Below, one piece after another: positions 1 through 64,000 of a stretch of 64,000 nt of DNA (position 1 is its first letter; every line of letters starts with the position of its first letter). Under the pieces are notes generated by a model. It made no database searches and was not told the origin of the DNA. It saw nothing but the letters and a program-made list of their open reading frames with translations. The position numbers were made by a program, and so were the translations under genes. The DNA is from Plantactinospora endophytica (GTDB taxonomy: Bacteria > Actinomycetota > Actinomycetes > Mycobacteriales > Micromonosporaceae), in contig NZ_BONW01000016.1 of the NCBI RefSeq assembly GCF_016862915.1, positions 248,001 through 312,000 on the forward strand, written 5' to 3'.

Positions 1-2
1 CC

Positions 3-1013
3 GAAGCCTCGCACGAGGTGAAGACCGAGGACGGACGCGTCCTCGCGGCCTCGATCGCGGGCCCCGCGCGCGGCTGGCCGGTCTTCCTCCTGCACGGCAC
101 GCCCGGCAGCCGCACCGGTCCGCGACCCCGGGCCACTGTGCTGTTCCGACGCGGTGTGCGGCTGATCTCCTACGACCGGCCGGGCTACGGCGGTTCGAGC
201 CGGAAACCGGACCGTCGGGTCGCCGACGCCGTCGCCGACGTGGCCGCGATCGCCGACGACCTGGGGCTCGCGCGGTTCTCGGTGGTCGGCCGCTCGGGCG
301 GCGGCCCGCACGCCCTCGCCTGCGCAGCGCTGCTGCCCGACCGGATCCACCGGGTGGCCACCCTCGTCGGGATGGCCCCCGACGTCCCCGAGATCGACTG
401 GTTTTCCGGGATGACGCCGGAAAACGTCTCCGAGTTCGCCAAGGCGAGCGAGGCCGACGCGTCCGCGATCAACGAACGACTGCTGTTGAAGGCCCTGCGT
501 ACGGCCACCAACCCGCGCAGCCTGCTCGACCACCTGCTGCCGCAGATGACCGCCGCCGACCGGCTCGTGCTCAACGACGCGACGATCCGGGTCCTGCTGG
601 TCGACGCCTACGAGGAGGCCGTGCGCAGCGGACCGTACGGGTGGATCGACGACGTGCTGGCGCTGCGCCGCGACTGGGGCTTCCGGCTCGGTGCGATCAC
701 GGTGCCGGTCCGGGTCTGGCACGGCGTCGACGACAACTTCGCACCGGTCGCCCACGCGCGCTGGCTCGCGGGGCAGATTCCCGGCGCCCTGCTCGACCTG
801 CAACCCGACTCCGCCCACTTCAGCGCGATCGAGGTGCTGCCGGACATGCTGACCTGGCTGTCCAGCGACGTGCCGGCCCGGCCGGCGCCGGTCGACGCCG
901 ACCGGCAACGGTCAGACGGGCAGTGGTCAGAAGGGCTGCGGTCAGACGGGCAATGGTCAGAAGGGCAGCGGGTCGATGACGCGCGGCAGGAGCCGATTCT
1001 GCTTGATTGCTAG
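3..1013 (+). CDS. alpha/beta-fold hydrolase (5' end outside window)
   Basis: Cytoplasmic alpha/beta hydrolase; the substrate cannot be told from sequence. Counting from the GTG at 18, the HGTPGS oxyanion region lies at residues 26-31. The nucleophile elbow GRSGGG has Ser93, the probable acid is Asp238 in HGVDD, and the catalytic His267 is in DSAHF, so the triad looks complete. The frame stays open to the window edge (EASHEV before the GTG) and no ribosome binding site is visible for GTG 18, so the true start is probably upstream. The C-terminal 40 residues are not hydrolase-like: they come from a 15-bp tandem repeat that reads as SDGQWSEG units and overlaps the end of the convergent fxsT gene by 57 bp. 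The tail was probably acquired by repeat expansion. Confidence 0.85.
   Translation, partial: EASHEVKTEDGRVLAASIAGPARGWPVFLLHGTPGSRTGPRPRATVLFRRGVRLISYDRPGYGGSSRKPDRRVADAVADVAAIADDLGLARFSVVGRSGGGPHALACAALLPDRIHRVATLVGMAPDVPEIDWFSGMTPENVSEFAKASEADASAINERLLLKALRTATNPRSLLDHLLPQMTAADRLVLNDATIRVLLVDAYEEAVRSGPYGWIDDVLALRRDWGFRLGAITVPVRVWHGVDDNFAPVAHARWLAGQIPGALLDLQPDSAHFSAIEVLPDMLTWLSSDVPARPAPVDADRQRSDGQWSEGLRSDGQWSEGQRVDDARQEPILLDC
910..969. repeat. four tandem 15-bp units
   Basis: Four head-to-tail 15-bp units begin at 910, 925, 940 and 955, each opening GGTCAGA(C/A)GGGC. They form two nearly identical 30-bp pairs. They encode the C-terminal SDGQWSEG tail of the hydrolase on the plus strand, and the stop codon of fxsT (957-959) lies inside the last unit on the minus strand. 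This looks like slippage at a convergent gene junction. Confidence 0.85.
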
Positions 1014-4000
1014 CACCGACGGATGGGCCACGCCCACCCGGTCGGCGAGCTGCTGGCCGACCTCCTGCACGACGCCCTGGTCGGCGCGCCCGGCCCGCAC
1101 CTTGGTCAGTGCGATGTTGGCCAGGCAGCAGAGCGCGTCCGGGTGGTTGGCGCCGAGCGTCCGGGCGAAGCGCTCGACCGTACGCGTCAGGATCTCCAGC
1201 GCCTGCTCGGTCGACCCGCACTCGGCGGTGCAGATCCCGAGGTTCGTCTCGGCGGCCAGCGTGTAGGGATGGTCCACCCCGACGGCCTCGGCGAAGTCAC
1301 GCGCGGCCTCCTCGGCCAGCTTGCGCGCCTGGTGCGGCTCGCCCCCGCCCAGCACCGCCATCGCCATGTTGTTCAGGCAGACCAGCGTGTGCGGATGCTT
1401 CGCGCCGAAGTTGCTCCGGTAGGCGTCGTACACCGCCCGCAGTTCCGAGGTGGCGAGGTCGTTGCCGAGTCCGAGCAGCGTGATGGAGCGACTCAACCGG
1501 CAGGCCAGGGTGTCGGGGGCGTACGGGAACTTGTCGCTGAGCCGGTCGTAGGCGTGGTCGAAGAGTTCGTTCGCCTCGTCCAGGTGGCCGGAGCTGCGCA
1601 GCGAGATGGCCAGGTTCACCTCGGCGTTCAGCGTGCCCCGGGATTCCGCGGACAGTTCCTCGGCGTAGAGGTTGGCGACCATCCGCAGCAGGTGCACGGA
1701 GCGCTCGTACTCGCCGCCCTCGCGCAGGTCGCGGCCGACGGCGCCGAGCGAGTGCAGGGTGTTCGGATGCCGTTCGCCGAGGACGCCCTGACGTCCCTTG
1801 TGTGCCTGGTCGTCGAGCTTGAGCGCCTGCCGGTAGTCCCCGATCAGCCGGTACGACGTGGCGAGGTTGTTCAGCGCGGCCAACGTCCGGGCGTGCCGCT
1901 CGCCGAAGAGGTCCTGCCAGGCCGCGTAGGTGACCTGGTCGCGCTTGAGCGCGTCGTGGTAGTGCCCCAGCCCGCGCAGGTCACCGGCGACGCTGCCGGC
2001 GGTGATCAACGTTAGCGGATGGTCCGCGCCGAGGAGTTCCTGCTGTTCGGCGAGGACCTGCTCGTCGAGCGTGCGGGACTTCTCGAAGTCACCCATGCTG
2101 CGCAGCAGGTTTGCCATGTTGAAGCGCAGGTGCAGCAGTTGGCCGCGCAACGTCTGGCGTACGTCGTCGAGGGTCTGGTCGTCGGCCTCCATCCGGGTCA
2201 GCCGGTCGACCCACACCTGCTCGGTCTGGCGGGCACGTTCCAGACCACGGTGGAAGTCGCCGTTCACCCAGAGGTAGCGCACCCGGTCGATCAGCAACTG
2301 CCGGACCGCCGGATCCTCGCACTCGACCGCGCCGGACCGTTCCAGGTGCGGCCACAGGATGCGGAACCGGGGCCAGGTTTCCGGGTCCTCGACCTCGCCG
2401 CCGGGCCGGGACCGGGCCAGGATGAGGTGTACCTGGTGCCGGGCCTCCCGGACGTCCTCTTCGGACATTCGGGACCGGACGACGTACTGCACGAGTCGGT
2501 GCACCGAGATCCGGCCGCCGGAGATCTCGCCGCCGGGCCGCTCGGCGCGCGGTTCGACCCGGGCGAGGGCGAGGCGGTTGATCTCCTGCACCATCCGGCC
2601 CCGGAGCAGCCGTTCGGTGAGGCTCGGGTCGTACGGGGTCAGGGCCTGCGCCATCTCCTCGCCGTAGATGAGGTCGAGGGCGACCGCCGTGTCCATCAGG
2701 GAACAGAGTTGCAGCAGCCGGTACGCGGCGATCGACCGCTCCCTCAGCCGGTTCAGCGAGACGTCCCAGATGACCTGCACCGACCGTGCCTGGACCTGCT
2801 CGTCCGACGCATGTTCCGCGCCGGACTGTGCCGGCAGCGGGATCTTCTCCGGGCCGCGTTCCTCGATGTCCTGCACCAGCGAGGCGACCGGGTAGTTCGT
2901 CTCGGCGAGGAAGGCCGCCGCGGCGGCGACCACGATGGGCAGGTCGCCGAGCAGTTCGGCGAGTCGGTTCGCCTCCGGCGTCGACATCGTCGGGGTACGG
3001 CTGCGGAAGTGCGCGATGCTCTCACGCCGCTCGAAGACGTCGACCGGAATCGTCCGGGCCCGGTCGCCCCAGGACGGAACCCGCGAGGTGACCAGGACAT
3101 GGCCCGGTCCGGTGGGCAGGAACTGCCCGACCCGGTCGAGGTCCTCCGCGTTGTCGAAGACCAGCAACCACCGCTTGTGCGGCATGCCCCGGTTCAGCGC
3201 GTCGAGCACCGCCCGGGCGTTCTCCGGCGCGGCGGCGCTCAGCGGTACGCCGAGCCGTCGGCCGAGGTCGTGCAGATGCTGGTCGATGAAGGTCACCGGC
3301 TCGGCGGTGATCCACCAGATCAGGTCGTACGCGGAGCGGAACCGGTGCGCGTACTCCAGGGCGATCTGGGTCTTGCCGATCCCGCCCATGCCCTGGAGGG
3401 TGACCGGCTGCGCGCCGGAGAGGACGATCGCACCACCGCTGCCCAGTTGCCGGCGTAGCGTGCGGAGTTCGTTCTCGCGACCGGTGAACCGGGTGTTGCG
3501 GGGTTCGAGGTTGGACACGATCGGCTCGTCGGCCGGAAATCGCGGTGCGCCCTGGTGCACCTGCGGGGCCAGGCTGACCTCCGACCGGCCGACGAGTCGC
3601 AGTACCGCCTCGACGGCGACGGACTCGGTGAGACCGGAGATGAAGATCGACTGGTTCGTGGAGACGCGCTGGACCGGCGGGATGTCCGCCACGTACACCG
3701 CCAAAGCGCTGCGCGGTGCGCCCAGCGGTGACAACTGGAGGGTGGCGTCGGCGGTGGCCCAGTCCGACATGATCAGCAGGTCGCGGCAGCCCGACGTGTC
3801 GGCCCGGGGATCGGCGGTCGGGTCGACGACCCGTACGCCCGCCGCGTTGAGCACGTGGCCGAGCCATTCCGCCCACACGGCGTCCTCGTCCGTGTACCGC
3901 AGCGCGATGTCCGACTCGGCCACCACGATCCGACGCTCGAACTGAGCGTTGACGGCGCGCCGCAGCGACGGTTCGATGGGCGGCATCTCGGTGACCACGC

Positions 4001-4910
4001 CCTCGGTCAGCTCCGCCGTCAACAACTCGTACGCGGCGAGCAGCGTGCCGGGGGTGTGCGGCGAGTCGCCGAACGTCGCGAGCACCTCCTCGTAGGCGTA
4101 GTACGCCTGGTAGGGCACGTGGACGCGGCTCCAGTACCGGTCCCGCTCGGTCTGGCTGCCGAACGTCGGGATGTCGCCGAACCGCTGCTGGGCCACCGTC
4201 CGCCCGGCCTCGGCCTTGACCTTCTCCGCCGGGTCCAGCCGCATCGGCACGGGCAGGATGCGGATCTCCGGTTTCTGCGCCAGGACGAGTTGGGCGACCG
4301 TGGCGGCACCGTCGATGCCCTGCTCGTTGAGGGTGAAGCAGTCGACGAGGACGTCGGGCAGCTCGATGGTGCAGATGTCGGCGACGTCGCTGTAGCCGGT
4401 GCGGCTGTCGATCAGGGTGTAGTCGTACTGCTCCTTCATCGCGGTACGGAGGGCGTGGAAGAACGCCTCACCGCCCTGCTTCTCGTAGAAGTCGTCCCAG
4501 TCGACCCCGGCGAGCAACTTGGCGTAGTCCTTGCTCAGTTTGCCCGCCGGCAGGAGATCGAGTTTCCCGCCGTCCGGGAACGCCGGCCACTCCAGCGTGA
4601 TGACCCGGTCCGTGAGGTCGACGTACTCGGCGACGTCGGGCTCGGGCCGGCCGCCGAGCTGGCGCATCTTCGCGTTCTGGAAATCCTGGATCAGCCCGAT
4701 CACGCCCCGGTTCGTCCGGATGTCCCGCCGGCCGGCGAACAGTGCGAAGTATCGGTGCAGGCCCGGTGATTCGAGGTCCCAGTCCACCGCCAGGACACGC
4801 TTGCCGCTCGACGCGAGGATCCAGGCCACGTTGGCCAGCGCCATGGTGCGCCCGGTGCCGCCCTTGAACGAGTAGAACGTGACGACCTTGCCGGTCGGTT
4901 CTTCAGTCAT
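957..4910 (-). CDS. fxsT: FxSxx-COOH system TPR protein FxsT (ParA-like / TIR-like / NB-ARC / TPR)
   Basis: A 1317-residue protein and the last gene of the FxSxx-COOH operon. Residues 1-300 are a ParA/MinD-type P-loop ATPase with a deviant Walker A (KGGTGRT, residues 16-22) followed by VDWDLESPG. Residues about 330-440 resemble a degenerate TIR-like fold (AVWAEWLGHVLNAAG). An NB-ARC NTPase follows, with Walker A GMGGIGKT (507-514) and a Walker B-like LLVFDNAEDLD. The C-terminal half is TPR repeats. ATG 4908-4910 overlaps the fxsC stop (ATGA). The family is known as a constant partner of FxsA/FxsB; its job is not established. The layout, two nucleotide switches plus TPRs, resembles STAND signalling proteins, so a sensor or scaffold role is inferred. 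It could also be called an AfsR-like ATPase. Confidence 0.9.
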   Translation of the reverse strand: MTEEPTGKVVTFYSFKGGTGRTMALANVAWILASSGKRVLAVDWDLESPGLHRYFALFAGRRDIRTNRGVIGLIQDFQNAKMRQLGGRPEPDVAEYVDLTDRVITLEWPAFPDGGKLDLLPAGKLSKDYAKLLAGVDWDDFYEKQGGEAFFHALRTAMKEQYDYTLIDSRTGYSDVADICTIELPDVLVDCFTLNEQGIDGAATVAQLVLAQKPEIRILPVPMRLDPAEKVKAEAGRTVAQQRFGDIPTFGSQTERDRYWSRVHVPYQAYYAYEEVLATFGDSPHTPGTLLAAYELLTAELTEGVVTEMPPIEPSLRRAVNAQFERRIVVAESDIALRYTDEDAVWAEWLGHVLNAAGVRVVDPTADPRADTSGCRDLLIMSDWATADATLQLSPLGAPRSALAVYVADIPPVQRVSTNQSIFISGLTESVAVEAVLRLVGRSEVSLAPQVHQGAPRFPADEPIVSNLEPRNTRFTGRENELRTLRRQLGSGGAIVLSGAQPVTLQGMGGIGKTQIALEYAHRFRSAYDLIWWITAEPVTFIDQHLHDLGRRLGVPLSAAAPENARAVLDALNRGMPHKRWLLVFDNAEDLDRVGQFLPTGPGHVLVTSRVPSWGDRARTIPVDVFERRESIAHFRSRTPTMSTPEANRLAELLGDLPIVVAAAAAFLAETNYPVASLVQDIEERGPEKIPLPAQSGAEHASDEQVQARSVQVIWDVSLNRLRERSIAAYRLLQLCSLMDTAVALDLIYGEEMAQALTPYDPSLTERLLRGRMVQEINRLALARVEPRAERPGGEISGGRISVHRLVQYVVRSRMSEEDVREARHQVHLILARSRPGGEVEDPETWPRFRILWPHLERSGAVECEDPAVRQLLIDRVRYLWVNGDFHRGLERARQTEQVWVDRLTRMEADDQTLDDVRQTLRGQLLHLRFNMANLLRSMGDFEKSRTLDEQVLAEQQELLGADHPLTLITAGSVAGDLRGLGHYHDALKRDQVTYAAWQDLFGERHARTLAALNNLATSYRLIGDYRQALKLDDQAHKGRQGVLGERHPNTLHSLGAVGRDLREGGEYERSVHLLRMVANLYAEELSAESRGTLNAEVNLAISLRSSGHLDEANELFDHAYDRLSDKFPYAPDTLACRLSRSITLLGLGNDLATSELRAVYDAYRSNFGAKHPHTLVCLNNMAMAVLGGGEPHQARKLAEEAARDFAEAVGVDHPYTLAAETNLGICTAECGSTEQALEILTRTVERFARTLGANHPDALCCLANIALTKVRAGRADQGVVQEVGQQLADRVGVAHPSVLAIKQNRLLPRVIDPLPF

Positions 4911-6139
4911 CGGTCATCGCCTTCCATCGCGGAATGGCTGGGTTCGCTACCGCCCAGCCGCCGCCGGCCCGGATAGGTGCTGGGCATCTCGTTGAAGAAA
5001 CGGCGCCGGGCCCGGGCCACGAGCGTGGGCATGACGTCCATGAACCGGTCGAATCCTTCGGCCGCCGCGACTGCCGGGTCGGCCCCGGCGTCGATGAGCA
5101 TAGCGACGGCTGCCGCCCGCGCCGCCGCGGCGCGCGTTGCCGTCGTCCCGTCGTCCCGGTCGGTGACCGCCAGCGGGACGACCCAGGGCGGCATCCGCTT
5201 GAGCAGAGCCAGCAGGGCCGCCGCGCCGCGCCGGTCGGCCGCCAGCCACGCGTCGACCAGCAGGATGGCCGGCTTGTGCTGCCACAGGTACCGGACGGCG
5301 GGTACGGCGGTCACCGTCGCGTTGACGTCGAGCCGCTCGGTCACGTACGTCGCCTGCCGGGCGATCGGAACGGGGCGGGTCGAGGCGAACGGTGCCCAGC
5401 CGACGGCCTCGCTCGCGTACGCGGCCGGATCGCCGCCCGGTGGCGCCTGCTCGGCGTTCGGGGCGAACACGGCGATCACGAAATCCGCGGTCTCCGGTGC
5501 GACCGGATCCGACTCCGCCGGGCCCGACACCGCCGACGGCCCGATCGGCGACCGCTCCGCCACCTCGACGATCCGCTGGGCCAGTCGCTCCACCACCCGT
5601 TCGTACGCCGCGCGGTACTCCGACACCCCGTCGCCGTCGTCGGCCTCGTCGGCCCGGACCACGTCGCAGAGCGCGCCCAGCCCCATCGCCTCGTACTCGG
5701 GGATCTCCGCGCCGAGATCCTCGACACCGTCGGCCGGCGGCGGCATGCCGGCCGGGAACGGCATCCAGAGCACCGGCTGGATGTGCCGCGCCGGATCGGC
5801 GTGCGCGGCGCGGATCCGCTCCTCGAAGGACCGGTGTTCGCGCCGGGTGAACAACCCGGTGACATAGCGCGGCGAGTAGAGGGCCACCAGCACCTCGGCC
5901 TCGCCGAGGGCGCGGCCGACCGCGGTCGCCCAGTCCCGTCCGGGCTCCAGGGTCTTGTCGTAGAGGCCGATCCGGCGGGTGGCGTCGGTGGCGTGCCGGC
6001 CGACCCCGGCGACCAGGTCGGCGAAGAAGCGGTCGACCAGCGGATCGCTCCGGGAGGGGCCGCCCTCGGCCGGCGGGACCTGTGCGTAGCTGACGAAGAA
6101 GTAGGCACCGGACGAGCCGGAGCCGGCCGGCGCGGTCAT
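4907..6139 (-). CDS. fxsC: TIR-like protein FxsC
   Basis: 410 residues, start ATG 6137-6139 overlapping the stop of the upstream TIR-like gene (ATGA). The N-terminal half is TIR-like: a beta strand with YFFVSYAQ near residue 13, then DKTLEPGRDWATAVG and VLVALYSPRYVTGLFTRRE, the usual order of strands and helices in FxsC proteins. The second half (from about residue 245) begins DFVIAVFAPNAEQAP and is the extra C-terminal domain of this family. A Glu follows the TRR of the TIR-like part (TRREH), but without a structure I cannot say whether NAD-hydrolase residues are intact. Known only as a partner of FxSxx-COOH peptides; the substrate is unknown. An open frame extends to 6871 but overlaps the upstream gene in another frame, so the later start is chosen. 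Confidence 0.88.
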   Translation of the reverse strand: MTAPAGSGSSGAYFFVSYAQVPPAEGGPSRSDPLVDRFFADLVAGVGRHATDATRRIGLYDKTLEPGRDWATAVGRALGEAEVLVALYSPRYVTGLFTRREHRSFEERIRAAHADPARHIQPVLWMPFPAGMPPPADGVEDLGAEIPEYEAMGLGALCDVVRADEADDGDGVSEYRAAYERVVERLAQRIVEVAERSPIGPSAVSGPAESDPVAPETADFVIAVFAPNAEQAPPGGDPAAYASEAVGWAPFASTRPVPIARQATYVTERLDVNATVTAVPAVRYLWQHKPAILLVDAWLAADRRGAAALLALLKRMPPWVVPLAVTDRDDGTTATRAAAARAAAVAMLIDAGADPAVAAAEGFDRFMDVMPTLVARARRRFFNEMPSTYPGRRRLGGSEPSHSAMEGDDR

Positions 6140-6885
6140 GACGCGTCGTCCGCGAACGACCGGCGCAGGTCCGCCGTTGACGTGTCGGTCGTGGGGCTCA
6201 CCCGCAGGGCGGCGCAGGTGTCCTGGATCTGGCGGGCCAGCGCCCACACCACCGCCCGGTACGCGCCCGGATTGACGTCCGACATCCCCAGGATCCCTTC
6301 GGACTCGTAGAGCTGGATGTGCTCCCGGGGCACCACGGGTGACGGGGTGAACCGCTGCACCTTGGACACCGTCGACGGCCCCGGTTCGTCGATCGGCGTC
6401 CACAGCACCGGGATGATCGCGGTGGCGAACGGCCCCCGGGCCGACCCGGGATGTTGACTGACCGTCCGGCGGGCGAAGAAGTCCCATTCCATCGGGCACC
6501 ACTCGCTGCGTTCCAGGTAGGGCGGCGACAGCAGTGCGACGAACGCCCGCGCCCGGCCGAGGTTGCGCAGCAGTTCGTCGCTCCACAGGTGCCCGGCCTC
6601 CATGCGGATGTCCATGAAGCCCGCCTCCTCGCCGGCCCGCAACGGCAGCATCTGCCGTACCCGGTCGCTCAGGTCGGCGTACAACTGCCGGACTCCGCTG
6701 TTCGGGTCGGTCAGGCCACCGCCGGAACGTGGCGACGGTGCCTTGGCACGGGCGTAGCTGAGGAAGAAGGCCGGGCCGGACTGCGGGCCGATCTCCGCCG
6801 GATGGGCGGCCGCGACCGGACTCAGGGACCGCTGCGGGTTCGCATCCGTACGCGGCGGACTCGACCACCACCGTCGCCGGTTCAT
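6136..6885 (-). CDS. TIR-like protein, FxsC paralogue without the C-terminal domain
   Basis: 249 residues. Start ATG 6883-6885 overlaps the acyltransferase stop (ATGA). It has the same TIR-like layout as its downstream neighbour: AFFLSYAR near residue 40, a helix with GFMDIRMEAGHLWSDELL, then FVALLSPPYLERSEWCPMEW (WCPMEW matches the conserved C/W-E stretch of bacterial TIR-like domains), and RVSP near the end. It is about 160 residues shorter than fxsC and lacks that gene's second domain. Two TIR-like proteins side by side suggest a heteromer or two outputs, but this is inference. The N-terminal 35 residues look disordered. Confidence 0.85.
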   Translation of the reverse strand: MNRRRWWSSPPRTDANPQRSLSPVAAAHPAEIGPQSGPAFFLSYARAKAPSPRSGGGLTDPNSGVRQLYADLSDRVRQMLPLRAGEEAGFMDIRMEAGHLWSDELLRNLGRARAFVALLSPPYLERSEWCPMEWDFFARRTVSQHPGSARGPFATAIIPVLWTPIDEPGPSTVSKVQRFTPSPVVPREHIQLYESEGILGMSDVNPGAYRAVVWALARQIQDTCAALRVSPTTDTSTADLRRSFADDAS

Positions 6886-7715
6886 CCGGCCGCCCCGGCG
6901 TCGGCCGGGCCCGATCCGGGCCGGTAGCGCCTCATCCAGCGGGCGGCGAAGTCGACGGCCGCCCGGATCGGGAACGCCATCGCCCGAGCGGCACCGACCC
7001 GGCCGTCGGCGACGACGGTCTCCCGGGTGAAGTCCGCGCCGAGCGCCTCGAAGTCACCGTCGTCGAGCCGGATGTCGGTGAACCGGAGCGGCTGCCGGCC
7101 GGAGGACCCCTGGACGAAGCAGTCGTACTCGCGGACCGGCACGGACCCGCCCATCCGGTATTCGCCGAGGTGGAAGGCGGTGCACCGGTCGAACCCGACA
7201 CCGAGGAGCAGCACCTGGGCGCCGGCCGCGTAGAGGGCCTGGAGTGGAGACCGCTCGCCGAGGTGGCAGTCGGAGTCGTGCACCGCCATCCAGCCGGCGG
7301 CGGCCGGGCCGACAGCCGCGAACGAGGTCTGCGGATGTGTCGACCGGACCGAGTCCGGCCTGCGGCGGACGTACTCGGCAAAGACGCCCATGCCGTTCGA
7401 CGGCGTCTCCGCCGGATCGAAGCCGGGCATTTTCCGGATGTGCCGTTCGACGCCGGCCCGGTCCAGCCCCGCCGTCGCGGTGACGAAATCGCGGCTGCTC
7501 AGTGAATTGTTCGCGGTGTGCGTCGGTACGACCACGGTGGTGTGTGGACCGGCCGCGCTACGGATGGCGGAGAACAGCGTCGCCGCGCCGTCGGGCAGGT
7601 GGCCGAGCTGTCGGAGGGAGGAGTGAACCAGAATGCCCGGCGTGTCGGCGATTCCCAGCCGGCCGAGGTCTGCGGCTAACCCGGCAGCGTCCGGTCCACT
7701 GCGATCCGATGCCAT
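6882..7715 (-). CDS. AAC(3)-family acyltransferase in the FxSxx-COOH operon
   Basis: 277 residues with the whole aminoglycoside 3-N-acetyltransferase fold: ILVHSSLRQLG near the N-terminus, VVVPTHTANNS, TPSNGMGVFAEYVRR, RSTHPQTSFAAVG, and LLLGVGFDRCTAFHLGEY. The family uses acetyl-CoA to acylate amines. Inside a RiPP operon it more likely modifies the peptide or a partner than an antibiotic, but that is inference. A GTG at 7788-7790 would give a 4-nt overlap with the upstream gene. The 25 codons between it and ATG 7713-7715 are poor in G/C at the third position, so the ATG is preferred. The resulting 71-nt gap is the only real gap in the operon. The stop overlaps the next start (ATGA). Confidence 0.86.
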   Translation of the reverse strand: MASDRSGPDAAGLAADLGRLGIADTPGILVHSSLRQLGHLPDGAATLFSAIRSAAGPHTTVVVPTHTANNSLSSRDFVTATAGLDRAGVERHIRKMPGFDPAETPSNGMGVFAEYVRRRPDSVRSTHPQTSFAAVGPAAAGWMAVHDSDCHLGERSPLQALYAAGAQVLLLGVGFDRCTAFHLGEYRMGGSVPVREYDCFVQGSSGRQPLRFTDIRLDDGDFEALGADFTRETVVADGRVGAARAMAFPIRAAVDFAARWMRRYRPGSGPADAGAAG

Positions 7716-7786
7716 TGTCCCGCCATCCTGACCGGCATGAGCGCAATTCACCGCTGCGCGCGTCCCTACAGATCGTTTTGCTGGAT

Positions 7787-9811
7787 TCACCGATAGTACT
7801 GAGCCGTGTCACGAGTGTCACTCGTGTGAACAGCGTCCCGGAGCTGCCCACCGGCCAGCCACTCGGCCAGTTCCTCCGGCGGCGGTGCGGTCGGTGCGGC
7901 GGGATCGTCGCGGTAGGCGAGCAGTACCGCCCGGACGAGTTCCGGTCGTTCCGCGAGCACTGTCGCCGCCGGTGCGTTGCGCAGCCGACCCGCGTAGTGC
8001 GCCAGCCCGGGCCAGGCCTCGTCGTCCGACGGGTCGTCCGCGACGCGCCGACGGTAACCGGCCAGCTTCTCGCCGTCGTCCGTGCCCGGTGAACTGTCGT
8101 CGGAGAGCTGACGTACGGCCCGTCGGCGGATGGCCGCGGCGATCCGGGTGTGCCGGGCCGGTGTCGGCGCGGTGGCCAGCACCTCGGACGCCGGCAGGGC
8201 GGGACAGTCTGCCCCTCGGGCGTACGCGTCGCGCAGCAGCGGGGCAAGGCCGGGCACCGGCCGGCAGTTCCTGACCCGCCACAGTACGGCGTCGGCGGCG
8301 GTGACCTGTCGGGCCGCGAGTACGAGCGGACGCGGCGGATCCTCCCGCCACCAGTCGGCGGCGGCCCGCCACATCCCGTCCACCAGGCGCCGGCCGGTTC
8401 GGGTGAGTTCTGTCGACCGTCGCAGTGTGCCGATCGCCGTCGTGGTCGCCTCCCGCCAGTACGCGAACTCGAAGCCGGCCTGCCCGGCCGCGCCGCGCCG
8501 CCAGCGGACCCGCCAGTAGTCGGTCACGGCGGAGTGCGCGTACGCGCCCTGAAGCAGCGAGCGCGGCGGCCGTGGATCGAGCCGCCACGGCGCGTGGTGC
8601 AGCTCGCGTCCGGGCTCCCGTACGAGACCGGCCAGGTCGAGGACGGCGCCGAGGACGTTGTGCTGCGTCTCGTGCATGATCAGCAGGGCCGCCGTCTCCG
8701 GGGACACCGACGGCGTCATCGCGATGCAACCGAAGGCAAGTTCGGACGAGGCGCTCGCGACACGGTCGCCAGCGCCGGCCCCGCCGCCTTCGCCGACCGC
8801 GCTGGCCGCGTCGCCCTCGTCGCCTTCGCTGGCGGCGTCGCCTTCGCCGAGCGCGCCGGCCGTGCCACCTTGGCCGACCGCGTCGCCTTCGCCGATCGCG
8901 CCGGCCTCGCCGCCTTTGCCGAGCGCGCTGGCCGCGCCACCCTCGCCGCCCGCGTCGATCGGGTCGCCTTCGGCGGTCGCGTCGCCCGGGCCGGGCGGTT
9001 CCGGCGTCGGGGCGAGCGGCACGACGGATCGGAGGCAGGCCCGGGCGACCCGGGCGTATTCGGGATGGTCGGCGGCCAACAGCCGCCAGCCGCCGTTCAC
9101 GGCGGCCCGGACGGCGTCGACCGACGCGGCGTCGAGCGGTCCGGCGGGACGGTGGTCGAAGCAGTCGCGGGCCGGATCCTGGTCCTCCAACTCGACCGAC
9201 CAGGGCGGCTCGCCGTCCACCGGAATGGCCTGCCGGGGACGCCAGTGCGGACCCGACGATCCGGGGACGTCCAGGTGCGGGCAGCCGACCGAGAAGCCGC
9301 CCCGGTCTCCGGTGACGGTGACCGTGGCGCAGTGCAGGCCGTGCGCGGTGCCCACCTCCGGAAGGAACAGGGATCCGCCGGGCGCCGGGACGTCGACCTC
9401 GAACGGCAGGCCCGCCCGGATCGCCGTGGCGGCGGCCAGGGCGCGGGCGTACCCGATAGCGGTGGTCGTCGCCGGACCCGCCGGCCGCCCAGGCTCGGCC
9501 GCCTCGCGCGGGCCGCGCGGACGGGTCCGCAGCTCACGCAGGGACCGGACCGCCGAGGCGGCGGCGAGCGGCCGGGTGACGACGCGTTCGACCAGGTCCG
9601 GCGCGGTCGCGGCGGCGCGGGCGAGCAGGTCGAAGGTTTCGGGTACGCCCTCCGCCCGCGCCTCGGTCAGCTCCTGCCGCAGCGCCAGCAGCAGCAGTCG
9701 ACGCCGCGACGCCTGACCTGCACGGATCAGTCGAAGGGTGTCGTCGCCCGGCCGGCGGAACGCCAACTCGTCGATCTGGTCGTCCGACAACCGCAGCACC
9801 GGCAGGCTCAT
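7787..9811 (-). CDS. HExxH-type peptide beta-hydroxylase-like protein
   Basis: 674 residues. The metal site HETQH (380-384) lies in ALLIMHETQHNVLGAVLDL. This pattern belongs to the HExxH modification proteins found beside radical-SAM RiPP maturases; related proteins have been described as alpha-ketoglutarate-dependent peptide beta-hydroxylases. I therefore expect hydroxylation of the FxsA core, perhaps next to the cyclophane. ATG 9809-9811 overlaps the fxsB stop (ATGA). About 70 residues before the active site (roughly 275-347) are a Gly/Glu/Ala/Asp repeat with units such as GEGDAAS and GKGGEAG, encoded by imperfect repeats near 8770-8985. This insert is not expected in the family and may be a flexible, recently expanded loop. 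Confidence 0.85.
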   Translation of the reverse strand: MSLPVLRLSDDQIDELAFRRPGDDTLRLIRAGQASRRRLLLLALRQELTEARAEGVPETFDLLARAAATAPDLVERVVTRPLAAASAVRSLRELRTRPRGPREAAEPGRPAGPATTTAIGYARALAAATAIRAGLPFEVDVPAPGGSLFLPEVGTAHGLHCATVTVTGDRGGFSVGCPHLDVPGSSGPHWRPRQAIPVDGEPPWSVELEDQDPARDCFDHRPAGPLDAASVDAVRAAVNGGWRLLAADHPEYARVARACLRSVVPLAPTPEPPGPGDATAEGDPIDAGGEGGAASALGKGGEAGAIGEGDAVGQGGTAGALGEGDAASEGDEGDAASAVGEGGGAGAGDRVASASSELAFGCIAMTPSVSPETAALLIMHETQHNVLGAVLDLAGLVREPGRELHHAPWRLDPRPPRSLLQGAYAHSAVTDYWRVRWRRGAAGQAGFEFAYWREATTTAIGTLRRSTELTRTGRRLVDGMWRAAADWWREDPPRPLVLAARQVTAADAVLWRVRNCRPVPGLAPLLRDAYARGADCPALPASEVLATAPTPARHTRIAAAIRRRAVRQLSDDSSPGTDDGEKLAGYRRRVADDPSDDEAWPGLAHYAGRLRNAPAATVLAERPELVRAVLLAYRDDPAAPTAPPPEELAEWLAGGQLRDAVHTSDTRDTAQYYR

Positions 9812-11001
9812 CCGGACACCCTCGCCGCACTGGCTCGCAGATCCGCCGTCAACCGGCCCTGGATGTGCTCGATCAGCCGGCGGAGGTCTCCGCTGTAGAC
9901 GGACGGGTGCGTGAAGGTGCCGTCCGGCGCGTAGCGGTGCGCGTAGAGGCCGCCGCCGCAGACGTCCACCACCGGGCAGCGTCGGCACTGGGCGTCCAGG
10001 CCGGCGAGGCCGCGCCGGGCCCCGGCGACCACGGGGTGCCGGAGGACGTCGTCCAGCGAGTCGGCGAACACCGACAGGCCGGTCGAGCCGCCGGCCGGTC
10101 CGGTGGTCTTGAGCGCGTCGCTACCCTCGAACGTGCCGTCGCTCTCGACGACGACGGCCGCCGGTGCGGCGAGCCCGAGAACCTCTGTCCGGCTCGTCCC
10201 GCCGAGCAGCAGGGACATGATCGACTCGAACATCCGGATGCCGGTCTCCGGCGGGCGGGCGTCGTACCAGCGGTCGAAGACGGAGATCAGCCAGTCCGCG
10301 TACGGCGTCGGCCGGTCGTCGCCGACCTCAGGGTCCAGCCCCGGCGGCGGATGTGCCCAGTTGCCGTGCGGCAACAGGAAGTCGATGCGTGGTGGCTCGT
10401 GGTCGAGCAGCGCCTCGAAGGTCCGGACGGGATCGTTGCGCAGGTCGACGGTGCAGAGCAGGCCACGGTAGATGCGTCGGTTCCGTGCCGACCGCAACGC
10501 CTGGATGCCGGCCACGGTCGAGGTGTAGGAACTGCGGCCGGTGGCGTACCGGCGGTGGCGGTCGTTGGCCGCCCGGTCACCGTCAAGGCTCACCCCGACC
10601 CCGACGTCGAACCTGCGGAACAGGTCGAGGAACCGCTCGTCGAGCAGGATCCCGTTGGTCTGTACGGCGAAACTCACCCGGCTGCCCGGCGGGAGCGCGG
10701 CCCGGAAGGACAGCATCGCGCGTTCGATCGTGGCGGGACCGGCCAGCAGGGGTTCACCGCCGTGGAAGACGACCCGGACGCTGCCGAGGCGGTGCCGCCG
10801 GGCGTGTTCCCCGAGCCGGAACGCGGCCCGGTCGACGGTCTCGTCCGCCATCCGGGTCGGACGCCGCCGCCAGCCCTGGTCGGCGGCCTCGTACATGTAG
10901 CAGTGGTCGCAGGCTATGTTGCACCGCTCGTGCAGCTTGACGACCAGTTCGCGGACCGGGGCGACGGCGTCGTCGAGGCTTTCGGTCGACCCTTTCCGCA
11001 T
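9808..11001 (-). CDS. fxsB: FxsB, cyclophane-forming radical SAM/SPASM peptide maturase
   Basis: 397 residues. The SAM-binding [4Fe-4S] motif CNIACDHC (Cx3Cx2C) lies near residue 29, followed by YMYEAADQGW. The glycine-rich GGEP motif reads VVFHGGEPLL. The C-terminal SPASM region has CRRCPVVDVCGGGLYAHRY with further cysteines, and ends in the PSVYSGDL stretch typical of FxsB. The family joins an aromatic ring carbon to a beta carbon two residues on, giving a three-residue cyclophane, so Phe56-Asn57-Ser58 of FxsA is the expected target. ATG 10999-11001 starts 3 nt after the fxsA stop. It acts in the cytosol on the leader-bearing precursor. Confidence 0.93.
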   Translation of the reverse strand: MRKGSTESLDDAVAPVRELVVKLHERCNIACDHCYMYEAADQGWRRRPTRMADETVDRAAFRLGEHARRHRLGSVRVVFHGGEPLLAGPATIERAMLSFRAALPPGSRVSFAVQTNGILLDERFLDLFRRFDVGVGVSLDGDRAANDRHRRYATGRSSYTSTVAGIQALRSARNRRIYRGLLCTVDLRNDPVRTFEALLDHEPPRIDFLLPHGNWAHPPPGLDPEVGDDRPTPYADWLISVFDRWYDARPPETGIRMFESIMSLLLGGTSRTEVLGLAAPAAVVVESDGTFEGSDALKTTGPAGGSTGLSVFADSLDDVLRHPVVAGARRGLAGLDAQCRRCPVVDVCGGGLYAHRYAPDGTFTHPSVYSGDLRRLIEHIQGRLTADLRASAARVSG

Positions 11002-11004
11002 CGG

Positions 11005-11187
11005 TCAGAGCGCGGAGTTGAACGGGGAGACCGTCTGCTTTTCGGGTTGCGCCATCTCGTCCTGCAACAGTTGTCGCAGCACTGTTTTGAGCGCGGAGTT
11101 GGGCGTCGATGCCAACAACTCCGCCAGTGACCGTCCCGTGGTGTCGACCAGGCCGTCACGGGGTGGACGTGCCGTGGGTTCATCCAT
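11005..11187 (-). CDS. fxsA: FxsA, FxSxx-COOH cyclophane RiPP precursor
   Basis: A 60-residue precursor ending SPFNSAL, an exact FxSxx-COOH terminus (Phe56-Asn57-Ser58-Ala59-Leu60). The leader has a predicted helix SALKTVLRQLLQDEMAQPEK. As I recall the family, a VLR-VL helix, then a Gln/Glu stretch, then an AFNS-like core, is the conserved pattern. Start ATG 11185-11187 is preceded by AGGAAGG. It stands 3 nt before fxsB, so precursor and maturase are co-translated. NSAL occurs twice, at residues 30-33 and 57-60, from a 13-bp direct repeat in the DNA (11008-11020 and 11089-11101). No protease or exporter gene is in the operon, so the modified peptide may act inside the cell. Confidence 0.93.
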   Translation of the reverse strand: MDEPTARPPRDGLVDTTGRSLAELLASTPNSALKTVLRQLLQDEMAQPEKQTVSPFNSAL

Positions 11188-11504
11188 CGCATCCGCCTTC
11201 CTGGACCGGCGCCGGGGCCGTGTTGTCACGTGACCGTCGCCGACGTCCGCGCAGGCAGAGTGCCGGTCATCGCCAGAACTGATCGGGGACCGGACTGTGC
11301 CTCCATCGAATGGATCGACAACGGTGAGCCGCAGAGAAGTTGGCCAGCCTTGATCAATTGCCGGACGGCAATGTCGAATGTGGTGAGCATACACTGACCC
11401 CGGCGCCAAACCAGTGCGGCAGTCAATTGATCACGCGGTATTTACCGCTCGACCTGCCGAGCCCGGATCGCCATACGTCGCAAGGAATGCGAGGTCCGGC
11501 AAAG
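11188..11504 (-). promoter_or_regulatory. fxs operon upstream region with two dyads
   Basis: This is the only plausible promoter region for the seven-gene operon. It is less GC-rich than its surroundings. TGATCAATTG at 11351-11360 is repeated in inverted form as CAATTGATCA at 11424-11433. Overlapping the first arm is a tight dyad, ATTGCC-GGAC-GGCAAT (11357-11372). On the minus strand a TATGCT sits between the arms and could be a -10 box. No known regulator family is recognised from these sites, and no coding sequence is supported here. Confidence 0.4.
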
Positions 11505-11535
11505 GGAGGCCGGCTCTCCTTGAGAGCCGGCCTCC
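11505..11535 (-). terminator. 14-bp hairpin terminator
   Basis: Perfect 14-bp inverted repeat (GGAGGCCGGCTCTC at 11505-11518 pairs with 11522-11535) with a 3-nt loop. It lies 84 nt past the stop of the small membrane gene and before the fxs promoter region. On the minus strand it is followed by CCCTTT. It should isolate the VOC/membrane operon from fxsA. Confidence 0.8.
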
Positions 11536-11619
11536 GCGCCCGTCCCGGTGACGGTCCACCCGAGACGTCGGGTTCCCGTCAGTACGCCGCCCGGCGGGCC
11601 CGTACCCAGGGCCGGTTCC

Positions 11620-11838
11620 TCAGGTCGCCGCCCGTCGACCACGTCGGCGGGCGGCGTACGGCAGGACGAACAGGCGCAGGCCGGTGAGCAGCAGCAGGCC
11701 GAGCGGGAGCAGCGGCAGGTACGACACCCAGACGGCGGGATCGTCCTGCGCCAGGGCGACGAAGGTGGCGACGACGCTCGCCGTGAAGATGACGGCCAGC
11801 CAGCGGTGGGTCTGCCGAACCAAGTTGTTCCAGTTCAC
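11620..11838 (-). CDS. small two-helix membrane protein
   Basis: 72 residues beginning MNWNNLVRQTHRWLAV. There are two hydrophobic segments (about 13-30 and 39-60), the second ending LRLFVLPY, and then a basic tail RRRGRR that should face the cytosol. GTG 11836-11838 follows AGGAGATCCC, a good ribosome binding site. It lies 25 nt after the VOC gene, so they are one operon. I do not recognise a function; proteins of this kind with a THRW(L/I)A start are common small inner-membrane proteins in actinomycetes. Confidence 0.75.
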   Translation of the reverse strand: MNWNNLVRQTHRWLAVIFTASVVATFVALAQDDPAVWVSYLPLLPLGLLLLTGLRLFVLPYAARRRGRRAAT

Positions 11839-11863
11839 GGGATCTCCTGATGGTGGAGGGTGC

Positions 11864-12220
11864 TCAGCGGTCCTGGAGCAGTCCGAGCACGTTGCCGTCG
11901 GGATCGGTGACGGTGGCCACCAGCCGACCGCCGCCGACGTCGCGTACCGGGTCCTGCACGGTCGCGCCCGCGGCGGTCACCTCGGCGAGTTTCGCCTCGA
12001 TGTCCGGTACGTGCCAGTACGCGACCGGCGAGGTCATGCCCTGCGGGCCGCCGCCGGGCACCAGCCCGATCTGCTGGCCCTCGACCTCGAAGCCGACATA
12101 GTAGGACGAGTCAGTCTGCGGGGCGACGCCGAGCAGGGCGGCGTACACGTCCCTGGCCCTGGCCAGGTCGGAGACGGGATGCAGGACGGTCTTGATCCCC
12201 TGGGTGGCGGAACCGGTCAT
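11864..12220 (-). CDS. VOC (glyoxalase/bleomycin-resistance fold) family protein
   Basis: 118 residues, one VOC module pair: IKTVLHPVSDLARARDVYA at the start, YYVGFEVEGQQIGLVPGG in the middle, and VATVTDPDGNVLGLLQD at the end, with the canonical DPDGN turn. Proteins of this size form dimers that bind metal or small ligands; the substrate is unknown. ATG 12218-12220 follows GGAG with good spacing. It is the first gene of a two-gene operon with the small membrane protein, and is divergent from the large LuxR-type regulator, which may control it. A longer minus-strand open frame runs through the regulator gene but is only antisense. Confidence 0.88.
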   Translation of the reverse strand: MTGSATQGIKTVLHPVSDLARARDVYAALLGVAPQTDSSYYVGFEVEGQQIGLVPGGGPQGMTSPVAYWHVPDIEAKLAEVTAAGATVQDPVRDVGGGRLVATVTDPDGNVLGLLQDR

Positions 12221-12367
12221 GGTGCACTCCTGAGGTCGTCGGATCGGTTCGGAACGTGGCCGGTGACGACCACGGATAGAGCCTGCGCCGGCTACCACCT
12301 CCGCTACATCCGTGCTGACCACGGGGTCGCCCACGGAGTCGTACCCGGATGCGGAAGGATGGGCTCC

Positions 12368-15181
12368 GTGGCGGCGGCTCAGGCGGGGATCTCGGCCCGG
12401 GAGGCGGAGGTGCTGTCCCTGCTCGGCGAGCACCTGAGCAACGCCGAGATCGCGGCGCGGCTGTTCATCTCCGTCCGTACCGTCGAGACCCACGTCTCGT
12501 CGCTGCTGCGCAAGCTCGACGCGTCGGACCGGCGGGCCCTCGCACAGCTCGCCGCCGAGTGGAGCCGGGCGGCGCGCGGAGGCGACGCCGCAGCCGGGCT
12601 GCCGGCGCCGGTGACGTCGTTCGTCGGCCGGGTACGGGAGCGCGCGGCGCTGGCCGAGGCGGTCGGCGCGCACCGGCAGGTGAGCCTGGTCGGGCCGGGC
12701 GGGGTGGGCAAGACGCGGCTGGCGCTGGCGGTCGCGGCGGACGCGGCCGGCGACTTCGCCGACGGCGTGTGGTTCGTCGACCTGGTCCCGATCACCGACC
12801 CGGCGATGGTCGGCGCGGCGGTGGCCGGGGCGGTCGGCATCGGTGAGCAGCAGGGCCGGGGCATCGACGAGTCCGTGGCCGCCGCGCTGGCCGACCGGCA
12901 CGCCCTGCTCGTCCTCGACAACTGTGAGCACGTCCGCGACGGCGTGGCGCCGTTCCTGGAGCGGCTGCTCACCGCCTGCCCGCGACTGACCGTACTGGCC
13001 ACCAGCCGGGCCCGGTTGATGGTGCCGTTCGAGCGGGTCCATCCCGTGCCACCCCTGTCGCTGAACGGCGACGGCGAATCGGAGGCGGTGGCGCTGTTCC
13101 TCGACCGGGCGGCGGCGGTGGGCTGGCCGCTCGCCCCGGAGCAGCGCGACCAGGCCGCCGAGATCTGCCGAGGGCTGGACGGCGTGGCCCTGGCGATCGA
13201 GCTGGCCGCCGCCCGGTTGCCCACGCTCGGCCTGGACGGTCTCACCGACGTGCTGCCGGACCAGCTCCGGCTGCTGACCGGGGGCGCCCGGGCCGACGAC
13301 CGGCACCGGTCGGTGCGGGCGATGCTGGACTGGAGCGACGCCCTCCTGGAGCCGGCCGACCGTACGCTGCTGCACCGGATCGCGGTGTTCGTGGCGCCGT
13401 TCACGGTGGACGCCGCCGGGCAGGTGGCCGGGTTCGCGCCGCTCGAACCGTCCTCGGTGGTCGACGGGCTGGCCCGGCTCACCGAGCAGAGCCTGCTGAC
13501 GGCCGCCCCGTCCACCGGCGGTACCCGCTACCGCACGCTCGAGCCCGTGCGCCAGTACGGCGTACAGCGGCTGGCCACCGCCGGTGCGCTCGCCGAGGTC
13601 CGGTCCCGGCACCTGCGCTGGTGCCTGTCGGGCGCGATCGACCTGGCGGCGGGGGTGCGCGCGGTGGACGGGCCCTGGCGGGCCCGCTTCGACGTGGTGG
13701 CCGACGACCTGCGGGCCGCGCTCGGCTGGGCGGCCGGTGTTCCCGAGCAGCACGCCGACGCCCACCGGTTGGCCGTCGCCCTGGCCGAACTGGCCTTCGC
13801 CCGCAACCTGGTCGGCGAGTCGCAGCAGCGGTACGAGCAGGCGGCGACGCTCACCGGCGAAGCCGCCGCCACCGCCGAGGCGCTGCGGCACGCGGCGGCG
13901 GTGGCCGGCTGTCGGCTGCTCGGCGACGAGATGTACCGGCTGCACCGTGCCGCCGCCGACGCCGCCGAGCGGGCCGGGGACAAGGCCGGCGCCGCCCGCG
14001 ACCTGGCGACGGCGGCCACCGTCGCGTACCGGTTCTCCGGTGCGTTCGTCCGGGTTCCGCCACCGGCGGAGCCGATGGAGCTGTTGACCGCGGCCCGCGA
14101 GCTGACCGGCGACGACCCGGGTGACGCCGCCGTGGCGCTGGCCGAGGCCGCGGTGCTCACCGACGCGTTCGGCTCCGACCAGGGCCCGGCGGAGAACATG
14201 GTCGCCGACACGCTCGCCGCCGCCGCGCGGGCGGTCGAGCTGGCCCGCCGGACGGACGATCCGCTGACCGGATCCGCAGCGCTCGACGCGCTGGCCGGTG
14301 CGCAGAGCTGGGCGGGGGACAGCTTCGCTGCCTCGGCCACGGCACGGCGCCGGGTCGAACTGCTCTCCTCGATGCCGGTGACCCCGGCCACCCGGCTCGA
14401 ACTGACCGACGCGCTGGTCTCGGGCACCGACACCAGTCTCGGCGTGGGGGACCTGCCGACGGCCCGCCGGTGGGCCCGGCAGCTCGCCGACCTGCCGCTG
14501 CTGGCCGAGGTGGGGCACTACGCCACGTCCTGGCTGTTGACGGTCGACGCGCTCGCCGGCGACGGGAACTCGGTGCTCGCGTTGAGCGGGCGGTTCCTGG
14601 AGGCGTGGCAGCGCACCGGCCGGGTCCGGGCACCGCGTCTCGGCGCCGCCGCCGCTGCGGTCGCGATGATCCACGGACTGCGGGGCGACGACGGCGCGCG
14701 GCGGGAGTGGCTCTCCGTCGCCGAAGAGCTGGGCTCCACACCGGACCGCAGCGCCGGCTACGGCGCCGTCTACGACGCGATCGTCCAACTTCAGCACGGC
14801 GAGGCGGAGGCGGCGCTGGCGCGGTTGGCCGCCGAGCCGGAGGACATCTGGAAGTGGGTCACCTGGATCTGGCTGCACTGGTATGTGGCGCTGCGTGCCG
14901 AGGCGGCGGCGCTGACCGGGCACCCCGACGCGCGTCGTCGGATCGCCGCCGGCCGGGCGATCGTGGCCGGCAATCCGGTCGCCGCCGCCCAACTGGACCG
15001 GGCGGAGGCGATGCTCGACGGCGACCGGAACCGGCTGCTCGCCGCCGCGACGGCGTTCGATGCCGCCGGCTGCCGCTACCAGTGGGCCCGGACGCTGGTA
15101 CTCCTCGGCGGGGAGCATGCCGTGACCGGCGCGTCGGCCCTGGCCGACCTCGGCGTCGCCGCCGAGGGAGCGGGCCGGTGA
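12368..15181 (+). CDS. regulator with N-terminal LuxR HTH and NB-ARC/TPR-like region
   Basis: 937 residues. A LuxR-type helix-turn-helix is at the extreme N-terminus (SAREAEVLSLLGEHLSNAEI, then ISVRTVETHVSSLLRKL). An AfsR-like NTPase follows, with Walker A GPGGVGKT and a Walker B-like LLVLDNCEH. The rest is a long helical, TPR-like region without recognised domains. LuxR HTHs of LAL proteins usually sit at the C-terminus, so this order is reversed; it fits a known class of NB-ARC regulators with an N-terminal HTH. GTG 12368 has GGAAGG 9 nt upstream; ATG 12359 would leave no spacing. It is divergent from the VOC operon, its likely target. Confidence 0.85.
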   Translation: MAAAQAGISAREAEVLSLLGEHLSNAEIAARLFISVRTVETHVSSLLRKLDASDRRALAQLAAEWSRAARGGDAAAGLPAPVTSFVGRVRERAALAEAVGAHRQVSLVGPGGVGKTRLALAVAADAAGDFADGVWFVDLVPITDPAMVGAAVAGAVGIGEQQGRGIDESVAAALADRHALLVLDNCEHVRDGVAPFLERLLTACPRLTVLATSRARLMVPFERVHPVPPLSLNGDGESEAVALFLDRAAAVGWPLAPEQRDQAAEICRGLDGVALAIELAAARLPTLGLDGLTDVLPDQLRLLTGGARADDRHRSVRAMLDWSDALLEPADRTLLHRIAVFVAPFTVDAAGQVAGFAPLEPSSVVDGLARLTEQSLLTAAPSTGGTRYRTLEPVRQYGVQRLATAGALAEVRSRHLRWCLSGAIDLAAGVRAVDGPWRARFDVVADDLRAALGWAAGVPEQHADAHRLAVALAELAFARNLVGESQQRYEQAATLTGEAAATAEALRHAAAVAGCRLLGDEMYRLHRAAADAAERAGDKAGAARDLATAATVAYRFSGAFVRVPPPAEPMELLTAARELTGDDPGDAAVALAEAAVLTDAFGSDQGPAENMVADTLAAAARAVELARRTDDPLTGSAALDALAGAQSWAGDSFAASATARRRVELLSSMPVTPATRLELTDALVSGTDTSLGVGDLPTARRWARQLADLPLLAEVGHYATSWLLTVDALAGDGNSVLALSGRFLEAWQRTGRVRAPRLGAAAAAVAMIHGLRGDDGARREWLSVAEELGSTPDRSAGYGAVYDAIVQLQHGEAEAALARLAAEPEDIWKWVTWIWLHWYVALRAEAAALTGHPDARRRIAAGRAIVAGNPVAAAQLDRAEAMLDGDRNRLLAAATAFDAAGCRYQWARTLVLLGGEHAVTGASALADLGVAAEGAGR

Positions 15182-15267
15182 CCGCACCGACCGCTACGGC
15201 GCGGGCGCCGCAGCTCGGGCCGGCTCCGACCTCATCGGTCTGGTCGTTCCTTCTCGACCTCGTCGGT

Positions 15268-15666
15268 CTAGGGATGCAGGCGCCCGGGATCCTGTAGCAC
15301 GGTCTCCGCCAGACGGCGCGGGAACATCCGCCGTACGCTCGCCGCGTAGCCGGCACCGTCGGCGGGTTCGGTGACCTGGTCCTCGTCCACCCGCACCGGT
15401 ACGGAGACGCCCTGCGCCGGACCGTCGGCGGTGGGCGCCGTCTCGCAGATCGCCCAGGCGAACGACGACGAGCCCGCACTGCCGAGCAGTCGTACCCGGC
15501 AGGTGCCGGAGGCGCCGAGCAGTGTGTCGGGCAGCAGCGCGGCCAGGCGCTTCTCCTCGTCCCGCACGGCAGCCGTGTCACGGTCCGGCAGTGGGTACGG
15601 TGACTCGGTGCAGCCGGTGACGAGCCCGGCCAGCAGTCCGACGGCGACGACATGTCGACGAAGCAT
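15268..15666 (-). CDS. putative lipoprotein
   Basis: 132 residues. The N-terminus MLRRHVVAVGLLAGLVTGCT has a basic head, a hydrophobic core and a lipobox-like LVTGC with Cys19, so it should be exported, lipidated and anchored outside the membrane. Two further cysteines (in GTCRVRL and AICETAP) may form a disulfide. No domain is recognised. It ends convergently with the LuxR-type regulator gene, leaving 86 bp with no clear feature. Confidence 0.75.
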   Translation of the reverse strand: MLRRHVVAVGLLAGLVTGCTESPYPLPDRDTAAVRDEEKRLAALLPDTLLGASGTCRVRLLGSAGSSSFAWAICETAPTADGPAQGVSVPVRVDEDQVTEPADGAGYAASVRRMFPRRLAETVLQDPGRLHP

Positions 15667-15715
15667 GCCTGCGATCGTGCCATCTCCGGACCAGGGCGGG
15701 CCCCGGGCGCCGCGA

Positions 15716-16732
15716 TCAGGAGCGGCTGTCCGAGTCCGCCTCCTCGATGTCGGGCAGCGAGACCTTCGGGGGGAGCCGGCTCTGTCGGTCGGCCTCGGTG
15801 AGGAGCCGCCACTCCGACGGCGTGCACCCGTACTGCTGCTTGAACACGCGGGAGAAGGAGGAGTGGTCGGGGTACCCGGACGTCCGGGCGATGGTCGCGA
15901 CCGACACCAGTGCGTTGGCGGGGTTGGCGAGTTCCCGGGCGGCCCGGTTGAGCCGCTCCGTCCTGATCCACTCGCCGAGCGAGATGTTCATCCGGGCGAG
16001 CACCGTGTAGAGGTACCGCTTCGAGATGCCGAAGTGCGCGGCGAGCTTGTCGGCGTTGAGTTCCGGGTCGCGCGCGTGGGCCCGTAGGTGCAGCATGATC
16101 CGTGTGCCCAGCGTCTGGCTGAGTGGCTGCCGGCTGAGGAACTCGTCGCCGGCCGCGGTCGTCAACAGGGCGCGGAGCAGGTCGATCGTCGGGTACGCGA
16201 GCGCGGCGGCCTGGGCCTGGGAGAGTTCGGGCAGCGCGGCCAACTCGGTCAGGTACCTGCCGACCAGCGGCCCGAGCGGGCTGCGCCCGACGTTGCGGAC
16301 CATCACGTCGCGGAGGAGGAGGTAGGGCAGCCCCAACTCCTCCATCGTCACGGTGACGGACCAGGCGAGGACGGGCTCCTCCGACTGGAGCCTGAGGGCG
16401 TCCCGACTCCAGTACGGCACCATCGAGCCGGACCGTTGCCGATCCACCCGGTCGTTCTGGGCGATCGTGTAGGGCCCGGTGGTGACGGTCAGGACCAGCC
16501 GGGCCGCCGAATCCCGCCGGGCGAGGCTGGCCGACCGGTAGCCAAGGAAGTTGTCGAGCGTGGTCCGGGTGACGTTGATCCCGCCGAAGTAGCGGTCCAT
16601 GTGCTGGAACCTGACCGTACGGCCACGGTCGGCCGGACGGGCCCGGAACGGCACGGAGCAGGTGCGGGCCGCCTCGTCGAGGATGTCGACCCGGGAGGAG
16701 GGCTCGCAGTCGGTCAGGTTGAAGTAGCGCAT
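15716..16732 (-). CDS. AraC-family transcriptional regulator
   Basis: 338 residues. The first 200 form an AraC-binding-like domain of the type in AraC/TetR-like activators (MDRYFGGINVTRTTLDNFLG). The C-terminus has the two HTHs of AraC/XylS: LNADKLAAHFGISKRYLYTV and VATIARTSGYPDHSSFSRVF, followed by KQQYGCTPSEWR. ATG 16730-16732 has CGGAGG upstream. It is divergent from the alpha/beta hydrolase at 17056 across 323 bp that carries 21-bp-spaced direct repeats. Autoregulation and control of that hydrolase are inferred. Confidence 0.92.
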   Translation of the reverse strand: MRYFNLTDCEPSSRVDILDEAARTCSVPFRARPADRGRTVRFQHMDRYFGGINVTRTTLDNFLGYRSASLARRDSAARLVLTVTTGPYTIAQNDRVDRQRSGSMVPYWSRDALRLQSEEPVLAWSVTVTMEELGLPYLLLRDVMVRNVGRSPLGPLVGRYLTELAALPELSQAQAAALAYPTIDLLRALLTTAAGDEFLSRQPLSQTLGTRIMLHLRAHARDPELNADKLAAHFGISKRYLYTVLARMNISLGEWIRTERLNRAARELANPANALVSVATIARTSGYPDHSSFSRVFKQQYGCTPSEWRLLTEADRQSRLPPKVSLPDIEEADSDSRS

Positions 16733-17055
16733 CCCGTGGGCCTCCGGTTGCCACTCAAGGCGACATCAGCCGCTCCACCACACGCGAAGAGTAGCGCCAC
16801 GCCGGCTCCGTTCGCGCCGGCCGGACGTGCATCTTGCTGTGCCGGGCGTGCACATCCGGGCGCCCTGAGCAGGTGGCCCGGAATCCGGTGCACCGGACGC
16901 ACAGCACGACGCACTACCGGTTAAAGCGGCGGACCGGGTCCCGCGCCTAGGGTCTCGGCCAAGGGTGCGAGCACCTGATCGGCGACTCAGGGATCCGGTC
17001 GACGGCGACCTCCCCGCGTCCTGGTTTCCTGACTGTTTCCGAAGGGACTTGTCTG
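16733..17055. promoter_or_regulatory. divergent control region with AraC-like direct repeats
   Basis: Non-coding. CCGGACGTGCAT (16821-16832) is repeated as CCGGGCGTGCAC (16842-16853), 10 of 12 identical and exactly 21 bp apart, two helical turns, as AraC-type proteins often require. A perfect 14-bp palindrome, TCCGGTGCACCGGA, follows at 16884-16897. These lie between the AraC gene and the hydrolase and are the best candidates for its operator. Confidence 0.45.
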
Positions 17056-17874
17056 ATGGCTCCGGACACGATCGTCCTGGTGCACGGCTTCTGGGTCACC
17101 CCACGTAGCTGGGAGCACTGGATCAGCCACTACGAGCAGAAGGGGTTCCGGGTGATCGCCCCCGGCTACCCGGGCTTCGAGGTCGAGGTGGAGGCGTTGA
17201 ACGCCGACCCCGACATCATCACCTCGGTCACGGTCAAGGGCATCATCGACAAGATCGAGAAGATCATCCAGGGGCTGGGGCAGCAGCCGATCATCATGGG
17301 GCACTCCGCAGGCGGGGCGTTCACCCAGATCCTGCTCGACCACGGGTACGGCGCGGCCGGCGTCGCGCTCAACTCGGCGCCCACCGAGGGCGTACGGGTG
17401 GTGCCGCTGTCGCAGGTCAAGTCCACGTTCCCGGTGTTGAAATCGCCGGCGAACCGGCACCGGGCGGTCGGCCTCTCCCTGGAGGAGTGGACGTACGCCT
17501 TCACCAACACCTTCACCCCGGAGGAGTCGAAGGCGCTGTACGAGCGCTACCACATCCCCGCCAACGGCGGCATCCTGTGGGGCAGCGTGCTGGCCAACTT
17601 CCAGCCCGGCCACCAGGACACCTGGGTCGACTACCACAACGACGACCGGGCGCCGCTGCTGTTCGTCTCCGGCGGTGAGGACCACATCATGCCGCCGGCG
17701 ATCCAGCAGTCGAACCACCGGCACTACAAGTCGGACACCGTCACCGAGATCCGGGAGTACCCCGGCTACGCCCACCTGTTGCCGGCGCAGCAGGGCTGGG
17801 AGGCGATCGCGGACGAGGTACTCGACTGGGCGCTGCGGCACGCCCGTACCGGCCCGGTGCCGAGCGCCGGTTGA
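17056..17874 (+). CDS. alpha/beta hydrolase
   Basis: 272 residues. VLVHGFWVTPRSWEHW gives the HG oxyanion loop, IMGHSAGGAF the nucleophile elbow (Ser84), SGGEDHIMP the acid region, and YPGYAHLLPAQQGW the catalytic His. There is no signal peptide, so it is cytosolic. The layout is that of the actinomycete alpha/beta hydrolases often annotated as lysophospholipase-like or esterase; the true substrate is unknown. ATG 17056 follows AAGGGA with 8-nt spacing. Its divergent AraC neighbour suggests inducible expression. Confidence 0.88.
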   Translation: MAPDTIVLVHGFWVTPRSWEHWISHYEQKGFRVIAPGYPGFEVEVEALNADPDIITSVTVKGIIDKIEKIIQGLGQQPIIMGHSAGGAFTQILLDHGYGAAGVALNSAPTEGVRVVPLSQVKSTFPVLKSPANRHRAVGLSLEEWTYAFTNTFTPEESKALYERYHIPANGGILWGSVLANFQPGHQDTWVDYHNDDRAPLLFVSGGEDHIMPPAIQQSNHRHYKSDTVTEIREYPGYAHLLPAQQGWEAIADEVLDWALRHARTGPVPSAG

Positions 17875-17987
17875 CCGACGTCCGGCGCGCTGCTCCTGGC
17901 GGCGTGGTCGACCGGCCGGCGGGGTAGGCCCACGGGTGGAAGTGTGGTCAACCCGCCGGGCGGGGCGACGGTTGCTATCGTGCGGGC

Positions 17988-18230
17988 GTGGGTTCCAACA
18001 GCGGCCAGACGCTGACCGTCACCGCCCGCGAGGTGGTCGACCGGAAGTTCGACCCGTCCAGTTATCCCTACCGGCATCTCGCCGTGGTGCAGGTCGCCAA
18101 GATCGGCACGCCGGACAGCCAGATTCCGCTTGTCATGGGCGCGGTGGAGACGCTCGGCCAGATCGGCTGGGAACTCGCCGCCTTCACCATGGCGAACCGG
18201 ACCGTCGTGGCGGTCATGCGCCGGCGTTAG
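17988..18230 (+). CDS. small conserved-looking protein of unknown function
   Basis: 80 residues, start GTG 17988. Composition and codon use are gene-like; the sequence has SYPYRHLAVVQVAKIGT and ends TVVAVMRRR. This alternation of strands and a helix (MGAVETLGQIGWELAAF) resembles short DUF4177-like proteins, but I cannot assign it firmly. A TATCGT hexamer ends 6 nt before the start, so the transcript may be leaderless. The last 53 bases, with the stop, are duplicated immediately downstream. Confidence 0.65.
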   Translation: MGSNSGQTLTVTAREVVDRKFDPSSYPYRHLAVVQVAKIGTPDSQIPLVMGAVETLGQIGWELAAFTMANRTVVAVMRRR

Positions 18231-18290
18231 CTTCCGCCTTCACCATGGCGAACCGGACCGTCGTGGCGGTCATGCGCCGGCGTTAGCTTC
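18178..18290 (+). repeat. perfect 56-bp tandem duplication
   Basis: Bases 18178-18234 recur exactly at 18234-18290, period 56. The first copy holds the last 17 codons and the TAG of the small gene. The second copy lies after the stop and carries an ATG-to-TAG remnant, MANRTVVAVMRRR. With no mismatch in 57 bp, the duplication must be recent or selectively kept. Confidence 0.95.
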
Positions 18291-18344
18291 GGGTGGCGAC
18301 GGCCCGTCGGCCCGCCAGGACGCGAAGCCGTCCGCCGTTGGTTG

Positions 18345-18767
18345 TCACGGCTCCTGCCGCCACAACGGCGTGACGTCGGCACGGGTGAAGCGCCAGCCCT
18401 CGGCGGTGCGGAGGGCGCCGAACGCGTAGCGCAGGCCGACGAGCCGCAGCGCCGACGGGAACGTCTGCCCCGAGGGGAAGAACGCGACGAGCAGGTTCGC
18501 CGTCACGTCGGCGCGGTCTCCGTCCAGGTCGACGAGTACGTCGGTGGCCAGGTGCTGGGTGCGCTCGGCGTCGTCGCTGGTCCGCGCCACGTACGCGACG
18601 ATCTCGGCTATCCCGGTGGCGGTGCCGCGCGGGCTGTGCACCACCGCGTCCCGGTGGTAGATCCGCCGTGCGGTCTCGTCGTCGTCGCCGTTGTCCAGCC
18701 ACCGCCCGAGGCGACCGACCAGGGCGGTGAGTTCGGCTCGGTCGATCTGGTCCGTCAACTCGGCCAC
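18345..18767 (-). CDS. SnoaL-like / nuclear transport factor 2 family protein
   Basis: 140 residues with the SnoaL-like fold: an N-terminal helix (QIDRAELTALVGRLGRWLDN), then YHRDAVVHSPRG, VLVDLDGDRADVTANLL and a final FTRADVTPLWR. The family includes polyketide cyclases, isomerases and many small-ligand binding proteins, so no reaction can be given. GTG 18765-18767 has GGAGGA 6 nt upstream, which favours it over a start at 18818 that has no such site. It is probably a single-gene unit facing the small gene at 17988. Confidence 0.85.
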   Translation of the reverse strand: MAELTDQIDRAELTALVGRLGRWLDNGDDDETARRIYHRDAVVHSPRGTATGIAEIVAYVARTSDDAERTQHLATDVLVDLDGDRADVTANLLVAFFPSGQTFPSALRLVGLRYAFGALRTAEGWRFTRADVTPLWRQEP

Positions 18768-19127
18768 GGCAGGTCCTCCGGTTCGATGTGTGGGCGCCGG
18801 AGAAGTCTCCGACCTCAACCTCGCTTCAAGTCAACCCCCGGCCCGTACCAGGCGGGCGCGGCAGCGCGCTGACCCGGTCCGCCAACTCCGCGCTCCGCGT
18901 TGGAGCCAGGCCGTCGACGGGGTCGGTGGCGGACCGGCGCGGATGAGCGGTACCGCGCGGCGGCAGGCATCGTCCGACGCGGCGACGCGTGCGGTCGGAG
19001 CGTCCCGTCGCGACCTGGCCGGAACCGGGAGACGGCGTTCGGGTTGCGCCGGGCGGACACGGTGCGGACCGACCGTCGTGTGTACGGTGTCGCCACCGTG
19101 ATGGCATCGGGGCGGTGGAGGTCGGTC
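18768..19127. other. intergenic region without a supported gene
   Basis: 360 bp between divergent genes. It must hold promoters for both sides. Open frames here are arginine-rich antisense artefacts. I see no clear dyad or terminator. An in-frame ATG at 19101 could extend the next gene by nine codons. Confidence 0.5.
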
Positions 19128-20903
19128 GTGCGGGAACGGGTGGCGCTCTACGGGCTGGCGGCGGCGATCTGCGTCGCCGTGCTCGCCCCGCTCGCCGCGC
19201 CCGGTTACGTACTCGCCTTCGACATGGTCTTCGTTCCCCGGCAGCCGTTGCGGTGGGACCTGGTGGCGCCGGCCGACGTTCTGCCCCGGTCGGTGCCGCT
19301 CGACGCGGTCGTCTCGCTGGTCACCCAGGTCGTGCCGGGCTGGCTGGTACAGCGGTTCGCCCTCGTCGCCGTCCTGGCGGTCGCCGCCGTCGGGGCAGGG
19401 CGCCTGGTGCCGGCCGACCGGTTGCCGATCCGGTTGGGGGCGGCCCTCGGGTACGCCTGGACGCCGTACCTCGCCGAGCGGCTGCTGATCGGGCACTGGG
19501 CGTTGCTGCTCGGGTACGCGGCACTGCCCTGGCTGGTGCAGGCCGTGCTCCGGTTGCGGGCGGGCCGTCCCGGGGCGCTCGCCAGGGTGGTGCTGGCCGC
19601 CGCGCCGGCCGTACTCACCCCGACGGGTGGGCTCATCGCGTTCGGCGTCACGGCCGCGCTGGTCCCCGGTCGCGGCGTGCCCAGACGTCCCGCGATCCTC
19701 GCCGTCCTCGCGGTGGCGGCGCTCAACCTGCCGTGGCTGGTCGCCTCGGTCACCACCACGGCGGGCGGCAGCTCGGACCCGCTCGGCGTGCCGGCGTTCG
19801 CGGCCCGGGCCGAGAACTGGAGCGGGGTGCTCGGCGCGCTCGCCGGTACCGGCGGCATCTGGAACGCCCAGACCACGCCCGGCAGCCGGGCGTCCGGGCT
19901 CGTCCCGGTGGCCACCCTGGCGCTGCTGGCCCTGGCCGTGGCCGGGTACCCGGTGCTGCGGCGGCGCTGGGCCGGTGTCGCGGCAGGTCGGTACGCGAAC
20001 GGCGACGACGCCCCGGATGTCGGGGTGGGCGGGGGAGTGGCGGGCAGGTTCGCCGGGATCGCCGCCGTCGGTTTCCTGCTCGCCTCGGCCGGCGCGCTGC
20101 CGGTACTCCGGGACGGGCTGGCCTGGTTGGTCGTGGCCGTACCCGGGGCCGGCCTGCTCCGCGACGGGCAGAAGTTCCTGATGCCGTACGCGTTGTTCCT
20201 GGTGCTCTGTGCGGCGCTCGGCGCGCAGCGGCTGGCCGGCCGGCTGGCGGCGGTGCCGGCGGCGGCCGGCGCGGTGCTGCTCGGGTTTCTCCTGCTGCCG
20301 GTGGCCACGCTGCCCGATCTGGGCTACGGCGTGGCCGGGCGGCTCCGGCCGGTGCACTACCCGGCGGACTGGGACATCGTCGCCGCCCGGGTGGCCGAGC
20401 AGCCGGGCCCGGTGCTCTCGCTGCCGCTGAGCGCCTACCGGAACTATCCGTGGAACCCGGGGTCGGTGGTGCTCGACCCGCTGCCGAGGTACCTGCCGGC
20501 GGAGGTGGTCGTGGACGACACCCTGGTCGTCGGCGACCTGGCGGTGGCCGGGGAGAACTCCCGGGCGGGCGGCATCCGCCGGCTGGTCGGCAGCGGGGCA
20601 CCGGTGGCCCGGTCCGGCGTCCGGTGGGTGGTGGTGCAGCGGGACGCCGCCGGACCGGTCGCCGGGGAGACCCTGGCCGGACTCCACGTCGTCTACAGTG
20701 GACCCGAGCTGACCCTCTACGCCAACCCGCAGTTCGGGCTCGACGACACGTCGCCGGCCCGGGCGGACCGGTCCGTCTGGACCTGGCGGCGTTGGCTCGC
20801 CGCCGGTGCGGGAACGCTCGCCCTGGGCATCACGTTGGCCGCCCTGGTGGCCCTGGGGATCAGGGCCGTTTCGCGCCTGGGCCGGCACCCTACTCCGTGG
20901 TAA
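19128..20903 (+). CDS. multi-pass membrane protein, GT-C/YfhO-like (AftD-related)
   Basis: About 591 residues with roughly 10-12 hydrophobic helices and a large soluble part before the last helix. GYVLAFDMVFVPRQPLRWD near the start resembles the first extracytoplasmic loop of GT-C glycosyltransferases. A soluble stretch with YPADWDIVAARVAEQPGPVL parallels one in the AftD-like protein encoded at 22499 (YWREAAGWLDQRL). I infer a polyprenyl-phosphate-sugar-using enzyme or its partner. GTG 19128 has GGAGGT 5 nt upstream; ATG 19101 is an alternative without a site. It lies next to the DUF2613-like peptide and the glycosyltransferase genes. Confidence 0.7.
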   Translation: MRERVALYGLAAAICVAVLAPLAAPGYVLAFDMVFVPRQPLRWDLVAPADVLPRSVPLDAVVSLVTQVVPGWLVQRFALVAVLAVAAVGAGRLVPADRLPIRLGAALGYAWTPYLAERLLIGHWALLLGYAALPWLVQAVLRLRAGRPGALARVVLAAAPAVLTPTGGLIAFGVTAALVPGRGVPRRPAILAVLAVAALNLPWLVASVTTTAGGSSDPLGVPAFAARAENWSGVLGALAGTGGIWNAQTTPGSRASGLVPVATLALLALAVAGYPVLRRRWAGVAAGRYANGDDAPDVGVGGGVAGRFAGIAAVGFLLASAGALPVLRDGLAWLVVAVPGAGLLRDGQKFLMPYALFLVLCAALGAQRLAGRLAAVPAAAGAVLLGFLLLPVATLPDLGYGVAGRLRPVHYPADWDIVAARVAEQPGPVLSLPLSAYRNYPWNPGSVVLDPLPRYLPAEVVVDDTLVVGDLAVAGENSRAGGIRRLVGSGAPVARSGVRWVVVQRDAAGPVAGETLAGLHVVYSGPELTLYANPQFGLDDTSPARADRSVWTWRRWLAAGAGTLALGITLAALVALGIRAVSRLGRHPTPW

Positions 20904-20975
20904 CGTGCACGCCACGTCACATGGCGATGTCATGGTCGACAGTCGTGGTTCGGCGGTCCGTGGGAGGGATCTGAC

Positions 20976-21176
20976 ATGCGCAGGACGCTTCCGGTGCTGG
21001 TGGTGGGACTGGTCGCGGCGTTGCTGGGCGTGGTCGGCGTCGCCGGCGTGGCCTCGGCGATCAGCACGACGCCCGAGCAGGCCGCCAAGCAGGAGGCCGA
21101 GAACCTGAGGGAGGCGGCCGAGCCCGGCCGCCCGCCGCAGTTGGCGCCCAGGCCGCAGGGCTACGGCACCCGCTGA
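20976..21176 (+). CDS. small secreted or anchored peptide, DUF2613-like
   Basis: 66 residues: a helix (LPVLVVGLVAALLGVVGVAG) and then a charged, Pro-rich tail ending QGYGTR. ATG 20976 follows GGGAGGG. In mycobacteria a DUF2613 small protein sits beside aftD, and the same arrangement here (GT-C protein, small peptide, AftD-like gene nearby) supports a role in arabinan assembly or stability of the enzyme. The assignment rests on size, topology and context. Confidence 0.65.
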   Translation: MRRTLPVLVVGLVAALLGVVGVAGVASAISTTPEQAAKQEAENLREAAEPGRPPQLAPRPQGYGTR

Positions 21177-21188
21177 CACCTGCCGGAT

Positions 21189-21221
21189 CCGAGGAGTGGC
21201 CCGACGGTGGCCGCCCCTCGG
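21189..21221. terminator. bidirectional hairpin terminator
   Basis: Arms 21189-21201 and 21209-21221 pair over 13 bp with one mismatch and one G-T, around a 7-nt loop. It lies between the converging ends of the DUF2613-like gene (21176) and the glycosyltransferase gene (21231). Confidence 0.7.
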
Positions 21222-21230
21222 TCCGCGCGT

Positions 21231-22409
21231 TCAGACCGCCACCGGCGTCCCGACGCCCGCCGTCTGCCGGACCAGGGCGTCGAACTTCTCGCCCGCCGCG
21301 CTCCAGGTGAAGCTCTCGGCGTAGGCCCGCGCGGCGGCACCCATCGCGGTCCGCCGTGCGTCGTCGGCGAGCAGTGCCCGGGTGTACGCGGTGAACTCCT
21401 CCTCCCCGTCGGCGAGCAGTCCGGTGCGGCCGTGCACGATCGCCTCGGCGACGCCACCGGCACTGCGGAACGCCACCGTCGGCGTACCCCGGCCGCCGGC
21501 CTCCACGATGGTGAGTCCCCAGCCCTCCTTCAACGAGGGCGTCAACGCCACCCAGGCCGACGAGAGCAGCGCGTCCCGCTCGGCGTCGCTCACGAAACCC
21601 GTGAACAGCACCCGGTCACCGACCTCCAGCTCCGCCGCGTACTCACGGAGTCTCGGCTCCCACCAGCCCTGGCCGGCGATCACCACCGACAGGGTCGGCC
21701 ACTGCGGCGCGAGCCGGGCGAGTACCCGCAGCGCCACCTCGACCTGCTTGTGCGGCACGAGCCGGCCCAGCACCACAAGCGTCGGCTCGACGCTCTCCGG
21801 GCCGGCAGCGGTGACCGACTCCGGGGTGCCGTTGTGCACCACGGTCACCCGTTCCGGGTCGACGCCGAGCGTCGCCAACTCGCGCCGGGTCGCGGCGGAG
21901 ACCGTCACGTACCGGCAGCGGCGGTAGACGTGGACCGCCAGCGACGACTCGATCCACCAGCCCAACCGGGCCGCCCACGGCGGCAGGACGACCGGCCACT
22001 GCTCGCGGTGTACGTGGTGGACCAGCATGATCACCGGACGTCGGGACCACAGTGGCGACAGGAAGGGCAGCCCGTTGCAGACGTCGACGATGAGGTCGGG
22101 TCGACCTCGTCCGGCCACACCGCGCCGGAGCCGGCCCAGCCCGAACCAGCCGGCGAGGTAGGTCAGCGCGGCGCGCATGTAGACGGTGTGTCGACCGCCG
22201 CGCCGGATGATCCGTACGCCGGCCGGGTTGGTCTCCTCGGCCGGTCCGGCCGGATGCGCGGCGCAGAACAGCGTGGCGGCGTGGCCGCGCGCCACCAGCT
22301 CGGCCGCGATGCGCTCGACATACACTTCCGAGCCGCCGCCGTGCGGGTTGCGGGTGTCACGCCAATTGAGGAACAGGACGTGCCGGGGTGTGGCATCGTA
22401 CGACTCCAC
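21231..22409 (-). CDS. glycosyltransferase family 4 (GT-B)
   Basis: 392 residues. The N-terminal domain begins HVLFLNWRDTRNPHGGGSEV, the glycine-rich acceptor loop of GT4 enzymes. The C-terminal domain has LVVLGRLVPHKQVEVALRVL and the donor-site stretch PSLKEGWGLTIVEAGGRGTP, with the Glu of EX7E-type sites. It should be cytosolic or peripheral at the membrane and use a nucleotide sugar. GTG 22407-22409 has AGGAG 5 nt upstream, which decides against the longer frame to 22535. It is divergent from the AftD-like gene across 89 bp and so probably serves the same glycan. Confidence 0.9.
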   Translation of the reverse strand: MESYDATPRHVLFLNWRDTRNPHGGGSEVYVERIAAELVARGHAATLFCAAHPAGPAEETNPAGVRIIRRGGRHTVYMRAALTYLAGWFGLGRLRRGVAGRGRPDLIVDVCNGLPFLSPLWSRRPVIMLVHHVHREQWPVVLPPWAARLGWWIESSLAVHVYRRCRYVTVSAATRRELATLGVDPERVTVVHNGTPESVTAAGPESVEPTLVVLGRLVPHKQVEVALRVLARLAPQWPTLSVVIAGQGWWEPRLREYAAELEVGDRVLFTGFVSDAERDALLSSAWVALTPSLKEGWGLTIVEAGGRGTPTVAFRSAGGVAEAIVHGRTGLLADGEEEFTAYTRALLADDARRTAMGAAARAYAESFTWSAAGEKFDALVRQTAGVGTPVAV

Positions 22410-22498
22410 GCGCGCTCCTACTGGCGAGTAGTGTTCGCGATCGCGCCAGACTACGGTCTGGCGTAGCGCTGTCGCAATGGGCTGAAGAGGGAGGCCGT

Positions 22499-25400
22499 AT
22501 GACGCGGGGACCAGCCACCGGTTCCGATCGGGCACCGCTGGTGAGCCCCGCCGCCGGAGCCGACGGTCCGTCCGACGACACCGCCGGGGCGAGCCCGGAC
22601 GCCGCCACCCGGACCGGTTCCGGCGGAACGGACGAGCCGGTCGCCGGACGGGCGCGCGTCGTCTGGCGACTGCGGCACGCCGCCGTCTGCGTACTGCTCG
22701 GTGCCCTGGCGTTCCTCCAGGACCCGGGCATGATGGTGGTCGACACGAAGGTGGACCTGGCGGTCAACCCGCTCGGCTGGCTGGAACGGTCGTTGCACGT
22801 CTGGGACCCGGCCGGCACCTTCGGCCAACTCCAGAACCAGGCGTACGGCTACCTGTGGCCGATGGGGCCGTTCTTCCTCGCGGGCGACCTGGCGGGCGTA
22901 CCGATGTGGGCCGTCCAACGGCTCTGGTGGACGCTGCTGCTCTGCGTCGGCTACCTCGGCGTGGTCACCCTGGCCGGGCGGCTGCACATCGGCACCCCGG
23001 TCGCCCGGCTGGTCGCCGGGGTCGCGTTCGCACTCTCACCACGGCTGGTCACCGAGATCGGTCCGGTCTCGGTGGAAGCCTGGCCGAGCGCCGTCGCCCC
23101 CTGGGTGCTGGTACCGCTGGTCGGCCTGGCCCGCAACCCGTCCACCCCGCTACGCCGTGCCGTCACCCTCTCCGCGCTCGCCGTCGCCTGTGCCGGCGGT
23201 GTCAACGCGACGGCGGTACTGGCGGTCGTCCCGCTCGCCGCCCTGTGGCTGTGCACCCTGCGACCGCTGCGCCGCAGGGTCGTCGCGCTCGTCGCCTGGG
23301 GTACGGCGGTGGCCGCCGCCACCGCCTGGTGGCTGGTTCCGCTGCTGCTGCTCGGCCGCTACAGCCCGCCGTTCCTGGACTACATCGAGACCGCCGAGGT
23401 CACCACCCGACCCACCGACGTCGTTTCGGTGCTGCGCGGCACCGCGCACTGGCACGCGTACCTGACCGACGCGCACGGGCCGCTCTGGCCGGGCGGCTGG
23501 CGGTTGGCCACCGTGGCACCGCTGGTCGTCGCCACCCTGGTCGTCGCCGGAACGGGCCTGGTCGGCCTGGCCCGGCGCGGGATGCCGCACCGGCGGTTCC
23601 TGCTGACCGGGCTGCTCGTCGGGTTGGCGCTGGTCGGCCTCGGTCACGTCGCGGCCGGCCCGCTCGGCGGCGCGGTGACCGGCAGCGGGCTCTTCGCCGA
23701 CGCGGCACGGACGTTCCTCGACGGTGCCGGGGCACCGCTGCGCAACGTGCACAAGTTCGACGTCGTCCTGCGGCTGCCGCTGGTGCTCGGGCTCGCCCAC
23801 CTGCTCGGCCTCGTCGGCCGGGCCGCCACCGTCACCGCCGGCCCCTGGCGCCCGCCACCGCGCCGTCGCACCGCCGCAGCCCGTGCGGTCGGCGCCGGTG
23901 CGACGGCCGAGGACTGGCCGGTAGAGGTCGGTCCGGCCCGCCCCCCGGTTGCCGCAGCCGGCGCGACCGCCGAGGACCGGTCAGCGGTCGACGGCGGCCC
24001 CGCATCCCGTCCGGTAACCACAGTCGGTGCGGCGCGCACCATGGTGGACCCGGTGCCTCCGCCGCCGTACGTTCCGGCGCTGAGCCTGACCCGGTTGCGT
24101 GCGGTGACGGTCACCGTGCTGGTACTGGCCGGTGTCGTCGGGGTCGGCACCCCGGCCGTCACCGGACACCTGGCCGCACCCGGCAGCTTCTTCAACGTGC
24201 CCGGCTACTGGCGGGAGGCCGCCGGCTGGCTGGACCAGCGCCTCGACCATGAGCGGGTACTGGTCGTCCCGGCGGCCCGCTTTCCCCGCTACCTGTGGGG
24301 CAATCCGTCGGACGAGATCACCCAGCCGCTGCTGGACGCCCCCTGGGCGGTACGCAGCTCGATCCCGCTCACCCCGACCATGACCATCCGGCTGCTCGAC
24401 GCCGTCGAGTCGGTGGTCGCGACCGGGCAGGGCTCGGCCGGTCTGGCCCAGGTGCTGTCCCGGTCCGGCGTCCGCTACCTGCTCGTCCGGTCCGATCTCG
24501 ACTACGGGCAGGCCCGCAGTGCCCGACCGCTCGCGGTCCGGCAGGCGCTCGCCCGGTCGCCCGGGATCAGCCGGGTGGCGTCGTTCGGCCCGACCGTAGG
24601 CGGCGGCTTCCTGCCCGGGACGTTCAACGACCGGGGACTCGACGTCGCCGTCCCGGCCGTGGAGATCTTCGAGGTCGACGGGGCCGTCCAGCCGGTGGTG
24701 GCCTACGACGCGGCCGACGTGACAACGGTGGTCGGCGGGCCGGAGTCGCTGCTGGACCTGGCCGCGGTGGACCGGCTTCCCGCCGCGCCGACCGTGCTGG
24801 CCGTGGACCGGCCACCGGACTGGCCGGCGGGTGCACCGGTCACTCTGACCGACGGGCTGCGGCGCCGGGAGACGGCGTTCGGACTGTTGCAGGACAACAG
24901 CTCCGCCACCATGGCGCGGTGGGACGAGTGGCGGTTGTCGGCACCGGCCCACGACTACCTCTCCCCGGCGGCGACCGAGCACACCACGATGGTGCGGTAC
25001 GAGGGCATCGCGGGCGTACGCGCGTCGTCCTCGTGGGCCGACGCCCAGCCGTTGCACGGTTCGCGGCCGGCGCACCACCCGTACGCCGCGCTCGACGGTG
25101 ACCCCGGCACGTCGTGGCGTACGCCGCCGCAGACGGTCTCCGAGGGCCAGTGGCTGGAGGTCGAGTTGCTCCGGCCACAACCGGTCGCCGAGGTGGCGCT
25201 CGACTTCGACCTCGGCGCCGACACACTGCCGACCCGGGTGACGGTTGCCGCCGGGGTCGACGTGCGGACGGTCGAGACCTTCGGCGCGGGTGTGGTGGTC
25301 CGGCTCTCCGGTGCGGCGTCGACAAAACGGGTGTTGGTCCGGATCGACGGGGTGGTCGACGTCCGGAAGGGCGGCGGCGGGGTGGGGCTGGCCGAGGTGC

Positions 25401-27313
25401 GGATTCCCGACGTGCGGGCGGAGCGGAGCCTGTTGGTCCGGCCGGTGCCGGAACAGCGGTCGGCGGGCGAGGTCGGTACGGCGGCGGACGGGGCCGCGAC
25501 GTCGCCCACCGTCGTACTCACCGTCGCGCCGTCGGTGCCGGCCTGTCTGTTCGACGAGGGGCGCCCGCGCTGCGTACGGAGTCTGGCGCGGGCTTCGGAG
25601 GACGCCGACCTGCTGGACCGCACGCTGACCCTGCCCGGGACGTCGGACACCGGGTACCTGCCGTCGGTCTGGGCCCGCCCGCGCCCGGGGCCCGCGCTGG
25701 ACGCGGTCCTCGACCGTTCCCGTGCCGAGCCGGAGGTCACCGCGTCGAGCACCGGGGTCGAGGACCCGGCGGCCCGGCCCGGGGTGGTGGTCGACGGGAA
25801 CCCGGCCACCAGTTGGTCCCCGGCGACCGACGACGGGCACCCGTGGCTGCGGTTGGCGTTCCCGGCCCGACGGCTCGTCACCGGCCTGCGCTTCGCCGTC
25901 GACCCGTCGGTCGCCGGGGCGCGCCCCTGGACGATAACCGCGATCGGCGACGACGGCGTACGCGGCGGGTTGGTCGCCGAGGACGGCACGGTGACCTTCG
26001 GCGAACCGCTCGACACCGACGACCTGTCGGTGCTGATCACCGACACGGCGGCGGCCCGCACACACGACCCGTACCTCGACTTCTGGGAACCGCTGCCGGT
26101 CGCGGTCGGCGAACTCAGCGCGCTGCCGGCCGAGGCGATCATCCCGGCCGATCCGGCGGAGCGGATCACGCTGCCCTGCGGCAGCGGCCCGAAGGTCGAG
26201 GTGGCCGGGACGACCCTCCTGACCAAGATCGGCGGGACCCGGCAGGAACTGCTGGAACTCCGGGAGTTGCCGGCCACGGTGTGCCAGGTGGAGGGTGGCC
26301 GGACGGCGCCGGATGCCCGGCTGGTGCTGCCGGCGGGCGAGTCGCGGGTCCGGGCCACCCCGACCACGCTGGCGACACCCACCCGGGTGGTACTCGACCC
26401 GACACCGTCGAAGCCCGCCTCGTCGAAGCCTGCACAGTCGAAGCCCGCACCCTCGGAACCCGCATCGTCGGCGACCGCATCGTCGACGGCGGTGGAGATC
26501 CGGTCCTGGTCACCGGCGGAACGACGGCTGCTGCTGACTACGCACGGCGTGGACCGGGTGCTGGCGATGCGGGAGAACGCCAATCCCGGCTGGCGGGCCA
26601 GCATCGGTGGTCGGCAGCTCACCCCGGTCACCCTGGACGGGTGGCAGCAGGGCTTCGTCGTACCGGCCGGGGTGGACGGGACCGTGCTGGTCCGGTTCGC
26701 GTCCGCCGGGGCGTACCGGACGGGGTTGCTGGTCGGGGCCGGACTGCTCGCCGTACTTGCGCTGGTCGCGGTGCTTCCCGGTCGGCGCCGGGGACCGGTT
26801 CGGGGAGCGCGGAGTGGCGGTGACGCCGGGGCGCCGCTGTCCCGGCGTCGGGGCTGGCTGCTCGTGGCCGGCGTCGGCGGGACCGCGCTGGTCGCCACCG
26901 GCGGGTACGCCGCGATCGGGCTCACCGCACTCGCGCTGGCGGCGGTGCTGGTCTACTGGGCGCTGCTACCGCAGCTCTGCGGGCCGGACCGGCGTGCGGT
27001 ACTGCGTACCGTCCGGGCCGCCGCCCGGTGGCTGCCGCCGGTCTGTTTCGCCGTCGCCGGCTGGTTGGCCTGGCGGGCGGCGGGCGACCCGGCCGGCGCC
27101 ACCGGCACGACGATGATCGCCGCTCAGCTCTTCGGACTGACCAGTGTGGTCGCGCTCTGGCTGTCGGCGGTGCTGCCGAGCCGGCGGCCGAACCGACCCG
27201 ACCAGCGGCCGGTACGGCCGGTTCCGGCCGGGCGAGCGGACCCGCCGCCGCGACCCGACCTGCCCGGCCAGCGGGCGGCGACCCGCAGCAACGGCCGCTC
27301 CACCAGCGCGTAG
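22499..27313 (+). CDS. AftD-like alpha-(1->3)-arabinofuranosyltransferase (DUF3367)
   Basis: 1604 residues. A GT-C membrane domain carries the acidic loop VVDTKVDLAVNPLGWLERSL and PMGPFFLAGDLAG, typical of AftD. The large extracytoplasmic part has two discoidin/F5-8C-like carbohydrate-binding modules (HHPYAALDGDPGTSW near residue 862 and VVVDGNPATSW near 1095), and the last 250 residues return to the membrane. AftD adds arabinofuranose from decaprenyl-phosphate-arabinose to wall arabinan in mycobacteria. Micromonosporaceae have arabinose in whole-cell sugars, so a related glycan is likely. A Lys/Pro/Ser repeat (KPASSKPAQSKPAPSEP) links domains near residue 1305. ATG 22499 follows GAGGGAGG. 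The last 190 bp overlap the convergent acyltransferase gene. Confidence 0.88.
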   Translation: MTRGPATGSDRAPLVSPAAGADGPSDDTAGASPDAATRTGSGGTDEPVAGRARVVWRLRHAAVCVLLGALAFLQDPGMMVVDTKVDLAVNPLGWLERSLHVWDPAGTFGQLQNQAYGYLWPMGPFFLAGDLAGVPMWAVQRLWWTLLLCVGYLGVVTLAGRLHIGTPVARLVAGVAFALSPRLVTEIGPVSVEAWPSAVAPWVLVPLVGLARNPSTPLRRAVTLSALAVACAGGVNATAVLAVVPLAALWLCTLRPLRRRVVALVAWGTAVAAATAWWLVPLLLLGRYSPPFLDYIETAEVTTRPTDVVSVLRGTAHWHAYLTDAHGPLWPGGWRLATVAPLVVATLVVAGTGLVGLARRGMPHRRFLLTGLLVGLALVGLGHVAAGPLGGAVTGSGLFADAARTFLDGAGAPLRNVHKFDVVLRLPLVLGLAHLLGLVGRAATVTAGPWRPPPRRRTAAARAVGAGATAEDWPVEVGPARPPVAAAGATAEDRSAVDGGPASRPVTTVGAARTMVDPVPPPPYVPALSLTRLRAVTVTVLVLAGVVGVGTPAVTGHLAAPGSFFNVPGYWREAAGWLDQRLDHERVLVVPAARFPRYLWGNPSDEITQPLLDAPWAVRSSIPLTPTMTIRLLDAVESVVATGQGSAGLAQVLSRSGVRYLLVRSDLDYGQARSARPLAVRQALARSPGISRVASFGPTVGGGFLPGTFNDRGLDVAVPAVEIFEVDGAVQPVVAYDAADVTTVVGGPESLLDLAAVDRLPAAPTVLAVDRPPDWPAGAPVTLTDGLRRRETAFGLLQDNSSATMARWDEWRLSAPAHDYLSPAATEHTTMVRYEGIAGVRASSSWADAQPLHGSRPAHHPYAALDGDPGTSWRTPPQTVSEGQWLEVELLRPQPVAEVALDFDLGADTLPTRVTVAAGVDVRTVETFGAGVVVRLSGAASTKRVLVRIDGVVDVRKGGGGVGLAEVRIPDVRAERSLLVRPVPEQRSAGEVGTAADGAATSPTVVLTVAPSVPACLFDEGRPRCVRSLARASEDADLLDRTLTLPGTSDTGYLPSVWARPRPGPALDAVLDRSRAEPEVTASSTGVEDPAARPGVVVDGNPATSWSPATDDGHPWLRLAFPARRLVTGLRFAVDPSVAGARPWTITAIGDDGVRGGLVAEDGTVTFGEPLDTDDLSVLITDTAAARTHDPYLDFWEPLPVAVGELSALPAEAIIPADPAERITLPCGSGPKVEVAGTTLLTKIGGTRQELLELRELPATVCQVEGGRTAPDARLVLPAGESRVRATPTTLATPTRVVLDPTPSKPASSKPAQSKPAPSEPASSATASSTAVEIRSWSPAERRLLLTTHGVDRVLAMRENANPGWRASIGGRQLTPVTLDGWQQGFVVPAGVDGTVLVRFASAGAYRTGLLVGAGLLAVLALVAVLPGRRRGPVRGARSGGDAGAPLSRRRGWLLVAGVGGTALVATGGYAAIGLTALALAAVLVYWALLPQLCGPDRRAVLRTVRAAARWLPPVCFAVAGWLAWRAAGDPAGATGTTMIAAQLFGLTSVVALWLSAVLPSRRPNRPDQRPVRPVPAGRADPPPRPDLPGQRAATRSNGRSTSA

Positions 27314-28401
27314 CTGAGCGTGCCGAGCAACAGTCCACCGAGCAGGGTCAGCGTGAACGTCGTCAGGAGGTCCCCGGTGAACGTCGGCCGACCGGTGCCG
27401 AGGTAGATCGACTCCAGGACCAGGGGGTGCCAGAGGAACAGCCCGTACGAAACCGCGCCGAGTCCCCGGGCGAGCGGCAGGCTGACCGCGTCCCGGACCG
27501 CCGTACCCGGGCCGAAGGCGAGCGGGAGCATCAGCAGCACCGCGATCGCGAGGTACAGCATCAGTTTGGTGCCGAACTCGCCGGCGGTCGGCTCGGCGAG
27601 GTCACGCGGCCCGGCCAGCGGTGTGGTCGCCACCGCGAACAGACCGAGCGCGACGGACCAGCAGGCCAGCGGTGCCGCGCCGAGGTCGTCGAGAAGCCGC
27701 CACCCGGGCGGCGCCGTACCGGTACGCAGCGCCACGTGCACCACCGCGAGCGCCATGCCGCCACCGAACCAGCCCCCGTACGCGGGCAGCCACATGGTGT
27801 GCAGCCCGAGGTCCAGCCAACCCGCCGCCATTGCGGCGATCCAGGCGGCGGTGACCGCGATGCCGGCGGCGGTGACCACCACCGCCCGCACCGGACGCCA
27901 CCGCCGGCGGCCCAACGCCAGCCCGGCCAGGGCCGGCAGCAGCAGGTAGAACGCCACCTCGGTGGCGAGGCTCCAGGTCTGGGCGAGTCCGGCCCGCAAC
28001 TGCCCCGGCTGGTAGATCTGGGTGAACGTCAGGTGCCGCAGCCAGTCGGCGAGCGGGGCGGGGCCGCGCGGTGCCAGCAGCAGCAGGCACACGCCGACCG
28101 CGAGCCAGTACGCCGGCAGGATCCGCACTGCCCGCCGCCAGAGGTACCGGGAGGTGGCCGGGCGACGTTCCCCCGTTGCGGCGGCCAACGCGTACGGGCG
28201 GAACAGCAGGAACCCGGAGAGGAGGAAGAAGAGCGCCACTCCCACGTCGAGCCGGGCGAGCCAGCCACCCCAGCCGGCGTTCACGGTCACCCCCGTGGCG
28301 AAGCCGACGTGGTGGCCGACGACTCCGGCCGCACCGACGGCACGCAGCACGTCGAGCGCGGGAAGCCGCGATGTCGTCGGCGGATTGGCGGAGGCAGACA
28401 T
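27124..28401 (-). CDS. OafA/YrhL-type membrane acyltransferase
   Basis: 425 residues, about ten helices. LDVLRAVGAAGVVGHHVGF carries the family's HH motif, then VALFFLLSGFLLFRPY and RRAVRILPAYWLAV. The end reads LVLESIYLGTGRPTFTGDLL and SYALVERPLLR, the usual close of acyltransferase-3 proteins, which O-acylate cell-surface sugars. After that, about 60 residues rich in Gly/Arg/Ser run into the 3' end of the AftD-like gene on the other strand (190-bp overlap). ATG 28399-28401 is chosen; TTG one codon earlier is less likely. It is divergent from the DUF3068 gene. Confidence 0.88.
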   Translation of the reverse strand: MSASANPPTTSRLPALDVLRAVGAAGVVGHHVGFATGVTVNAGWGGWLARLDVGVALFFLLSGFLLFRPYALAAATGERRPATSRYLWRRAVRILPAYWLAVGVCLLLLAPRGPAPLADWLRHLTFTQIYQPGQLRAGLAQTWSLATEVAFYLLLPALAGLALGRRRWRPVRAVVVTAAGIAVTAAWIAAMAAGWLDLGLHTMWLPAYGGWFGGGMALAVVHVALRTGTAPPGWRLLDDLGAAPLACWSVALGLFAVATTPLAGPRDLAEPTAGEFGTKLMLYLAIAVLLMLPLAFGPGTAVRDAVSLPLARGLGAVSYGLFLWHPLVLESIYLGTGRPTFTGDLLTTFTLTLLGGLLLGTLSYALVERPLLRVAARWPGRSGRGGGSARPAGTGRTGRWSGRFGRRLGSTADSQSATTLVSPKS

Positions 28402-28513
28402 CAACCGTCCAGGGGGCTCGCGCTGAATGTGACCGGGGAGTAACCTGCCGCCATGCTATGGACGGGACGAGCGGTGCAACAGGTCCCTGCCGAATTCTGT
28501 TGAGGAGGCACGA

Positions 28514-29728
28514 GTGAGGTTTCGGATTGGCGCCGCTCTCTTCGGGCTGGGCGTCCTGCTGCTGGTCTTCGCCGTCGGGCTGGCGTTCTACGTGGCGCCC
28601 AGGGTCACCAAGCTCCCGTACGACCTGGCAGCGTCCACTTCGGTGGCCGAGGCGCCGAACGCCAGGTTCATGCAGATCAAGCGGGTCGGCGACGAGGTGT
28701 CCATCGAGATCCGCGAGGGCACCCTGGTGTCGACCATCGAGGTCGTGCCGCAGGCTCAGGGCACCAACACGAAGCTCCCGGCCGAACTGCGCGACGACGC
28801 CGTCGCGTGGGAGGTGTACCAGACCGTGAACTGGAAGGAGCGGCAGGAACTGATCAACGCGTACGCCACCGGCCTCGCACTGGACCGGGTCTCCGGCGAA
28901 GCGGTCGACTGGGACGAGCAGTGGCTCGACGACTCCGACCAGAAGTTCGACCCACGCGCCGACAAGGAGCGACCGTCGGCGGTCGACGTCGACTACGCGG
29001 GGCAGACCTACAAGTTCCCGTTCGGTACCGAGCAGAAGACCTACCGGTACTTCGACCGGGACCTGCGGCAGGCGCTGCCGATCGAGTTCAAGGGTGTCGA
29101 GACGATCCTCGGCACCGAGGTCTACCGGTTCGAGCAGGTGATCGACAAGCAGCCGCAGCAGGTGCCCGCCGACCGCGTCCAGCCGCTGCTGAACCGCTTC
29201 GCGGCCGGCGCCACCAGCGGTCGGATCGAGTACAGCAACACCCGTACTCTCTGGGTCGAGCCGAACACCGGCCAGTACCTGAAGGTACGCGAGCAGCAGC
29301 ACAAGGAGCTGGTGCCGAACACCGGCAACCCGACGGTGCTGCTGGACGCGACGTTCACGTACACGGACCAGACGGTCGAAGAGGCCGCCGAGCGGGCGGA
29401 CGAGAACGGCTCCCGTCTTGCCCTGGTGGGCCGGCAGGGGCCGATCGGCCTGGGCGTGCTCGGCCTGCTGGCCGTGATCGGCGGGCTGGTGCTGGTGATC
29501 CGGGGCAACGGCGGTGGCGGCGGCGCGCACCGGGCGGGCGACGACGTTCCGCGTACCGGTGACGGCGCCGGCCAGCAGGGCGACGGTGCCGTGACGGAAC
29601 AGGAGTCGTACCCGGACGGGCCGATGACGGACACGGTGCCGGCGGCCTCGGACAGGTGGCGCAGGGAGACGACCCCGAGCCGCCGTCCGGACGACGACGA
29701 GAGCGGCCGAGCTGACCCCAGAAACTAA
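28514..29728 (+). CDS. DUF3068 / PorA-family-like membrane protein
   Basis: 404 residues: an N-terminal helix (GLGVLLLVFAVGLAFYVAPR), an exposed domain of about 290 residues including KLPYDLAASTSVAEAPNARF and YKFPFGTEQKTYRYFDRDL, a second helix (GLGVLGLLAVIGGLVLVI) and a polar cytosolic tail. This two-helix layout and the tYpFgte-K-Y-D pattern are those of DUF3068 proteins. The function is unknown, and these genes lie in envelope-glycan clusters of actinomycetes. GTG 28514 has GAGGAGG upstream. Confidence 0.85.
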   Translation: MRFRIGAALFGLGVLLLVFAVGLAFYVAPRVTKLPYDLAASTSVAEAPNARFMQIKRVGDEVSIEIREGTLVSTIEVVPQAQGTNTKLPAELRDDAVAWEVYQTVNWKERQELINAYATGLALDRVSGEAVDWDEQWLDDSDQKFDPRADKERPSAVDVDYAGQTYKFPFGTEQKTYRYFDRDLRQALPIEFKGVETILGTEVYRFEQVIDKQPQQVPADRVQPLLNRFAAGATSGRIEYSNTRTLWVEPNTGQYLKVREQQHKELVPNTGNPTVLLDATFTYTDQTVEEAAERADENGSRLALVGRQGPIGLGVLGLLAVIGGLVLVIRGNGGGGGAHRAGDDVPRTGDGAGQQGDGAVTEQESYPDGPMTDTVPAASDRWRRETTPSRRPDDDESGRADPRN

Positions 29729-29800
29729 CTGACTCCGGGGCCGAGCTGACCCAGTCTGGCTGACTGACTGGCTGACTGGCTGGCTGGCTGGCTCCGGAGG
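29729..29800. repeat. CTGG/CTGA microsatellite at a convergent junction
   Basis: Bases 29755-29795 are about ten tetranucleotide units of CTGA or CTGG. Just before, GGCCGAGCTGACCC occurs twice (from 29705 and 29739), the first within the DUF3068 gene end. The tract fills the gap to the next stop codon. It could vary by slippage and offers no hairpin that I can see. Confidence 0.8.
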
Positions 29801-32098
29801 CTAGCGGACGACGGCGGGCACGGCGGTGGCGGCGGGACCGATCCCGCCCTGGTTGAACGCGGCGACGGTGACCTCGTAGGTGTGGCCGCTGGTGAGCAGG
29901 ATCCGGTTGGTCGAGGTGCCCAGGGTCGGCACCTCGTCCCGGACGAACGTGGCCTGCCCGGCCGTGACGTCCCGGATGGACACCCAGTAGCCGAGGGCAC
30001 CGGCGGTCGGCTTCCAGTCGACGGCGAGTTCTCCCGGCCCGGCGCCCGGCACCACCCGTAGCCCGGTCGGCGCCGTCGCCGGTGCGGCGTAGCGGCTGCG
30101 GGCGAGCACCGGTGCCGACGCCCGTCCGGGGCCGCCCTGGTTGACGGCGCGCACCACGAACTCGTACTCGTGGTCGTGCTCCAGCAGGCGGGCGGTGTAC
30201 TCGGTTCCGCCGCCACCGGGCGAGACCAGCGTGAAGGCGGTCTCCCCGGCGGTCAGGTCGCGCCGGTGGACCTGGTACGACAGGCCCGGCGCGACCGGCC
30301 GCCAGGACAACCGGATCGTGCCGTCCTCGGCGGCCACGGCGGTCGGCCTGTCGGGCGGTTCCGGCGGTGCGACGAAGGCGGTGGCCGGCACGGGGGCGGA
30401 CGGCGGACCGGTACCGCCGCCGCCCACCGCGACCACGGTGAACTCGTACCGGTGGCCGTGCCGCAGCGAGGCTATCCGGGCGGAGGTGCCGGTGAACGAG
30501 CCGGCCAGTGTCGGTTTCCGCTGCATCGAGGTCCGGTCCCGGTAGAAGACCTGGAAGACCTGCACCAGCGGGATCTCCGCCCAGTGCACGACGACGTCAC
30601 CCCTGGTGCCGGCCACCGCGCGGACGTTCGCCGGGGCCGGCGGAGGCGGTACGGTAGCGGTCGCGGTGGCCGTGTTCGAGGCCGGTCCCTCGCCGGCACC
30701 GTTCGCCGCGCTCACCCGGAATTCGTAGGTATGCCCGTTCACCAGGAAGTCGGCGCTGAAACTGGTCGCCGACGTCGACTGCGGCAGTCGGACGAAGTGG
30801 CTCTGCCCGGCGGTCACGTCCCGACGGTGGATTCGGTACTCGTGCCCGGCCCCGGCCGGCGCCTGCCAGTTGAGCACCGCGTTGCCCGCCCCCTGCGACT
30901 CGGCCCGCAATTCGGTGGGCGCCGCCGGCAGCACCCGGGGATCCGGCTCCGGTCGGGGCCAGTCGACCTCGACGAACCGGGGCCGGTAGATCCGCGTGTC
31001 GGTGTACGCCGACTCGACGTCCAGGCTGTTGACGTTGTACGAGACGAGCAGCCGACCCGGCCGGGCCAGCTCGGGATGCAGGTGTGCGTCGTAGACGATG
31101 TTGCCGGCGTCGGTCTCCGGCGCCCGGAACAGGGGTACGGGGCCCTCGAACGGTCCGGCCGGCGAGCTGGCGGTGTAGGCCACGAACTCGGGACTGAAGA
31201 CCAGGTTGTTCTCCTGGGTCAGCAGTACGTAACGGTCGCCGACCCGCTGCACCCCGTACGCCGTGCCGACCCCGCTGAGCAACCTGTGCGAGGCCGCCTC
31301 GCGGCCCGACCAGCCGGTGCCGGTCCAGAACTCCCACGCGCCGCCGAGGTCGGTCCCGGGTACCCGGGCGAGGTGGGCGAACTTCATCCCGTCCACCGGC
31401 TCGGAGCCGTAGACGTAGGTGTAGCCGCCGTCGGTCAGCAGGTCCGAGCCCCAGGCGACACGGTCCGACAACGGCAGTGGCCGTACCTCGGTCAGGTGCA
31501 GGCCCGGCAGCGCGAACGTGGCCATCGCCGAGCCGAGCAGCGCGAAGTCGAGCGGGCCGGAACCGGTCCGGCGGTAGCGGTTGTAAACGGCCCGCACGTT
31601 CGCGCCGTCCACGACCGCGTCGCCGACCCAGTAGAACTCACCGGCGACACCGGTCGGCACCAGCGACGTCGGCTGCTCCGGCGTACCGCCGTGCACCGTC
31701 CGTTCGAGTTGTCGCCCGCGCTGCACCACGGCGGAGTTGTTGATGAACGGCGAGTCGCGGGGTCGGGCGTGGTTCGCGTCCACGGTGCCGAGGAACGTGT
31801 CGGAGAAGAGCCACAGCAGGCGGTCGTCCGGCAGCGCCACCGAAGCGGTCCGGTCCGCGCCGCTCCACCGGCCGGAGGTGTTCCCGTAGCTGCTGAAGAG
31901 GGCGGTGAGTTCGGCGGCGGCCATGCCGGGGCCGGCGGCAACCGTCTGCGCCGACCGGCGAAGGAACGGGGCGCCGAACCTGACCACCACCAGACTGCCG
32001 GCCAGCAGCACCACGAGTGCGACGAGCGCGACCCAGATCCGCCGGGCGGGTCGTCCGCCCGTCGTGCCGCGAAACCAGCCGTTCGTGCCCCGGTCCAC
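29801..32098 (-). CDS. membrane-anchored DUF4185-like protein with four fibronectin III domains
   Basis: About 765 residues. A single helix near residue 20 (IWVALVALVVLLAGSLVVV) anchors it with the bulk outside. Next comes a beta-propeller-like domain with LLWLFSDTFLGTVD and SPFINNSAVVQRG, the pattern of DUF4185/DUF5005 proteins, some of which act on or bind glycans. Four fibronectin III repeats follow; three share a (R/I)RD(V/L)TAG-x-x-x-F motif. GTG 32096-32098 follows a G-rich site. It sits between envelope genes, convergent with DUF3068 and divergent from the flippase, so a cell-surface sugar-binding role is likely. Confidence 0.78.
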   Translation of the reverse strand: MDRGTNGWFRGTTGGRPARRIWVALVALVVLLAGSLVVVRFGAPFLRRSAQTVAAGPGMAAAELTALFSSYGNTSGRWSGADRTASVALPDDRLLWLFSDTFLGTVDANHARPRDSPFINNSAVVQRGRQLERTVHGGTPEQPTSLVPTGVAGEFYWVGDAVVDGANVRAVYNRYRRTGSGPLDFALLGSAMATFALPGLHLTEVRPLPLSDRVAWGSDLLTDGGYTYVYGSEPVDGMKFAHLARVPGTDLGGAWEFWTGTGWSGREAASHRLLSGVGTAYGVQRVGDRYVLLTQENNLVFSPEFVAYTASSPAGPFEGPVPLFRAPETDAGNIVYDAHLHPELARPGRLLVSYNVNSLDVESAYTDTRIYRPRFVEVDWPRPEPDPRVLPAAPTELRAESQGAGNAVLNWQAPAGAGHEYRIHRRDVTAGQSHFVRLPQSTSATSFSADFLVNGHTYEFRVSAANGAGEGPASNTATATATVPPPPAPANVRAVAGTRGDVVVHWAEIPLVQVFQVFYRDRTSMQRKPTLAGSFTGTSARIASLRHGHRYEFTVVAVGGGGTGPPSAPVPATAFVAPPEPPDRPTAVAAEDGTIRLSWRPVAPGLSYQVHRRDLTAGETAFTLVSPGGGGTEYTARLLEHDHEYEFVVRAVNQGGPGRASAPVLARSRYAAPATAPTGLRVVPGAGPGELAVDWKPTAGALGYWVSIRDVTAGQATFVRDEVPTLGTSTNRILLTSGHTYEVTVAAFNQGGIGPAATAVPAVVR

Positions 32099-32313
32099 AG
32101 AGACCCCCCGCGTGCAACAGAGACCCCGCGCGTGCAGCGGACGACGGCTCACAGACTATCGGATCCGCCCCGGCTCTCGGCCCGTCGACGTCCGGCCGGG
32201 GACGTCCCGGCGATTGCCGCGGCGTCGGGCGTCCGGCGGCTGGCTATGCTGACCGCCGAACGTCCGAGCGCCGGGACGGCCCGGGCGACAGGACCGGGGC
32301 GAGCTGGGCGGGC

Positions 32314-33741
32314 ATGACACGGACGACGGGCAACCGGACCGTACGGCGGGTGGGCCGGGCCGGCGCGGCCGTGACGGTGGGCAGCGTGCTGACGAACCTG
32401 CTGGCCTACCTGGTACCGATGCTCGGGGCCCGGCAACTGTCGGCCGCCGACCTGAGCGTACTCGCCACCGTGCTGGCCCTCGGCGCCGTCGCCGGTGTGC
32501 CCGGGATGGGCCTGCAACTCGCGGTCGCCGTGCACCGGGCCCGGTACGGTCCGACCTCGACGACCCGACTGACCCTGCTCACCACCGCCGTCACCACCGG
32601 CGTGCTGGTCACCGTCTCGCCGCTGATCGTCGCGGTGCTGCGGCTGCCCGTCGAGATCGCCGCACTGCTCACCGCGATGACCGTACCGGTCGTGCTGGCT
32701 GGCCGGTGGCTGGGCGAGTTGCAGGGTGAGCAACGGTTCGTCCGGCTCGCGGCCGGGCTGGTCCTGCTCTCCGTCGGGCGGTACGCGGGCGTGATCGCGG
32801 GTCTGCTGCTCGGTGCCGGTCTGCTGCGCTCGCTGCTCGCCGGGGCCGTGCTGGGGTACCTCGTGCTGCCCCTGCTGGCCCGGCTGGCCGCCGCGACCGC
32901 CCGGCCGGACCCGACCGTCGCACCGGATCAGGTCGTCGCAGGGGACCCGACTGTCACATCGGATCAGGTCGTGGCGCCGGACCCGATGGTCGCGCCGGAC
33001 CCGATGGTCGCGCCGGGTCAGGTCGCCGCGCCCGATCAGGTCGCACTGCGGGAGCAGGACGGACCACCGGCGCAGGAGGTAGCGCGGGAGCGGGCCGCAT
33101 CGCCGGCGCGGGCAGTGCTGCCGGCGGCGGTCGGTTCGGGGGTCCGGCGGGTGGTGACGGCGAGCAGTGCCACGCTGGCCATGCTCGCGATCTCCTACGC
33201 CGACCTGATCCTGGCCCGTCAACTGCTGCCGCCCGCCGAGTCCGGCGCGTACGCGGTGGGTAGCGTGCTCACCAAGGGCGCGATCTGGGCGCCGGCGGTG
33301 GTGACCGTACTGGCCCTGCCCCGACTGGCCCGGGGCGACCGGCGTACCCGGGCCGTCGCCCTGGCACTGGTGGCGACGTTCGGCGGAGTGCTGGTCACCG
33401 CGTCGGCGCTGGCCGGTGAGCTGGCGATCCGACTCGTCGGCGGTGCCGAGTACGTCCACCTGGCCGGGCAGGCGCCGTACTTCGCGGCGGTCGGTGCGCT
33501 CTACGCCGTGGCGTTCGTACTGGTCAACGCCGAGGTGGCGGCCGGCGGCCGACATCCGGCCGGGCCGCTCTGGGCCGGCATCGCCGCCATGCTGGCCGGG
33601 GGCTGGTTCGTCGCACCGCACACCCTTCCCGGGGTATTGGGCACCGCGCTGGCCGTCGCGGCGCTCACCACCGCAGTGCTGGGCTTGCGGGCGGTCCGGG
33701 GACGGTCAGCGGTGCGGGAACCGTCGCCCGGTCGTCCGTGA
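32314..33741 (+). CDS. polysaccharide flippase-like membrane protein (MOP superfamily)
   Basis: 475 residues with about 12 helices. TVGSVLTNLLAYLVPMLGAR begins the protein like Wzx/PST-type flippases, and a second half starts VVTASSATLAMLAISYADLI, repeating the same pattern. It should move a lipid-linked sugar across the inner membrane for the neighbouring glycosyltransferases. The loop between the halves (about residues 195-265) is a repeat of (D/x)P-x-V-A-P-D-Q-V units, including an exact 18-bp tandem copy near 32990. ATG 32314 follows a G-rich stretch. Confidence 0.8.
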   Translation: MTRTTGNRTVRRVGRAGAAVTVGSVLTNLLAYLVPMLGARQLSAADLSVLATVLALGAVAGVPGMGLQLAVAVHRARYGPTSTTRLTLLTTAVTTGVLVTVSPLIVAVLRLPVEIAALLTAMTVPVVLAGRWLGELQGEQRFVRLAAGLVLLSVGRYAGVIAGLLLGAGLLRSLLAGAVLGYLVLPLLARLAAATARPDPTVAPDQVVAGDPTVTSDQVVAPDPMVAPDPMVAPGQVAAPDQVALREQDGPPAQEVARERAASPARAVLPAAVGSGVRRVVTASSATLAMLAISYADLILARQLLPPAESGAYAVGSVLTKGAIWAPAVVTVLALPRLARGDRRTRAVALALVATFGGVLVTASALAGELAIRLVGGAEYVHLAGQAPYFAAVGALYAVAFVLVNAEVAAGGRHPAGPLWAGIAAMLAGGWFVAPHTLPGVLGTALAVAALTTAVLGLRAVRGRSAVREPSPGRP

Positions 33742-33760
33742 CGGGAGCAGCCCGCCACGC

Positions 33761-34381
33761 TCAGCGGGTCGCGCGGGTGCGTCGGGCGGCGACGTAGCGG
33801 CGGATCTTCTCGGTGGTTCCGCAGTCGTCCATGCTGCACCAGCGGCGACTGCGGTTCTTGCTCTCGTCGTTGAAGACGAAGCGGCAGCCTCCGCAAACCT
33901 TGATCCGGTCCAGCGCGCCCGTGGTGAGGAGCTGGACCGCCGCGTGCACCACCGGTCGTAGCGGCCGGGCGAGCGTGCGGTCGTCCCGCCAGGTCCACCC
34001 GAACGTGCCTGCCCGGTCGAGCTGTGCGTGCCCGAGTGCGTCCGCCTCGTCGTCCCGCAGCCGGGCCAGCACGGACCTGCTCGGGCTCCGACCGGCGGCC
34101 AGCGACCGGAAGATCTCGTCGAGGTAGTCGCGCGTGTGCCGCGCTCGGCTGTGGGTCGCCCGGGCGCCGGCCGGATCGTCGCGGGCCAGCCGGCGCAGTG
34201 CCGTGGCCTCGGCCTGGGTGAGCGCGCCCGCGTGGACGCCCCAGGCGGTCAGCTCGGGGTAGCCGGTGAGCACGTCGTCGTCCGGCGGGCCGACGGGTGG
34301 ACCGCTGCGGGTGTTGACGAAGTCCAGGGCGAGATCGCCGCCCACCAGGCGCATCCGCGTGACGTCCTCGACTGTTTCCAT
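33761..34381 (-). CDS. CGNR zinc-finger / ABATE-type regulator
   Basis: 206 residues. The N-terminal ABATE-like domain contains LALDFVNTRSG. The C-terminal zinc finger has KVCGGCRFVFND, then RRWCSMDDCGTTEKIRRY: four Cys ligands, with CGTT in place of the family's CGNR. These proteins are thought to act as transcription factors sensing small molecules. TAAAGT lies 8 nt before the ATG and no ribosome binding site is visible, so the mRNA could be leaderless. It is divergent from an MFS exporter, its likely target. Confidence 0.88.
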   Translation of the reverse strand: METVEDVTRMRLVGGDLALDFVNTRSGPPVGPPDDDVLTGYPELTAWGVHAGALTQAEATALRRLARDDPAGARATHSRARHTRDYLDEIFRSLAAGRSPSRSVLARLRDDEADALGHAQLDRAGTFGWTWRDDRTLARPLRPVVHAAVQLLTTGALDRIKVCGGCRFVFNDESKNRSRRWCSMDDCGTTEKIRRYVAARRTRATR

Positions 34382-34399
34382 CGAAACCGACTTTACCAG

Positions 34400-34428
34400 T
34401 TGACCCTCGGCGGAGCCGCCAATAGCAT
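34400..34428 (+). promoter_or_regulatory. sigma70-type promoter of the MFS gene
   Basis: TTGACC (34400-34405), a 17-bp spacer, then TAGCAT (34423-34428). Transcription would begin near 34435, 39 nt before the ATG at 34474. The same segment lies just upstream of the CGNR gene, so the regulator could act on both. Confidence 0.55.
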
Positions 34429-34473
34429 GTTGCCGTCATAACAAATTTAGCCGGAAACAGGGGGGCGAGGCGG

Positions 34474-35751
34474 ATGGGTCGCGGCCGGGCGGTAGGGGCG
34501 TTGATCGGACTGTCGGGCGGGACGTTCCTCTACACCACCGCCGAGGCGCTGCCGATCGGGCTGCTGCTTCCGATGGCCGGCGACCTGGCCGTCCCGCCGT
34601 CGCAGGTGGGCATGCTGGTCACGGCGTACGGCGCGGTGGTGATGGTCGCCTCGGTCCCGTTGACGGCGCTGGTCCGGCGGGTACCCCGTCGACGGTTGCT
34701 GTCGGCGCTGCTGGCCGGCTTCGTCGTCAGCACCGCGTCGACGGTCCTCGCCGACACGTTCGCGCTGATGCTGGCGGCCAGGATGGCGACCGCGGCGACA
34801 CATGCGTTGTTCTGGGCCGTGGTGGTGCCGGCGGCGGCCGAACTGTTCCGACCCGCACTACGCGGGCGGGTGGTCGCGATCGTGTTCGCCGGCGGCAACG
34901 TCGCGCTGACCCTGGGCGTACCCGCCGGCACCTGGCTGGGGGAGCGTGCCGGCTGGCGGGCGTCGTTCCTGGCGGTGGCCGGGCTCGGTGCGATCGTGCT
35001 CGTCGTGGTGGCCGCGCTGCTGCCCTCGACGCGGCCCGACCAGGGACACGCCGCCCGTGGCGCCACCCCCGACGCCCGCCGGTTCTGGCTGCTGGTCGCG
35101 GTGGCCGTCCTGGCGACCGCCGGTGCCATCGCCGGCTACACCTATGTAGCCCTCTTCGTCACCGAGGTCAGCGGGTTCGCCGCCGCCTCGGTCGGGGCCG
35201 TCCTGTTGGCGCGCGGCGTCGCCAGCGTGCTCGGCATCATCGCCGTCGGGGTGGTGGTGGACCGCAGCCCGTGGCTCGCCCTGGTCGTGACCGTCGCGGT
35301 GCAGTCGGCGGCGCTGCTCGGGCTGTACGCGTTCGGCCATCGGCCGGCGGCGGCCGTCGTCCTGATCGCGCTGGCCGGGCTGGCGTTCGCCGCGTTCACC
35401 GCAGTGCTCGGCGGCCTCGTGTTGCGGGTGGCGCCCGGCCGCTCCGACCTCGCCGCCGCCACAGTCTCCGCCGCCGTCAACGTCGGCATCACCGCCGGCG
35501 CCTTCCTCGGCGGCCTGGTGCTGCCGGGCCACGGCGTGCGGAGCACGGTGCTGCTCGGCGGGCTGCTCGGTGTCGTCGCCCTGGCAATCGCCCTCGGTGA
35601 ACGACTCGTCCGGCCGGCCGTCGTCGGTGCCGGCGGATCGGCCTCGGTGGACGGTGCTGCGGCACCGCCCGGCCGGGCTCGGCGCCGCCGGCTCGCCGCG
35701 CCTCACGCCACACCTACCCGCAAGCCCGCCGGTCGGTCGGCCGGCAGGTGA
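34474..35751 (+). CDS. MFS transporter (drug/sugar efflux type)
   Basis: 425 residues with 12 hydrophobic helices. TAYGAVVMVASVPLTALVRR VPRRR gives the loop 2-3 motif A region in shortened form, and GGNVALTLGVPAGTWLGERAGW matches motif C of proton-driven exporters of the Cml/AraJ-like group. The C-terminal 40 residues are basic and disordered. The divergent CGNR regulator and the downstream ABC-F gene suggest a small resistance locus; the substrate is unknown. Confidence 0.85.
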   Translation: MGRGRAVGALIGLSGGTFLYTTAEALPIGLLLPMAGDLAVPPSQVGMLVTAYGAVVMVASVPLTALVRRVPRRRLLSALLAGFVVSTASTVLADTFALMLAARMATAATHALFWAVVVPAAAELFRPALRGRVVAIVFAGGNVALTLGVPAGTWLGERAGWRASFLAVAGLGAIVLVVVAALLPSTRPDQGHAARGATPDARRFWLLVAVAVLATAGAIAGYTYVALFVTEVSGFAAASVGAVLLARGVASVLGIIAVGVVVDRSPWLALVVTVAVQSAALLGLYAFGHRPAAAVVLIALAGLAFAAFTAVLGGLVLRVAPGRSDLAAATVSAAVNVGITAGAFLGGLVLPGHGVRSTVLLGGLLGVVALAIALGERLVRPAVVGAGGSASVDGAAAPPGRARRRRLAAPHATPTRKPAGRSAGR

Positions 35752-35819
35752 GTGGGCGAGGTCGGGAGGCACGCCCCCGCGATCCCGCCCACGCTCACTC
35801 CGCCAGTTGTCGTTCCACC

Positions 35820-35967
35820 GCCGCGTCGTCACTCGGCCGGTGGGCGATCTCGTTCCGGTGTAGGGCGTCGACCGGAAGCGGCAGGCGGTTGTCGGTCTGC
35901 TGCCGCGTCGTCACTCGGCCGGTGGGCGATCTCGTTCCGCTGCACGGCGTCGACCGGAAGCGGCAGG
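35820..35967. repeat. 66-bp direct repeat, period 82, at the ABC-F 3' end
   Basis: Bases 35820-35885 and 35902-35967 are 63 of 66 identical. The period of 82 is not a multiple of three, so the two copies are read in different frames. The ABC-F stop (35829-35831) lies in the outer copy. Confidence 0.93.
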
Positions 35968-37631
35968 GTGGGCCAGGCCGCGAGATCGTGGAGCATCTGA
36001 CGGTCGTGGGTGGCCACCACTACCGCCGCCGGAGTCTCGACCAGGGCGGCGGTCAGGTCGTCGACCAGGGGCGCCGACAGGTGGTTGGTGGGCTCGTCGA
36101 GGATCAGCAGGTCGGGGCGTTCGGCCAGCCGCAGCGCGAGGTTCAGCCTGCGTTGCTGGCCCTGGGACATCCGCCCGACGGGCGTACGGAGGGCCTCCCG
36201 GTCGAGGAGGTTGGTCGCGGTCAACGGCAGGAGGTCCCGGTCGCCGAGGCGCCCCGTGGAGCGGAGCCGGCCGACGTGCTGGTCGTACAGGTCGTGGGCG
36301 AGCACGGTCGGTGGCCAGTCCGGCACCTCCTGTCCCAGGTACGCCACCCGCGCCCCGGAGAGCCGCCGGACGTCCCCGGTCGACGGTTCGAGATCCTGTG
36401 CCAGCACCGCGAGCAGCGTCGACTTGCCCGCCCCGTTGGGGCCGGTCACCAGCAGGCGGTCCGCACCGTCGAGGGTGAGCGTGACCGGCCGGTGCAGGCG
36501 CCCGGCCACGGTCACGTTATGGCAGCGCAGGATCGGTAGCCCGGGACGCGTACCGAGGCCGGGCCAGCGCAGCGGCATCGGTGGCTCGGGCACGGTGATC
36601 CGGTGTGCCTCCAGCGACTCCTGCCGGCGCCGGAGTGCCTGGACGAGACCGGGGGCGCGGGACTGGCGCTGGTGTTTGCCGTGCCCCTTCTCCGGTCGCC
36701 ATCCGGTGCTGAGTCGGCCCTGTGCCTCGGTCACCGCGTCGGCGAGCCGCTGGTGCTCGGCCTGTTGTGCCTCGTGGTCCCGTACCCAGCGCTCGCGCTC
36801 CCGCCGACGACCGTCCTGCCAGCCGGCGTAGCCGCCGACGTACAGGCGGGGTCGCCCGTCCTCGCTCGGATCGAGGTCCAGGAACTCCCCGGCCACGTCG
36901 CGCAGCAGGGCACGGTCGTGGGTCACCACCACCACGCCGCCCGGATGTTGACGGAGCCGTACGGTGAGGAACGCCAGGCCGTCGGCGTCGAGGTGGTTGG
37001 TCGGCTCGTCCAGCATCAGCAGGTCGTAGCGCGCCCCCAGCAGGCACGCCAGGCGGACCCGGTAGCGTTGGCCGACCGAGAGCGTCGCCAGTGGACGCCG
37101 CCGGTCGGTGCAGGCGTCGAGTCCGGCCAACGCCACGTCGACGCGGCGCTCCGCGTCCCAGGCGTCCAGCCGGGTGGCCGCGTCGAGCGCGGCGGCGTAC
37201 GCCGTCTCTGCGCCCGCCCTGCCGCCGGCCAACGCGGTCGCGGCGTCGTCGAGCGCCTGCAACGCGCGTCTGGACTCCCGGGTGGCGCCCCGCACGAGGG
37301 TGCCGACCGTCTCGCCGTCGCGCGCTTCCAGCGCCTGCCGGGCCACCCCGATCGTGCCGATCCGGGCCACCGTGCCCTGGTCGGGCTGGATCATGCCGGT
37401 CAGTACGTGCAACAGCGTCGTCTTGCCCCGGCCGTTTTCGCCGACGATCGCCAGGCGGGAGCCCGCCGAGACGGTCACGCTGACCTCGGAGAGCACGACG
37501 CGCCCACCGAGTACGACCCGGACGCCGTCGGCCCGGACGTGTGCCAGGTCCCCGGCCGGCAACGGGCCGCCCCAGGCGAGGTCGGGCCCCGCCGTCAGAT
37601 CCTGAGATGAAATCCGTGCAGAATTATTCAT
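35829..37631 (-). CDS. ABC-F ATPase, probable ribosomal protection protein
   Basis: 600 residues with two ABC domains and no membrane part, as in ABC-F proteins. Domain 1: Walker [10 protein letters not shown], signature-like [12 protein letters not shown], Walker [13 protein letters not shown]. Domain 2: [33 protein letters not shown]. Between them is the arm/linker with many Arg and Gln ([11 protein letters not shown]). Such proteins bind the ribosomal E site and dislodge antibiotics. The final 45 residues are read through a duplicated segment in a shifted frame ([20 protein letters not shown] and then PERDRPPAE), so the tail is not ancestral. The upstream leader may regulate it by attenuation. 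Confidence 0.88.
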
Positions 37632-37695
37632 TGTGTGCTCTTCGGCTCGTCTTGGAGCCGGGCAGCACGAACGCGCCGCCCGACGGGAACGCCAG

Positions 37696-37746
37696 GACGG
37701 CGGAGCAGAGTTAGGTCAGAGGAAGTCGGTCAACCCTGCCGCCGTC
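37696..37746 (-). promoter_or_regulatory. possible attenuator stem of the ABC-F leader
   Basis: GACGGCGG (37696-37703) pairs with CCGCCGTC (37739-37746) across a 35-nt loop. On the minus strand the stem begins at the stop codon of a 14-codon open frame, so a stalled or terminating ribosome would sit on it. Many ABC-F resistance genes are controlled this way. No U-rich tract follows, so translational or Rho-type control would be needed. Confidence 0.3.
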
Positions 37747-37789
37747 AGCGGAGGGACCAGGGCTTCATCGTCACGTTGCCTGAATACAT
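37745..37789 (-). CDS. possible 14-residue leader peptide
   Basis: ATG 37787-37789 to TGA 37745-37747 encodes MYSGNVTMKPWSLR, 113 nt before the ABC-F start. The ribosome binding site is weak (GGTCGGGCC). The stop overlaps the first base pairs of a stem. Candidate antibiotic-sensing leader; it may also be chance. Confidence 0.28.
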   Translation of the reverse strand: MYSGNVTMKPWSLR

Positions 37790-38001
37790 GGCCCGACCGT
37801 ACCCGATCGGCCGGCCGCGTCCCCAGCGCATTTCCCGGCGGCGGGTCGCGGCCTGCGGGTGGGTGCCCGCCAGCCCGTGGGACGGGCCGGGTTCCTCGCC
37901 GCCGCGATGGCCGCGCCCACCGTCGACCCGACTGGCGCGGTGGGCGGAGTCCCGGAGGGCGGGCCCGCCGACGTCAGGATCGACGGGTATAGCCTGCGCG
38001 G
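37790..38001. other. intergenic region between divergent genes
   Basis: With the leader above, this completes the 370-bp gap between the ABC-F gene and the small gene at 38002. TATAGC at 37988-37993 ends 8 nt before the ATG at 38002 and would start a leaderless transcript. No other site is clear. Confidence 0.4.
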
Positions 38002-38310
38002 ATGCCCGAAGACGACTTCACGGTGAAGCTCACCAGGGACCAGGCGTTCGTGCTGTCGGACTGGCTCTACCGGATGATGGGCACCGCCGCCTTCGACGGC
38101 CTGGTGAACCAGGACCGTGCCGTCTGGTCACCGCTGCACACGATTGCCGGCACCTTGGAGACCTCGCTGGCGGAAATCTTCGCGCCGGACTACGCGATTC
38201 GGCTGGAGAAGGCCCGCGAACGGCTCCTCGACGGGCTGGGCGAGGTGGGCCTGCCAGGCCCCGACCAGCGGACGACAGCGGACCGCGACGAGGTTCCACC
38301 GCCGTCCTGA
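38002..38310 (+). CDS. small acidic protein of unknown function
   Basis: 102 residues, helical, with DQAFVLSDWLYRMMGTAAFD and TLETSLAEIFAPDYAIRLEK. No transmembrane segment or known motif. Codon use is gene-like. Size and the LSDWLYR start resemble small hypothetical proteins common in Micromonospora and Streptomyces. The lack of a ribosome binding site and the nearby -10-like TATAGC suggest leaderless translation from ATG 38002. Confidence 0.65.
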   Translation: MPEDDFTVKLTRDQAFVLSDWLYRMMGTAAFDGLVNQDRAVWSPLHTIAGTLETSLAEIFAPDYAIRLEKARERLLDGLGEVGLPGPDQRTTADRDEVPPPS

Positions 38311-38586
38311 ATGGTGTGGCGCTCGCGCGGGCTGATGGTCGGCGTACCTCCGGACCTGAGTGGTCGGTCAACGGACGATTAGTCACAACTGCTGACCGTA
38401 CGGCTTTTTTCGGCTCCTGGAACGGTCTCGTCGCACGGGTTTCCCGGTAGCCGATCCGACTATTTCGCATTGCCTCTGGTCAATGCCGAACGTCGATGCT
38501 ATGAATTGGTGGGTTGTTGACGACCTACCACGGGCAATGCCGCCTCCACCGCTCAAGTATCGACGTCATTCGGGAGAGAACAGTAC

Positions 38587-39822
38587 ATGAACGAAGATCA
38601 ACATGGTTCGCTGCGGGCTCGGTGGCGGCGGTCGGCGAGCACCCTTCTCGCCACGGTGGCGGCGTCCGTCGGAATCGCGGTGTTCGCCGTCGGAGCAACG
38701 ACGGGCGCCACTGCCGCCGGTCTGAGTGCCGCCGAACGCGGCTCGTCGAACACCGCGTCGGCCGCTCCGGCGGTCGCCAGCGTCGCCGCCGGCTACGCGC
38801 ACACGTGCGCGGTCGGTACCGACGGCACGCTCTGGTGCTGGGGTACCAACGGTGCCGGCCAGCTCGGTGACGGCAGCACCACCAACCGGACCCTCCCGGT
38901 GCGGGTCGGCGACGCCACCACCTGGGCCAGTGTGGGCGCCGGCACCAGTTACGCCTGTGCGATCCGCACCGACGGCACGCTCTGGTGCTGGGGTGCCAAC
39001 AACGGCAGCCAGCTCGGCGACGGCACCACCACCAACCGGAGCACCCCGACCCGGGTCGGCGACGCCACCACCTGGGCCAGCGTCAGCGCCGGCAACCGGC
39101 ACACCTGCGGCATCCGGACCGACCGCACGCTGTGGTGCTGGGGCCTCAACCGCAACGGGCAACTGGGTACGGGCAGCGCCCTCGCCAACGCCACCACCCC
39201 GGTACGGGTCGACACGGCGACCAACTGGGCGAGCGTCACGACCGGGTACGCGCACACCTGCGGCACCCGCACCGACGGCACCCTGTGGTGCTGGGGCGAC
39301 AGTTCGAACGGACAGCTCGGTATCGGCACCCTGAGCTACCGGACGAGTCCGGCGCAGGTCGGTACCGCGACCACGTGGTCCGGGGTGGCCGCCGGCTACG
39401 CCTTCACCTGCGCGGTCCGCACCGACCGGACCCTGTGGTGCTTCGGCGAGAACGGGTACGGGCAACTGGGTATCACCGGCCCCCACCAGACCGCACCGGT
39501 CCGGGTCGGCGACAACAGTACGTGGACGAGGGTCAACGCGGGTGAGGACTCGTCGTGCGCGGCCCGTGCCGACGGCAGCCTGTGGTGCTGGGGCAACAAC
39601 ACCACGGGACAGCTCGGCGACGGCACCACCACCCACCGGTACGCCCCGACCCGGGTCGGCAACGCCACCACCTGGACCAACGGCTCCGTCGTCGGCTACC
39701 ACAACTGCGCGGTACGCACCGACGGCGGCCTGTGGTGCTGGGGCAACAACACGGCCGGGCAACTGGGCGACGGCACCACCACCCAGCGGTCGACTCCGGC
39801 GCAGGTGACCCTGCCGGGCTGA
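38587..39822 (+). CDS. secreted RCC1-repeat (seven-bladed propeller) protein
   Basis: 411 residues. A long twin-basic-like signal (RARWRRSASTLLATVAASVG) precedes an AGLSA processing region. Seven RCC1 repeats of 47-50 residues follow, each with C-A-x-R-T-D-G-x-L-W-C-W-G-x-N; two cysteines per repeat suggest a disulfide in every blade. Seven repeats make one closed propeller. RCC1-like extracellular proteins of actinomycetes probably bind partners or glycans; the function is unknown. DNA repeats are similar enough to recombine. ATG 38587 follows GGGAGAG. Confidence 0.88.
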   Translation: MNEDQHGSLRARWRRSASTLLATVAASVGIAVFAVGATTGATAAGLSAAERGSSNTASAAPAVASVAAGYAHTCAVGTDGTLWCWGTNGAGQLGDGSTTNRTLPVRVGDATTWASVGAGTSYACAIRTDGTLWCWGANNGSQLGDGTTTNRSTPTRVGDATTWASVSAGNRHTCGIRTDRTLWCWGLNRNGQLGTGSALANATTPVRVDTATNWASVTTGYAHTCGTRTDGTLWCWGDSSNGQLGIGTLSYRTSPAQVGTATTWSGVAAGYAFTCAVRTDRTLWCFGENGYGQLGITGPHQTAPVRVGDNSTWTRVNAGEDSSCAARADGSLWCWGNNTTGQLGDGTTTHRYAPTRVGNATTWTNGSVVGYHNCAVRTDGGLWCWGNNTAGQLGDGTTTQRSTPAQVTLPG

Positions 39823-40864
39823 CCGCAGCCACCGAGCCTCGCGCTCAGCGGCCCGCTCTCGGTCAGCGGCGCGGAGCCCTTCCACGCCCATGCCGTCGAC
39901 CGGTCCCGCCGACACGTCGGCGGCGACCAGGTCGGCGGCATGGGCGCGAACCTCGACACGGGCCGATGTCCGGAGGAACCGCGGTTCGGCGGCCGGACTT
40001 CCGTCGTCGGCCGGAGCTTGGATAGCATCCATTCACATCGATGCTGCGGACGGGGGACCGCGCCGCGCGGTACACCCGGCTGTTGGCCTCGATCGCCTGA
40101 CGGTCGGCAACTCCGGCGCCGCGACGGGCGCCCGCGCCGCCAGGTCGGGTACGCGAACCGCGGGCGAGGTCTTCCGGCGCCGCGACGTACGCCTGTGCCG
40201 CTGATGCCGCGATCGCGGATCGCGGGCGAGGTCTGCCGGCCCGTGCCGGTCGGCGAGTTGCACCGCGCCGGTCGGCGCCGCGCGCCGACGGAACGTGAAC
40301 CACTCGCATTACCGGGAAAGTGGTCGGATCGGTCATCCAGTCGCCGTTCAGCCGCCGTCCAGTCGCGCCTGGGATGGTCGGTTGATCCGACGACGTTGAG
40401 TGGGTTCTCGTGATGTTGATGCGGGATTCCAATGCGGCATCTCCGCACAAAGAGATCGAACGGACTGAGTCAATCGGTCGGTCCGAGTTCGACACCGCCG
40501 CGCCCCGGACTCCTGGCCGTCGTCGGCGTCGATCCGCCTGGGGGGCGCGTATCGCCGCTGGTAGCAGCCGTACCCGACGAGGCCGGCTGCTGATTCGCCG
40601 TACGTGGCGTCCGGTCGTCGTACCGGCCGAGGACGTGATCCATTACCACGAATATTGGCCGCCGAATGCCGCGCCGGGGCTTCCCGATGGATGATCGTGG
40701 CACATTCGTCATCGGTCACCGACGTGCCGCAATTCGGGTACGTCGGCGGAAGGTCGCCATCGAAATGATCGACGGCTCTCCGTAGGCACCGAAACGAGCC
40801 GGTTTTCGACCGGCACCTGCCGACATTTCCCGGATGTCGGCACCCACGGCAGGAGGGGGCAGCC
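39823..40864. other. 1-kb intergenic region upstream of the LAL regulator
   Basis: No frame here has both actinomycete codon bias and a recognisable product. The GC content falls toward 40,400-40,800. GTCGGGTACGC, found three times near the radical-SAM gene, occurs once at 40144-40154, and the nine-base core TCGGGTACG again at 40735-40743. A 20-bp near-repeat (CGCGGGCGAGGTCT-CCGGC) lies at about 40158 and 40218. It may be a degraded gene plus the LAL promoter. Confidence 0.5.
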
Positions 40865-43522
40865 GTGAACCGTATCCAGACACCGCTGGTGGCACGGTCC
40901 AGTCTGGTCCAGCAGGTCCTCACCGCGGTGACCACCGATCGTGGCGCCGTGGTGGTGGGACAGCGGGGGACCGGGCGTACGACGCTCGTCGAACTCGTCA
41001 CCCGGCATCTGTCGGCCGACCGCTACGCCGTCACCCGTACCACCGCCACCGAGGCGGCACGTCCGATCCCGTTCGGCCTGTTCGGCCAGCTCTTTCCGGT
41101 GAGCGGCGACCCGGCACTGGTGCCCGGTCGGATCCGCGCCGAGCTGGTGCGACGTGGCCGGTCGCGTACGCCCCTGCTGGTGGTCGAGGACGCGCACTGG
41201 ATCGACGACCGGTCGGCGAACACCCTGCTGGGCCTCGCCCACGACGGTCGCGTCCGGTTGATGGTCACCACGCGCTCGGACACGGCGACGCCGGACGCCG
41301 TCGTGGCGCTGTGGAAGGACCGGCATCTGCGCCGGGTCGACCTGCCACCGCTGGACCCGACCGAGACGGCGACCCTGACGCAGGCGATGCTCGGCCACGC
41401 CGTGGCGTCGACCACCGCACAGTTGGTGTACCAGTGGACCGGAGGCAACCCACGGCTGGCGACCGAGCTGGTGCGGCACGGCTCCGTCACCGGTCGGATG
41501 GTCCACGACCGGGGACTGTGGTGGTGGCGAGGGCAGCTCAGCGTGCCACCACACCTGGTCGAGCTGTTCCTGCCCGAACCCAACCGGCTCACCCCGGCAC
41601 ACCGGGACGCGCTGGCGGCGGTCGCGGTGAGCGACGACCTGCCGATCGAGCTGGTCGACCGGATCGCCCCGGACGCCGTAGAGGAACTGGAGGACCTGAA
41701 CCTGCTGCGTACCACCGACACCGACGACGGTGTGGCGGTGGGGTTCGGTCATCCGCTGCTCCAGGCGATCGTCTGGTCGCAGGTGTCGCCGGCCCGGCGG
41801 CGTCGGGTCGCGTCGGCCCTCGTCGAAGCGGCGCACCAGTCCGGCCACACCACACCGGATCCGGCCACCGTCGCCCGCTGGCAGTTGGCCGTGGGTGCGC
41901 CGGTCGCCACGAGGGCGTTGACGGACGCCGCCCGCCAGCTCCGACCGCACGCGCCGGAGCAGGCGCTCCGGCTGGCCCGGGTCGCGTTCGGTCGGGACCG
42001 GTCCGCGCGGGCCGCCGTACTGCTGGCCGACGCCCTCGCCGAGGTCGGCTCCGGCCGCGAGGCCCAGTCGGTACTCCACCAGGCGACCGCCTCCGACCGG
42101 TCGCCCACCGGACGTGTGCTGCTCTCGGCCGCGCTCGCCCTGCACCGGTGTGTGACGGAGCGTGACCCGGCGTCGGCCCACGCCGACCTGCGGGCGCTCC
42201 GCGCCGTGGCGTCGACCACCGGACACGACGCCATCGACGGCGCCGACGCGACGGTCCTGTTGATCGGGCAGCGCCCGGCCGACGCCGCGCGGGTCGCCGA
42301 CCGGCTGCTGCACCGGCTCCCCGACGCCGGAGCCGTCAGCCACTCCGCACTACGGTGCCGGATCGTCCGGACGATGGCGCTGGCCCTGCTCGGCCGTACC
42401 GACGAGGCGGCCGTCGCGGGCGCGGCGGTACTGGCGGATGCCCGGGGTCAGCACGCCCGACCCCCGGACACCGCGGGCCTGGCCTCGGCCGTGCTGTCCC
42501 TGATCGGGTTGTGGCGGGACGGCAGCGCACCGCCGACGGTCACCGATCCGGTCCTCGGACGCTGGCCGAGGCTACCGGGGAAGGTACCCGGGACCGGCCT
42601 ACGTGCCGTCGACTGGCCGCTGCTGGCCGGGTACGCCCGGCTGCTCCGGGGCGAATACCCGGCCGCGATCCCGCCGCTGCGCGAGGCACTGGCGCAACAG
42701 TCCGTCGGGTTCCGGCTGTTCCGGTCGGAGGCGTCGGCCTGGCTCGCCGTCTCGCTCGCCGCAACGGGGCGCCCGGACGACGCGCAGCAGGTGCTGGACG
42801 CCGACCCGCCCGATCGGCTGGCGGTGTTGCCGGGCCTCCGGCCGTGGGCCGACGGTGCGGTGGCCGCCGCCCGAGGCGACACCCGGTCCGCCGGGCGCCG
42901 GCTGGAGGCGGCGGTGGCGGCGGCACACGCGGCGGGCTGCTGGAGCATCGAGCTGCAGTACCTGACCTGGGCGGCACAGCTTCCGCCGGCCGACCAGCCG
43001 GTCGCGCTGGCGGACCGGCTCACCCGCTGCATCCGGCACGTCGAGGCGGGGCGGCTGGTGGCCGAGGCACGCGGCGAACTGGCGCTGTCCGACTCCGACC
43101 CGACCGGGCTGCTGCAGCAGGCCACCCGGCTCGCCGAGCTGGGCCTGCCCCGGCGGGCCTGGCGGCTGGCCGAGGCTGCCGCCGCGAGGGCGTCACCCGG
43201 CCGCGACCAGGACCACGCCGCAGCCGTCGCGCTCGCCGGTCGGCTCCGTACCGCGCTCGGCGTGCCGGCACCGAATCCGGCCTCACCGGCCCTGACGATC
43301 CGGGAGACCGAGGTCGCGGCCCTCGCCGCCAGCGGTCTGGCCAACCGGGAGATCGCGACCCGGCTGGTCGTGTCGGCCCGGACGGTGGAGAGCCATCTGG
43401 CCCGGGTGTACCGGAAGCTCGGCATCGGTTCCCGTCGGGACCTGCGGACGCACTGGTTCGACAGCCTCCCGGTCGGCGGCGGCCCGGGATCGAGGACGAC
43501 CCCGGGCAACTACCCGGTCTGA
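40865..43522 (+). CDS. LAL-type LuxR-family regulator
   Basis: 885 residues. The N-terminal AAA-like ATPase has a Walker A of form GQRGTGRT (32-39) with Arg38 instead of the usual Lys, and Walker B LLVVEDAHWID. A helical middle follows, and the C-terminus is a LuxR HTH: TIRETEVAALAASGLANREI and SARTVESHLARVYRKLGI. LAL proteins activate secondary-metabolite or catabolic operons. GTG 40865 has AGGAGGGGG upstream. It ends 3 nt from the end of the ABC exporter genes, so it is most likely the regulator of that cluster, with the GTCGGGTACGC sites as candidate targets. Confidence 0.9.
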   Translation: MNRIQTPLVARSSLVQQVLTAVTTDRGAVVVGQRGTGRTTLVELVTRHLSADRYAVTRTTATEAARPIPFGLFGQLFPVSGDPALVPGRIRAELVRRGRSRTPLLVVEDAHWIDDRSANTLLGLAHDGRVRLMVTTRSDTATPDAVVALWKDRHLRRVDLPPLDPTETATLTQAMLGHAVASTTAQLVYQWTGGNPRLATELVRHGSVTGRMVHDRGLWWWRGQLSVPPHLVELFLPEPNRLTPAHRDALAAVAVSDDLPIELVDRIAPDAVEELEDLNLLRTTDTDDGVAVGFGHPLLQAIVWSQVSPARRRRVASALVEAAHQSGHTTPDPATVARWQLAVGAPVATRALTDAARQLRPHAPEQALRLARVAFGRDRSARAAVLLADALAEVGSGREAQSVLHQATASDRSPTGRVLLSAALALHRCVTERDPASAHADLRALRAVASTTGHDAIDGADATVLLIGQRPADAARVADRLLHRLPDAGAVSHSALRCRIVRTMALALLGRTDEAAVAGAAVLADARGQHARPPDTAGLASAVLSLIGLWRDGSAPPTVTDPVLGRWPRLPGKVPGTGLRAVDWPLLAGYARLLRGEYPAAIPPLREALAQQSVGFRLFRSEASAWLAVSLAATGRPDDAQQVLDADPPDRLAVLPGLRPWADGAVAAARGDTRSAGRRLEAAVAAAHAAGCWSIELQYLTWAAQLPPADQPVALADRLTRCIRHVEAGRLVAEARGELALSDSDPTGLLQQATRLAELGLPRRAWRLAEAAAARASPGRDQDHAAAVALAGRLRTALGVPAPNPASPALTIRETEVAALAASGLANREIATRLVVSARTVESHLARVYRKLGIGSRRDLRTHWFDSLPVGGGPGSRTTPGNYPV

Positions 43523-43525
43523 CCC

Positions 43526-45586
43526 TCAGGCCAGGACCGAGCCACGAGCTGCCGGCGGAGACGACGGCGACGCGGGAGACGACGGCGACGCGGGAGACGA
43601 CGGGGTCGACGGAGACGCCGGGGTCGGCGGCCCGGCGGCGTACGCGGCGGCGTGTAGCGCGTACATCGCTGCGTAGCGGCCCGCCCGGTCGACCAACTCG
43701 GCGTGCGGGCCGCACTCGACCACCCGGCCGTCGTGCAGGACCACGATCAGGTCCGCGTCGCGTACCGTGGTGAGGCGGTGCGACACGACGACGGTGATCG
43801 GTGCGTCGGCGGTCGACCGGGTCGGCGCGAGATACCGGCGCAGCAGTTCGGCCTCGCTGTCCGGGTCGAGACTGGCCGCCGGCTCGTCGAGCAGCACCAC
43901 CTCGGGTGTGGTCCGCATCCGGCCCCGGGCGAGTGCGAGCTTCTGCCACTGGCCGGCGGAAAGGTCCGTACCGTCGGGGAACGTCCGACCGAGACGGCTG
44001 TCGAGGCCGGCGGGCAGTTGGGCCACCATGGTCGCCGCGCCGGCCGATTCCAGCGCCGCGCCCACGGCCTCCCGGTCGTCGATCGCGCTCAGCCGGCCGA
44101 CCCCGACCGACTCCCTGGCCAGCAACTCGAACCGGCAGAAGTCCTGGAACACCGCAGTGACCCGGCCCCGCCACTCGGCCGGGTCCACCCGCGCCAGATC
44201 CGTACCGCCGAAGGTGATGCGCCCGGACGACGGCGGGTAGAGACCGGCCAGCAGGGCCACCAGGGTGGACTTGCCGGCACCGTTGTCGCCGACGACCGCG
44301 ACGGTGGCACCGGCGGGCAGCCGGAGGTCGATCGGGCCCAGGGCCGGGGTCGCCTCGCCGGGGTACCGGAAGCTGACGCCGTCGAGGACGAGGTCGCCGC
44401 GCCGGGGCAGATCCCGGCTCCGGCCGCCGTTGGTTGCGCCGGCTCCGCTGGTTCGTCTTGTGCCGTTGGCGCTGTCGGCTCCGTCGGTCCCGTCGGCTCC
44501 CTCGATCCCGTTCGCACCGTCCGTTCCGCTGGCGCCCTCCGTCCCGTTGGCGCCGTCGGTTCGGTTGGCGCCGTCGGTCCGGTTGGTGGCGTCGGTTCCG
44601 TTGGTGGCGTTGGCGCCGCTGACTGGATGGTCGGCCAGGCGCTGGTAGAGCGCGACGGTGTGCAGCGACCGACGCAGCCATCCGATCAGCCAGCTCAGGC
44701 CGGTCGTGGCGCCGACCAGCCGGGTGCCGAGCAGCAGGACCAGCACCGCCTCCCCGGCCGACGCGGTGCCGGAGAGGGCGGACCGGGTGACGACGTACAG
44801 CCCGCCGACGAGGGCGGCGCAGAACAGCAGCCAGCCGGCCGCCACCGCGACGGCGCCGCGAGCCCGGGCCGTTTCCCGGCGGCGCGCCGAGACGGTGAAG
44901 GCGGCCCGGTGCCGGGCGGCGATCTCGTCGCCCAGCCGGTAGAGCCGGACCTCCGGAGCGGCGGCCGGATCGGTGGCCAGGGTCAGCAGGGCGGCGCGTT
45001 GACGGTCGGCCTCGGCACCGGCCACCTCGGCGGCGGCGACGGCGTTCGCCTGCCAGCGGATGGCGACGGCCAGCGGCACGATGCACAGCGGCAGCAGGGC
45101 AAGCGTCGGGCTGACGGTGGCCATCAGCGCCACCGCGCCGACGAACCGGGCCAACAGGCCGGCGTTCTCGACCAGCGCGGCGAACGCGCCGCCGAACTCG
45201 GTCCGACGCTGCCGGACCAGCTCGGCCGTGTCGAGGAACTTCGGGTCGTGGTAGTGGCTGACGTGGGCGGGACCGGCGCACAGGTTCATCAACCGGCGGT
45301 CGAATTCGAGTCCGACCCGCTGCTGGAGCACCTGCCGGAGATCGGTGGCGACCGCGCTCGCCTGGTGGACGAAGACGGTGACGAGGACGAGGACCAGCGC
45401 ACCGGTCAGCGCCTCGGTGAACTGCTCGGCGACCGCGCCGTCGACCATCCAGCGGAGCCCCAGCGCCTGCGTCGCCGCGACGATGTTGAACAGCGGGACG
45501 AACACCATGACCAGTACCGCGCGCCGGGGATCCGCCCGAACGGCGACGCCCACCACCAGGCGGGCGGCGCCCAGCCAGCTACGCAT
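43526..45586 (-). CDS. ABC exporter, second half-transporter
   Basis: 686 residues: six-helix membrane domain, then ABC domain with [35 protein letters not shown] and the H-loop VVSHRLTT. It overlaps the first exporter gene by 8 bp, and the two probably form a heterodimer like the RamA/RamB peptide exporters. About 75 residues between the domains (from residue 315) are an Asn-Gly-Thr-Asp-Gly-Ala repeat, and the C-terminal tail is Pro-Ser-Ala repeats; both are DNA-level expansions (about 44430-44640 and 43550-43640). ATG 45584-45586 is preceded by GCAGGAGGC. Exported substrate: probably the modified decapeptide product, inferred. Confidence 0.9.
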   Translation of the reverse strand: MRSWLGAARLVVGVAVRADPRRAVLVMVFVPLFNIVAATQALGLRWMVDGAVAEQFTEALTGALVLVLVTVFVHQASAVATDLRQVLQQRVGLEFDRRLMNLCAGPAHVSHYHDPKFLDTAELVRQRRTEFGGAFAALVENAGLLARFVGAVALMATVSPTLALLPLCIVPLAVAIRWQANAVAAAEVAGAEADRQRAALLTLATDPAAAPEVRLYRLGDEIAARHRAAFTVSARRRETARARGAVAVAAGWLLFCAALVGGLYVVTRSALSGTASAGEAVLVLLLGTRLVGATTGLSWLIGWLRRSLHTVALYQRLADHPVSGANATNGTDATNRTDGANRTDGANGTEGASGTDGANGIEGADGTDGADSANGTRRTSGAGATNGGRSRDLPRRGDLVLDGVSFRYPGEATPALGPIDLRLPAGATVAVVGDNGAGKSTLVALLAGLYPPSSGRITFGGTDLARVDPAEWRGRVTAVFQDFCRFELLARESVGVGRLSAIDDREAVGAALESAGAATMVAQLPAGLDSRLGRTFPDGTDLSAGQWQKLALARGRMRTTPEVVLLDEPAASLDPDSEAELLRRYLAPTRSTADAPITVVVSHRLTTVRDADLIVVLHDGRVVECGPHAELVDRAGRYAAMYALHAAAYAAGPPTPASPSTPSSPASPSSPASPSSPPAARGSVLA

Positions 45587-47420
45587 GACGGCCTCCTGCG
45601 GACTCGGTGAAGGGCGCAGACTGCACCCGGAACATCTGGGCGTACCGGCCGTCGGCGGCCAGCAGCTCGTCGTGGCTGCCGTACTCGCTGACCCGGCCGT
45701 CCCGCACCACGGCGATCCGTTCGGCGAGCCGGACCGTGGCGAACCGGTGCGACACCAGGATCGTGGTGATGCCGGCGGTGATCTCCAGGAACCGCGAGTA
45801 CAGCTCGTACTCCGCCTCGATGTCCAGGTGTGCGGTGGGTTCGTCCAGGACGAGGACTTTGGCACCCTGGCGCACCGCGTAGAGCGCCCGGCTCAGCGCC
45901 AGCCGCTGCCACTGGCCGCCGGACAGTTCCGTCCCGCCCGTGTAGGCGTTGGTGAGCAGGGTGTCCCAGCCGTCGGCCAGCCCCTGCTCGACACCGAGGA
46001 AGCCGCCGAGCCGGGCCGCCTCGGTCACCGCCTCCCCGGTGGCGGTCGTCTCGACCGCGCCGAACGCGATGTTGTCGCGTACGGAGAACGGGTACCGGCC
46101 GAAGTCCTGGAACACCACGGCCAGTTGCCGGCGCCAACTGGCGAGGTCGTGGTCGTGCAGGTCGTGGCCGTCGACCCGGACCAGACCGGAATCCGGCCGG
46201 TACAGCCCGGCCAGCAGCTTGGTGATGGTGCTCTTGCCGGCGCCGTTGTCCCCGACGATCGCCAGCGAGGAACCGGCCGGAATGACGAGGTCCAGGCTGT
46301 CCAGCACCGGTCGGCGGTCGCCGGGGTACCCGAACGACACCCGCTCGAACCGGATCTCGCGGCGCGGCAGACCGGTCGCCTCGCTCCCGGCGACGGTGCT
46401 CGCCGACGTGCCCAGCGCACCCACGGCGAGCGCCGGCGGTACCGCCGCGCTGGCCAGGTGCAGCCGCCGTTGCAGGTCGCCGGTGAACCCCAGGGCGAAG
46501 AGCCCGAGCAGCGCCTGTAGCGCGACGGTGAGCTGGCCGACCGGCGGGTCGCCGTTGCTGGCGCCGTAGGCCAGCGGCACCACCACGACGACGTGTGCCG
46601 CCAGCAGGAGCGAACTCGCCGCCAGGTGCCGCCGCCCGTCGGTGGTCCTGCGGCGCATCTCGACGATGCCGTCCCACCACTCCCGGGTGAAGCGTTCGAC
46701 GAGCCAGTGGTGCAGGCCGAACAGGCGCAGCTCCTTGGCCGACGGTGCGGTGACCGCGACGTCGCGCAGGTACGCCGCGTGCCGGAGCTGGACGGTTCGC
46801 GCGGTGTTGGCCACGACGGCGCGGGCCATCTCCTGCTCCTGCCACCGGCCGGTGACGATCCAGGCGGCGCCGAGCACCACCGGCATCCACCACTGTCCGG
46901 CCCAGCCGAGCAGGACGGCGGACGCCAACCCGGTGAGCCGGAGCGGGACCAGCGCGGCCAGCGCGTTGACCGCCTGTCCGGGGGCGTGCGCGCCGACGCC
47001 GACCCCACGGGCCTGCTCGATCTGGTCGGCGACCCCGGCGTCGTCGAGGTGCGCGACCCCGGGCGGACGCAGCGCGCCCTCGACGGTACGTTGGGCCAGG
47101 GCGCCGTCCACCGCAGTACTCAACTTCGCGGTGACCATGGTGCGGATCGGTTCGAGGGCGATGTCCAGCACGAGCGCCAGCGCCAGGAGGGTGAGCCCGG
47201 ACCACGCGTGCCGGGCCGCCGTCGGGTCACCGTCGCCGGCCGCCAGCGCCGTGACCAGTCGCCCGATCGCCAGTGGCAGCAGCACGACGCCCGCGACCTG
47301 TCCGGCGACGAGCGCGACGAGCAGCATGGTGAGCGGGGCGTCGATGCGCGGCAGTTCGCGGACGAGCGCCCGTACGCTGCCACGGCGGTGGGTCACGCCG
47401 GCTGTCGTTGAGGTCGACAC
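45579..47420 (-). CDS. ABC exporter, first half-transporter
   Basis: 613 residues. The membrane part has about six helices (VLLPLAIGRLVTAL; LTLLALALVLDIALEPIRT). The ABC domain has Walker A GDNGAGKST, Q-loop VVFQDFGRYPF, signature LSGGQWQRLALSRA, Walker B VLVLDEPTAHLD and H-loop LVSHRFAT. No N-terminal peptidase domain is present, so any leader removal needs another enzyme. GTG 47418-47420 follows AAGGAG (9-nt spacing); a start at 47513 would run through a hairpin. It is 100 nt downstream of the decapeptide stop. Confidence 0.9.
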   Translation of the reverse strand: MSTSTTAGVTHRRGSVRALVRELPRIDAPLTMLLVALVAGQVAGVVLLPLAIGRLVTALAAGDGDPTAARHAWSGLTLLALALVLDIALEPIRTMVTAKLSTAVDGALAQRTVEGALRPPGVAHLDDAGVADQIEQARGVGVGAHAPGQAVNALAALVPLRLTGLASAVLLGWAGQWWMPVVLGAAWIVTGRWQEQEMARAVVANTARTVQLRHAAYLRDVAVTAPSAKELRLFGLHHWLVERFTREWWDGIVEMRRRTTDGRRHLAASSLLLAAHVVVVVPLAYGASNGDPPVGQLTVALQALLGLFALGFTGDLQRRLHLASAAVPPALAVGALGTSASTVAGSEATGLPRREIRFERVSFGYPGDRRPVLDSLDLVIPAGSSLAIVGDNGAGKSTITKLLAGLYRPDSGLVRVDGHDLHDHDLASWRRQLAVVFQDFGRYPFSVRDNIAFGAVETTATGEAVTEAARLGGFLGVEQGLADGWDTLLTNAYTGGTELSGGQWQRLALSRALYAVRQGAKVLVLDEPTAHLDIEAEYELYSRFLEITAGITTILVSHRFATVRLAERIAVVRDGRVSEYGSHDELLAADGRYAQMFRVQSAPFTESAGGRHA

Positions 47421-47472
47421 GGTGGCACACTCCTTGCGACGTCGACGGTTTCGGTCCTCCGCTGCCGGGCCC

Positions 47473-47503
47473 GCGGTGGCCACCCGCACGGGGTGACCAC
47501 CGC
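47473..47503 (-). terminator. 13-bp hairpin between decapeptide and exporter genes
   Basis: Arms 47473-47485 and 47491-47503 pair over 13 bp with one G-T, around a 5-nt loop. It starts 17 nt after the decapeptide stop. No U-tract follows, so it may be a leaky terminator or an mRNA 3'-end stabiliser that makes the first cistron more abundant than the exporters, as in many peptide operons. Confidence 0.7.
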
Positions 47504-47520
47504 TGTCAGGCACCTGCCCC

Positions 47521-47553
47521 TCAGGCGGGGTCGACCGGCGGGTAAGCGGACAT
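47521..47553 (-). CDS. candidate ultrashort RiPP precursor MSAYPPVDPA
   Basis: Ten codons, ATG 47551-47553 to TGA 47521-47523, giving MSAYPPVDPA. AGGAGGTGAATC lies directly before the ATG: a full Shine-Dalgarno with 6-nt spacing, the best in the window. The open frame lies between a divergent radical-SAM gene and two ABC exporters and is followed by a 13-bp hairpin, as expected for a highly expressed peptide gene. Tyr4 is a plausible target for cross-linking; three Pro and one Asp surround it. It could instead be an attenuator leader for the exporter operon. It is far too short to have a normal leader, as in the biarylitide-type precursors. I know no named family with this sequence. Confidence 0.5.
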   Translation of the reverse strand: MSAYPPVDPA

Positions 47554-47642
47554 GATTCACCTCCTGCGCTGGCGACGAGCAGCGAACCGTGGCGGCTGCC
47601 ACGCCAGAACGCTAGGCGCCGAGGTGGACCGGGGAATCGGTA

Positions 47643-47748
47643 GTCGGGTACGCAACGGCGCCGCCGGGACTACCGAGGAGCGACCGTCGGGTACGCGTCA
47701 CCGGGGCGTCAGACCTGCGTAGCCGGTCGCGGTGCTTGCGTACCCGAC
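47643..47748. promoter_or_regulatory. three GTCGGGTACGC sites in the divergent promoter
   Basis: Exact copies of GTCGGGTACGC at 47643-47653 and 47686-47696, and its inverse at 47738-47748. The first and third share a flanking AA (GTCGGGTACGCAA). They span the 270-bp gap between the decapeptide and radical-SAM genes and so could bind one regulator for both; the LAL protein encoded at 40865 is the best candidate. Confidence 0.5.
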
Positions 47749-47823
47749 GCCGATGTCCCGGTCGGTGCGGCGCTCGTAGGGTTCCGGCGACCGCACTGCC
47801 GATCCCGCCGGGAGATCCGTCTC

Positions 47824-48900
47824 ATGACTGTCGACGCAGGTCCGAACGTCCTCATCTGGGACGTCACGTTCGCCTGTCCGCTGCGATGCTCGCACTGCTA
47901 CACCGAGTCGGGCCGGCGCCGTCCGCAGAATCTCAGCCACGAGGAGATGCTGCGGGTGGCGGACGCGCTCATCACCTTCCGGCCCGTCATGATCACGCTC
48001 TGCGGGGGTGAACCGCTCACCGTGCCACGCATCGTGGAGGTGGTGGAACACTTCGCCAGGGCCGGCGTGCGGGTCTTCCTGTACACCAGTGGATGGTCGA
48101 TGCCGGAGCAGACCGTCCGGGACCTGGCCGGCATCGTTGCCAAGATCGTGGTCAGCGTCGACGGCGCCACTGCGGAGGTGCACGACCGGATCCGTGGCCG
48201 GGCCGGTTCCTTCGACCGGGCGATGGCCGCGTTGGCCCTGCTCGACGCGGAGAGTGCCCGGCGGGTCGCGGCGGGGGAGTCGCCGCTCCGGTTCGGCATC
48301 GACAACGTGGTGGTCCGCAGCAACTACCACCAGCTCGACGAGATGTGCACCTCGGTCGCACCCCGGTTCCCGCACCTGAGCGAGGTCGCGTTCGGCGCGG
48401 TGGTGCCCACCGGTCTGGCCAGTCGAGTGTCGTACGGCGAGCACGAGATGCTCTCCGACGAGCAGGTCGCGGCCCTGGTCGACGAGGAGACGCGGCAGCG
48501 GCTCCAGCGCGCCGCCCCCGGATCGGTCACCGTCAGCACGACGGACAACTTCGGTGTGCAGATGCATCCCGACTACATCGCCAGCCATCCCGACTTCCGG
48601 CCGTTGGAGATCGAGCCGGACGGCGGGGTACGGGCGATGCCGATCTACGAGGGCACCGTCGGGAACCTGCTGACCGAGGACCCGTACGTCCTGTGGGAAC
48701 GGTCCCGGAGCCGGTGGCAGGACCCGTTCGTGCTGGAGTGTCTGCGCGGCATCCGGAGCAGGCGGGACTGGGCCGAGGCGGTACGCCGCATCGACTACCG
48801 GTTCGGCTCGGACGAGGTGCGGGCGCGGATCGACCGCCGCCGGGTCTTCGAGCCGGGCCAGGCACCCCGGCAGATCGCACTGCGACCGGTCGGCGGCTGA
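47824..48900 (+). CDS. radical SAM protein without auxiliary-cluster cysteines
   Basis: 358 residues. Cx3Cx2C motif CPLRCSHC (Cys18, 22, 25) for the SAM-bound [4Fe-4S] cluster, then ITLCGGEPLTVPRI (GGEP) and VVSVDGATAEVHDRIRGR, the typical SAM-contacting stretch. The C-terminus has the shape of a SPASM/twitch region (YEGTVGNLLTEDPYVLWERS) but only one cysteine (FVLECLRGI), so it should have a single cluster. Its target is probably the decapeptide encoded in the opposite direction; epimerisation or C-C bond formation are both possible. ATG 47824 follows GGGAGA. Confidence 0.88.
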   Translation: MTVDAGPNVLIWDVTFACPLRCSHCYTESGRRRPQNLSHEEMLRVADALITFRPVMITLCGGEPLTVPRIVEVVEHFARAGVRVFLYTSGWSMPEQTVRDLAGIVAKIVVSVDGATAEVHDRIRGRAGSFDRAMAALALLDAESARRVAAGESPLRFGIDNVVVRSNYHQLDEMCTSVAPRFPHLSEVAFGAVVPTGLASRVSYGEHEMLSDEQVAALVDEETRQRLQRAAPGSVTVSTTDNFGVQMHPDYIASHPDFRPLEIEPDGGVRAMPIYEGTVGNLLTEDPYVLWERSRSRWQDPFVLECLRGIRSRRDWAEAVRRIDYRFGSDEVRARIDRRRVFEPGQAPRQIALRPVGG

Positions 48901-48925
48901 CCCGCTGCCCCGTCCGCCCACGCGC

Positions 48926-49069
48926 GGCCGGTGCTGGTCGGACCCGGTCCTGACGTCGGTGGCCGTCGCCCGGCTGGCGTCGACGATCGCCTGACCTGTC
49001 ACCTGGTCGGGCCCGGTCCGGTGTCGAGCAGGCCGGTGCTGGTCGGGCGCGGGTCCTGGCGTCGGTGCC
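48926..49069. repeat. 39-bp imperfect direct repeat in the intergenic region
   Basis: GGCCGGTGCTGGTCGG occurs at 48926-48941 and 49031-49046, and similarity continues for about 39 bp each (about 6 differences). A third partial copy (CTGGTCGGGCCCGGTCCG) lies at about 49003. These fill the 219 bp between the radical-SAM and MFS gene ends. No gene is supported. Confidence 0.6.
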
Positions 49070-49119
49070 GAGCGGGCCGGTGACGGTGTGCGGCGCCGCC
49101 GGACCGCCCACGGGCGGGG

Positions 49120-50379
49120 TCAGACGGGGGCGGGAGCGGAAGCGGGCGAGGGTCGGGTCATGGTGAAGCGCCGCAGTGGTGGGACGAGGGCGGTGATCAG
49201 TGCCAGTCCCGAGAGGCAGGTGACCCCGCCGACGACGAGCGCCGTACCGGCGGAGGTCTCGGCTCCGACCAGCCCGGCGCGGAGGCCACCGGCGTGCGGT
49301 CCGGCCACCCCGACGATGTGTTCGAGTGCGGCGACGCGTCCCCGGTGGGAGTCCGGTGTCGACGACTGCACGATGGTGCCTCGGGCCACGACGGACCAGG
49401 TGTCGGCGGCGCCGGCCAGGGCGAGCAGGGCGAGTACGACCGGAAGTTGACCGCTCACCCCGACTCCGGCGAGCGACACCGCCCACCCGGCGCCGCAGCC
49501 CAGCAGTACGAGGCCGGGACGGCGGGACCGGGTGACCGTACCGGACAGCGCGGACGCGAGGATTCCGCCGAGCGCGACCGCCGAGGTGAGCAGGCCGAGG
49601 ACCTCCGGCGACCCGCCGAACCGCTCCTGGTTGACGACCGGAAACAGGGCCATCGGCATGGCCAGCACCGTGGCGCACAGGTCCACCATGAATGCACCTC
49701 GGATCGCGGGCGTACGCGCGACGAACGCTATGCCCGCCCAGACCGCGCCCGCGCCGGCCCGGCCGGCCGCCGCGGCCGGCTTCGTCGGCGGCAGTCCGGC
49801 GATTCCGATCAGGGCAGCCACGCAGAGCAGCGCGTTGCCCACGAAACACACGGTGGTGCCCCACCGCGCGGTGAGCACCCCGGCGAGGGCCGGGCCGAGC
49901 AGCAGCGCCATCTGGAAGGACAGGTGGTTCAGGGCCAGCCCGCCGGCGAGCCGGTCGGTGGGGAGCAGCCGGGGGACGAAGGTACGCCGGGCGGGGCCGC
50001 CGACCGCCGAGAAGCCTCCCGCGACACCGACCAGCGCGAGCATGGCCCACACCCCGTCGTCGGACCGGACGGCCACGGCGGCCATCAGCAGGCTGGTGAG
50101 GATCTGCCCCCAGGTGGTGACCAGGGCCAGGCGGCGTCGGTCGACGTGGTCGAGGAAAGCGCTGCCGATCAGGGCGAACGCGACCAGCGGGGCGGCGGCG
50201 AAGGCGCCGATCAGCCCGACCTTCACCGGGTCGTGGGTGTGTTCCCAGACGTAGAGCGTGACGGCGAAGACGCTCATTTGGCCACCGAATCCGGCGGCGG
50301 TGGTGCCCAGCCAGAGGCGGCGGAAGGCGGGGTACTCGCGTAGCGGGCGGACGTCGACCAGGGCGCCGAGGAGTTTCAT
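49120..50379 (-). CDS. MFS transporter (EntS-like MFS_3 group)
   Basis: 419 residues with 12 helices. It begins RPLREYPAFRRLWLGTTAAG, the usual N-terminus of MFS_3 exporters, followed by DHVDRRRLALVTTWGQI (motif A-like) and GPALAGVLTARWG (motif C-like). ATG 50377-50379 overlaps the MarR stop (ATGA), so the two are translated together. The substrate is probably the ligand of the MarR protein. Confidence 0.88.
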   Translation of the reverse strand: MKLLGALVDVRPLREYPAFRRLWLGTTAAGFGGQMSVFAVTLYVWEHTHDPVKVGLIGAFAAAPLVAFALIGSAFLDHVDRRRLALVTTWGQILTSLLMAAVAVRSDDGVWAMLALVGVAGGFSAVGGPARRTFVPRLLPTDRLAGGLALNHLSFQMALLLGPALAGVLTARWGTTVCFVGNALLCVAALIGIAGLPPTKPAAAAGRAGAGAVWAGIAFVARTPAIRGAFMVDLCATVLAMPMALFPVVNQERFGGSPEVLGLLTSAVALGGILASALSGTVTRSRRPGLVLLGCGAGWAVSLAGVGVSGQLPVVLALLALAGAADTWSVVARGTIVQSSTPDSHRGRVAALEHIVGVAGPHAGGLRAGLVGAETSAGTALVVGGVTCLSGLALITALVPPLRRFTMTRPSPASAPAPV

Positions 50380-50894
50380 CGCAGACGTCCGTCGAGGGCC
50401 TTGGCGAGGTTGTCGTCGAGGCGCTGCCGGAACGAACGGGTGGCCAGGGCGGCGTTGACGTCCTCGACGGCCCGGCTGAGTGCGTAGGGGATCTCCTCCT
50501 CCAACTCCCGTACCGTCGCCTCGGTCGCCCGCCACTCCGCCTCCAGCAGCGGCAGGATCTCCCGGCCCCGGTCGCTGAGCCGGATCCGTCGGGTCCGACC
50601 GTCACCGCCCTCGGCGCTCTCGACGAACCCGGCCGTACGCATCGCGGCGGCCGTCTGGCTCATCGCCGAGTGGGTCACCTCCACGGCGGTGGCCAGTTCC
50701 TGGATCGTCATCGACTCGTGCCGGGAGAGCTGGATCAGCGGACCCACGAACCGGGGGCGCAGGCCGGGCAGGCCCGCCTGCCGGTAGAGCGTGGCGATGT
50801 CCTGGTCCATCTCGCCGAGCATCCGCCAGAGGGGACGCCAGTGGCTGCTGTCCAGTAGGTCCTGGCGGCTCGCCTGATTCTGCTGATCGGCCAT
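50376..50894 (-). CDS. MarR-family transcriptional regulator
   Basis: 172 residues. Winged helix: MTIQELATAVEVTHSAMSQT with the wing AEGGDGRTRRIRLSDRGREI. Helices at both ends form the dimer interface. A near-perfect dyad lies 7 bp before its start codon. No Shine-Dalgarno is seen before ATG 50892-50894, so the mRNA may be leaderless. It should repress itself and the MFS gene until a ligand binds. Confidence 0.92.
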   Translation of the reverse strand: MADQQNQASRQDLLDSSHWRPLWRMLGEMDQDIATLYRQAGLPGLRPRFVGPLIQLSRHESMTIQELATAVEVTHSAMSQTAAAMRTAGFVESAEGGDGRTRRIRLSDRGREILPLLEAEWRATEATVRELEEEIPYALSRAVEDVNAALATRSFRQRLDDNLAKALDGRLR

Positions 50895-50901
50895 GCCAGT
50901 A

Positions 50902-50933
50902 AAGTAACAGAACTTATATAAGAACTGTTACTT
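50902..50933. promoter_or_regulatory. MarR operator, 32-bp dyad
   Basis: AAGTAACAG (50902-50910) pairs with CTGTTACTT (50925-50933), and between them CTTATATAAG (50913-50922) is itself a palindrome; only the two AA steps break full symmetry. It overlaps the expected -10 region of the MarR/MFS operon and is markedly AT-rich in a GC-rich genome. Confidence 0.8.
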
Positions 50934-51173
50934 CGGTCCCGGCGGCGGCCCCGGCCCGACGCTGACGGGTACCCCGGCAGCCGACCCGGGCTGGGTGCCG
51001 GCGCCGCTGGCCGTGCGCGATCCGCAGGGCGGGCCGACGTGATCCCGCTCGGGCTACCCGGCCACCGCCAGGGCCTGGGGCGCGGCCTGCTTCATCCGGG
51101 TACGCGGCCAGGCGAGCCGGACGGCCGCCTCGCCGCACGCGGATACGGCAGTGGCAGCGGCGGGCCCGACGGT
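50934..51173. other. intergenic region, no gene seen
   Basis: 240 bp between the MarR start side and the response-regulator stop. It should hold the -35 region and distal control of the MarR operon. No gene, hairpin or repeat is convincing. Confidence 0.4.
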
Positions 51174-51830
51174 TCAGGTCACCAGACCACGGCGGTAGGC
51201 GTACACCACCGCCTGCACGCGGTCGCGCAGGTCGAGCTTGGTGAGGATGCGCGACACGTACGTCTTGACGGTCTCCTGGCTGATCACCAGCGTCGCCGCG
51301 ATCTCGCTGTTGGACCGGCCGTCCGCGATGAGGCGCAGCACCTCCAACTCGCGCGGGGTCAGCGGAACCTCCGGGGCGTCCCCGGCCGGCCGGATCCGCG
51401 CGGCGTACCTGCCCACGAGTTGCCGGGTCACCTCGGGGGCCAGCAGCGACACCCCGGTGGCGACGGTCCGGATCCCGTGCAGCAACTGGGCCGGCGGCGC
51501 GTCCTTGAGCAGGAACCCGCTCGCCCCCGCGCGCAGCGCCTCGTAGACGTACTCGTCGAGGTTGAACGTCGTGACCACGAGCACCTTGACCGGATCAGTG
51601 ACCCCGACGCCGGCCAGCAGGCGGGTCGCCTCGATGCCGTCCAGGACCGGCATCCGTACGTCCATCACCACCACGTCCGGGCGCAACCGGCGGGCGAGGT
51701 CGACCGCAGCGCGCCCGTCCCCGCACTCGCCCACCACCTCGAGGTCGGCCTGGGCGTCGATGATCGTCGCGAACCCGGTGCGGATCAGCGCCTGGTCGTC
51801 GCAGACCAGTACCCGGACCGGAGCGCTCAC
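51174..51830 (-). CDS. NarL/FixJ-type response regulator
   Basis: 218 residues. Receiver domain with phospho-acceptor Asp57 in VVVMDVRMPVLDG and Lys in FLLKDAPPAQLL. The C-terminal LuxR HTH has TPRELEVLRLIADGRSNSEI and SQETVKTYVSRILTKL. GTG 51828-51830 overlaps the kinase stop (GTGA). It is the cognate partner of that kinase and third gene of the CPBP protease-kinase-regulator operon. Confidence 0.94.
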   Translation of the reverse strand: MSAPVRVLVCDDQALIRTGFATIIDAQADLEVVGECGDGRAAVDLARRLRPDVVVMDVRMPVLDGIEATRLLAGVGVTDPVKVLVVTTFNLDEYVYEALRAGASGFLLKDAPPAQLLHGIRTVATGVSLLAPEVTRQLVGRYAARIRPAGDAPEVPLTPRELEVLRLIADGRSNSEIAATLVISQETVKTYVSRILTKLDLRDRVQAVVYAYRRGLVT

Positions 51831-52984
51831 CCGGGGTTCCCGCCGGGGATGCGGGCCCGCACCACGAACCCGCCGTCCGGACGCCCGCCCGCGCTGAACT
51901 CACCACCGAGTACGCCGACCCGTTCGCGGAGCCCGCGCAGGCCCCGCCCGCTCCCGCCGGGAGACCCGGCCGGCGAACCCGGAGCGTCGGTACTGACCTC
52001 CACGGTGATCTCCCTCGCGCCGTGCTGCACGTGGACCACGGTGCGGCTGCCGTGAGCGTACTTGAGGGCGTTCGTCAGAGCCTCCTGCACGACCCGGTAC
52101 GCGGCGGCCTGCGCGCTGCCGACCGTCTCCCGTGGACCGCCCTCCTCGGTGAACTCCACCGGTTGGCCGGCCCGCCGGGTCTGGTCCACCAGCGCGTGCA
52201 ACTCGCCGACGGACGGCGACACCGGTTCGGTGCCGTGGTCCGGGTTGAGCAGGTCGAGCAGGTGCCGCAGGTCCGTGATGGCCCGCCGACCCGTGTCGGT
52301 GACGGCGGTCAGGGTCTGGTCGAGGCGTTCGGGGACGGCGGTCAGGTACCGCGCCGCCTCGGCCTGTACGACCATCGCCGTCACGTGGTGGGTCACCACG
52401 TCGTGCAGCTCGCGGGCGATGCGGGTGCGTTCGGCGGCGCGGCTGGTCTCGGCGACGTGGCGGCGGCGTTCCGCCTCGGCGGCCCGGGTGGAGCGCAGCC
52501 ACGCCCCGATGCCCCAGGCGACGGCCAGGGCCAGGTAGAACGTCACGAAGCCGACCGGCCGCTCCGGCGCGCCGGCCCGGTCCAGTGCCACCGCCAACGG
52601 CACGTACGCCACGGAGAGAGCGATCGCGGTGGCGTGTCGGTGGCGGTCCAGGTGCAGGCCCGCGCTCAGCAGCGCGATCGGCAGGGCGGTGCCCGCGAAC
52701 GCGTGGTAGCCGCGGAGCTGGTCGACGGCGAAACCGAGGCAGACCAGGGCGAGGCAGACCGCCGGCCACCGGCGGCGCAGGGCGAGCGGAAGGCATTCGA
52801 GCGCGACCGCCGCGACGGCCAGCGCGTCGAAGGGGCGGTTCGGCAGGTCGCCGACCCGGGTTCCGTAACCGTGCAACGCCGGAAGCAGCGACCCGACGAC
52901 GAGCAGCAGCGCGAGCGGGAGATCCCGGACCGTGACGTCGTACCGTCGCCACCGGTCCGGGAGCCGCCGCCAGAGGTCGGTCAC
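51827..52984 (-). CDS. NarL-family sensor histidine kinase
   Basis: 385 residues. A membrane domain of several helices (LALLLVVGSLLPALHGYG; LALRRRWPAVCLALVCLGFA) has no large loop, so it senses at or within the membrane. HisKA_3 dimerisation helix RTRIARELHDVVTHHVTAM has His194, and the ATPase has EALTNALKYAHGSRTVVHV and a G box GLRGLRERV. GTG 52982-52984 overlaps the CPBP gene stop; open frame farther upstream lies inside that gene. Confidence 0.92.
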   Translation of the reverse strand: MTDLWRRLPDRWRRYDVTVRDLPLALLLVVGSLLPALHGYGTRVGDLPNRPFDALAVAAVALECLPLALRRRWPAVCLALVCLGFAVDQLRGYHAFAGTALPIALLSAGLHLDRHRHATAIALSVAYVPLAVALDRAGAPERPVGFVTFYLALAVAWGIGAWLRSTRAAEAERRRHVAETSRAAERTRIARELHDVVTHHVTAMVVQAEAARYLTAVPERLDQTLTAVTDTGRRAITDLRHLLDLLNPDHGTEPVSPSVGELHALVDQTRRAGQPVEFTEEGGPRETVGSAQAAAYRVVQEALTNALKYAHGSRTVVHVQHGAREITVEVSTDAPGSPAGSPGGSGRGLRGLRERVGVLGGEFSAGGRPDGGFVVRARIPGGNPG

Positions 52985-53820
52985 GGCGTGAGCGTAGCGA
53001 CCGCGTCGGCCGGGGTGTCGCCCCGTCGCCGCCGGCGCACCACGTGGCCGCGCCGGTGGGCCAGCCGCATGAACACGGCGGTCAGCAGCACGCCGGCCAG
53101 TACCGCCGACAGGCTCGCCTCCGGCCCGAAGTCGCCGCCGCTGAGCAGGGTCGGGCCGGACGTGACGCCGGCCAGCAGCCCGTCCAGTCCGTCCTTGCCG
53201 GAGACGGTGGCGCCGAAGATGCCGGCCCCGGCGAAGTTCCAGCCGAAGTGCAGGCCGATCGGCAGCCACAGGGTGCGGGTGGCGGCGTAGGCGGCGGCGA
53301 GCATCCCGCCGGCCTCGACCGCGATGGCGAGCGCACCCCAGAGGCTGGCGTGCGGGTTGAGCAGATGTACCAGGCCGAACAGCAGGCCGGTCAGCACCAG
53401 CGCGCCCCAGGTGCCGGCCCGCTCCTCAACGATCCGGAACAGGATGCCACGGAAGATCAGCTCCTCCGTCACGGCGGCGGCGGCCATGAAGCCGAACAGC
53501 GCGGTCATGCCCGTCAGCGAGCCCACGCCGTCCACCCGGTACCCGCCGAACAGGGCGATCACCGCGATGACGACCGCGAACATCCCGGTACCGACCAACA
53601 CCCCCCGACCGGTCGCGGCGCCGGCCCCGGACCGGCCCACCTCCACGACCGCGCGGCGCTCGGTCCGCCGCACCACCCAGCCGTAGGTGAGCAGCGCGAG
53701 TACGGCGGTCGCGATGCCGAGGACGAGCGTGAGCAGCGGGTTCCCGTCCATCGCGGCGACGGCCTGGCCGCCGACGAAGGCGATCACCGCCACGGCACCG
53801 AGCTGCTTCAACAGTCGCAT
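52981..53820 (-). CDS. CPBP-family intramembrane metalloprotease
   Basis: 279 residues, about 8 helices. EELIFRGILFRIVEE is motif 1 (EExxxR), GLLFGLVHLL motif 2, and IGLHFGWNFAG motif 3, so all metal and catalytic residues are present. ATG 53818-53820 follows AGGAGGAG. First gene of the operon with the sensor kinase and regulator, linked by two GTGA overlaps. In bacteria, CPBP proteins cleave membrane substrates or give self-protection against peptides; cleavage of an anti-sigma factor or of the kinase's signal is inferred. Confidence 0.9.
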   Translation of the reverse strand: MRLLKQLGAVAVIAFVGGQAVAAMDGNPLLTLVLGIATAVLALLTYGWVVRRTERRAVVEVGRSGAGAATGRGVLVGTGMFAVVIAVIALFGGYRVDGVGSLTGMTALFGFMAAAAVTEELIFRGILFRIVEERAGTWGALVLTGLLFGLVHLLNPHASLWGALAIAVEAGGMLAAAYAATRTLWLPIGLHFGWNFAGAGIFGATVSGKDGLDGLLAGVTSGPTLLSGGDFGPEASLSAVLAGVLLTAVFMRLAHRRGHVVRRRRRGDTPADAVATLTP

Positions 53821-53999
53821 GACGACTCCTCCTGCGAGACTGCGCGGCCGGAGCGCCGCGACGACGTCGACGCTATGGATCTCGCGGCCCGGAATCGTCA
53901 CCGCACGGTGGACACCTGGCGGTAGCTCGCACGGGGGACGGCGGCAGCCGGGAAGCGGGTACGCCGGCAGAGATGTCCTGCCCGGGGCACGCCAGTGCG

Positions 54000-54036
54000 G
54001 ACGGGCCTTCCCACAGTCGACGTGGAAAGGCCCGTC
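54000..54036 (-). terminator. 15-bp hairpin terminator
   Basis: GACGGGCCTTCCCAC (54000-54014) pairs with 54022-54036 with one mismatch and a 7-nt loop. It lies downstream of the small secreted protein gene and upstream of the CPBP operon. Confidence 0.8.
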
Positions 54037-54109
54037 GCCGGCTGGACGGGTACCTTCGCCGGACGACCGGATGCCGGCGGTCAAGGGGCAGGCGTACCCG
54101 ACCCCGGTG

Positions 54110-54367
54110 CTAGTACGTGAAGGTCCAGAGGAAGTAGTAACCGGGGCCGGTGGGGCCGTACTGGCGGTACTCGCAGTAGTACCAGCTCCACAGGCCGGTC
54201 CGGGCACCCTCGCTGCCGTAGCTGTTGCAGAACTGGCCGTCGTAGTAGACACCGCGCAGCGTGCCGCCCGGCGGGTCTGCGGCAGCCGGAGCGGCGCCGG
54301 TCCCGACCAGGCCGCCCAGGGCGAGCGTCACCGCTGCCACCAGGGTCGCCCATCTGCGTCCGCGCAT
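54110..54367 (-). CDS. small secreted aromatic-rich protein
   Basis: 85 residues. MRGRRWATLVAAVTLALGGL and GAAPAAADPPGG form a clear Sec signal with an AxA-type site near residue 30. The mature peptide of about 55 residues has two Cys and many Tyr/Trp (GLWSWYYCEYRQYGPTGPGY, ending WTFTY). ATG 54365-54367 follows GGGAGGAGG. It looks like a small disulfide-bonded extracellular protein; no family is recognised. Confidence 0.82.
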   Translation of the reverse strand: MRGRRWATLVAAVTLALGGLVGTGAAPAAADPPGGTLRGVYYDGQFCNSYGSEGARTGLWSWYYCEYRQYGPTGPGYYFLWTFTY

Positions 54368-54658
54368 GAAGCCTCCTCCCGATACCGTCCACAGTGCATA
54401 GACTCCCCGTCGAGCCGGGCCCTGGGACATCGATGATGATGAAAGTAAGGCTCACACGGGTACGCCCGGCCCGGCTCACGACAACGGGCGGTACTGCGAC
54501 GACGAACCGTCAGCGGGGTCTCCGTCGAACGGGCATCCGCCCTGCCGGGTCGCCGGATCGGCGCCGGGCGACTTCGGCGTCGTCCCACCGGCACGGCGGC
54601 CGGGACACGGATTCGTCCCGACCGGGTCGGGCCACCGCGCTCGCCCACGAGGTCGTGG
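54368..54658. other. intergenic region, no gene seen
   Basis: 291 bp between the small secreted protein gene and the squalene-cyclase-like gene, both minus strand. It should hold the secreted protein's promoter. ATGATGATGAAAG (54432-54444) is a locally AT-rich patch on the plus strand. The open frames here are Arg/Pro-rich and not gene-like. Confidence 0.4.
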
Positions 54659-55693
54659 TCATGGTCGTGATCCGTCGGGCCGGACGTGCGGGCCGACGGC
54701 GGCAGGCACGTCGCCTCGACCGCGCCGTTCCGGGTCGTCCCACCACCGCAGGACGGTGGTCGCGAGGAACGTCAGCCACTTCGAGGGCTCCCCGGCGGCG
54801 GCGTCGACCTCGAACCAGACCCGGCCGGGCTGCCGCCCCGCCTGGAGCCAGACACCGTCCGGCTGACGGGCGGCGCGGATCCGCTCGACCGCCTCCGCCA
54901 TCCGCCGGTCCGGCCCGGTGCCGTCGTGCAGCGATGCCGCCCGGAAGTAGCAGGCCGCGTTGAGCACGCTGTAGGTCCAACGGAACGGGTACCCGAAACG
55001 CAGTGCCCAGGGCCCGACCGGCTGACCCGTCGACAGCCTGCGGTACAGCCCGCGCGCGAGTAGGTAGTCCTCGCCGGAGCGGCGCGCCTCGCGTACCCGC
55101 TCGCGGTCGCCGGTCGCCCGCTCGTAGTCGAGCAGACCCTTGAGCGCGTTGAGGGTGGAGTGGAACGAGGACTTCGTCGCCCCGTCGACCCACTCGCAGT
55201 TCCAGCCGCCGTCGGACAGCCGGTGGGCGAGGAACCAGTCGACGATGCCGTCCACGTCGGCACCGAGCCAGAGACCGTTCGAGAGCGTCCACGAGTTGAC
55301 GCAGCAGTCGACCTCGCCGCCCCAGTACGGCAGGTCGTCGTACTCCCAACGGCTGTTCGCCGCGAGTTTCTCCGCCGTACCGGCGAGCGCGTCGGCGTCC
55401 AGCCCCCACTCGCGCAGCGTGTTCAGCGTCCAGGTGGTCGCCGTCCACGGCTGGCCGCCCTCCTGCGCCTCCGGGCCGTGCCAGTCGAAGTCGGCCGGGA
55501 AGAATGCGCCCCCGGCCCACTGCCCGTCGGGATCCTGTAGCGCCAGCAGCCGTGCGCCGAACCCCTCGGTCCCGACCCGGGCCCTCGTCGCCGCCCACAC
55601 CTCCGCCGGCAGCCGCAGCAGGTCCCGCTCGACCTGCCAGCGCAGGGCGGGGTCGGAGTCCAGTAGCCAGTCGGTGAGCGAGCTGCCAACCAT
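54659..55693 (-). CDS. squalene-cyclase-like alpha-toroid protein
   Basis: 344 residues with repeated prenyltransferase/squalene-oxidase type helices: QDPDGQWAGGAFFP, RLSDGGWNCEWVDG and RQPDGVWLQAGRQPGRVWF are QW-like motifs. The acid motif DXDD of true cyclases is not seen, so catalysis is doubtful; many such proteins are hypothetical. It has no signal peptide. ATG 55691-55693 is preceded only by a weak site, and codons upstream are not gene-like. Confidence 0.75.
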   Translation of the reverse strand: MVGSSLTDWLLDSDPALRWQVERDLLRLPAEVWAATRARVGTEGFGARLLALQDPDGQWAGGAFFPADFDWHGPEAQEGGQPWTATTWTLNTLREWGLDADALAGTAEKLAANSRWEYDDLPYWGGEVDCCVNSWTLSNGLWLGADVDGIVDWFLAHRLSDGGWNCEWVDGATKSSFHSTLNALKGLLDYERATGDRERVREARRSGEDYLLARGLYRRLSTGQPVGPWALRFGYPFRWTYSVLNAACYFRAASLHDGTGPDRRMAEAVERIRAARQPDGVWLQAGRQPGRVWFEVDAAAGEPSKWLTFLATTVLRWWDDPERRGRGDVPAAVGPHVRPDGSRP

Positions 55694-55836
55694 CACCGCA
55701 GGGTAGCGCCGACCGGACCCACGCGTGGGGGGCCGGTGCGGGGCCGAACCCGAATCGGACGGTGGCTGACAGCCTGCGGACAGTGATCTGAAAGGGGTGC
55801 CCGGATAACGTCCGGCTCTCACCCTTGGAGGATGCC

Positions 55837-58800
55837 GTGGTCCTGTCGCGCGGTCTTGTCGCCTCGCTCGCACTGCTGGTGCTGGTGCCGACCGGTCTGG
55901 CGGTCACCGGGCCGACGCCCACCGTCGCGGCACCGGCCACTCCGCAGGCGCCGGGCCCGGACGGACCACAGGGGCGCGGGTCGGAAGCGGGTGCACCGGA
56001 CGGGACCGGACAGGGGGCGCGCGCCGACGGCGACAACGGCTCACCGGCCGCCGTGGCGCGCGCCTCCGGGCGACGTGTCGAGATCATGGCCGAGCGGTCC
56101 GAGACGCGACAGGTGTTCGCCAACCCGGACGGCACGGTCACGGCAGAGCTGACCGTCGAGCCGGTCCGGGTCAGGCGCGGCACCGACTGGGTACCCGTGG
56201 ACACCTCGCTGCGGGCGGGCCCGGACGGCCTGCTCAGCCCGGCCGCCTCGGCGGTGTCGCTGGCCTTCTCCGGCGGCGGGGCCGCACCCCTGGTACGGCT
56301 GGCGGACGGTGACCGGCGCATCGAGCTGCGCTGGCCGGGCGACCTGCCCCGGCCCGTGGTCGACGGCGACACCGCCAGCTATCCGGAGGTGCTGCCCGGG
56401 GTGGACCTGCGGATGAGGGCCACCAGCCGGGGCTACGCCCAGGTGCTGGTGGTCAAGACCCGGGAGGCGGCCCGGAACCCACGGCTGGCCAGGCTCCAGT
56501 TCGGACTCTCCAGCCGGGGTGTGACGCTGGCGGCGGAAAGATCGGGTGCACTGACGGCGAAGGATCCCGACGGGCAGGTCGTCTTCCAGGCGCCGCCGCC
56601 CCGGATGTGGGACTCGCCGAGCGGCGGCCCTCGGCTACCGATGCCGTCGGACCCGCCGGTCGAGCCGGCCGACGGGAACAGGTCGTCGGGTGCCCGGACG
56701 GCCACGGCCGGAGCCGACGGCGGCGCGGCGCGGGCCGAGCACCGGGCCCAGGGCCGGGTCGAGCTGTCGAGGAGCAGCCTCGCCGTGATCCCGGACCCGC
56801 GACTGCTGCGCGACCCGTCGACGAACTTTCCGCTCTTCGTCGACCCCGACTTCGGCGCGGGGCTCAGCGGCTGGGGCGAGGTGCTGGAACAGCATCCCGG
56901 CCAGTCGTACTGGGGCGGGGACGGGGACCCGGTCGCCAAGGTCGGCTTCTCCGACTGGGAGGTCCCGACGGTCCGGTACCGGTCGTACTTCCTCTTCGAC
57001 ATCGCCTGGCTGCGGGACCGGAACGTCACCGTGAGCTGGGCCAAGTTCAACGCCCGGGCGGTCTACTCGGCGTCGTGCAGCCCGCGCTGGGTCGACCTCT
57101 ACCACGTGGGACCGATCGGCCCCGGCCTGAGCTGGAACACCCAGCCCTGGGCGACCTACCTCGGCGGGCAGAACGTCGCGCACGGCTACAGCGCCGCCTG
57201 CGGCCCGAACTGGGTGGGCTGGGACGCCCTCGGCGGGGTACGGAGCGCGCTCGGCGGGCGCTCCCCGGCGGTGGCGTTCATGCTGCGGGCCGGCGACGAG
57301 GGTGACCGGATCGCCTGGAAGAAGTTCGAGACCAACCCGAACCTGACGATCACCTACAACCAGGTCCCGACCGTGCCGACCGGGCTGTCCGGAGAGCACC
57401 GGGCCTGCGCGGCGGAGCCGAACGAGGCGTACGTCTACACGGCGGCACCGGTGTTGCGGGCGACCGGCAGCGATCCGGACGGCCACCAGGTGAAGCTGCG
57501 GTTCGAGTGGTGGAACCGGGGCACCAACACCCTGGTCGGCTCGACGACGACGCTGGGCCAGTCCTCGGGTACCCCGTTCGCGGTGACCGTCCCGTCCGGC
57601 GCGTTCCAGGACGGCAGCAAGATCCGCTGGCGGGCCCGGGCGCTCGACGACCGCGACGAGTCACCCTGGACCGGCTGGTGCGACCTCACCGTGGACCAGG
57701 TGGCGCCGGACCGGGCACCGCTGGTCTCCTCCACCGACTATCCGGAGCAGGACCTCGGTGGCGGGCTCGGCCGGACCGGCACCTTCACGTTCACCGCCAA
57801 CGGGGTGCCGGACGTGGCCCGCTACCGGTACTGGCTCGGCAACTCGCCGCCGCACGTCGTCGACGCGGCGAACGTCGGTGGAGCGGCGACGGCCCGGCTG
57901 ACGCCGACCGACTGGGGACCGACGGACCTGTACGTGCAGAGCCTCGACCGGGCCGGGAACCCCAGCCCCAACATCACGAACTACCACTTCAGGGTCGGCC
58001 GGGGCACCGGGCCGGTCGGGTACTGGCGGTTGGACGGGAAGGGTGCCGAGACGAGCGCCCTGGACGGGTCGGGCCACGGGCACCACGGCACCGTCAGCAA
58101 CTCCGGGTCGACACCCGTCGGTGCCGCCTGGACCCTGGGCCGGAACGCGGACGCGCTGCGCTTCGACGGCACTGCCGGGCACGTCAGCACCGGCAACGGC
58201 TCGACGGTACGCACCGACGCCACCTTCACGGTCGCGGCCTGGGTACGGCTGGACGACGCCGACGGCAACTGGCACACGGCGGTGAGCCAGGACGGCAACC
58301 GGGGCAGCGGTTTCTACCTCCAGTACGTGCCGATGTCCCGGAGTTGGGCCTTCGCCATGCTGCGCTCGGACGTCGACGCCGCCCTCGCCGACCGCGCCGT
58401 GGCTGCCACCCCGGCACCCGTCGGAGTCTGGACCCACCTCGCCGGGGTGTACGACGTGGCGACCGCGACGATGCGGCTGTACGTCGACGGCGTACCGGTG
58501 GCGTCCACCACGCACGGCACCCCGTGGCACCACGACGGCGGCACCGTGCAGATCGGGCGGGCCCGGCACAACGGCGCGCCGGTCGACCACTGGACGGGCG
58601 CCGTCGACGAGGTACGGGTCTTCGACCGGCTGCTCGTCGACGAGGAGATCCGCGAGCTGGCCTCGTCTCCGGCGAACGACGAGGGACTCTGGCCGATGGA
58701 GGAGGGGCAGGGCGGCACGGCCGGCGACGTCTCGGGCAACTTCCGCACGGCGACGGCGACCGGCGGGGTGACCTGGGCATCGGGTGCGGTGGGCGCCGGT

Positions 58801-60075
58801 TCGGTCCGGCTCGACGGCACCGGTCACCTGTCGACCGCGAAGCCGGCGCTGCGTACCGACGGCAGCTTCACGGCAGCCGCCTGGGTGCTGCTGGATCCGG
58901 CGGGCATGGACGGCACCCGGGCGATCCTCACCCAGGACGGCAACCGGGCCAGCGGCTTCGGCCTGAAGTACCGCGTCGACAGTCGCAAGTGGAGCATCAG
59001 CGTCCCGTCCGGGGACATCGACGGACCGTCCTTCGTCCGCGCCGAGTCGGCGGACCCGGCCCGTCCCGGCGAGTGGACGCAGTTGGTGGCGGTACGCGAC
59101 GTCGCGGCCCGACAACTCCGGCTGTACGTCAACGGCAGCATCGTCGGCACCACCCCGTTCGACGGCGGCTGGCACGCGACCGGCGGGTTGCAGATCGGCC
59201 GGTCGAAGATCGCCGGGCGGCCGGCCGAGTTCTTCACCGGCCAGATCGACAACGTGCACGTCTTCACCGGGGTACTCACCGACGACCAGATCCGCGAGGA
59301 GTTCGGCAACCCGCCGACGACCGCGTACACCCCGTTCGCCGGCCAGTTCAGCCGGTACACCAACCACGACGGGGATCATCTGACCGGGATCGGTGCGGTC
59401 CCGCCCGGCTACCGGGTGGAGGGATCGCTCGGGTTCCCGGCAGCGGCCGGGGCGGCGAACACCCGGCTGCTCTACGCCTGCCTGCTCGGCGAGACCGACG
59501 GGTTCACCTCCGCCGACCCGAACTGCGAGGGGCAGCGCCGGCTGGGCGTACTCGGGTCGGTCTACCAGAGTCCGCCACCGGACGTGCCGAGCACGCCGAT
59601 CTGGCGCTGCCGGGTCGGTGCCGCCGGCGAGCGCTTCGACAGCGGCGACCCGAACTGCGAGGGCGCGACGGTGGACGGGCCGGTCCTCGGGTACGCCCGC
59701 GCCTACGCCCACCTGGTCCGGCACCAACATCGCGACGACCACGCGGCCGACACCGGAATGCTGCCCGGCAGCTACCGGCCGGAGGGCGGTCTCGGCCTGG
59801 TGGCGCTGTACGCCGAGCCGAACACGGTCAGGCTGCTGCGCTGCCGCAGCGGCACCGACGAGTTCCTCTCCACGCAGGCCGGCTGCGAGGGCGCGACCGA
59901 GGTCAAGATGGCCGGCTACCTGTGGACCGCCGCGCCGCCGGGCTGGTCGGCCAGGCAGCTCCACCGCTGCCGGACCAGGGCGGGCGGAGAACTCTTCGAG
60001 TCGCTCGATCCCGCCTGCGAGGGGCAGGTGGCGGTCCGGCCGCTCGGATACGTCGTCACAACACTGGGGGAGTGA
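55837..60075 (+). CDS. secreted LamG/DNRLRE-type multidomain surface protein
   Basis: About 1412 residues. Signal peptide: LSRGLVASLALLVLVPTGLA and then TPTVAAP. In order: a beta-rich N-terminal domain, a DNRLRE-like domain (KVGFSDWEVPTVRYRSYFLF, near residue 375), fibronectin/Ig-like domain, two LamG jelly rolls (about 730-930 and 955-1150) that share FTVAAWV/FTAAAWV and DGNRGSGF/DGNRASGF, and C-terminal repeats with F-x-S-x-D-P-N-C-E-G, repeated four times. GTG 55837 has GGAGG 5 nt upstream. Stop is 4 nt before the RHS gene, so the two probably form a surface complex, as in actinomycete RHS loci. Confidence 0.85.
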   Translation: MVLSRGLVASLALLVLVPTGLAVTGPTPTVAAPATPQAPGPDGPQGRGSEAGAPDGTGQGARADGDNGSPAAVARASGRRVEIMAERSETRQVFANPDGTVTAELTVEPVRVRRGTDWVPVDTSLRAGPDGLLSPAASAVSLAFSGGGAAPLVRLADGDRRIELRWPGDLPRPVVDGDTASYPEVLPGVDLRMRATSRGYAQVLVVKTREAARNPRLARLQFGLSSRGVTLAAERSGALTAKDPDGQVVFQAPPPRMWDSPSGGPRLPMPSDPPVEPADGNRSSGARTATAGADGGAARAEHRAQGRVELSRSSLAVIPDPRLLRDPSTNFPLFVDPDFGAGLSGWGEVLEQHPGQSYWGGDGDPVAKVGFSDWEVPTVRYRSYFLFDIAWLRDRNVTVSWAKFNARAVYSASCSPRWVDLYHVGPIGPGLSWNTQPWATYLGGQNVAHGYSAACGPNWVGWDALGGVRSALGGRSPAVAFMLRAGDEGDRIAWKKFETNPNLTITYNQVPTVPTGLSGEHRACAAEPNEAYVYTAAPVLRATGSDPDGHQVKLRFEWWNRGTNTLVGSTTTLGQSSGTPFAVTVPSGAFQDGSKIRWRARALDDRDESPWTGWCDLTVDQVAPDRAPLVSSTDYPEQDLGGGLGRTGTFTFTANGVPDVARYRYWLGNSPPHVVDAANVGGAATARLTPTDWGPTDLYVQSLDRAGNPSPNITNYHFRVGRGTGPVGYWRLDGKGAETSALDGSGHGHHGTVSNSGSTPVGAAWTLGRNADALRFDGTAGHVSTGNGSTVRTDATFTVAAWVRLDDADGNWHTAVSQDGNRGSGFYLQYVPMSRSWAFAMLRSDVDAALADRAVAATPAPVGVWTHLAGVYDVATATMRLYVDGVPVASTTHGTPWHHDGGTVQIGRARHNGAPVDHWTGAVDEVRVFDRLLVDEEIRELASSPANDEGLWPMEEGQGGTAGDVSGNFRTATATGGVTWASGAVGAGSVRLDGTGHLSTAKPALRTDGSFTAAAWVLLDPAGMDGTRAILTQDGNRASGFGLKYRVDSRKWSISVPSGDIDGPSFVRAESADPARPGEWTQLVAVRDVAARQLRLYVNGSIVGTTPFDGGWHATGGLQIGRSKIAGRPAEFFTGQIDNVHVFTGVLTDDQIREEFGNPPTTAYTPFAGQFSRYTNHDGDHLTGIGAVPPGYRVEGSLGFPAAAGAANTRLLYACLLGETDGFTSADPNCEGQRRLGVLGSVYQSPPPDVPSTPIWRCRVGAAGERFDSGDPNCEGATVDGPVLGYARAYAHLVRHQHRDDHAADTGMLPGSYRPEGGLGLVALYAEPNTVRLLRCRSGTDEFLSTQAGCEGATEVKMAGYLWTAAPPGWSARQLHRCRTRAGGELFESLDPACEGQVAVRPLGYVVTTLGE

Positions 60076-60079
60076 CACC

Positions 60080-63000
60080 ATGCCTGCTGGACCGAAACCT
60101 CGACCGAGACGGGCGGGTCTTGCCGCCGGCACCGTGCTCGTGCTGCTGGCCTCGTTCGCGGTGGCGACGCCACCGGCGTACGCGGAGCCCACCCGCCGTG
60201 GTCCGAGCCTGCCGCAGCAGGAGCCGGTCGTGCCGGTGCGGACGATGGTGGTGCCGCCCGCCGAGGAACCGGCGATGCCCACCCTGCGCGGCACCCCTGC
60301 GGTCACCTGGCCGGCACCGGCCGCCGCCGACGTCACCCTGCCGGCGGTCGCCGGGCAGCGGTCCGGCTCGACGGCCCCGACCCCGGCCCGCGCCGGTGAC
60401 CTGCCGGTCTGGGTCGGTCGCCCGAGCACGGCCGGACGGGCCGCCGCCGACACCGCCCCGACGAAGGTCCGGGTGGAACTCCTGGACCGGGCCGCCGCGA
60501 CCACGGCCGGCGTGACCGGGCTGCTGCTGCGGGTGCGGCGCGGCGACGGCCGGCCGGATGCCGGACCGGTCACGCTCACCGTCGACTACTCCCGATTCCG
60601 GCACGCCTACGGCGGCGACTGGGCGTCCCGGCTGCGGCTGACCCGACTGCCGGACTGTGCGGCGACCACCCCGGACCGGGCCGAGTGCCGGCAGCCGACC
60701 GCCCTGCCGACCCGCAACGACCCCGGCGCCGGACACCTCGTCGCCGAGGTTCCGGTCACCGGGACGGACCGGACCTTCGCGGTCGCCGCCGCACCTGCCG
60801 GCGGGACGGGCGACTACACCGCCACCTCGCTCTCCCCGGCCGGCTCCTGGGACGTCTCCGTGCAGACCGGCGACTTCTCCTGGTCGTACCCGATGCGGAC
60901 CCCGCCGGTGCCCGGCGGGCTGGTACCCGAGCTGACCGCCGCGTACGCCTCCGGCGGCACCGACGGGCGGGTGGCCAGCACCAACAACCAGACCTCGTGG
61001 CTCGGCGAGGGCTGGAACCTGTGGTCAGGGTCGATCGAGCGGCGGTACAGGTCCTGCCTCGACGACACGGCGGGCGGCAGCCCGAGGACCGGTGACCTCT
61101 GCTGGGGCACCGAGAACGCCACGATGTCGTTCGCCGGCCGCTCGACCGAGCTGGTCCACGCGGGTCCGGGCAGATGGCGACCGAAGAAGGACGACGGCTC
61201 CCGGGTGGAGCAGCTCTTCGGCCCCGCCACCCCGGACGAGGACAACGGCGAGCACTGGCGGGTCACCACGACCGACGGCACGCAGTACTACTTCGGGTCC
61301 CGCCCGGAGAGCCAGTCCACCTGGGGGGTGCCGGTCTTCGGCAACGACCCGGGCGAGCCCTGCCACGGCACGACGTTCGCCACCTCCCGCTGCAACCAGG
61401 GCTGGCGGTGGAACCTGGACCGGGTCGTCGACCCGCGCGGCAACACCATCACCTACGGCTACCTGAAGGAGACCAACGCCTACGGGGTGAACATGGCCGC
61501 CGACAGGGCCACCTACACCCGGGGCGGCACCCTGGACCGGATCGAGTACGGCACCCGGGACGGCTCGGCGGACCAGGCCCCGGCCCGGGTGGTCTTCGGC
61601 ACCGCCGACCGGTGCGTGCCCGGCGCGAACTGCACCGTCCGGACCCCGGCGAGCTGGCCGGACGTGCCGTGGGACCAGAACTGCGACACCGCCACCTGCG
61701 CCAACCGTTTCTCGCCGACGTTCTGGACGACGAAGCGGCTGACGTCGGTCACCACCCAGGTCTGGGGCGGCGCCGACTACCGGGACGTGGACCGGTGGAG
61801 CTTCACCCAGGAGTACCCGAACCCGGGCGACAACACCACCGCGGCCCTGTGGCTGCGCGGCATCACCCAGACCGGACTGGTCGGCGGCAGCGTCCCCACC
61901 CCGCCGGTGACCTTCAACGGCGTCGCCATGCAGAACAGGGTGGTTTCCGCCACCGACTGCTGCCTGCCGATGAACAAGTACCGGATCGGCGCGGTCAACA
62001 CCGGGGCCGGTGGCGTGCTCGGCGTCCGGTACGCCCCGGCGGACTGCACCCCGTCGACCCTGCCGCCGGTGCAGGGCAACGGGAAACGCTGCTTCCCGGT
62101 CCGCTGGACGCCGCAGGGCGGCCAGACGTTCGACGACTGGTTCCACCGGTACGTCGTGGAGACCGTCTCCGAGGTCGACCGGGTCGGCGGCAACCGGACG
62201 CAGTTCACCAACTACGACTACGAGGGCGCGGCGGCCTGGGCGTACCGGGACGACCCGCTGGTCAAGCCGGAGTACCGCACCTGGTCGCAGTGGCGCGGGT
62301 ACGAGAAGGTGCGGGTGCGCCGGGGTGACCCGCAGGATCCCGGCAGCCCGGCGCAGTCCAGCACCCGCTACCACTACTTCCGGGGCATGGGCGGCAGGCC
62401 GGTCGTCGACTCCCAGGGCGTCTCGCACGACGACCCCGAGCAACTCGCCGGCTTCCTCCGCGAGGAGATCACCTACAACGGGGTCGACGCCTCGGGCGTG
62501 GACGGACCGGTGGTCAGCGGCGAGATCAACGATCCGTGGCAGCGCGGCCCGACGGCCGTGCAGGGCTCGGCAAAGGCGTACCAGGTGCAGGTCGGCAGGA
62601 CGGCCACCCGGACCGCGCTCGGCGTCGGCGCCACCGGCGGCTGGCGGCGGACCGAGACGGTGACCACCTTCGAGAACGACCACGGCACGCCGGTCAGCGT
62701 GGACGAGCGCGGTGACCTGTCGACGAACACCGACGACCGGTGCACCCGCACCAGCTACGCCCGGAACACCGACCGCTGGATGCTGGTCACCGCGAGTCGG
62801 GTGTGGACGATGGGGGTGCCCTGCGGCACCGAGCCGGTACTGCCCGACCACGCGATCTCGGACGTGCTTACCTACTACGACGGCGGCGAGCTGGGCGCCG
62901 CGCCCTCGGCCGGCAACGTGACAAAGGTCGAGGAGCTTTCCGGGTACGCGGACGGCGAGCCGAGCTACGTCACCACGGCCCGTACGGTCTACGACCGGTA

Positions 63001-64000
63001 CGGCCGGGCGACCGAGGCGTACGACGCGCTCGACAACGTGACCCGCACCGAATATCTTCCGGCGACCGGGCTGCCGAACACGACGGTGTCGACCAACGCG
63101 CTCGGCCACCGGAGCACCACCACGCTGGAGCCGGCCTGGAACCTGCCGGTGACCGTGGTGGACGCCAACGACCGGCGTACCGACATCGGCTACGACGCGC
63201 TGGGCCGGGTGACCGGGGTGTGGCTGCCCGGCCGGTCCCGGGCGGCCAACCAGGGCCCGCAGCACCGCTACGACTACGACCTGCGCGACGACCGGGCCAC
63301 CTCGGTCGCCACCGGCACGCTGCGGGCCAACGGCAACTACGTCACCAGCTACGCGCTCTTCGACGGGTTCCTCCGGGCCCGGCAGACCCAGGCACCGAGC
63401 TGGGGCGGCGGCCGGGCGGTCACCGACACCTACCACGACGCGCGGGGACTGGTGGTCAGGACCAACAACCTGTACAAGACCGACGCGACCGCGCCCGGCG
63501 GCACGCTGCTGACCCCGGTCGACGAGACGCTGATCCCGAGCCAGACGGTGCACCGGTACGACGGTGCGGGCCGGGTGGTCCGGTCGGCGCTGGAGAAGTT
63601 CAACCAGGAGATGTGGGCCACCGTCACCACGTACCACGGTGACCATGTCGAGGTGACGCCGCCGAGCGGCGGGACACCGACGGCGACCTACACCGACGCG
63701 CTGGGGCAGACCACCGAGCTGCGGCAGTTCGGTGCCGCCAGGCCGGAGGGCGAATACCGGTCCACCCGGTACCGGTACACCGGGGCCGGTGACCTGGCCG
63801 TGCTGGTCGACCCCGCCGGCAACGAGTGGCGCTACCGCTACGACCTGCGCCGCCGGCCGGTCGAGGCGGTGGACCCGGACAAGGGCCGGACCCGGACGAC
63901 GTACGACCTGCTGGGCCGGAAGACGACCAGCACGGACGCCCGGGGTCAGGTGGTGGCCACCAGCTACGACGCGCTCGGTCGGCGTACCGCCACCCACCAG
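60080..64000 (+). CDS. secreted RHS/YD-repeat protein (3' end outside window)
   Basis: At least 1307 residues, open to the window end. The signal peptide is LAAGTVLVLLASFAVATPPA with AYA-E as a cleavage site. A beta-rich region with GGLVPELTAAYASGG and SWLGEGWNLWSG, which starts RHS shells, follows. From about residue 960 come YD repeats: TDIGYDALGRVTGVW, YDLLGRKTTSTDARG, SYDALGRRTATHQ. RHS proteins of this kind often carry a variable C-terminal toxin, which would be encoded beyond the window. ATG 60080 follows GGGGGAG, 4 nt after the LamG gene stop. Confidence 0.92.
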   Translation, partial: MPAGPKPRPRRAGLAAGTVLVLLASFAVATPPAYAEPTRRGPSLPQQEPVVPVRTMVVPPAEEPAMPTLRGTPAVTWPAPAAADVTLPAVAGQRSGSTAPTPARAGDLPVWVGRPSTAGRAAADTAPTKVRVELLDRAAATTAGVTGLLLRVRRGDGRPDAGPVTLTVDYSRFRHAYGGDWASRLRLTRLPDCAATTPDRAECRQPTALPTRNDPGAGHLVAEVPVTGTDRTFAVAAAPAGGTGDYTATSLSPAGSWDVSVQTGDFSWSYPMRTPPVPGGLVPELTAAYASGGTDGRVASTNNQTSWLGEGWNLWSGSIERRYRSCLDDTAGGSPRTGDLCWGTENATMSFAGRSTELVHAGPGRWRPKKDDGSRVEQLFGPATPDEDNGEHWRVTTTDGTQYYFGSRPESQSTWGVPVFGNDPGEPCHGTTFATSRCNQGWRWNLDRVVDPRGNTITYGYLKETNAYGVNMAADRATYTRGGTLDRIEYGTRDGSADQAPARVVFGTADRCVPGANCTVRTPASWPDVPWDQNCDTATCANRFSPTFWTTKRLTSVTTQVWGGADYRDVDRWSFTQEYPNPGDNTTAALWLRGITQTGLVGGSVPTPPVTFNGVAMQNRVVSATDCCLPMNKYRIGAVNTGAGGVLGVRYAPADCTPSTLPPVQGNGKRCFPVRWTPQGGQTFDDWFHRYVVETVSEVDRVGGNRTQFTNYDYEGAAAWAYRDDPLVKPEYRTWSQWRGYEKVRVRRGDPQDPGSPAQSSTRYHYFRGMGGRPVVDSQGVSHDDPEQLAGFLREEITYNGVDASGVDGPVVSGEINDPWQRGPTAVQGSAKAYQVQVGRTATRTALGVGATGGWRRTETVTTFENDHGTPVSVDERGDLSTNTDDRCTRTSYARNTDRWMLVTASRVWTMGVPCGTEPVLPDHAISDVLTYYDGGELGAAPSAGNVTKVEELSGYADGEPSYVTTARTVYDRYGRATEAYDALDNVTRTEYLPATGLPNTTVSTNALGHRSTTTLEPAWNLPVTVVDANDRRTDIGYDALGRVTGVWLPGRSRAANQGPQHRYDYDLRDDRATSVATGTLRANGNYVTSYALFDGFLRARQTQAPSWGGGRAVTDTYHDARGLVVRTNNLYKTDATAPGGTLLTPVDETLIPSQTVHRYDGAGRVVRSALEKFNQEMWATVTTYHGDHVEVTPPSGGTPTATYTDALGQTTELRQFGAARPEGEYRSTRYRYTGAGDLAVLVDPAGNEWRYRYDLRRRPVEAVDPDKGRTRTTYDLLGRKTTSTDARGQVVATSYDALGRRTATHQ

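Follow-up and report, generated by a model that had tools for sequence, protein, structure and literature searches.

We propose that a ten-codon open reading frame encoding MSAYPPVDPA, at positions 47521–47553 on the minus strand of the window (the whole 64-kb stretch of DNA analysed here), is very probably an ultrashort, leaderless RiPP precursor, which is modified at its aromatic-Pro motif by a radical-SAM enzyme and exported by a pair of ABC proteins. Judged from sequence, the system is a putative RiPP of the radical-SAM type, in that an encoded precursor is conserved beside a modifying enzyme and appears constrained at the protein level. The evidence comes from the sequence of the frame, its conservation in the cassette and its codon-position bias. 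The frame reads ATG TCC GCT TAC CCG CCG GTC GAC CCC GCC TGA, with the aromatic-Pro motif at residues 4–5 (Tyr4-Pro5), and it is preceded by the Shine-Dalgarno sequence AGGAGGTG (47558–47565, minus strand), four bases of spacer separating this from the ATG. More broadly, the cassette hints at a type of natural product that is little known, dispenses with a leader and tends to escape gene finders.

An earlier, sequence-only reading of this DNA described such a frame with a Shine-Dalgarno site, followed by a hairpin and lying in a cluster closed by a LAL regulator, and each of these elements is present as claimed. The tiny ORF is placed between the divergent gene for the radical-SAM enzyme (358 amino acids; 47824–48900, plus strand; profile match to Pfam PF04055) and two ABC exporter genes on the minus strand, for which the starts are our choice: half 1 has 613 amino acids from a GTG at 47420 (45579–47420), and half 2 has 686 amino acids from an ATG at 45586 (43526–45586). 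Pfam finds no peptidase domain in either exporter half, and the cassette includes no dedicated peptidase. The end gene of the cluster (40865–43522, plus strand) encodes an 885-amino acid LAL-type (large ATP-binding LuxR) regulator with AAA_16 and GerE domains, and other cassette loci carry the same protein cluster. In other cassette loci the enzyme gene is not accompanied by the MFS and MarR genes that lie at 49120–50894 here.

A locus that retained enzyme and exporters while lacking the frame had been set beforehand as the refuting observation. The opposite was seen: all 17 genomes found with this radical-SAM clade, from distantly related actinobacteria including Plantactinospora, Actinorhabdospora, Streptomyces and Crossiella, carry a tiny ORF of 9–14 codons, flanked by the two exporter genes on one side and the divergent gene of the enzyme on the other, and in each the peptide has Tyr/Phe-Pro among its first residues. 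The cassette enzymes themselves form one clade (support 100/100). GGAGGTG precedes 16 of the 17 ORFs, with AGGTGGTG in its place in L073. Other cassette peptides are MRAYPPVDAS, MRKYPDVGA, MMYPPPTVGD, MAYPPTGVGR and MAFPPTTLGGTR. The Y-P-P-V-D that the sequence-only reading proposed to look for was found only in part: the aromatic-Pro near the N-terminus is kept, but the whole of YPPVD is not, as seen in MRKYPDVGA. These ORFs were taken from motif-blind lists of Shine-Dalgarno-led ORFs, partly limited to the intergenic stretch. Sampling of the Streptomyces family (394 genomes) and of the class (394 genomes) yielded no new cassette members, and the Crossiella family sample (249 genomes) yielded three. 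Several loci were met twice (L004 and L048, L006 and L049, L050 and L066, L058 and L076, L059 and L100, L062 and L068); the tree left out L053, a second contig from the assembly of L052, and L087, the same locus as L059. The partial matches L060 and L061 (34–39%) were left out of the analysis, except for L060 as a row of the structure alignment. Within the genus the core DNA is near-invariant.

It is extremely improbable that the frame arose by chance within a promoter or untranslated region that is itself conserved, with the enzyme acting on a small molecule. Such an origin would fit a frame of only ten codons and core DNA that hardly varies within the genus. However, on the enzyme tree the [YF]-P-x codons require a minimum of 1, 2 and 9 changes at codon positions 1, 2 and 3, and since these favour the third position we take the protein to be constrained here; this is the protein-level constraint that the earlier reading had called for. 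The next three codons show 8, 6 and 5 changes, and pairwise differences at the three positions are 13, 26 and 142 in [YF]-P-x versus 169, 158 and 93 in the next three codons. Also against a chance frame, the length of the ORF differs between loci by whole codons, and the Shine-Dalgarno sequence is kept. In a weak consensus fold the Pro codons form pairs with the Shine-Dalgarno sequence, so part of the CC constraint could be at the RNA level.

Further evidence against chance comes from a survey of Shine-Dalgarno-led ORFs 8–15 codons long, which covered the window together with 53 loci of 9.5–21 kb, some of them overlapping at the same place. It returned 79 distinct ORFs, and 21 of these have aromatic-Pro at residues 2–7, although five are only shorter re-starts of Streptomyces ORFs that the count already includes. 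Inspecting the list shows that all 21 adjoin this radical-SAM family, so that in the window and the 53 loci no such ORF away from the enzyme carries the motif. The survey filter missed one cassette member, MAFPPTTLGGTR, for which the Shine-Dalgarno site is AAAGGTGGTG, and the enzyme-adjacent MALPKLDPRKTW, having Leu-Pro, falls outside the 21. Searching the genome of the window itself for GGAGGTG-spacer-ATG-spacer-Tyr-Pro gave three matches, the ORF in the window and two more, on contigs C42 and C63.

The surrounding non-coding DNA is also conserved. A terminator-like, perfect 13-bp hairpin (47473–47503, minus strand) begins 17 bases past the stop codon of the tiny ORF, ahead of the exporter genes; its stem is kept in 15 of 15 aligned loci, with four pairs changed on both sides. 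In the divergent intergenic region, the operator-like repeat GGGTACGCAA occurs twice, once on the tiny-ORF side (47646–47655, plus strand) and once, inverted, towards the enzyme gene (47736–47745, minus strand); these are its only two copies within the 64-kb window. TACGCAA is present in all 16 intergenic regions examined and AACGCTA/TAGCGTT in 10 of the 16; in the window, TAGCGTT (47608–47614, minus strand) is a candidate −10 element for the tiny-ORF promoter. We infer translation, modification and export, as well as the roles of regulator and hairpin. Under our proposal, the divergently transcribed, single-cluster radical-SAM enzyme would modify MSAYPPVDPA at Tyr4-Pro5 and the heterodimeric ABC exporter would ship the product. 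The LAL regulator probably binds the two GGGTACGCAA sites and so activates the promoters in both directions, and the hairpin probably limits read-through, so that far more peptide than exporter would be made.

The same arrangement could be read as a regulatory leader peptide, where ribosome stalling at the proline run controls passage through the hairpin into the exporter genes. Attenuation of drug-exporter operons by a stalled leader peptide is known in the bmrB/bmrCD type of B. subtilis, in which, as here, a short proline-rich ORF, a hairpin and a heterodimeric exporter follow one another in that order. The ORF does lie between a promoter and the hairpin, directly upstream of the exporter, and Pro-Pro or Pro-Pro-Pro is found in 16 of the 17 peptides. 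Moreover, in six of the 17 loci (L002, L003, L048, L049, L055 and L074) the 5′ arm of the hairpin is predicted to pair with a zone between −52 and −36 relative to the ATG, and does so more strongly than 95% or more of 40 shuffles (mean pairing 0.40 versus 0.19 when shuffled), as computed with the 3′ arm omitted and for a zone chosen after an earlier folding result. However, this zone is unused in the window's own locus and in L054, L056, L057, L058, L073 and L075; its position coincides with or precedes the presumed start of the transcript, and no pairing between the arm and upstream sequence emerges as a consensus from the alignment, the partners differing between loci. MRKYPDVGA lacks a proline run yet has aromatic-Pro, so the stall motif is not fully conserved. 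Unlike the bmrB type, the tiny ORF is tied to a radical-SAM gene, and related ORFs follow such a gene without a matching ABC pair (L096, L103 and L104); the loci also share no antiterminator. Aromatic-Pro further marks longer precursors of the enzyme's relatives, and a purely regulatory ORF would leave the enzyme in the cassette without a substrate. We consider attenuation, the main rival to our proposal, unlikely. A dual role, either as a modified precursor whose translation gates the exporter or as a modified autoinducer sensed by the LAL regulator, is in our judgement less likely still: the ORF is indeed conserved together with the regulator, the operator-like repeats, the hairpin and the exporter, but no alternative RNA fold is common to the loci.

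Across all 54 family rows, the window enzyme included, only the CX3CX2C motif (residues 18–25 in the window enzyme) is common, and no C-terminal Cys of the kind expected for a SPASM auxiliary Fe-S cluster is shared. The structure model of the enzyme contains no N-terminal RRE domain; its first strand starts at residue 9, which in the model would leave no room for one, consistent with a leaderless precursor. The closest solved folds are the RiPP maturases SkfB and SuiB, and among NCBIfam profiles the mycofactocin maturase TIGR03962 matches best. In these respects the enzyme resembles MftC and the SPASM maturases (SkfB, SuiB, PqqE), although its score is far below the curated cut-off (105 bits versus 265), the auxiliary-cluster cysteines are not shared and the precursor is different. 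The aromatic-Pro would be the enzyme's recognition site and probably the site of reaction too. As for the chemistry, our tentative guess is an oxidative bond from the aromatic residue to its i+1 or i+2 neighbour; the reaction may instead be a dehydrogenation or an epimerisation.

The nearest parallel among very small precursors is found in the biarylitides and the P450 mini-RiPPs, which likewise have a few-codon precursor gene that escapes annotation, hardly any leader and a minimal cluster. Biarylitide precursors are the smallest reported according to the myxarylin paper (PMC12951456), and another paper gives their length as five residues (PMC13417212). The system described here differs in using a radical-SAM enzyme instead of a cytochrome P450 and in having 9–14 residues with a retained aromatic-Pro near the N-terminus. 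There is no P450 within the window (248–312 kb on C16); the genome has 18 PF00067 matches at E ≤ 1e-10, with those on C16 at 30–40 kb and 467 kb. Among the literature matches listed (titles, abstract starts and passages, with subscription literature mostly outside) none describes this system, which is weak evidence of novelty.

That a leaderless peptide partners a radical-SAM enzyme, as the sequence-only reading suggested, is supported, with the correction that the family is also found in class III lanthipeptide clusters, where the precursors carry aromatic-Pro-Cys. On balance, we favour the view that this enzyme family reads aromatic-Pro directly, with neither leader nor RRE, both in those lanthipeptides and in a new leaderless class of 9–14 residues, encoded by five-gene cassettes or by as few as two genes and carrying a so far undescribed modification. 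If this holds, neither leader nor recognition domain would be required for a radical-SAM RiPP, synthetic peptides would offer an easy way to study the reaction because the substrate is only about ten residues long, and the link between tiny peptides and class III lanthipeptide clusters would make a shared reaction directly testable. The aromatic-Pro signature would also serve as a sequence rule for finding clusters that are overlooked when gene calling or genome mining demands a longer precursor.

Outside the cassette, tiny ORFs directly downstream of such an enzyme were found in three kinds of locus, two with aromatic-Pro and one with Leu-Pro. MAWPSWPEGIR and MAYWPPTKVSH are Shine-Dalgarno-led and lie directly 3′ of enzyme genes with 54–56% identity to the query, in loci that lack a matching ABC pair, and the Leu-Pro case is MALPKLDPRKTW, beside a relative of the enzyme (L086/L096). 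These three were picked by eye from a long list of Shine-Dalgarno-led ORFs, and L042 and L043 came from a search that required [FWYL]P. Seven of 33 distinct non-cassette loci (L036, L037, L045, L046, L107, L108 and L111) yielded no candidate peptide. An AU test (21 rows versus 31) did not reject a common origin for the whole set of tiny ORFs, nor did it establish one (p = 0.141).

Radical-SAM genes in lanthipeptide clusters receive a general mention in PMC7268733. The class III clusters with an accessory radical-SAM enzyme (about 50–58% identical to the query) combine a LanKC synthetase with a precursor that carries a leader, both lacking from the window cassette; no LanKC (RamC_N) lies in the window cluster, and the two matches in the genome (E ≤ 1e-20) are on C9 and C39 while the window is on C16. 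Using a motif-blind filter to recognise precursors, we found [FWY]PC at 19 of 19 LanKC loci with this enzyme and a recognised precursor (22 rows examined, representing 21 distinct loci), or 18 of 18 when L059 and L100, which are one contig, are taken once, versus none of 26 LanKC loci with a recognised precursor but no enzyme (40 examined). A first control on 30 short loci gave no precursors, because these lie downstream of the synthetase, and was repeated on longer stretches. Of the three paralogous precursors in L090, one carries Met-Ala-Cys in place of aromatic-Pro-Cys.

The sequence-only reading had described a ten-codon frame with a ribosome-binding site, placed between a divergent radical-SAM gene and a paired ABC exporter, with a hairpin after its stop and a LAL regulator closing the cluster, and all of these parts are borne out. 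The frame MSAYPPVDPA, here called the tiny ORF, lies on the minus strand at 47553..47521 (ATG TCC GCT TAC CCG CCG GTC GAC CCC GCC TGA), and the ribosome-binding site AGGAGGTG ends 4 bases 5' of its ATG on the same strand. A perfect 13-bp hairpin (47473-47503) stands between it and the genes for the two exporter halves (613 and 686 aa, with start codons of our choosing), to which the LAL-type gene is convergent. Divergent from the tiny ORF is the gene for a radical-SAM protein of 358 aa (PF04055, E 4.6e-20). Genes for an MFS exporter and a MarR-type regulator (49120-50894) lie just past it and are not kept there in other loci of this cassette. The pattern GGAGGTG-ATG-Tyr-Pro has two further matches in the organism's own genome, G000:C42:153078-153105 and G000:C63:7358-7388 (L143, L144).

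Relatives of the enzyme are 88-92% identical in four other Plantactinospora genomes and 69% identical in one further genus of a 300-genome family sample, and the close enzyme is present in five of seven genomes of its own genus, this one included. Scanning 84,980 species genomes yielded 14 enzyme loci (Plantactinospora mayteni, Actinorhabdospora filicis, eight Streptomyces loci from seven assemblies, Crossiella and three more distant), and 249 genomes around Crossiella added three cassette members (L073-L075). No further member was found in 394 genomes around a Streptomyces, nor in 394 of the class, and thus the cassette is rare. Its enzymes form a single clade (17 rows, support 100/100). The proposed check, conservation of the open frame in related loci, came out positive: each of the 17 loci has a tiny ORF, preceded by a ribosome-binding site, that lies 5' of the exporter pair and is transcribed divergently to the enzyme gene. 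This count leaves out L053, which lies on a truncated second contig from the same assembly as L052 and is without LAL. Exporter and LAL genes were detected in the 17 loci by tblastn or protein clustering, the LAL alignment being partial in L055 (last third only) and L098 (first half only in one piece). A second, more distant enzyme copy (52-59%) occurs in five cassette genomes (G301:C1:387139, G302:C7:418814, G303:C10:104530, G304:C7:83153 and G007:C2:965532), four of which have an aromatic-Pro-Cys precursor in the stretch.

The cassette ORFs read MSAYPPVDPA, MRAYPPVDAS (three), MRAYPPVDAL, MRKYPDVGA, MMYPPPTTGGN (two), MMYPPPTVGTGR (two), MMYPPPTVGD, MMYPPPTVGDAS, MMYPPPTTSGPRPS, MAYPPTGLGR with a GTG-start twin, MAYPPTGVGR and MAFPPTTLGGTR, with two ATGs possible as start in Streptomyces. 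Pairwise differences among the 14 distinct ORFs are 13/26/142 at codon positions 1/2/3 of [YF]-P-x and 169/158/93 in the next three codons; thus an aromatic-Pro core is kept, while the tail varies freely both in sequence and in length. Of the YPPVD earlier singled out, therefore, that core stood whereas the rest varies (for example MRKYPDVGA). Minimum changes on the enzyme tree, 1/2/9 in [YF]-P-x versus 8/6/5 in the following codons, bear out the expected protein-level constraint. In a weak consensus fold (-2.0 kcal/mol) the Shine-Dalgarno sequence is paired with CC of the Pro codons, and such pairing could contribute to constraint there, but it would leave unexplained both the constraint on the Tyr codon (0/1/3 changes) and the occurrence of the motif in unrelated precursors. 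As a specificity control, 79 distinct Shine-Dalgarno-led ORFs of 8-15 codons were collected from the window and 53 loci; aromatic-Pro falls within residues 2-7 in 21, all enzyme-adjacent by inspection of the list, five being shorter re-starts.

TACGCAA, the most widely shared 7-mer, picked by inspection, occurs in 16 of 16 tiny-ORF/enzyme intergenic regions examined. Its only two copies in the 64-kb window both lie in this intergenic region in opposite orientation, as GGGTACGCAA, which is consistent with one regulator serving both divergent promoters, probably the cluster's LAL protein. Every one of the 15 aligned loci retains the hairpin stem, four of its base pairs having changes in both arms, and in L058 and L075 the hairpin is followed by a T-rich stretch. 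The serious alternative is that the tiny ORF is a ribosome-stalling leader peptide controlling the exporter: once its 3' partner is omitted, the hairpin's 5' arm pairs with a zone at -52 to -36 before the ATG in 6 of the 17 loci, beyond 95% of shuffles (mean 0.40 vs 0.19), the zone having been selected after an earlier folding result. However, four of the six are closely related loci or one step removed, such pairing is absent from the window's own locus, and transcription is presumed to start at or after the zone; moreover, one variant has no Pro-Pro, the loci share no antiterminator, and some tiny ORFs have no ABC pair beside them. The pairing slightly lowers the odds of the precursor reading, and the peptide may have a dual role, as precursor and leader peptide.

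The ORFs without the ABC pair, chosen by eye from a long list, comprise three kinds of locus (four genomes) in which a tiny ORF lies directly 3' of a family radical-SAM gene on the same strand, with no match to the window's ABC pair within the 17-kb stretch. They are MAWPSWPEGIR (L103 and the near-identical L105, with an MFS gene next), MAYWPPTKVSH (L104) and MALPKLDPRKTW (L096), whose Leu-Pro is an exception to aromatic-Pro. The tiny ORF is thus separable from the exporter and tied to the enzyme; tiny-ORF enzymes as one clade were not rejected by the AU test (p 0.141). In L103 (radical-SAM 7962-8999, tiny ORF at 9073) and L105 a UvrA-like gene lies 5' of the radical-SAM gene, and its product could be a self-resistance factor. 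In L104 an M28-type peptidase gene (10346-12058) about 1 kb 3' of the tiny ORF (at 9142) may encode a trimming enzyme for the peptide or have nothing to do with it.

The only cysteines conserved in 54 aligned enzyme rows, the window's included, are those of CX3CX2C, while Cys60 marks the 17 cassette rows and L086. The stretch IEPDGxVRAMPIYEGTVGxLL resembles a SPASM half minus its cysteines. The AlphaFold2 model (pLDDT 83.2, 13 sequences) has its first strand starting at residue 9 and so contains no N-terminal RRE. Foldseek against solved structures ranked SkfB (TM-score by query 0.63) and SuiB (0.57-0.62) at the top, and the best NCBIfam match, far below cut-off, was mycofactocin maturase.

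We infer translation, chemistry, trimming and export of the peptide along the following lines. The regulator would switch on both divergent promoters; the hairpin would limit read-through, and so leave the peptide in excess; the enzyme would recognise aromatic-Pro and act at that site; and the exporter would secrete the product, trimmed or whole. Since the aromatic residue of the motif can be Tyr, Phe or Trp, a phenol-requiring reaction is unlikely. In the way it works the system resembles a biarylitide-type mini-RiPP, but it has neither that family's P450 nor its precursor length, and we therefore place it as a variant of RiPP. A literature search, which took in passages of PMC12951456, PMC10206099, PMC7268733, PMC13417212 and PMC11002830, found no description of the tiny-ORF cassette in the text covered.

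For the wider enzyme family, stretches of 9.5-20 kb were taken from 33 distinct loci outside the cassette, and seven of these loci gave no candidate peptide (L036, L037, L045, L046, L107, L108, L111). A synthetase-like protein of one cluster is encoded in 21, its members from L041 and L088, the two scanned, having the RamC_N, kinase and/or LANC_like domains typical of class III lanthipeptide synthetases; an S9-type peptidase was found in five by clustering (Pfam-tested in L041). Leaders of precursor-like ORFs there end in aromatic-Pro-Cys (LFPC, LWPC, QWPC, LYPC, RFPC). A motif-blind automatic filter found a precursor in 19 of 22 loci with synthetase and enzyme, and [FWY]PC in 19/19; one contig is counted twice among the 22, which makes the distinct count 18/18 from 21 loci. 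A third precursor paralogue in L090 carries Met-Ala-Cys at this position. A filter that demanded the motif gave AFPC in L042 and AWPC in L043, and found no precursor in L037. In contrast, 40 stretches from the window's taxonomic family with a class III lanthipeptide synthetase (LanKC) and no detected enzyme yielded 26 precursors, of which 0/26 had [FWY]PC; at 6-7 kb these stretches would let an enzyme further off escape detection. The contrast is strong, with the loci not independent and many control loci SapB-like, perhaps one lineage.

In L036 (G036, about 8477-18029) an enzyme relative lies near a LANC-like protein and an exporter pair about 55-60% identical to the window's, and no precursor was found near it. 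L102 and L106 have [FWY]PC precursors, with no synthetase detected within the stretch. In L038-L044, L047, L059, L088-L094, L099, L101, L109 and L110 a radical-SAM gene belongs to a class III lanthipeptide-like cluster whose precursors have [FWY]PC at the core start, and [FWY]PC is a sequence rule for a possibly uncharacterised lanthipeptide-like subgroup.
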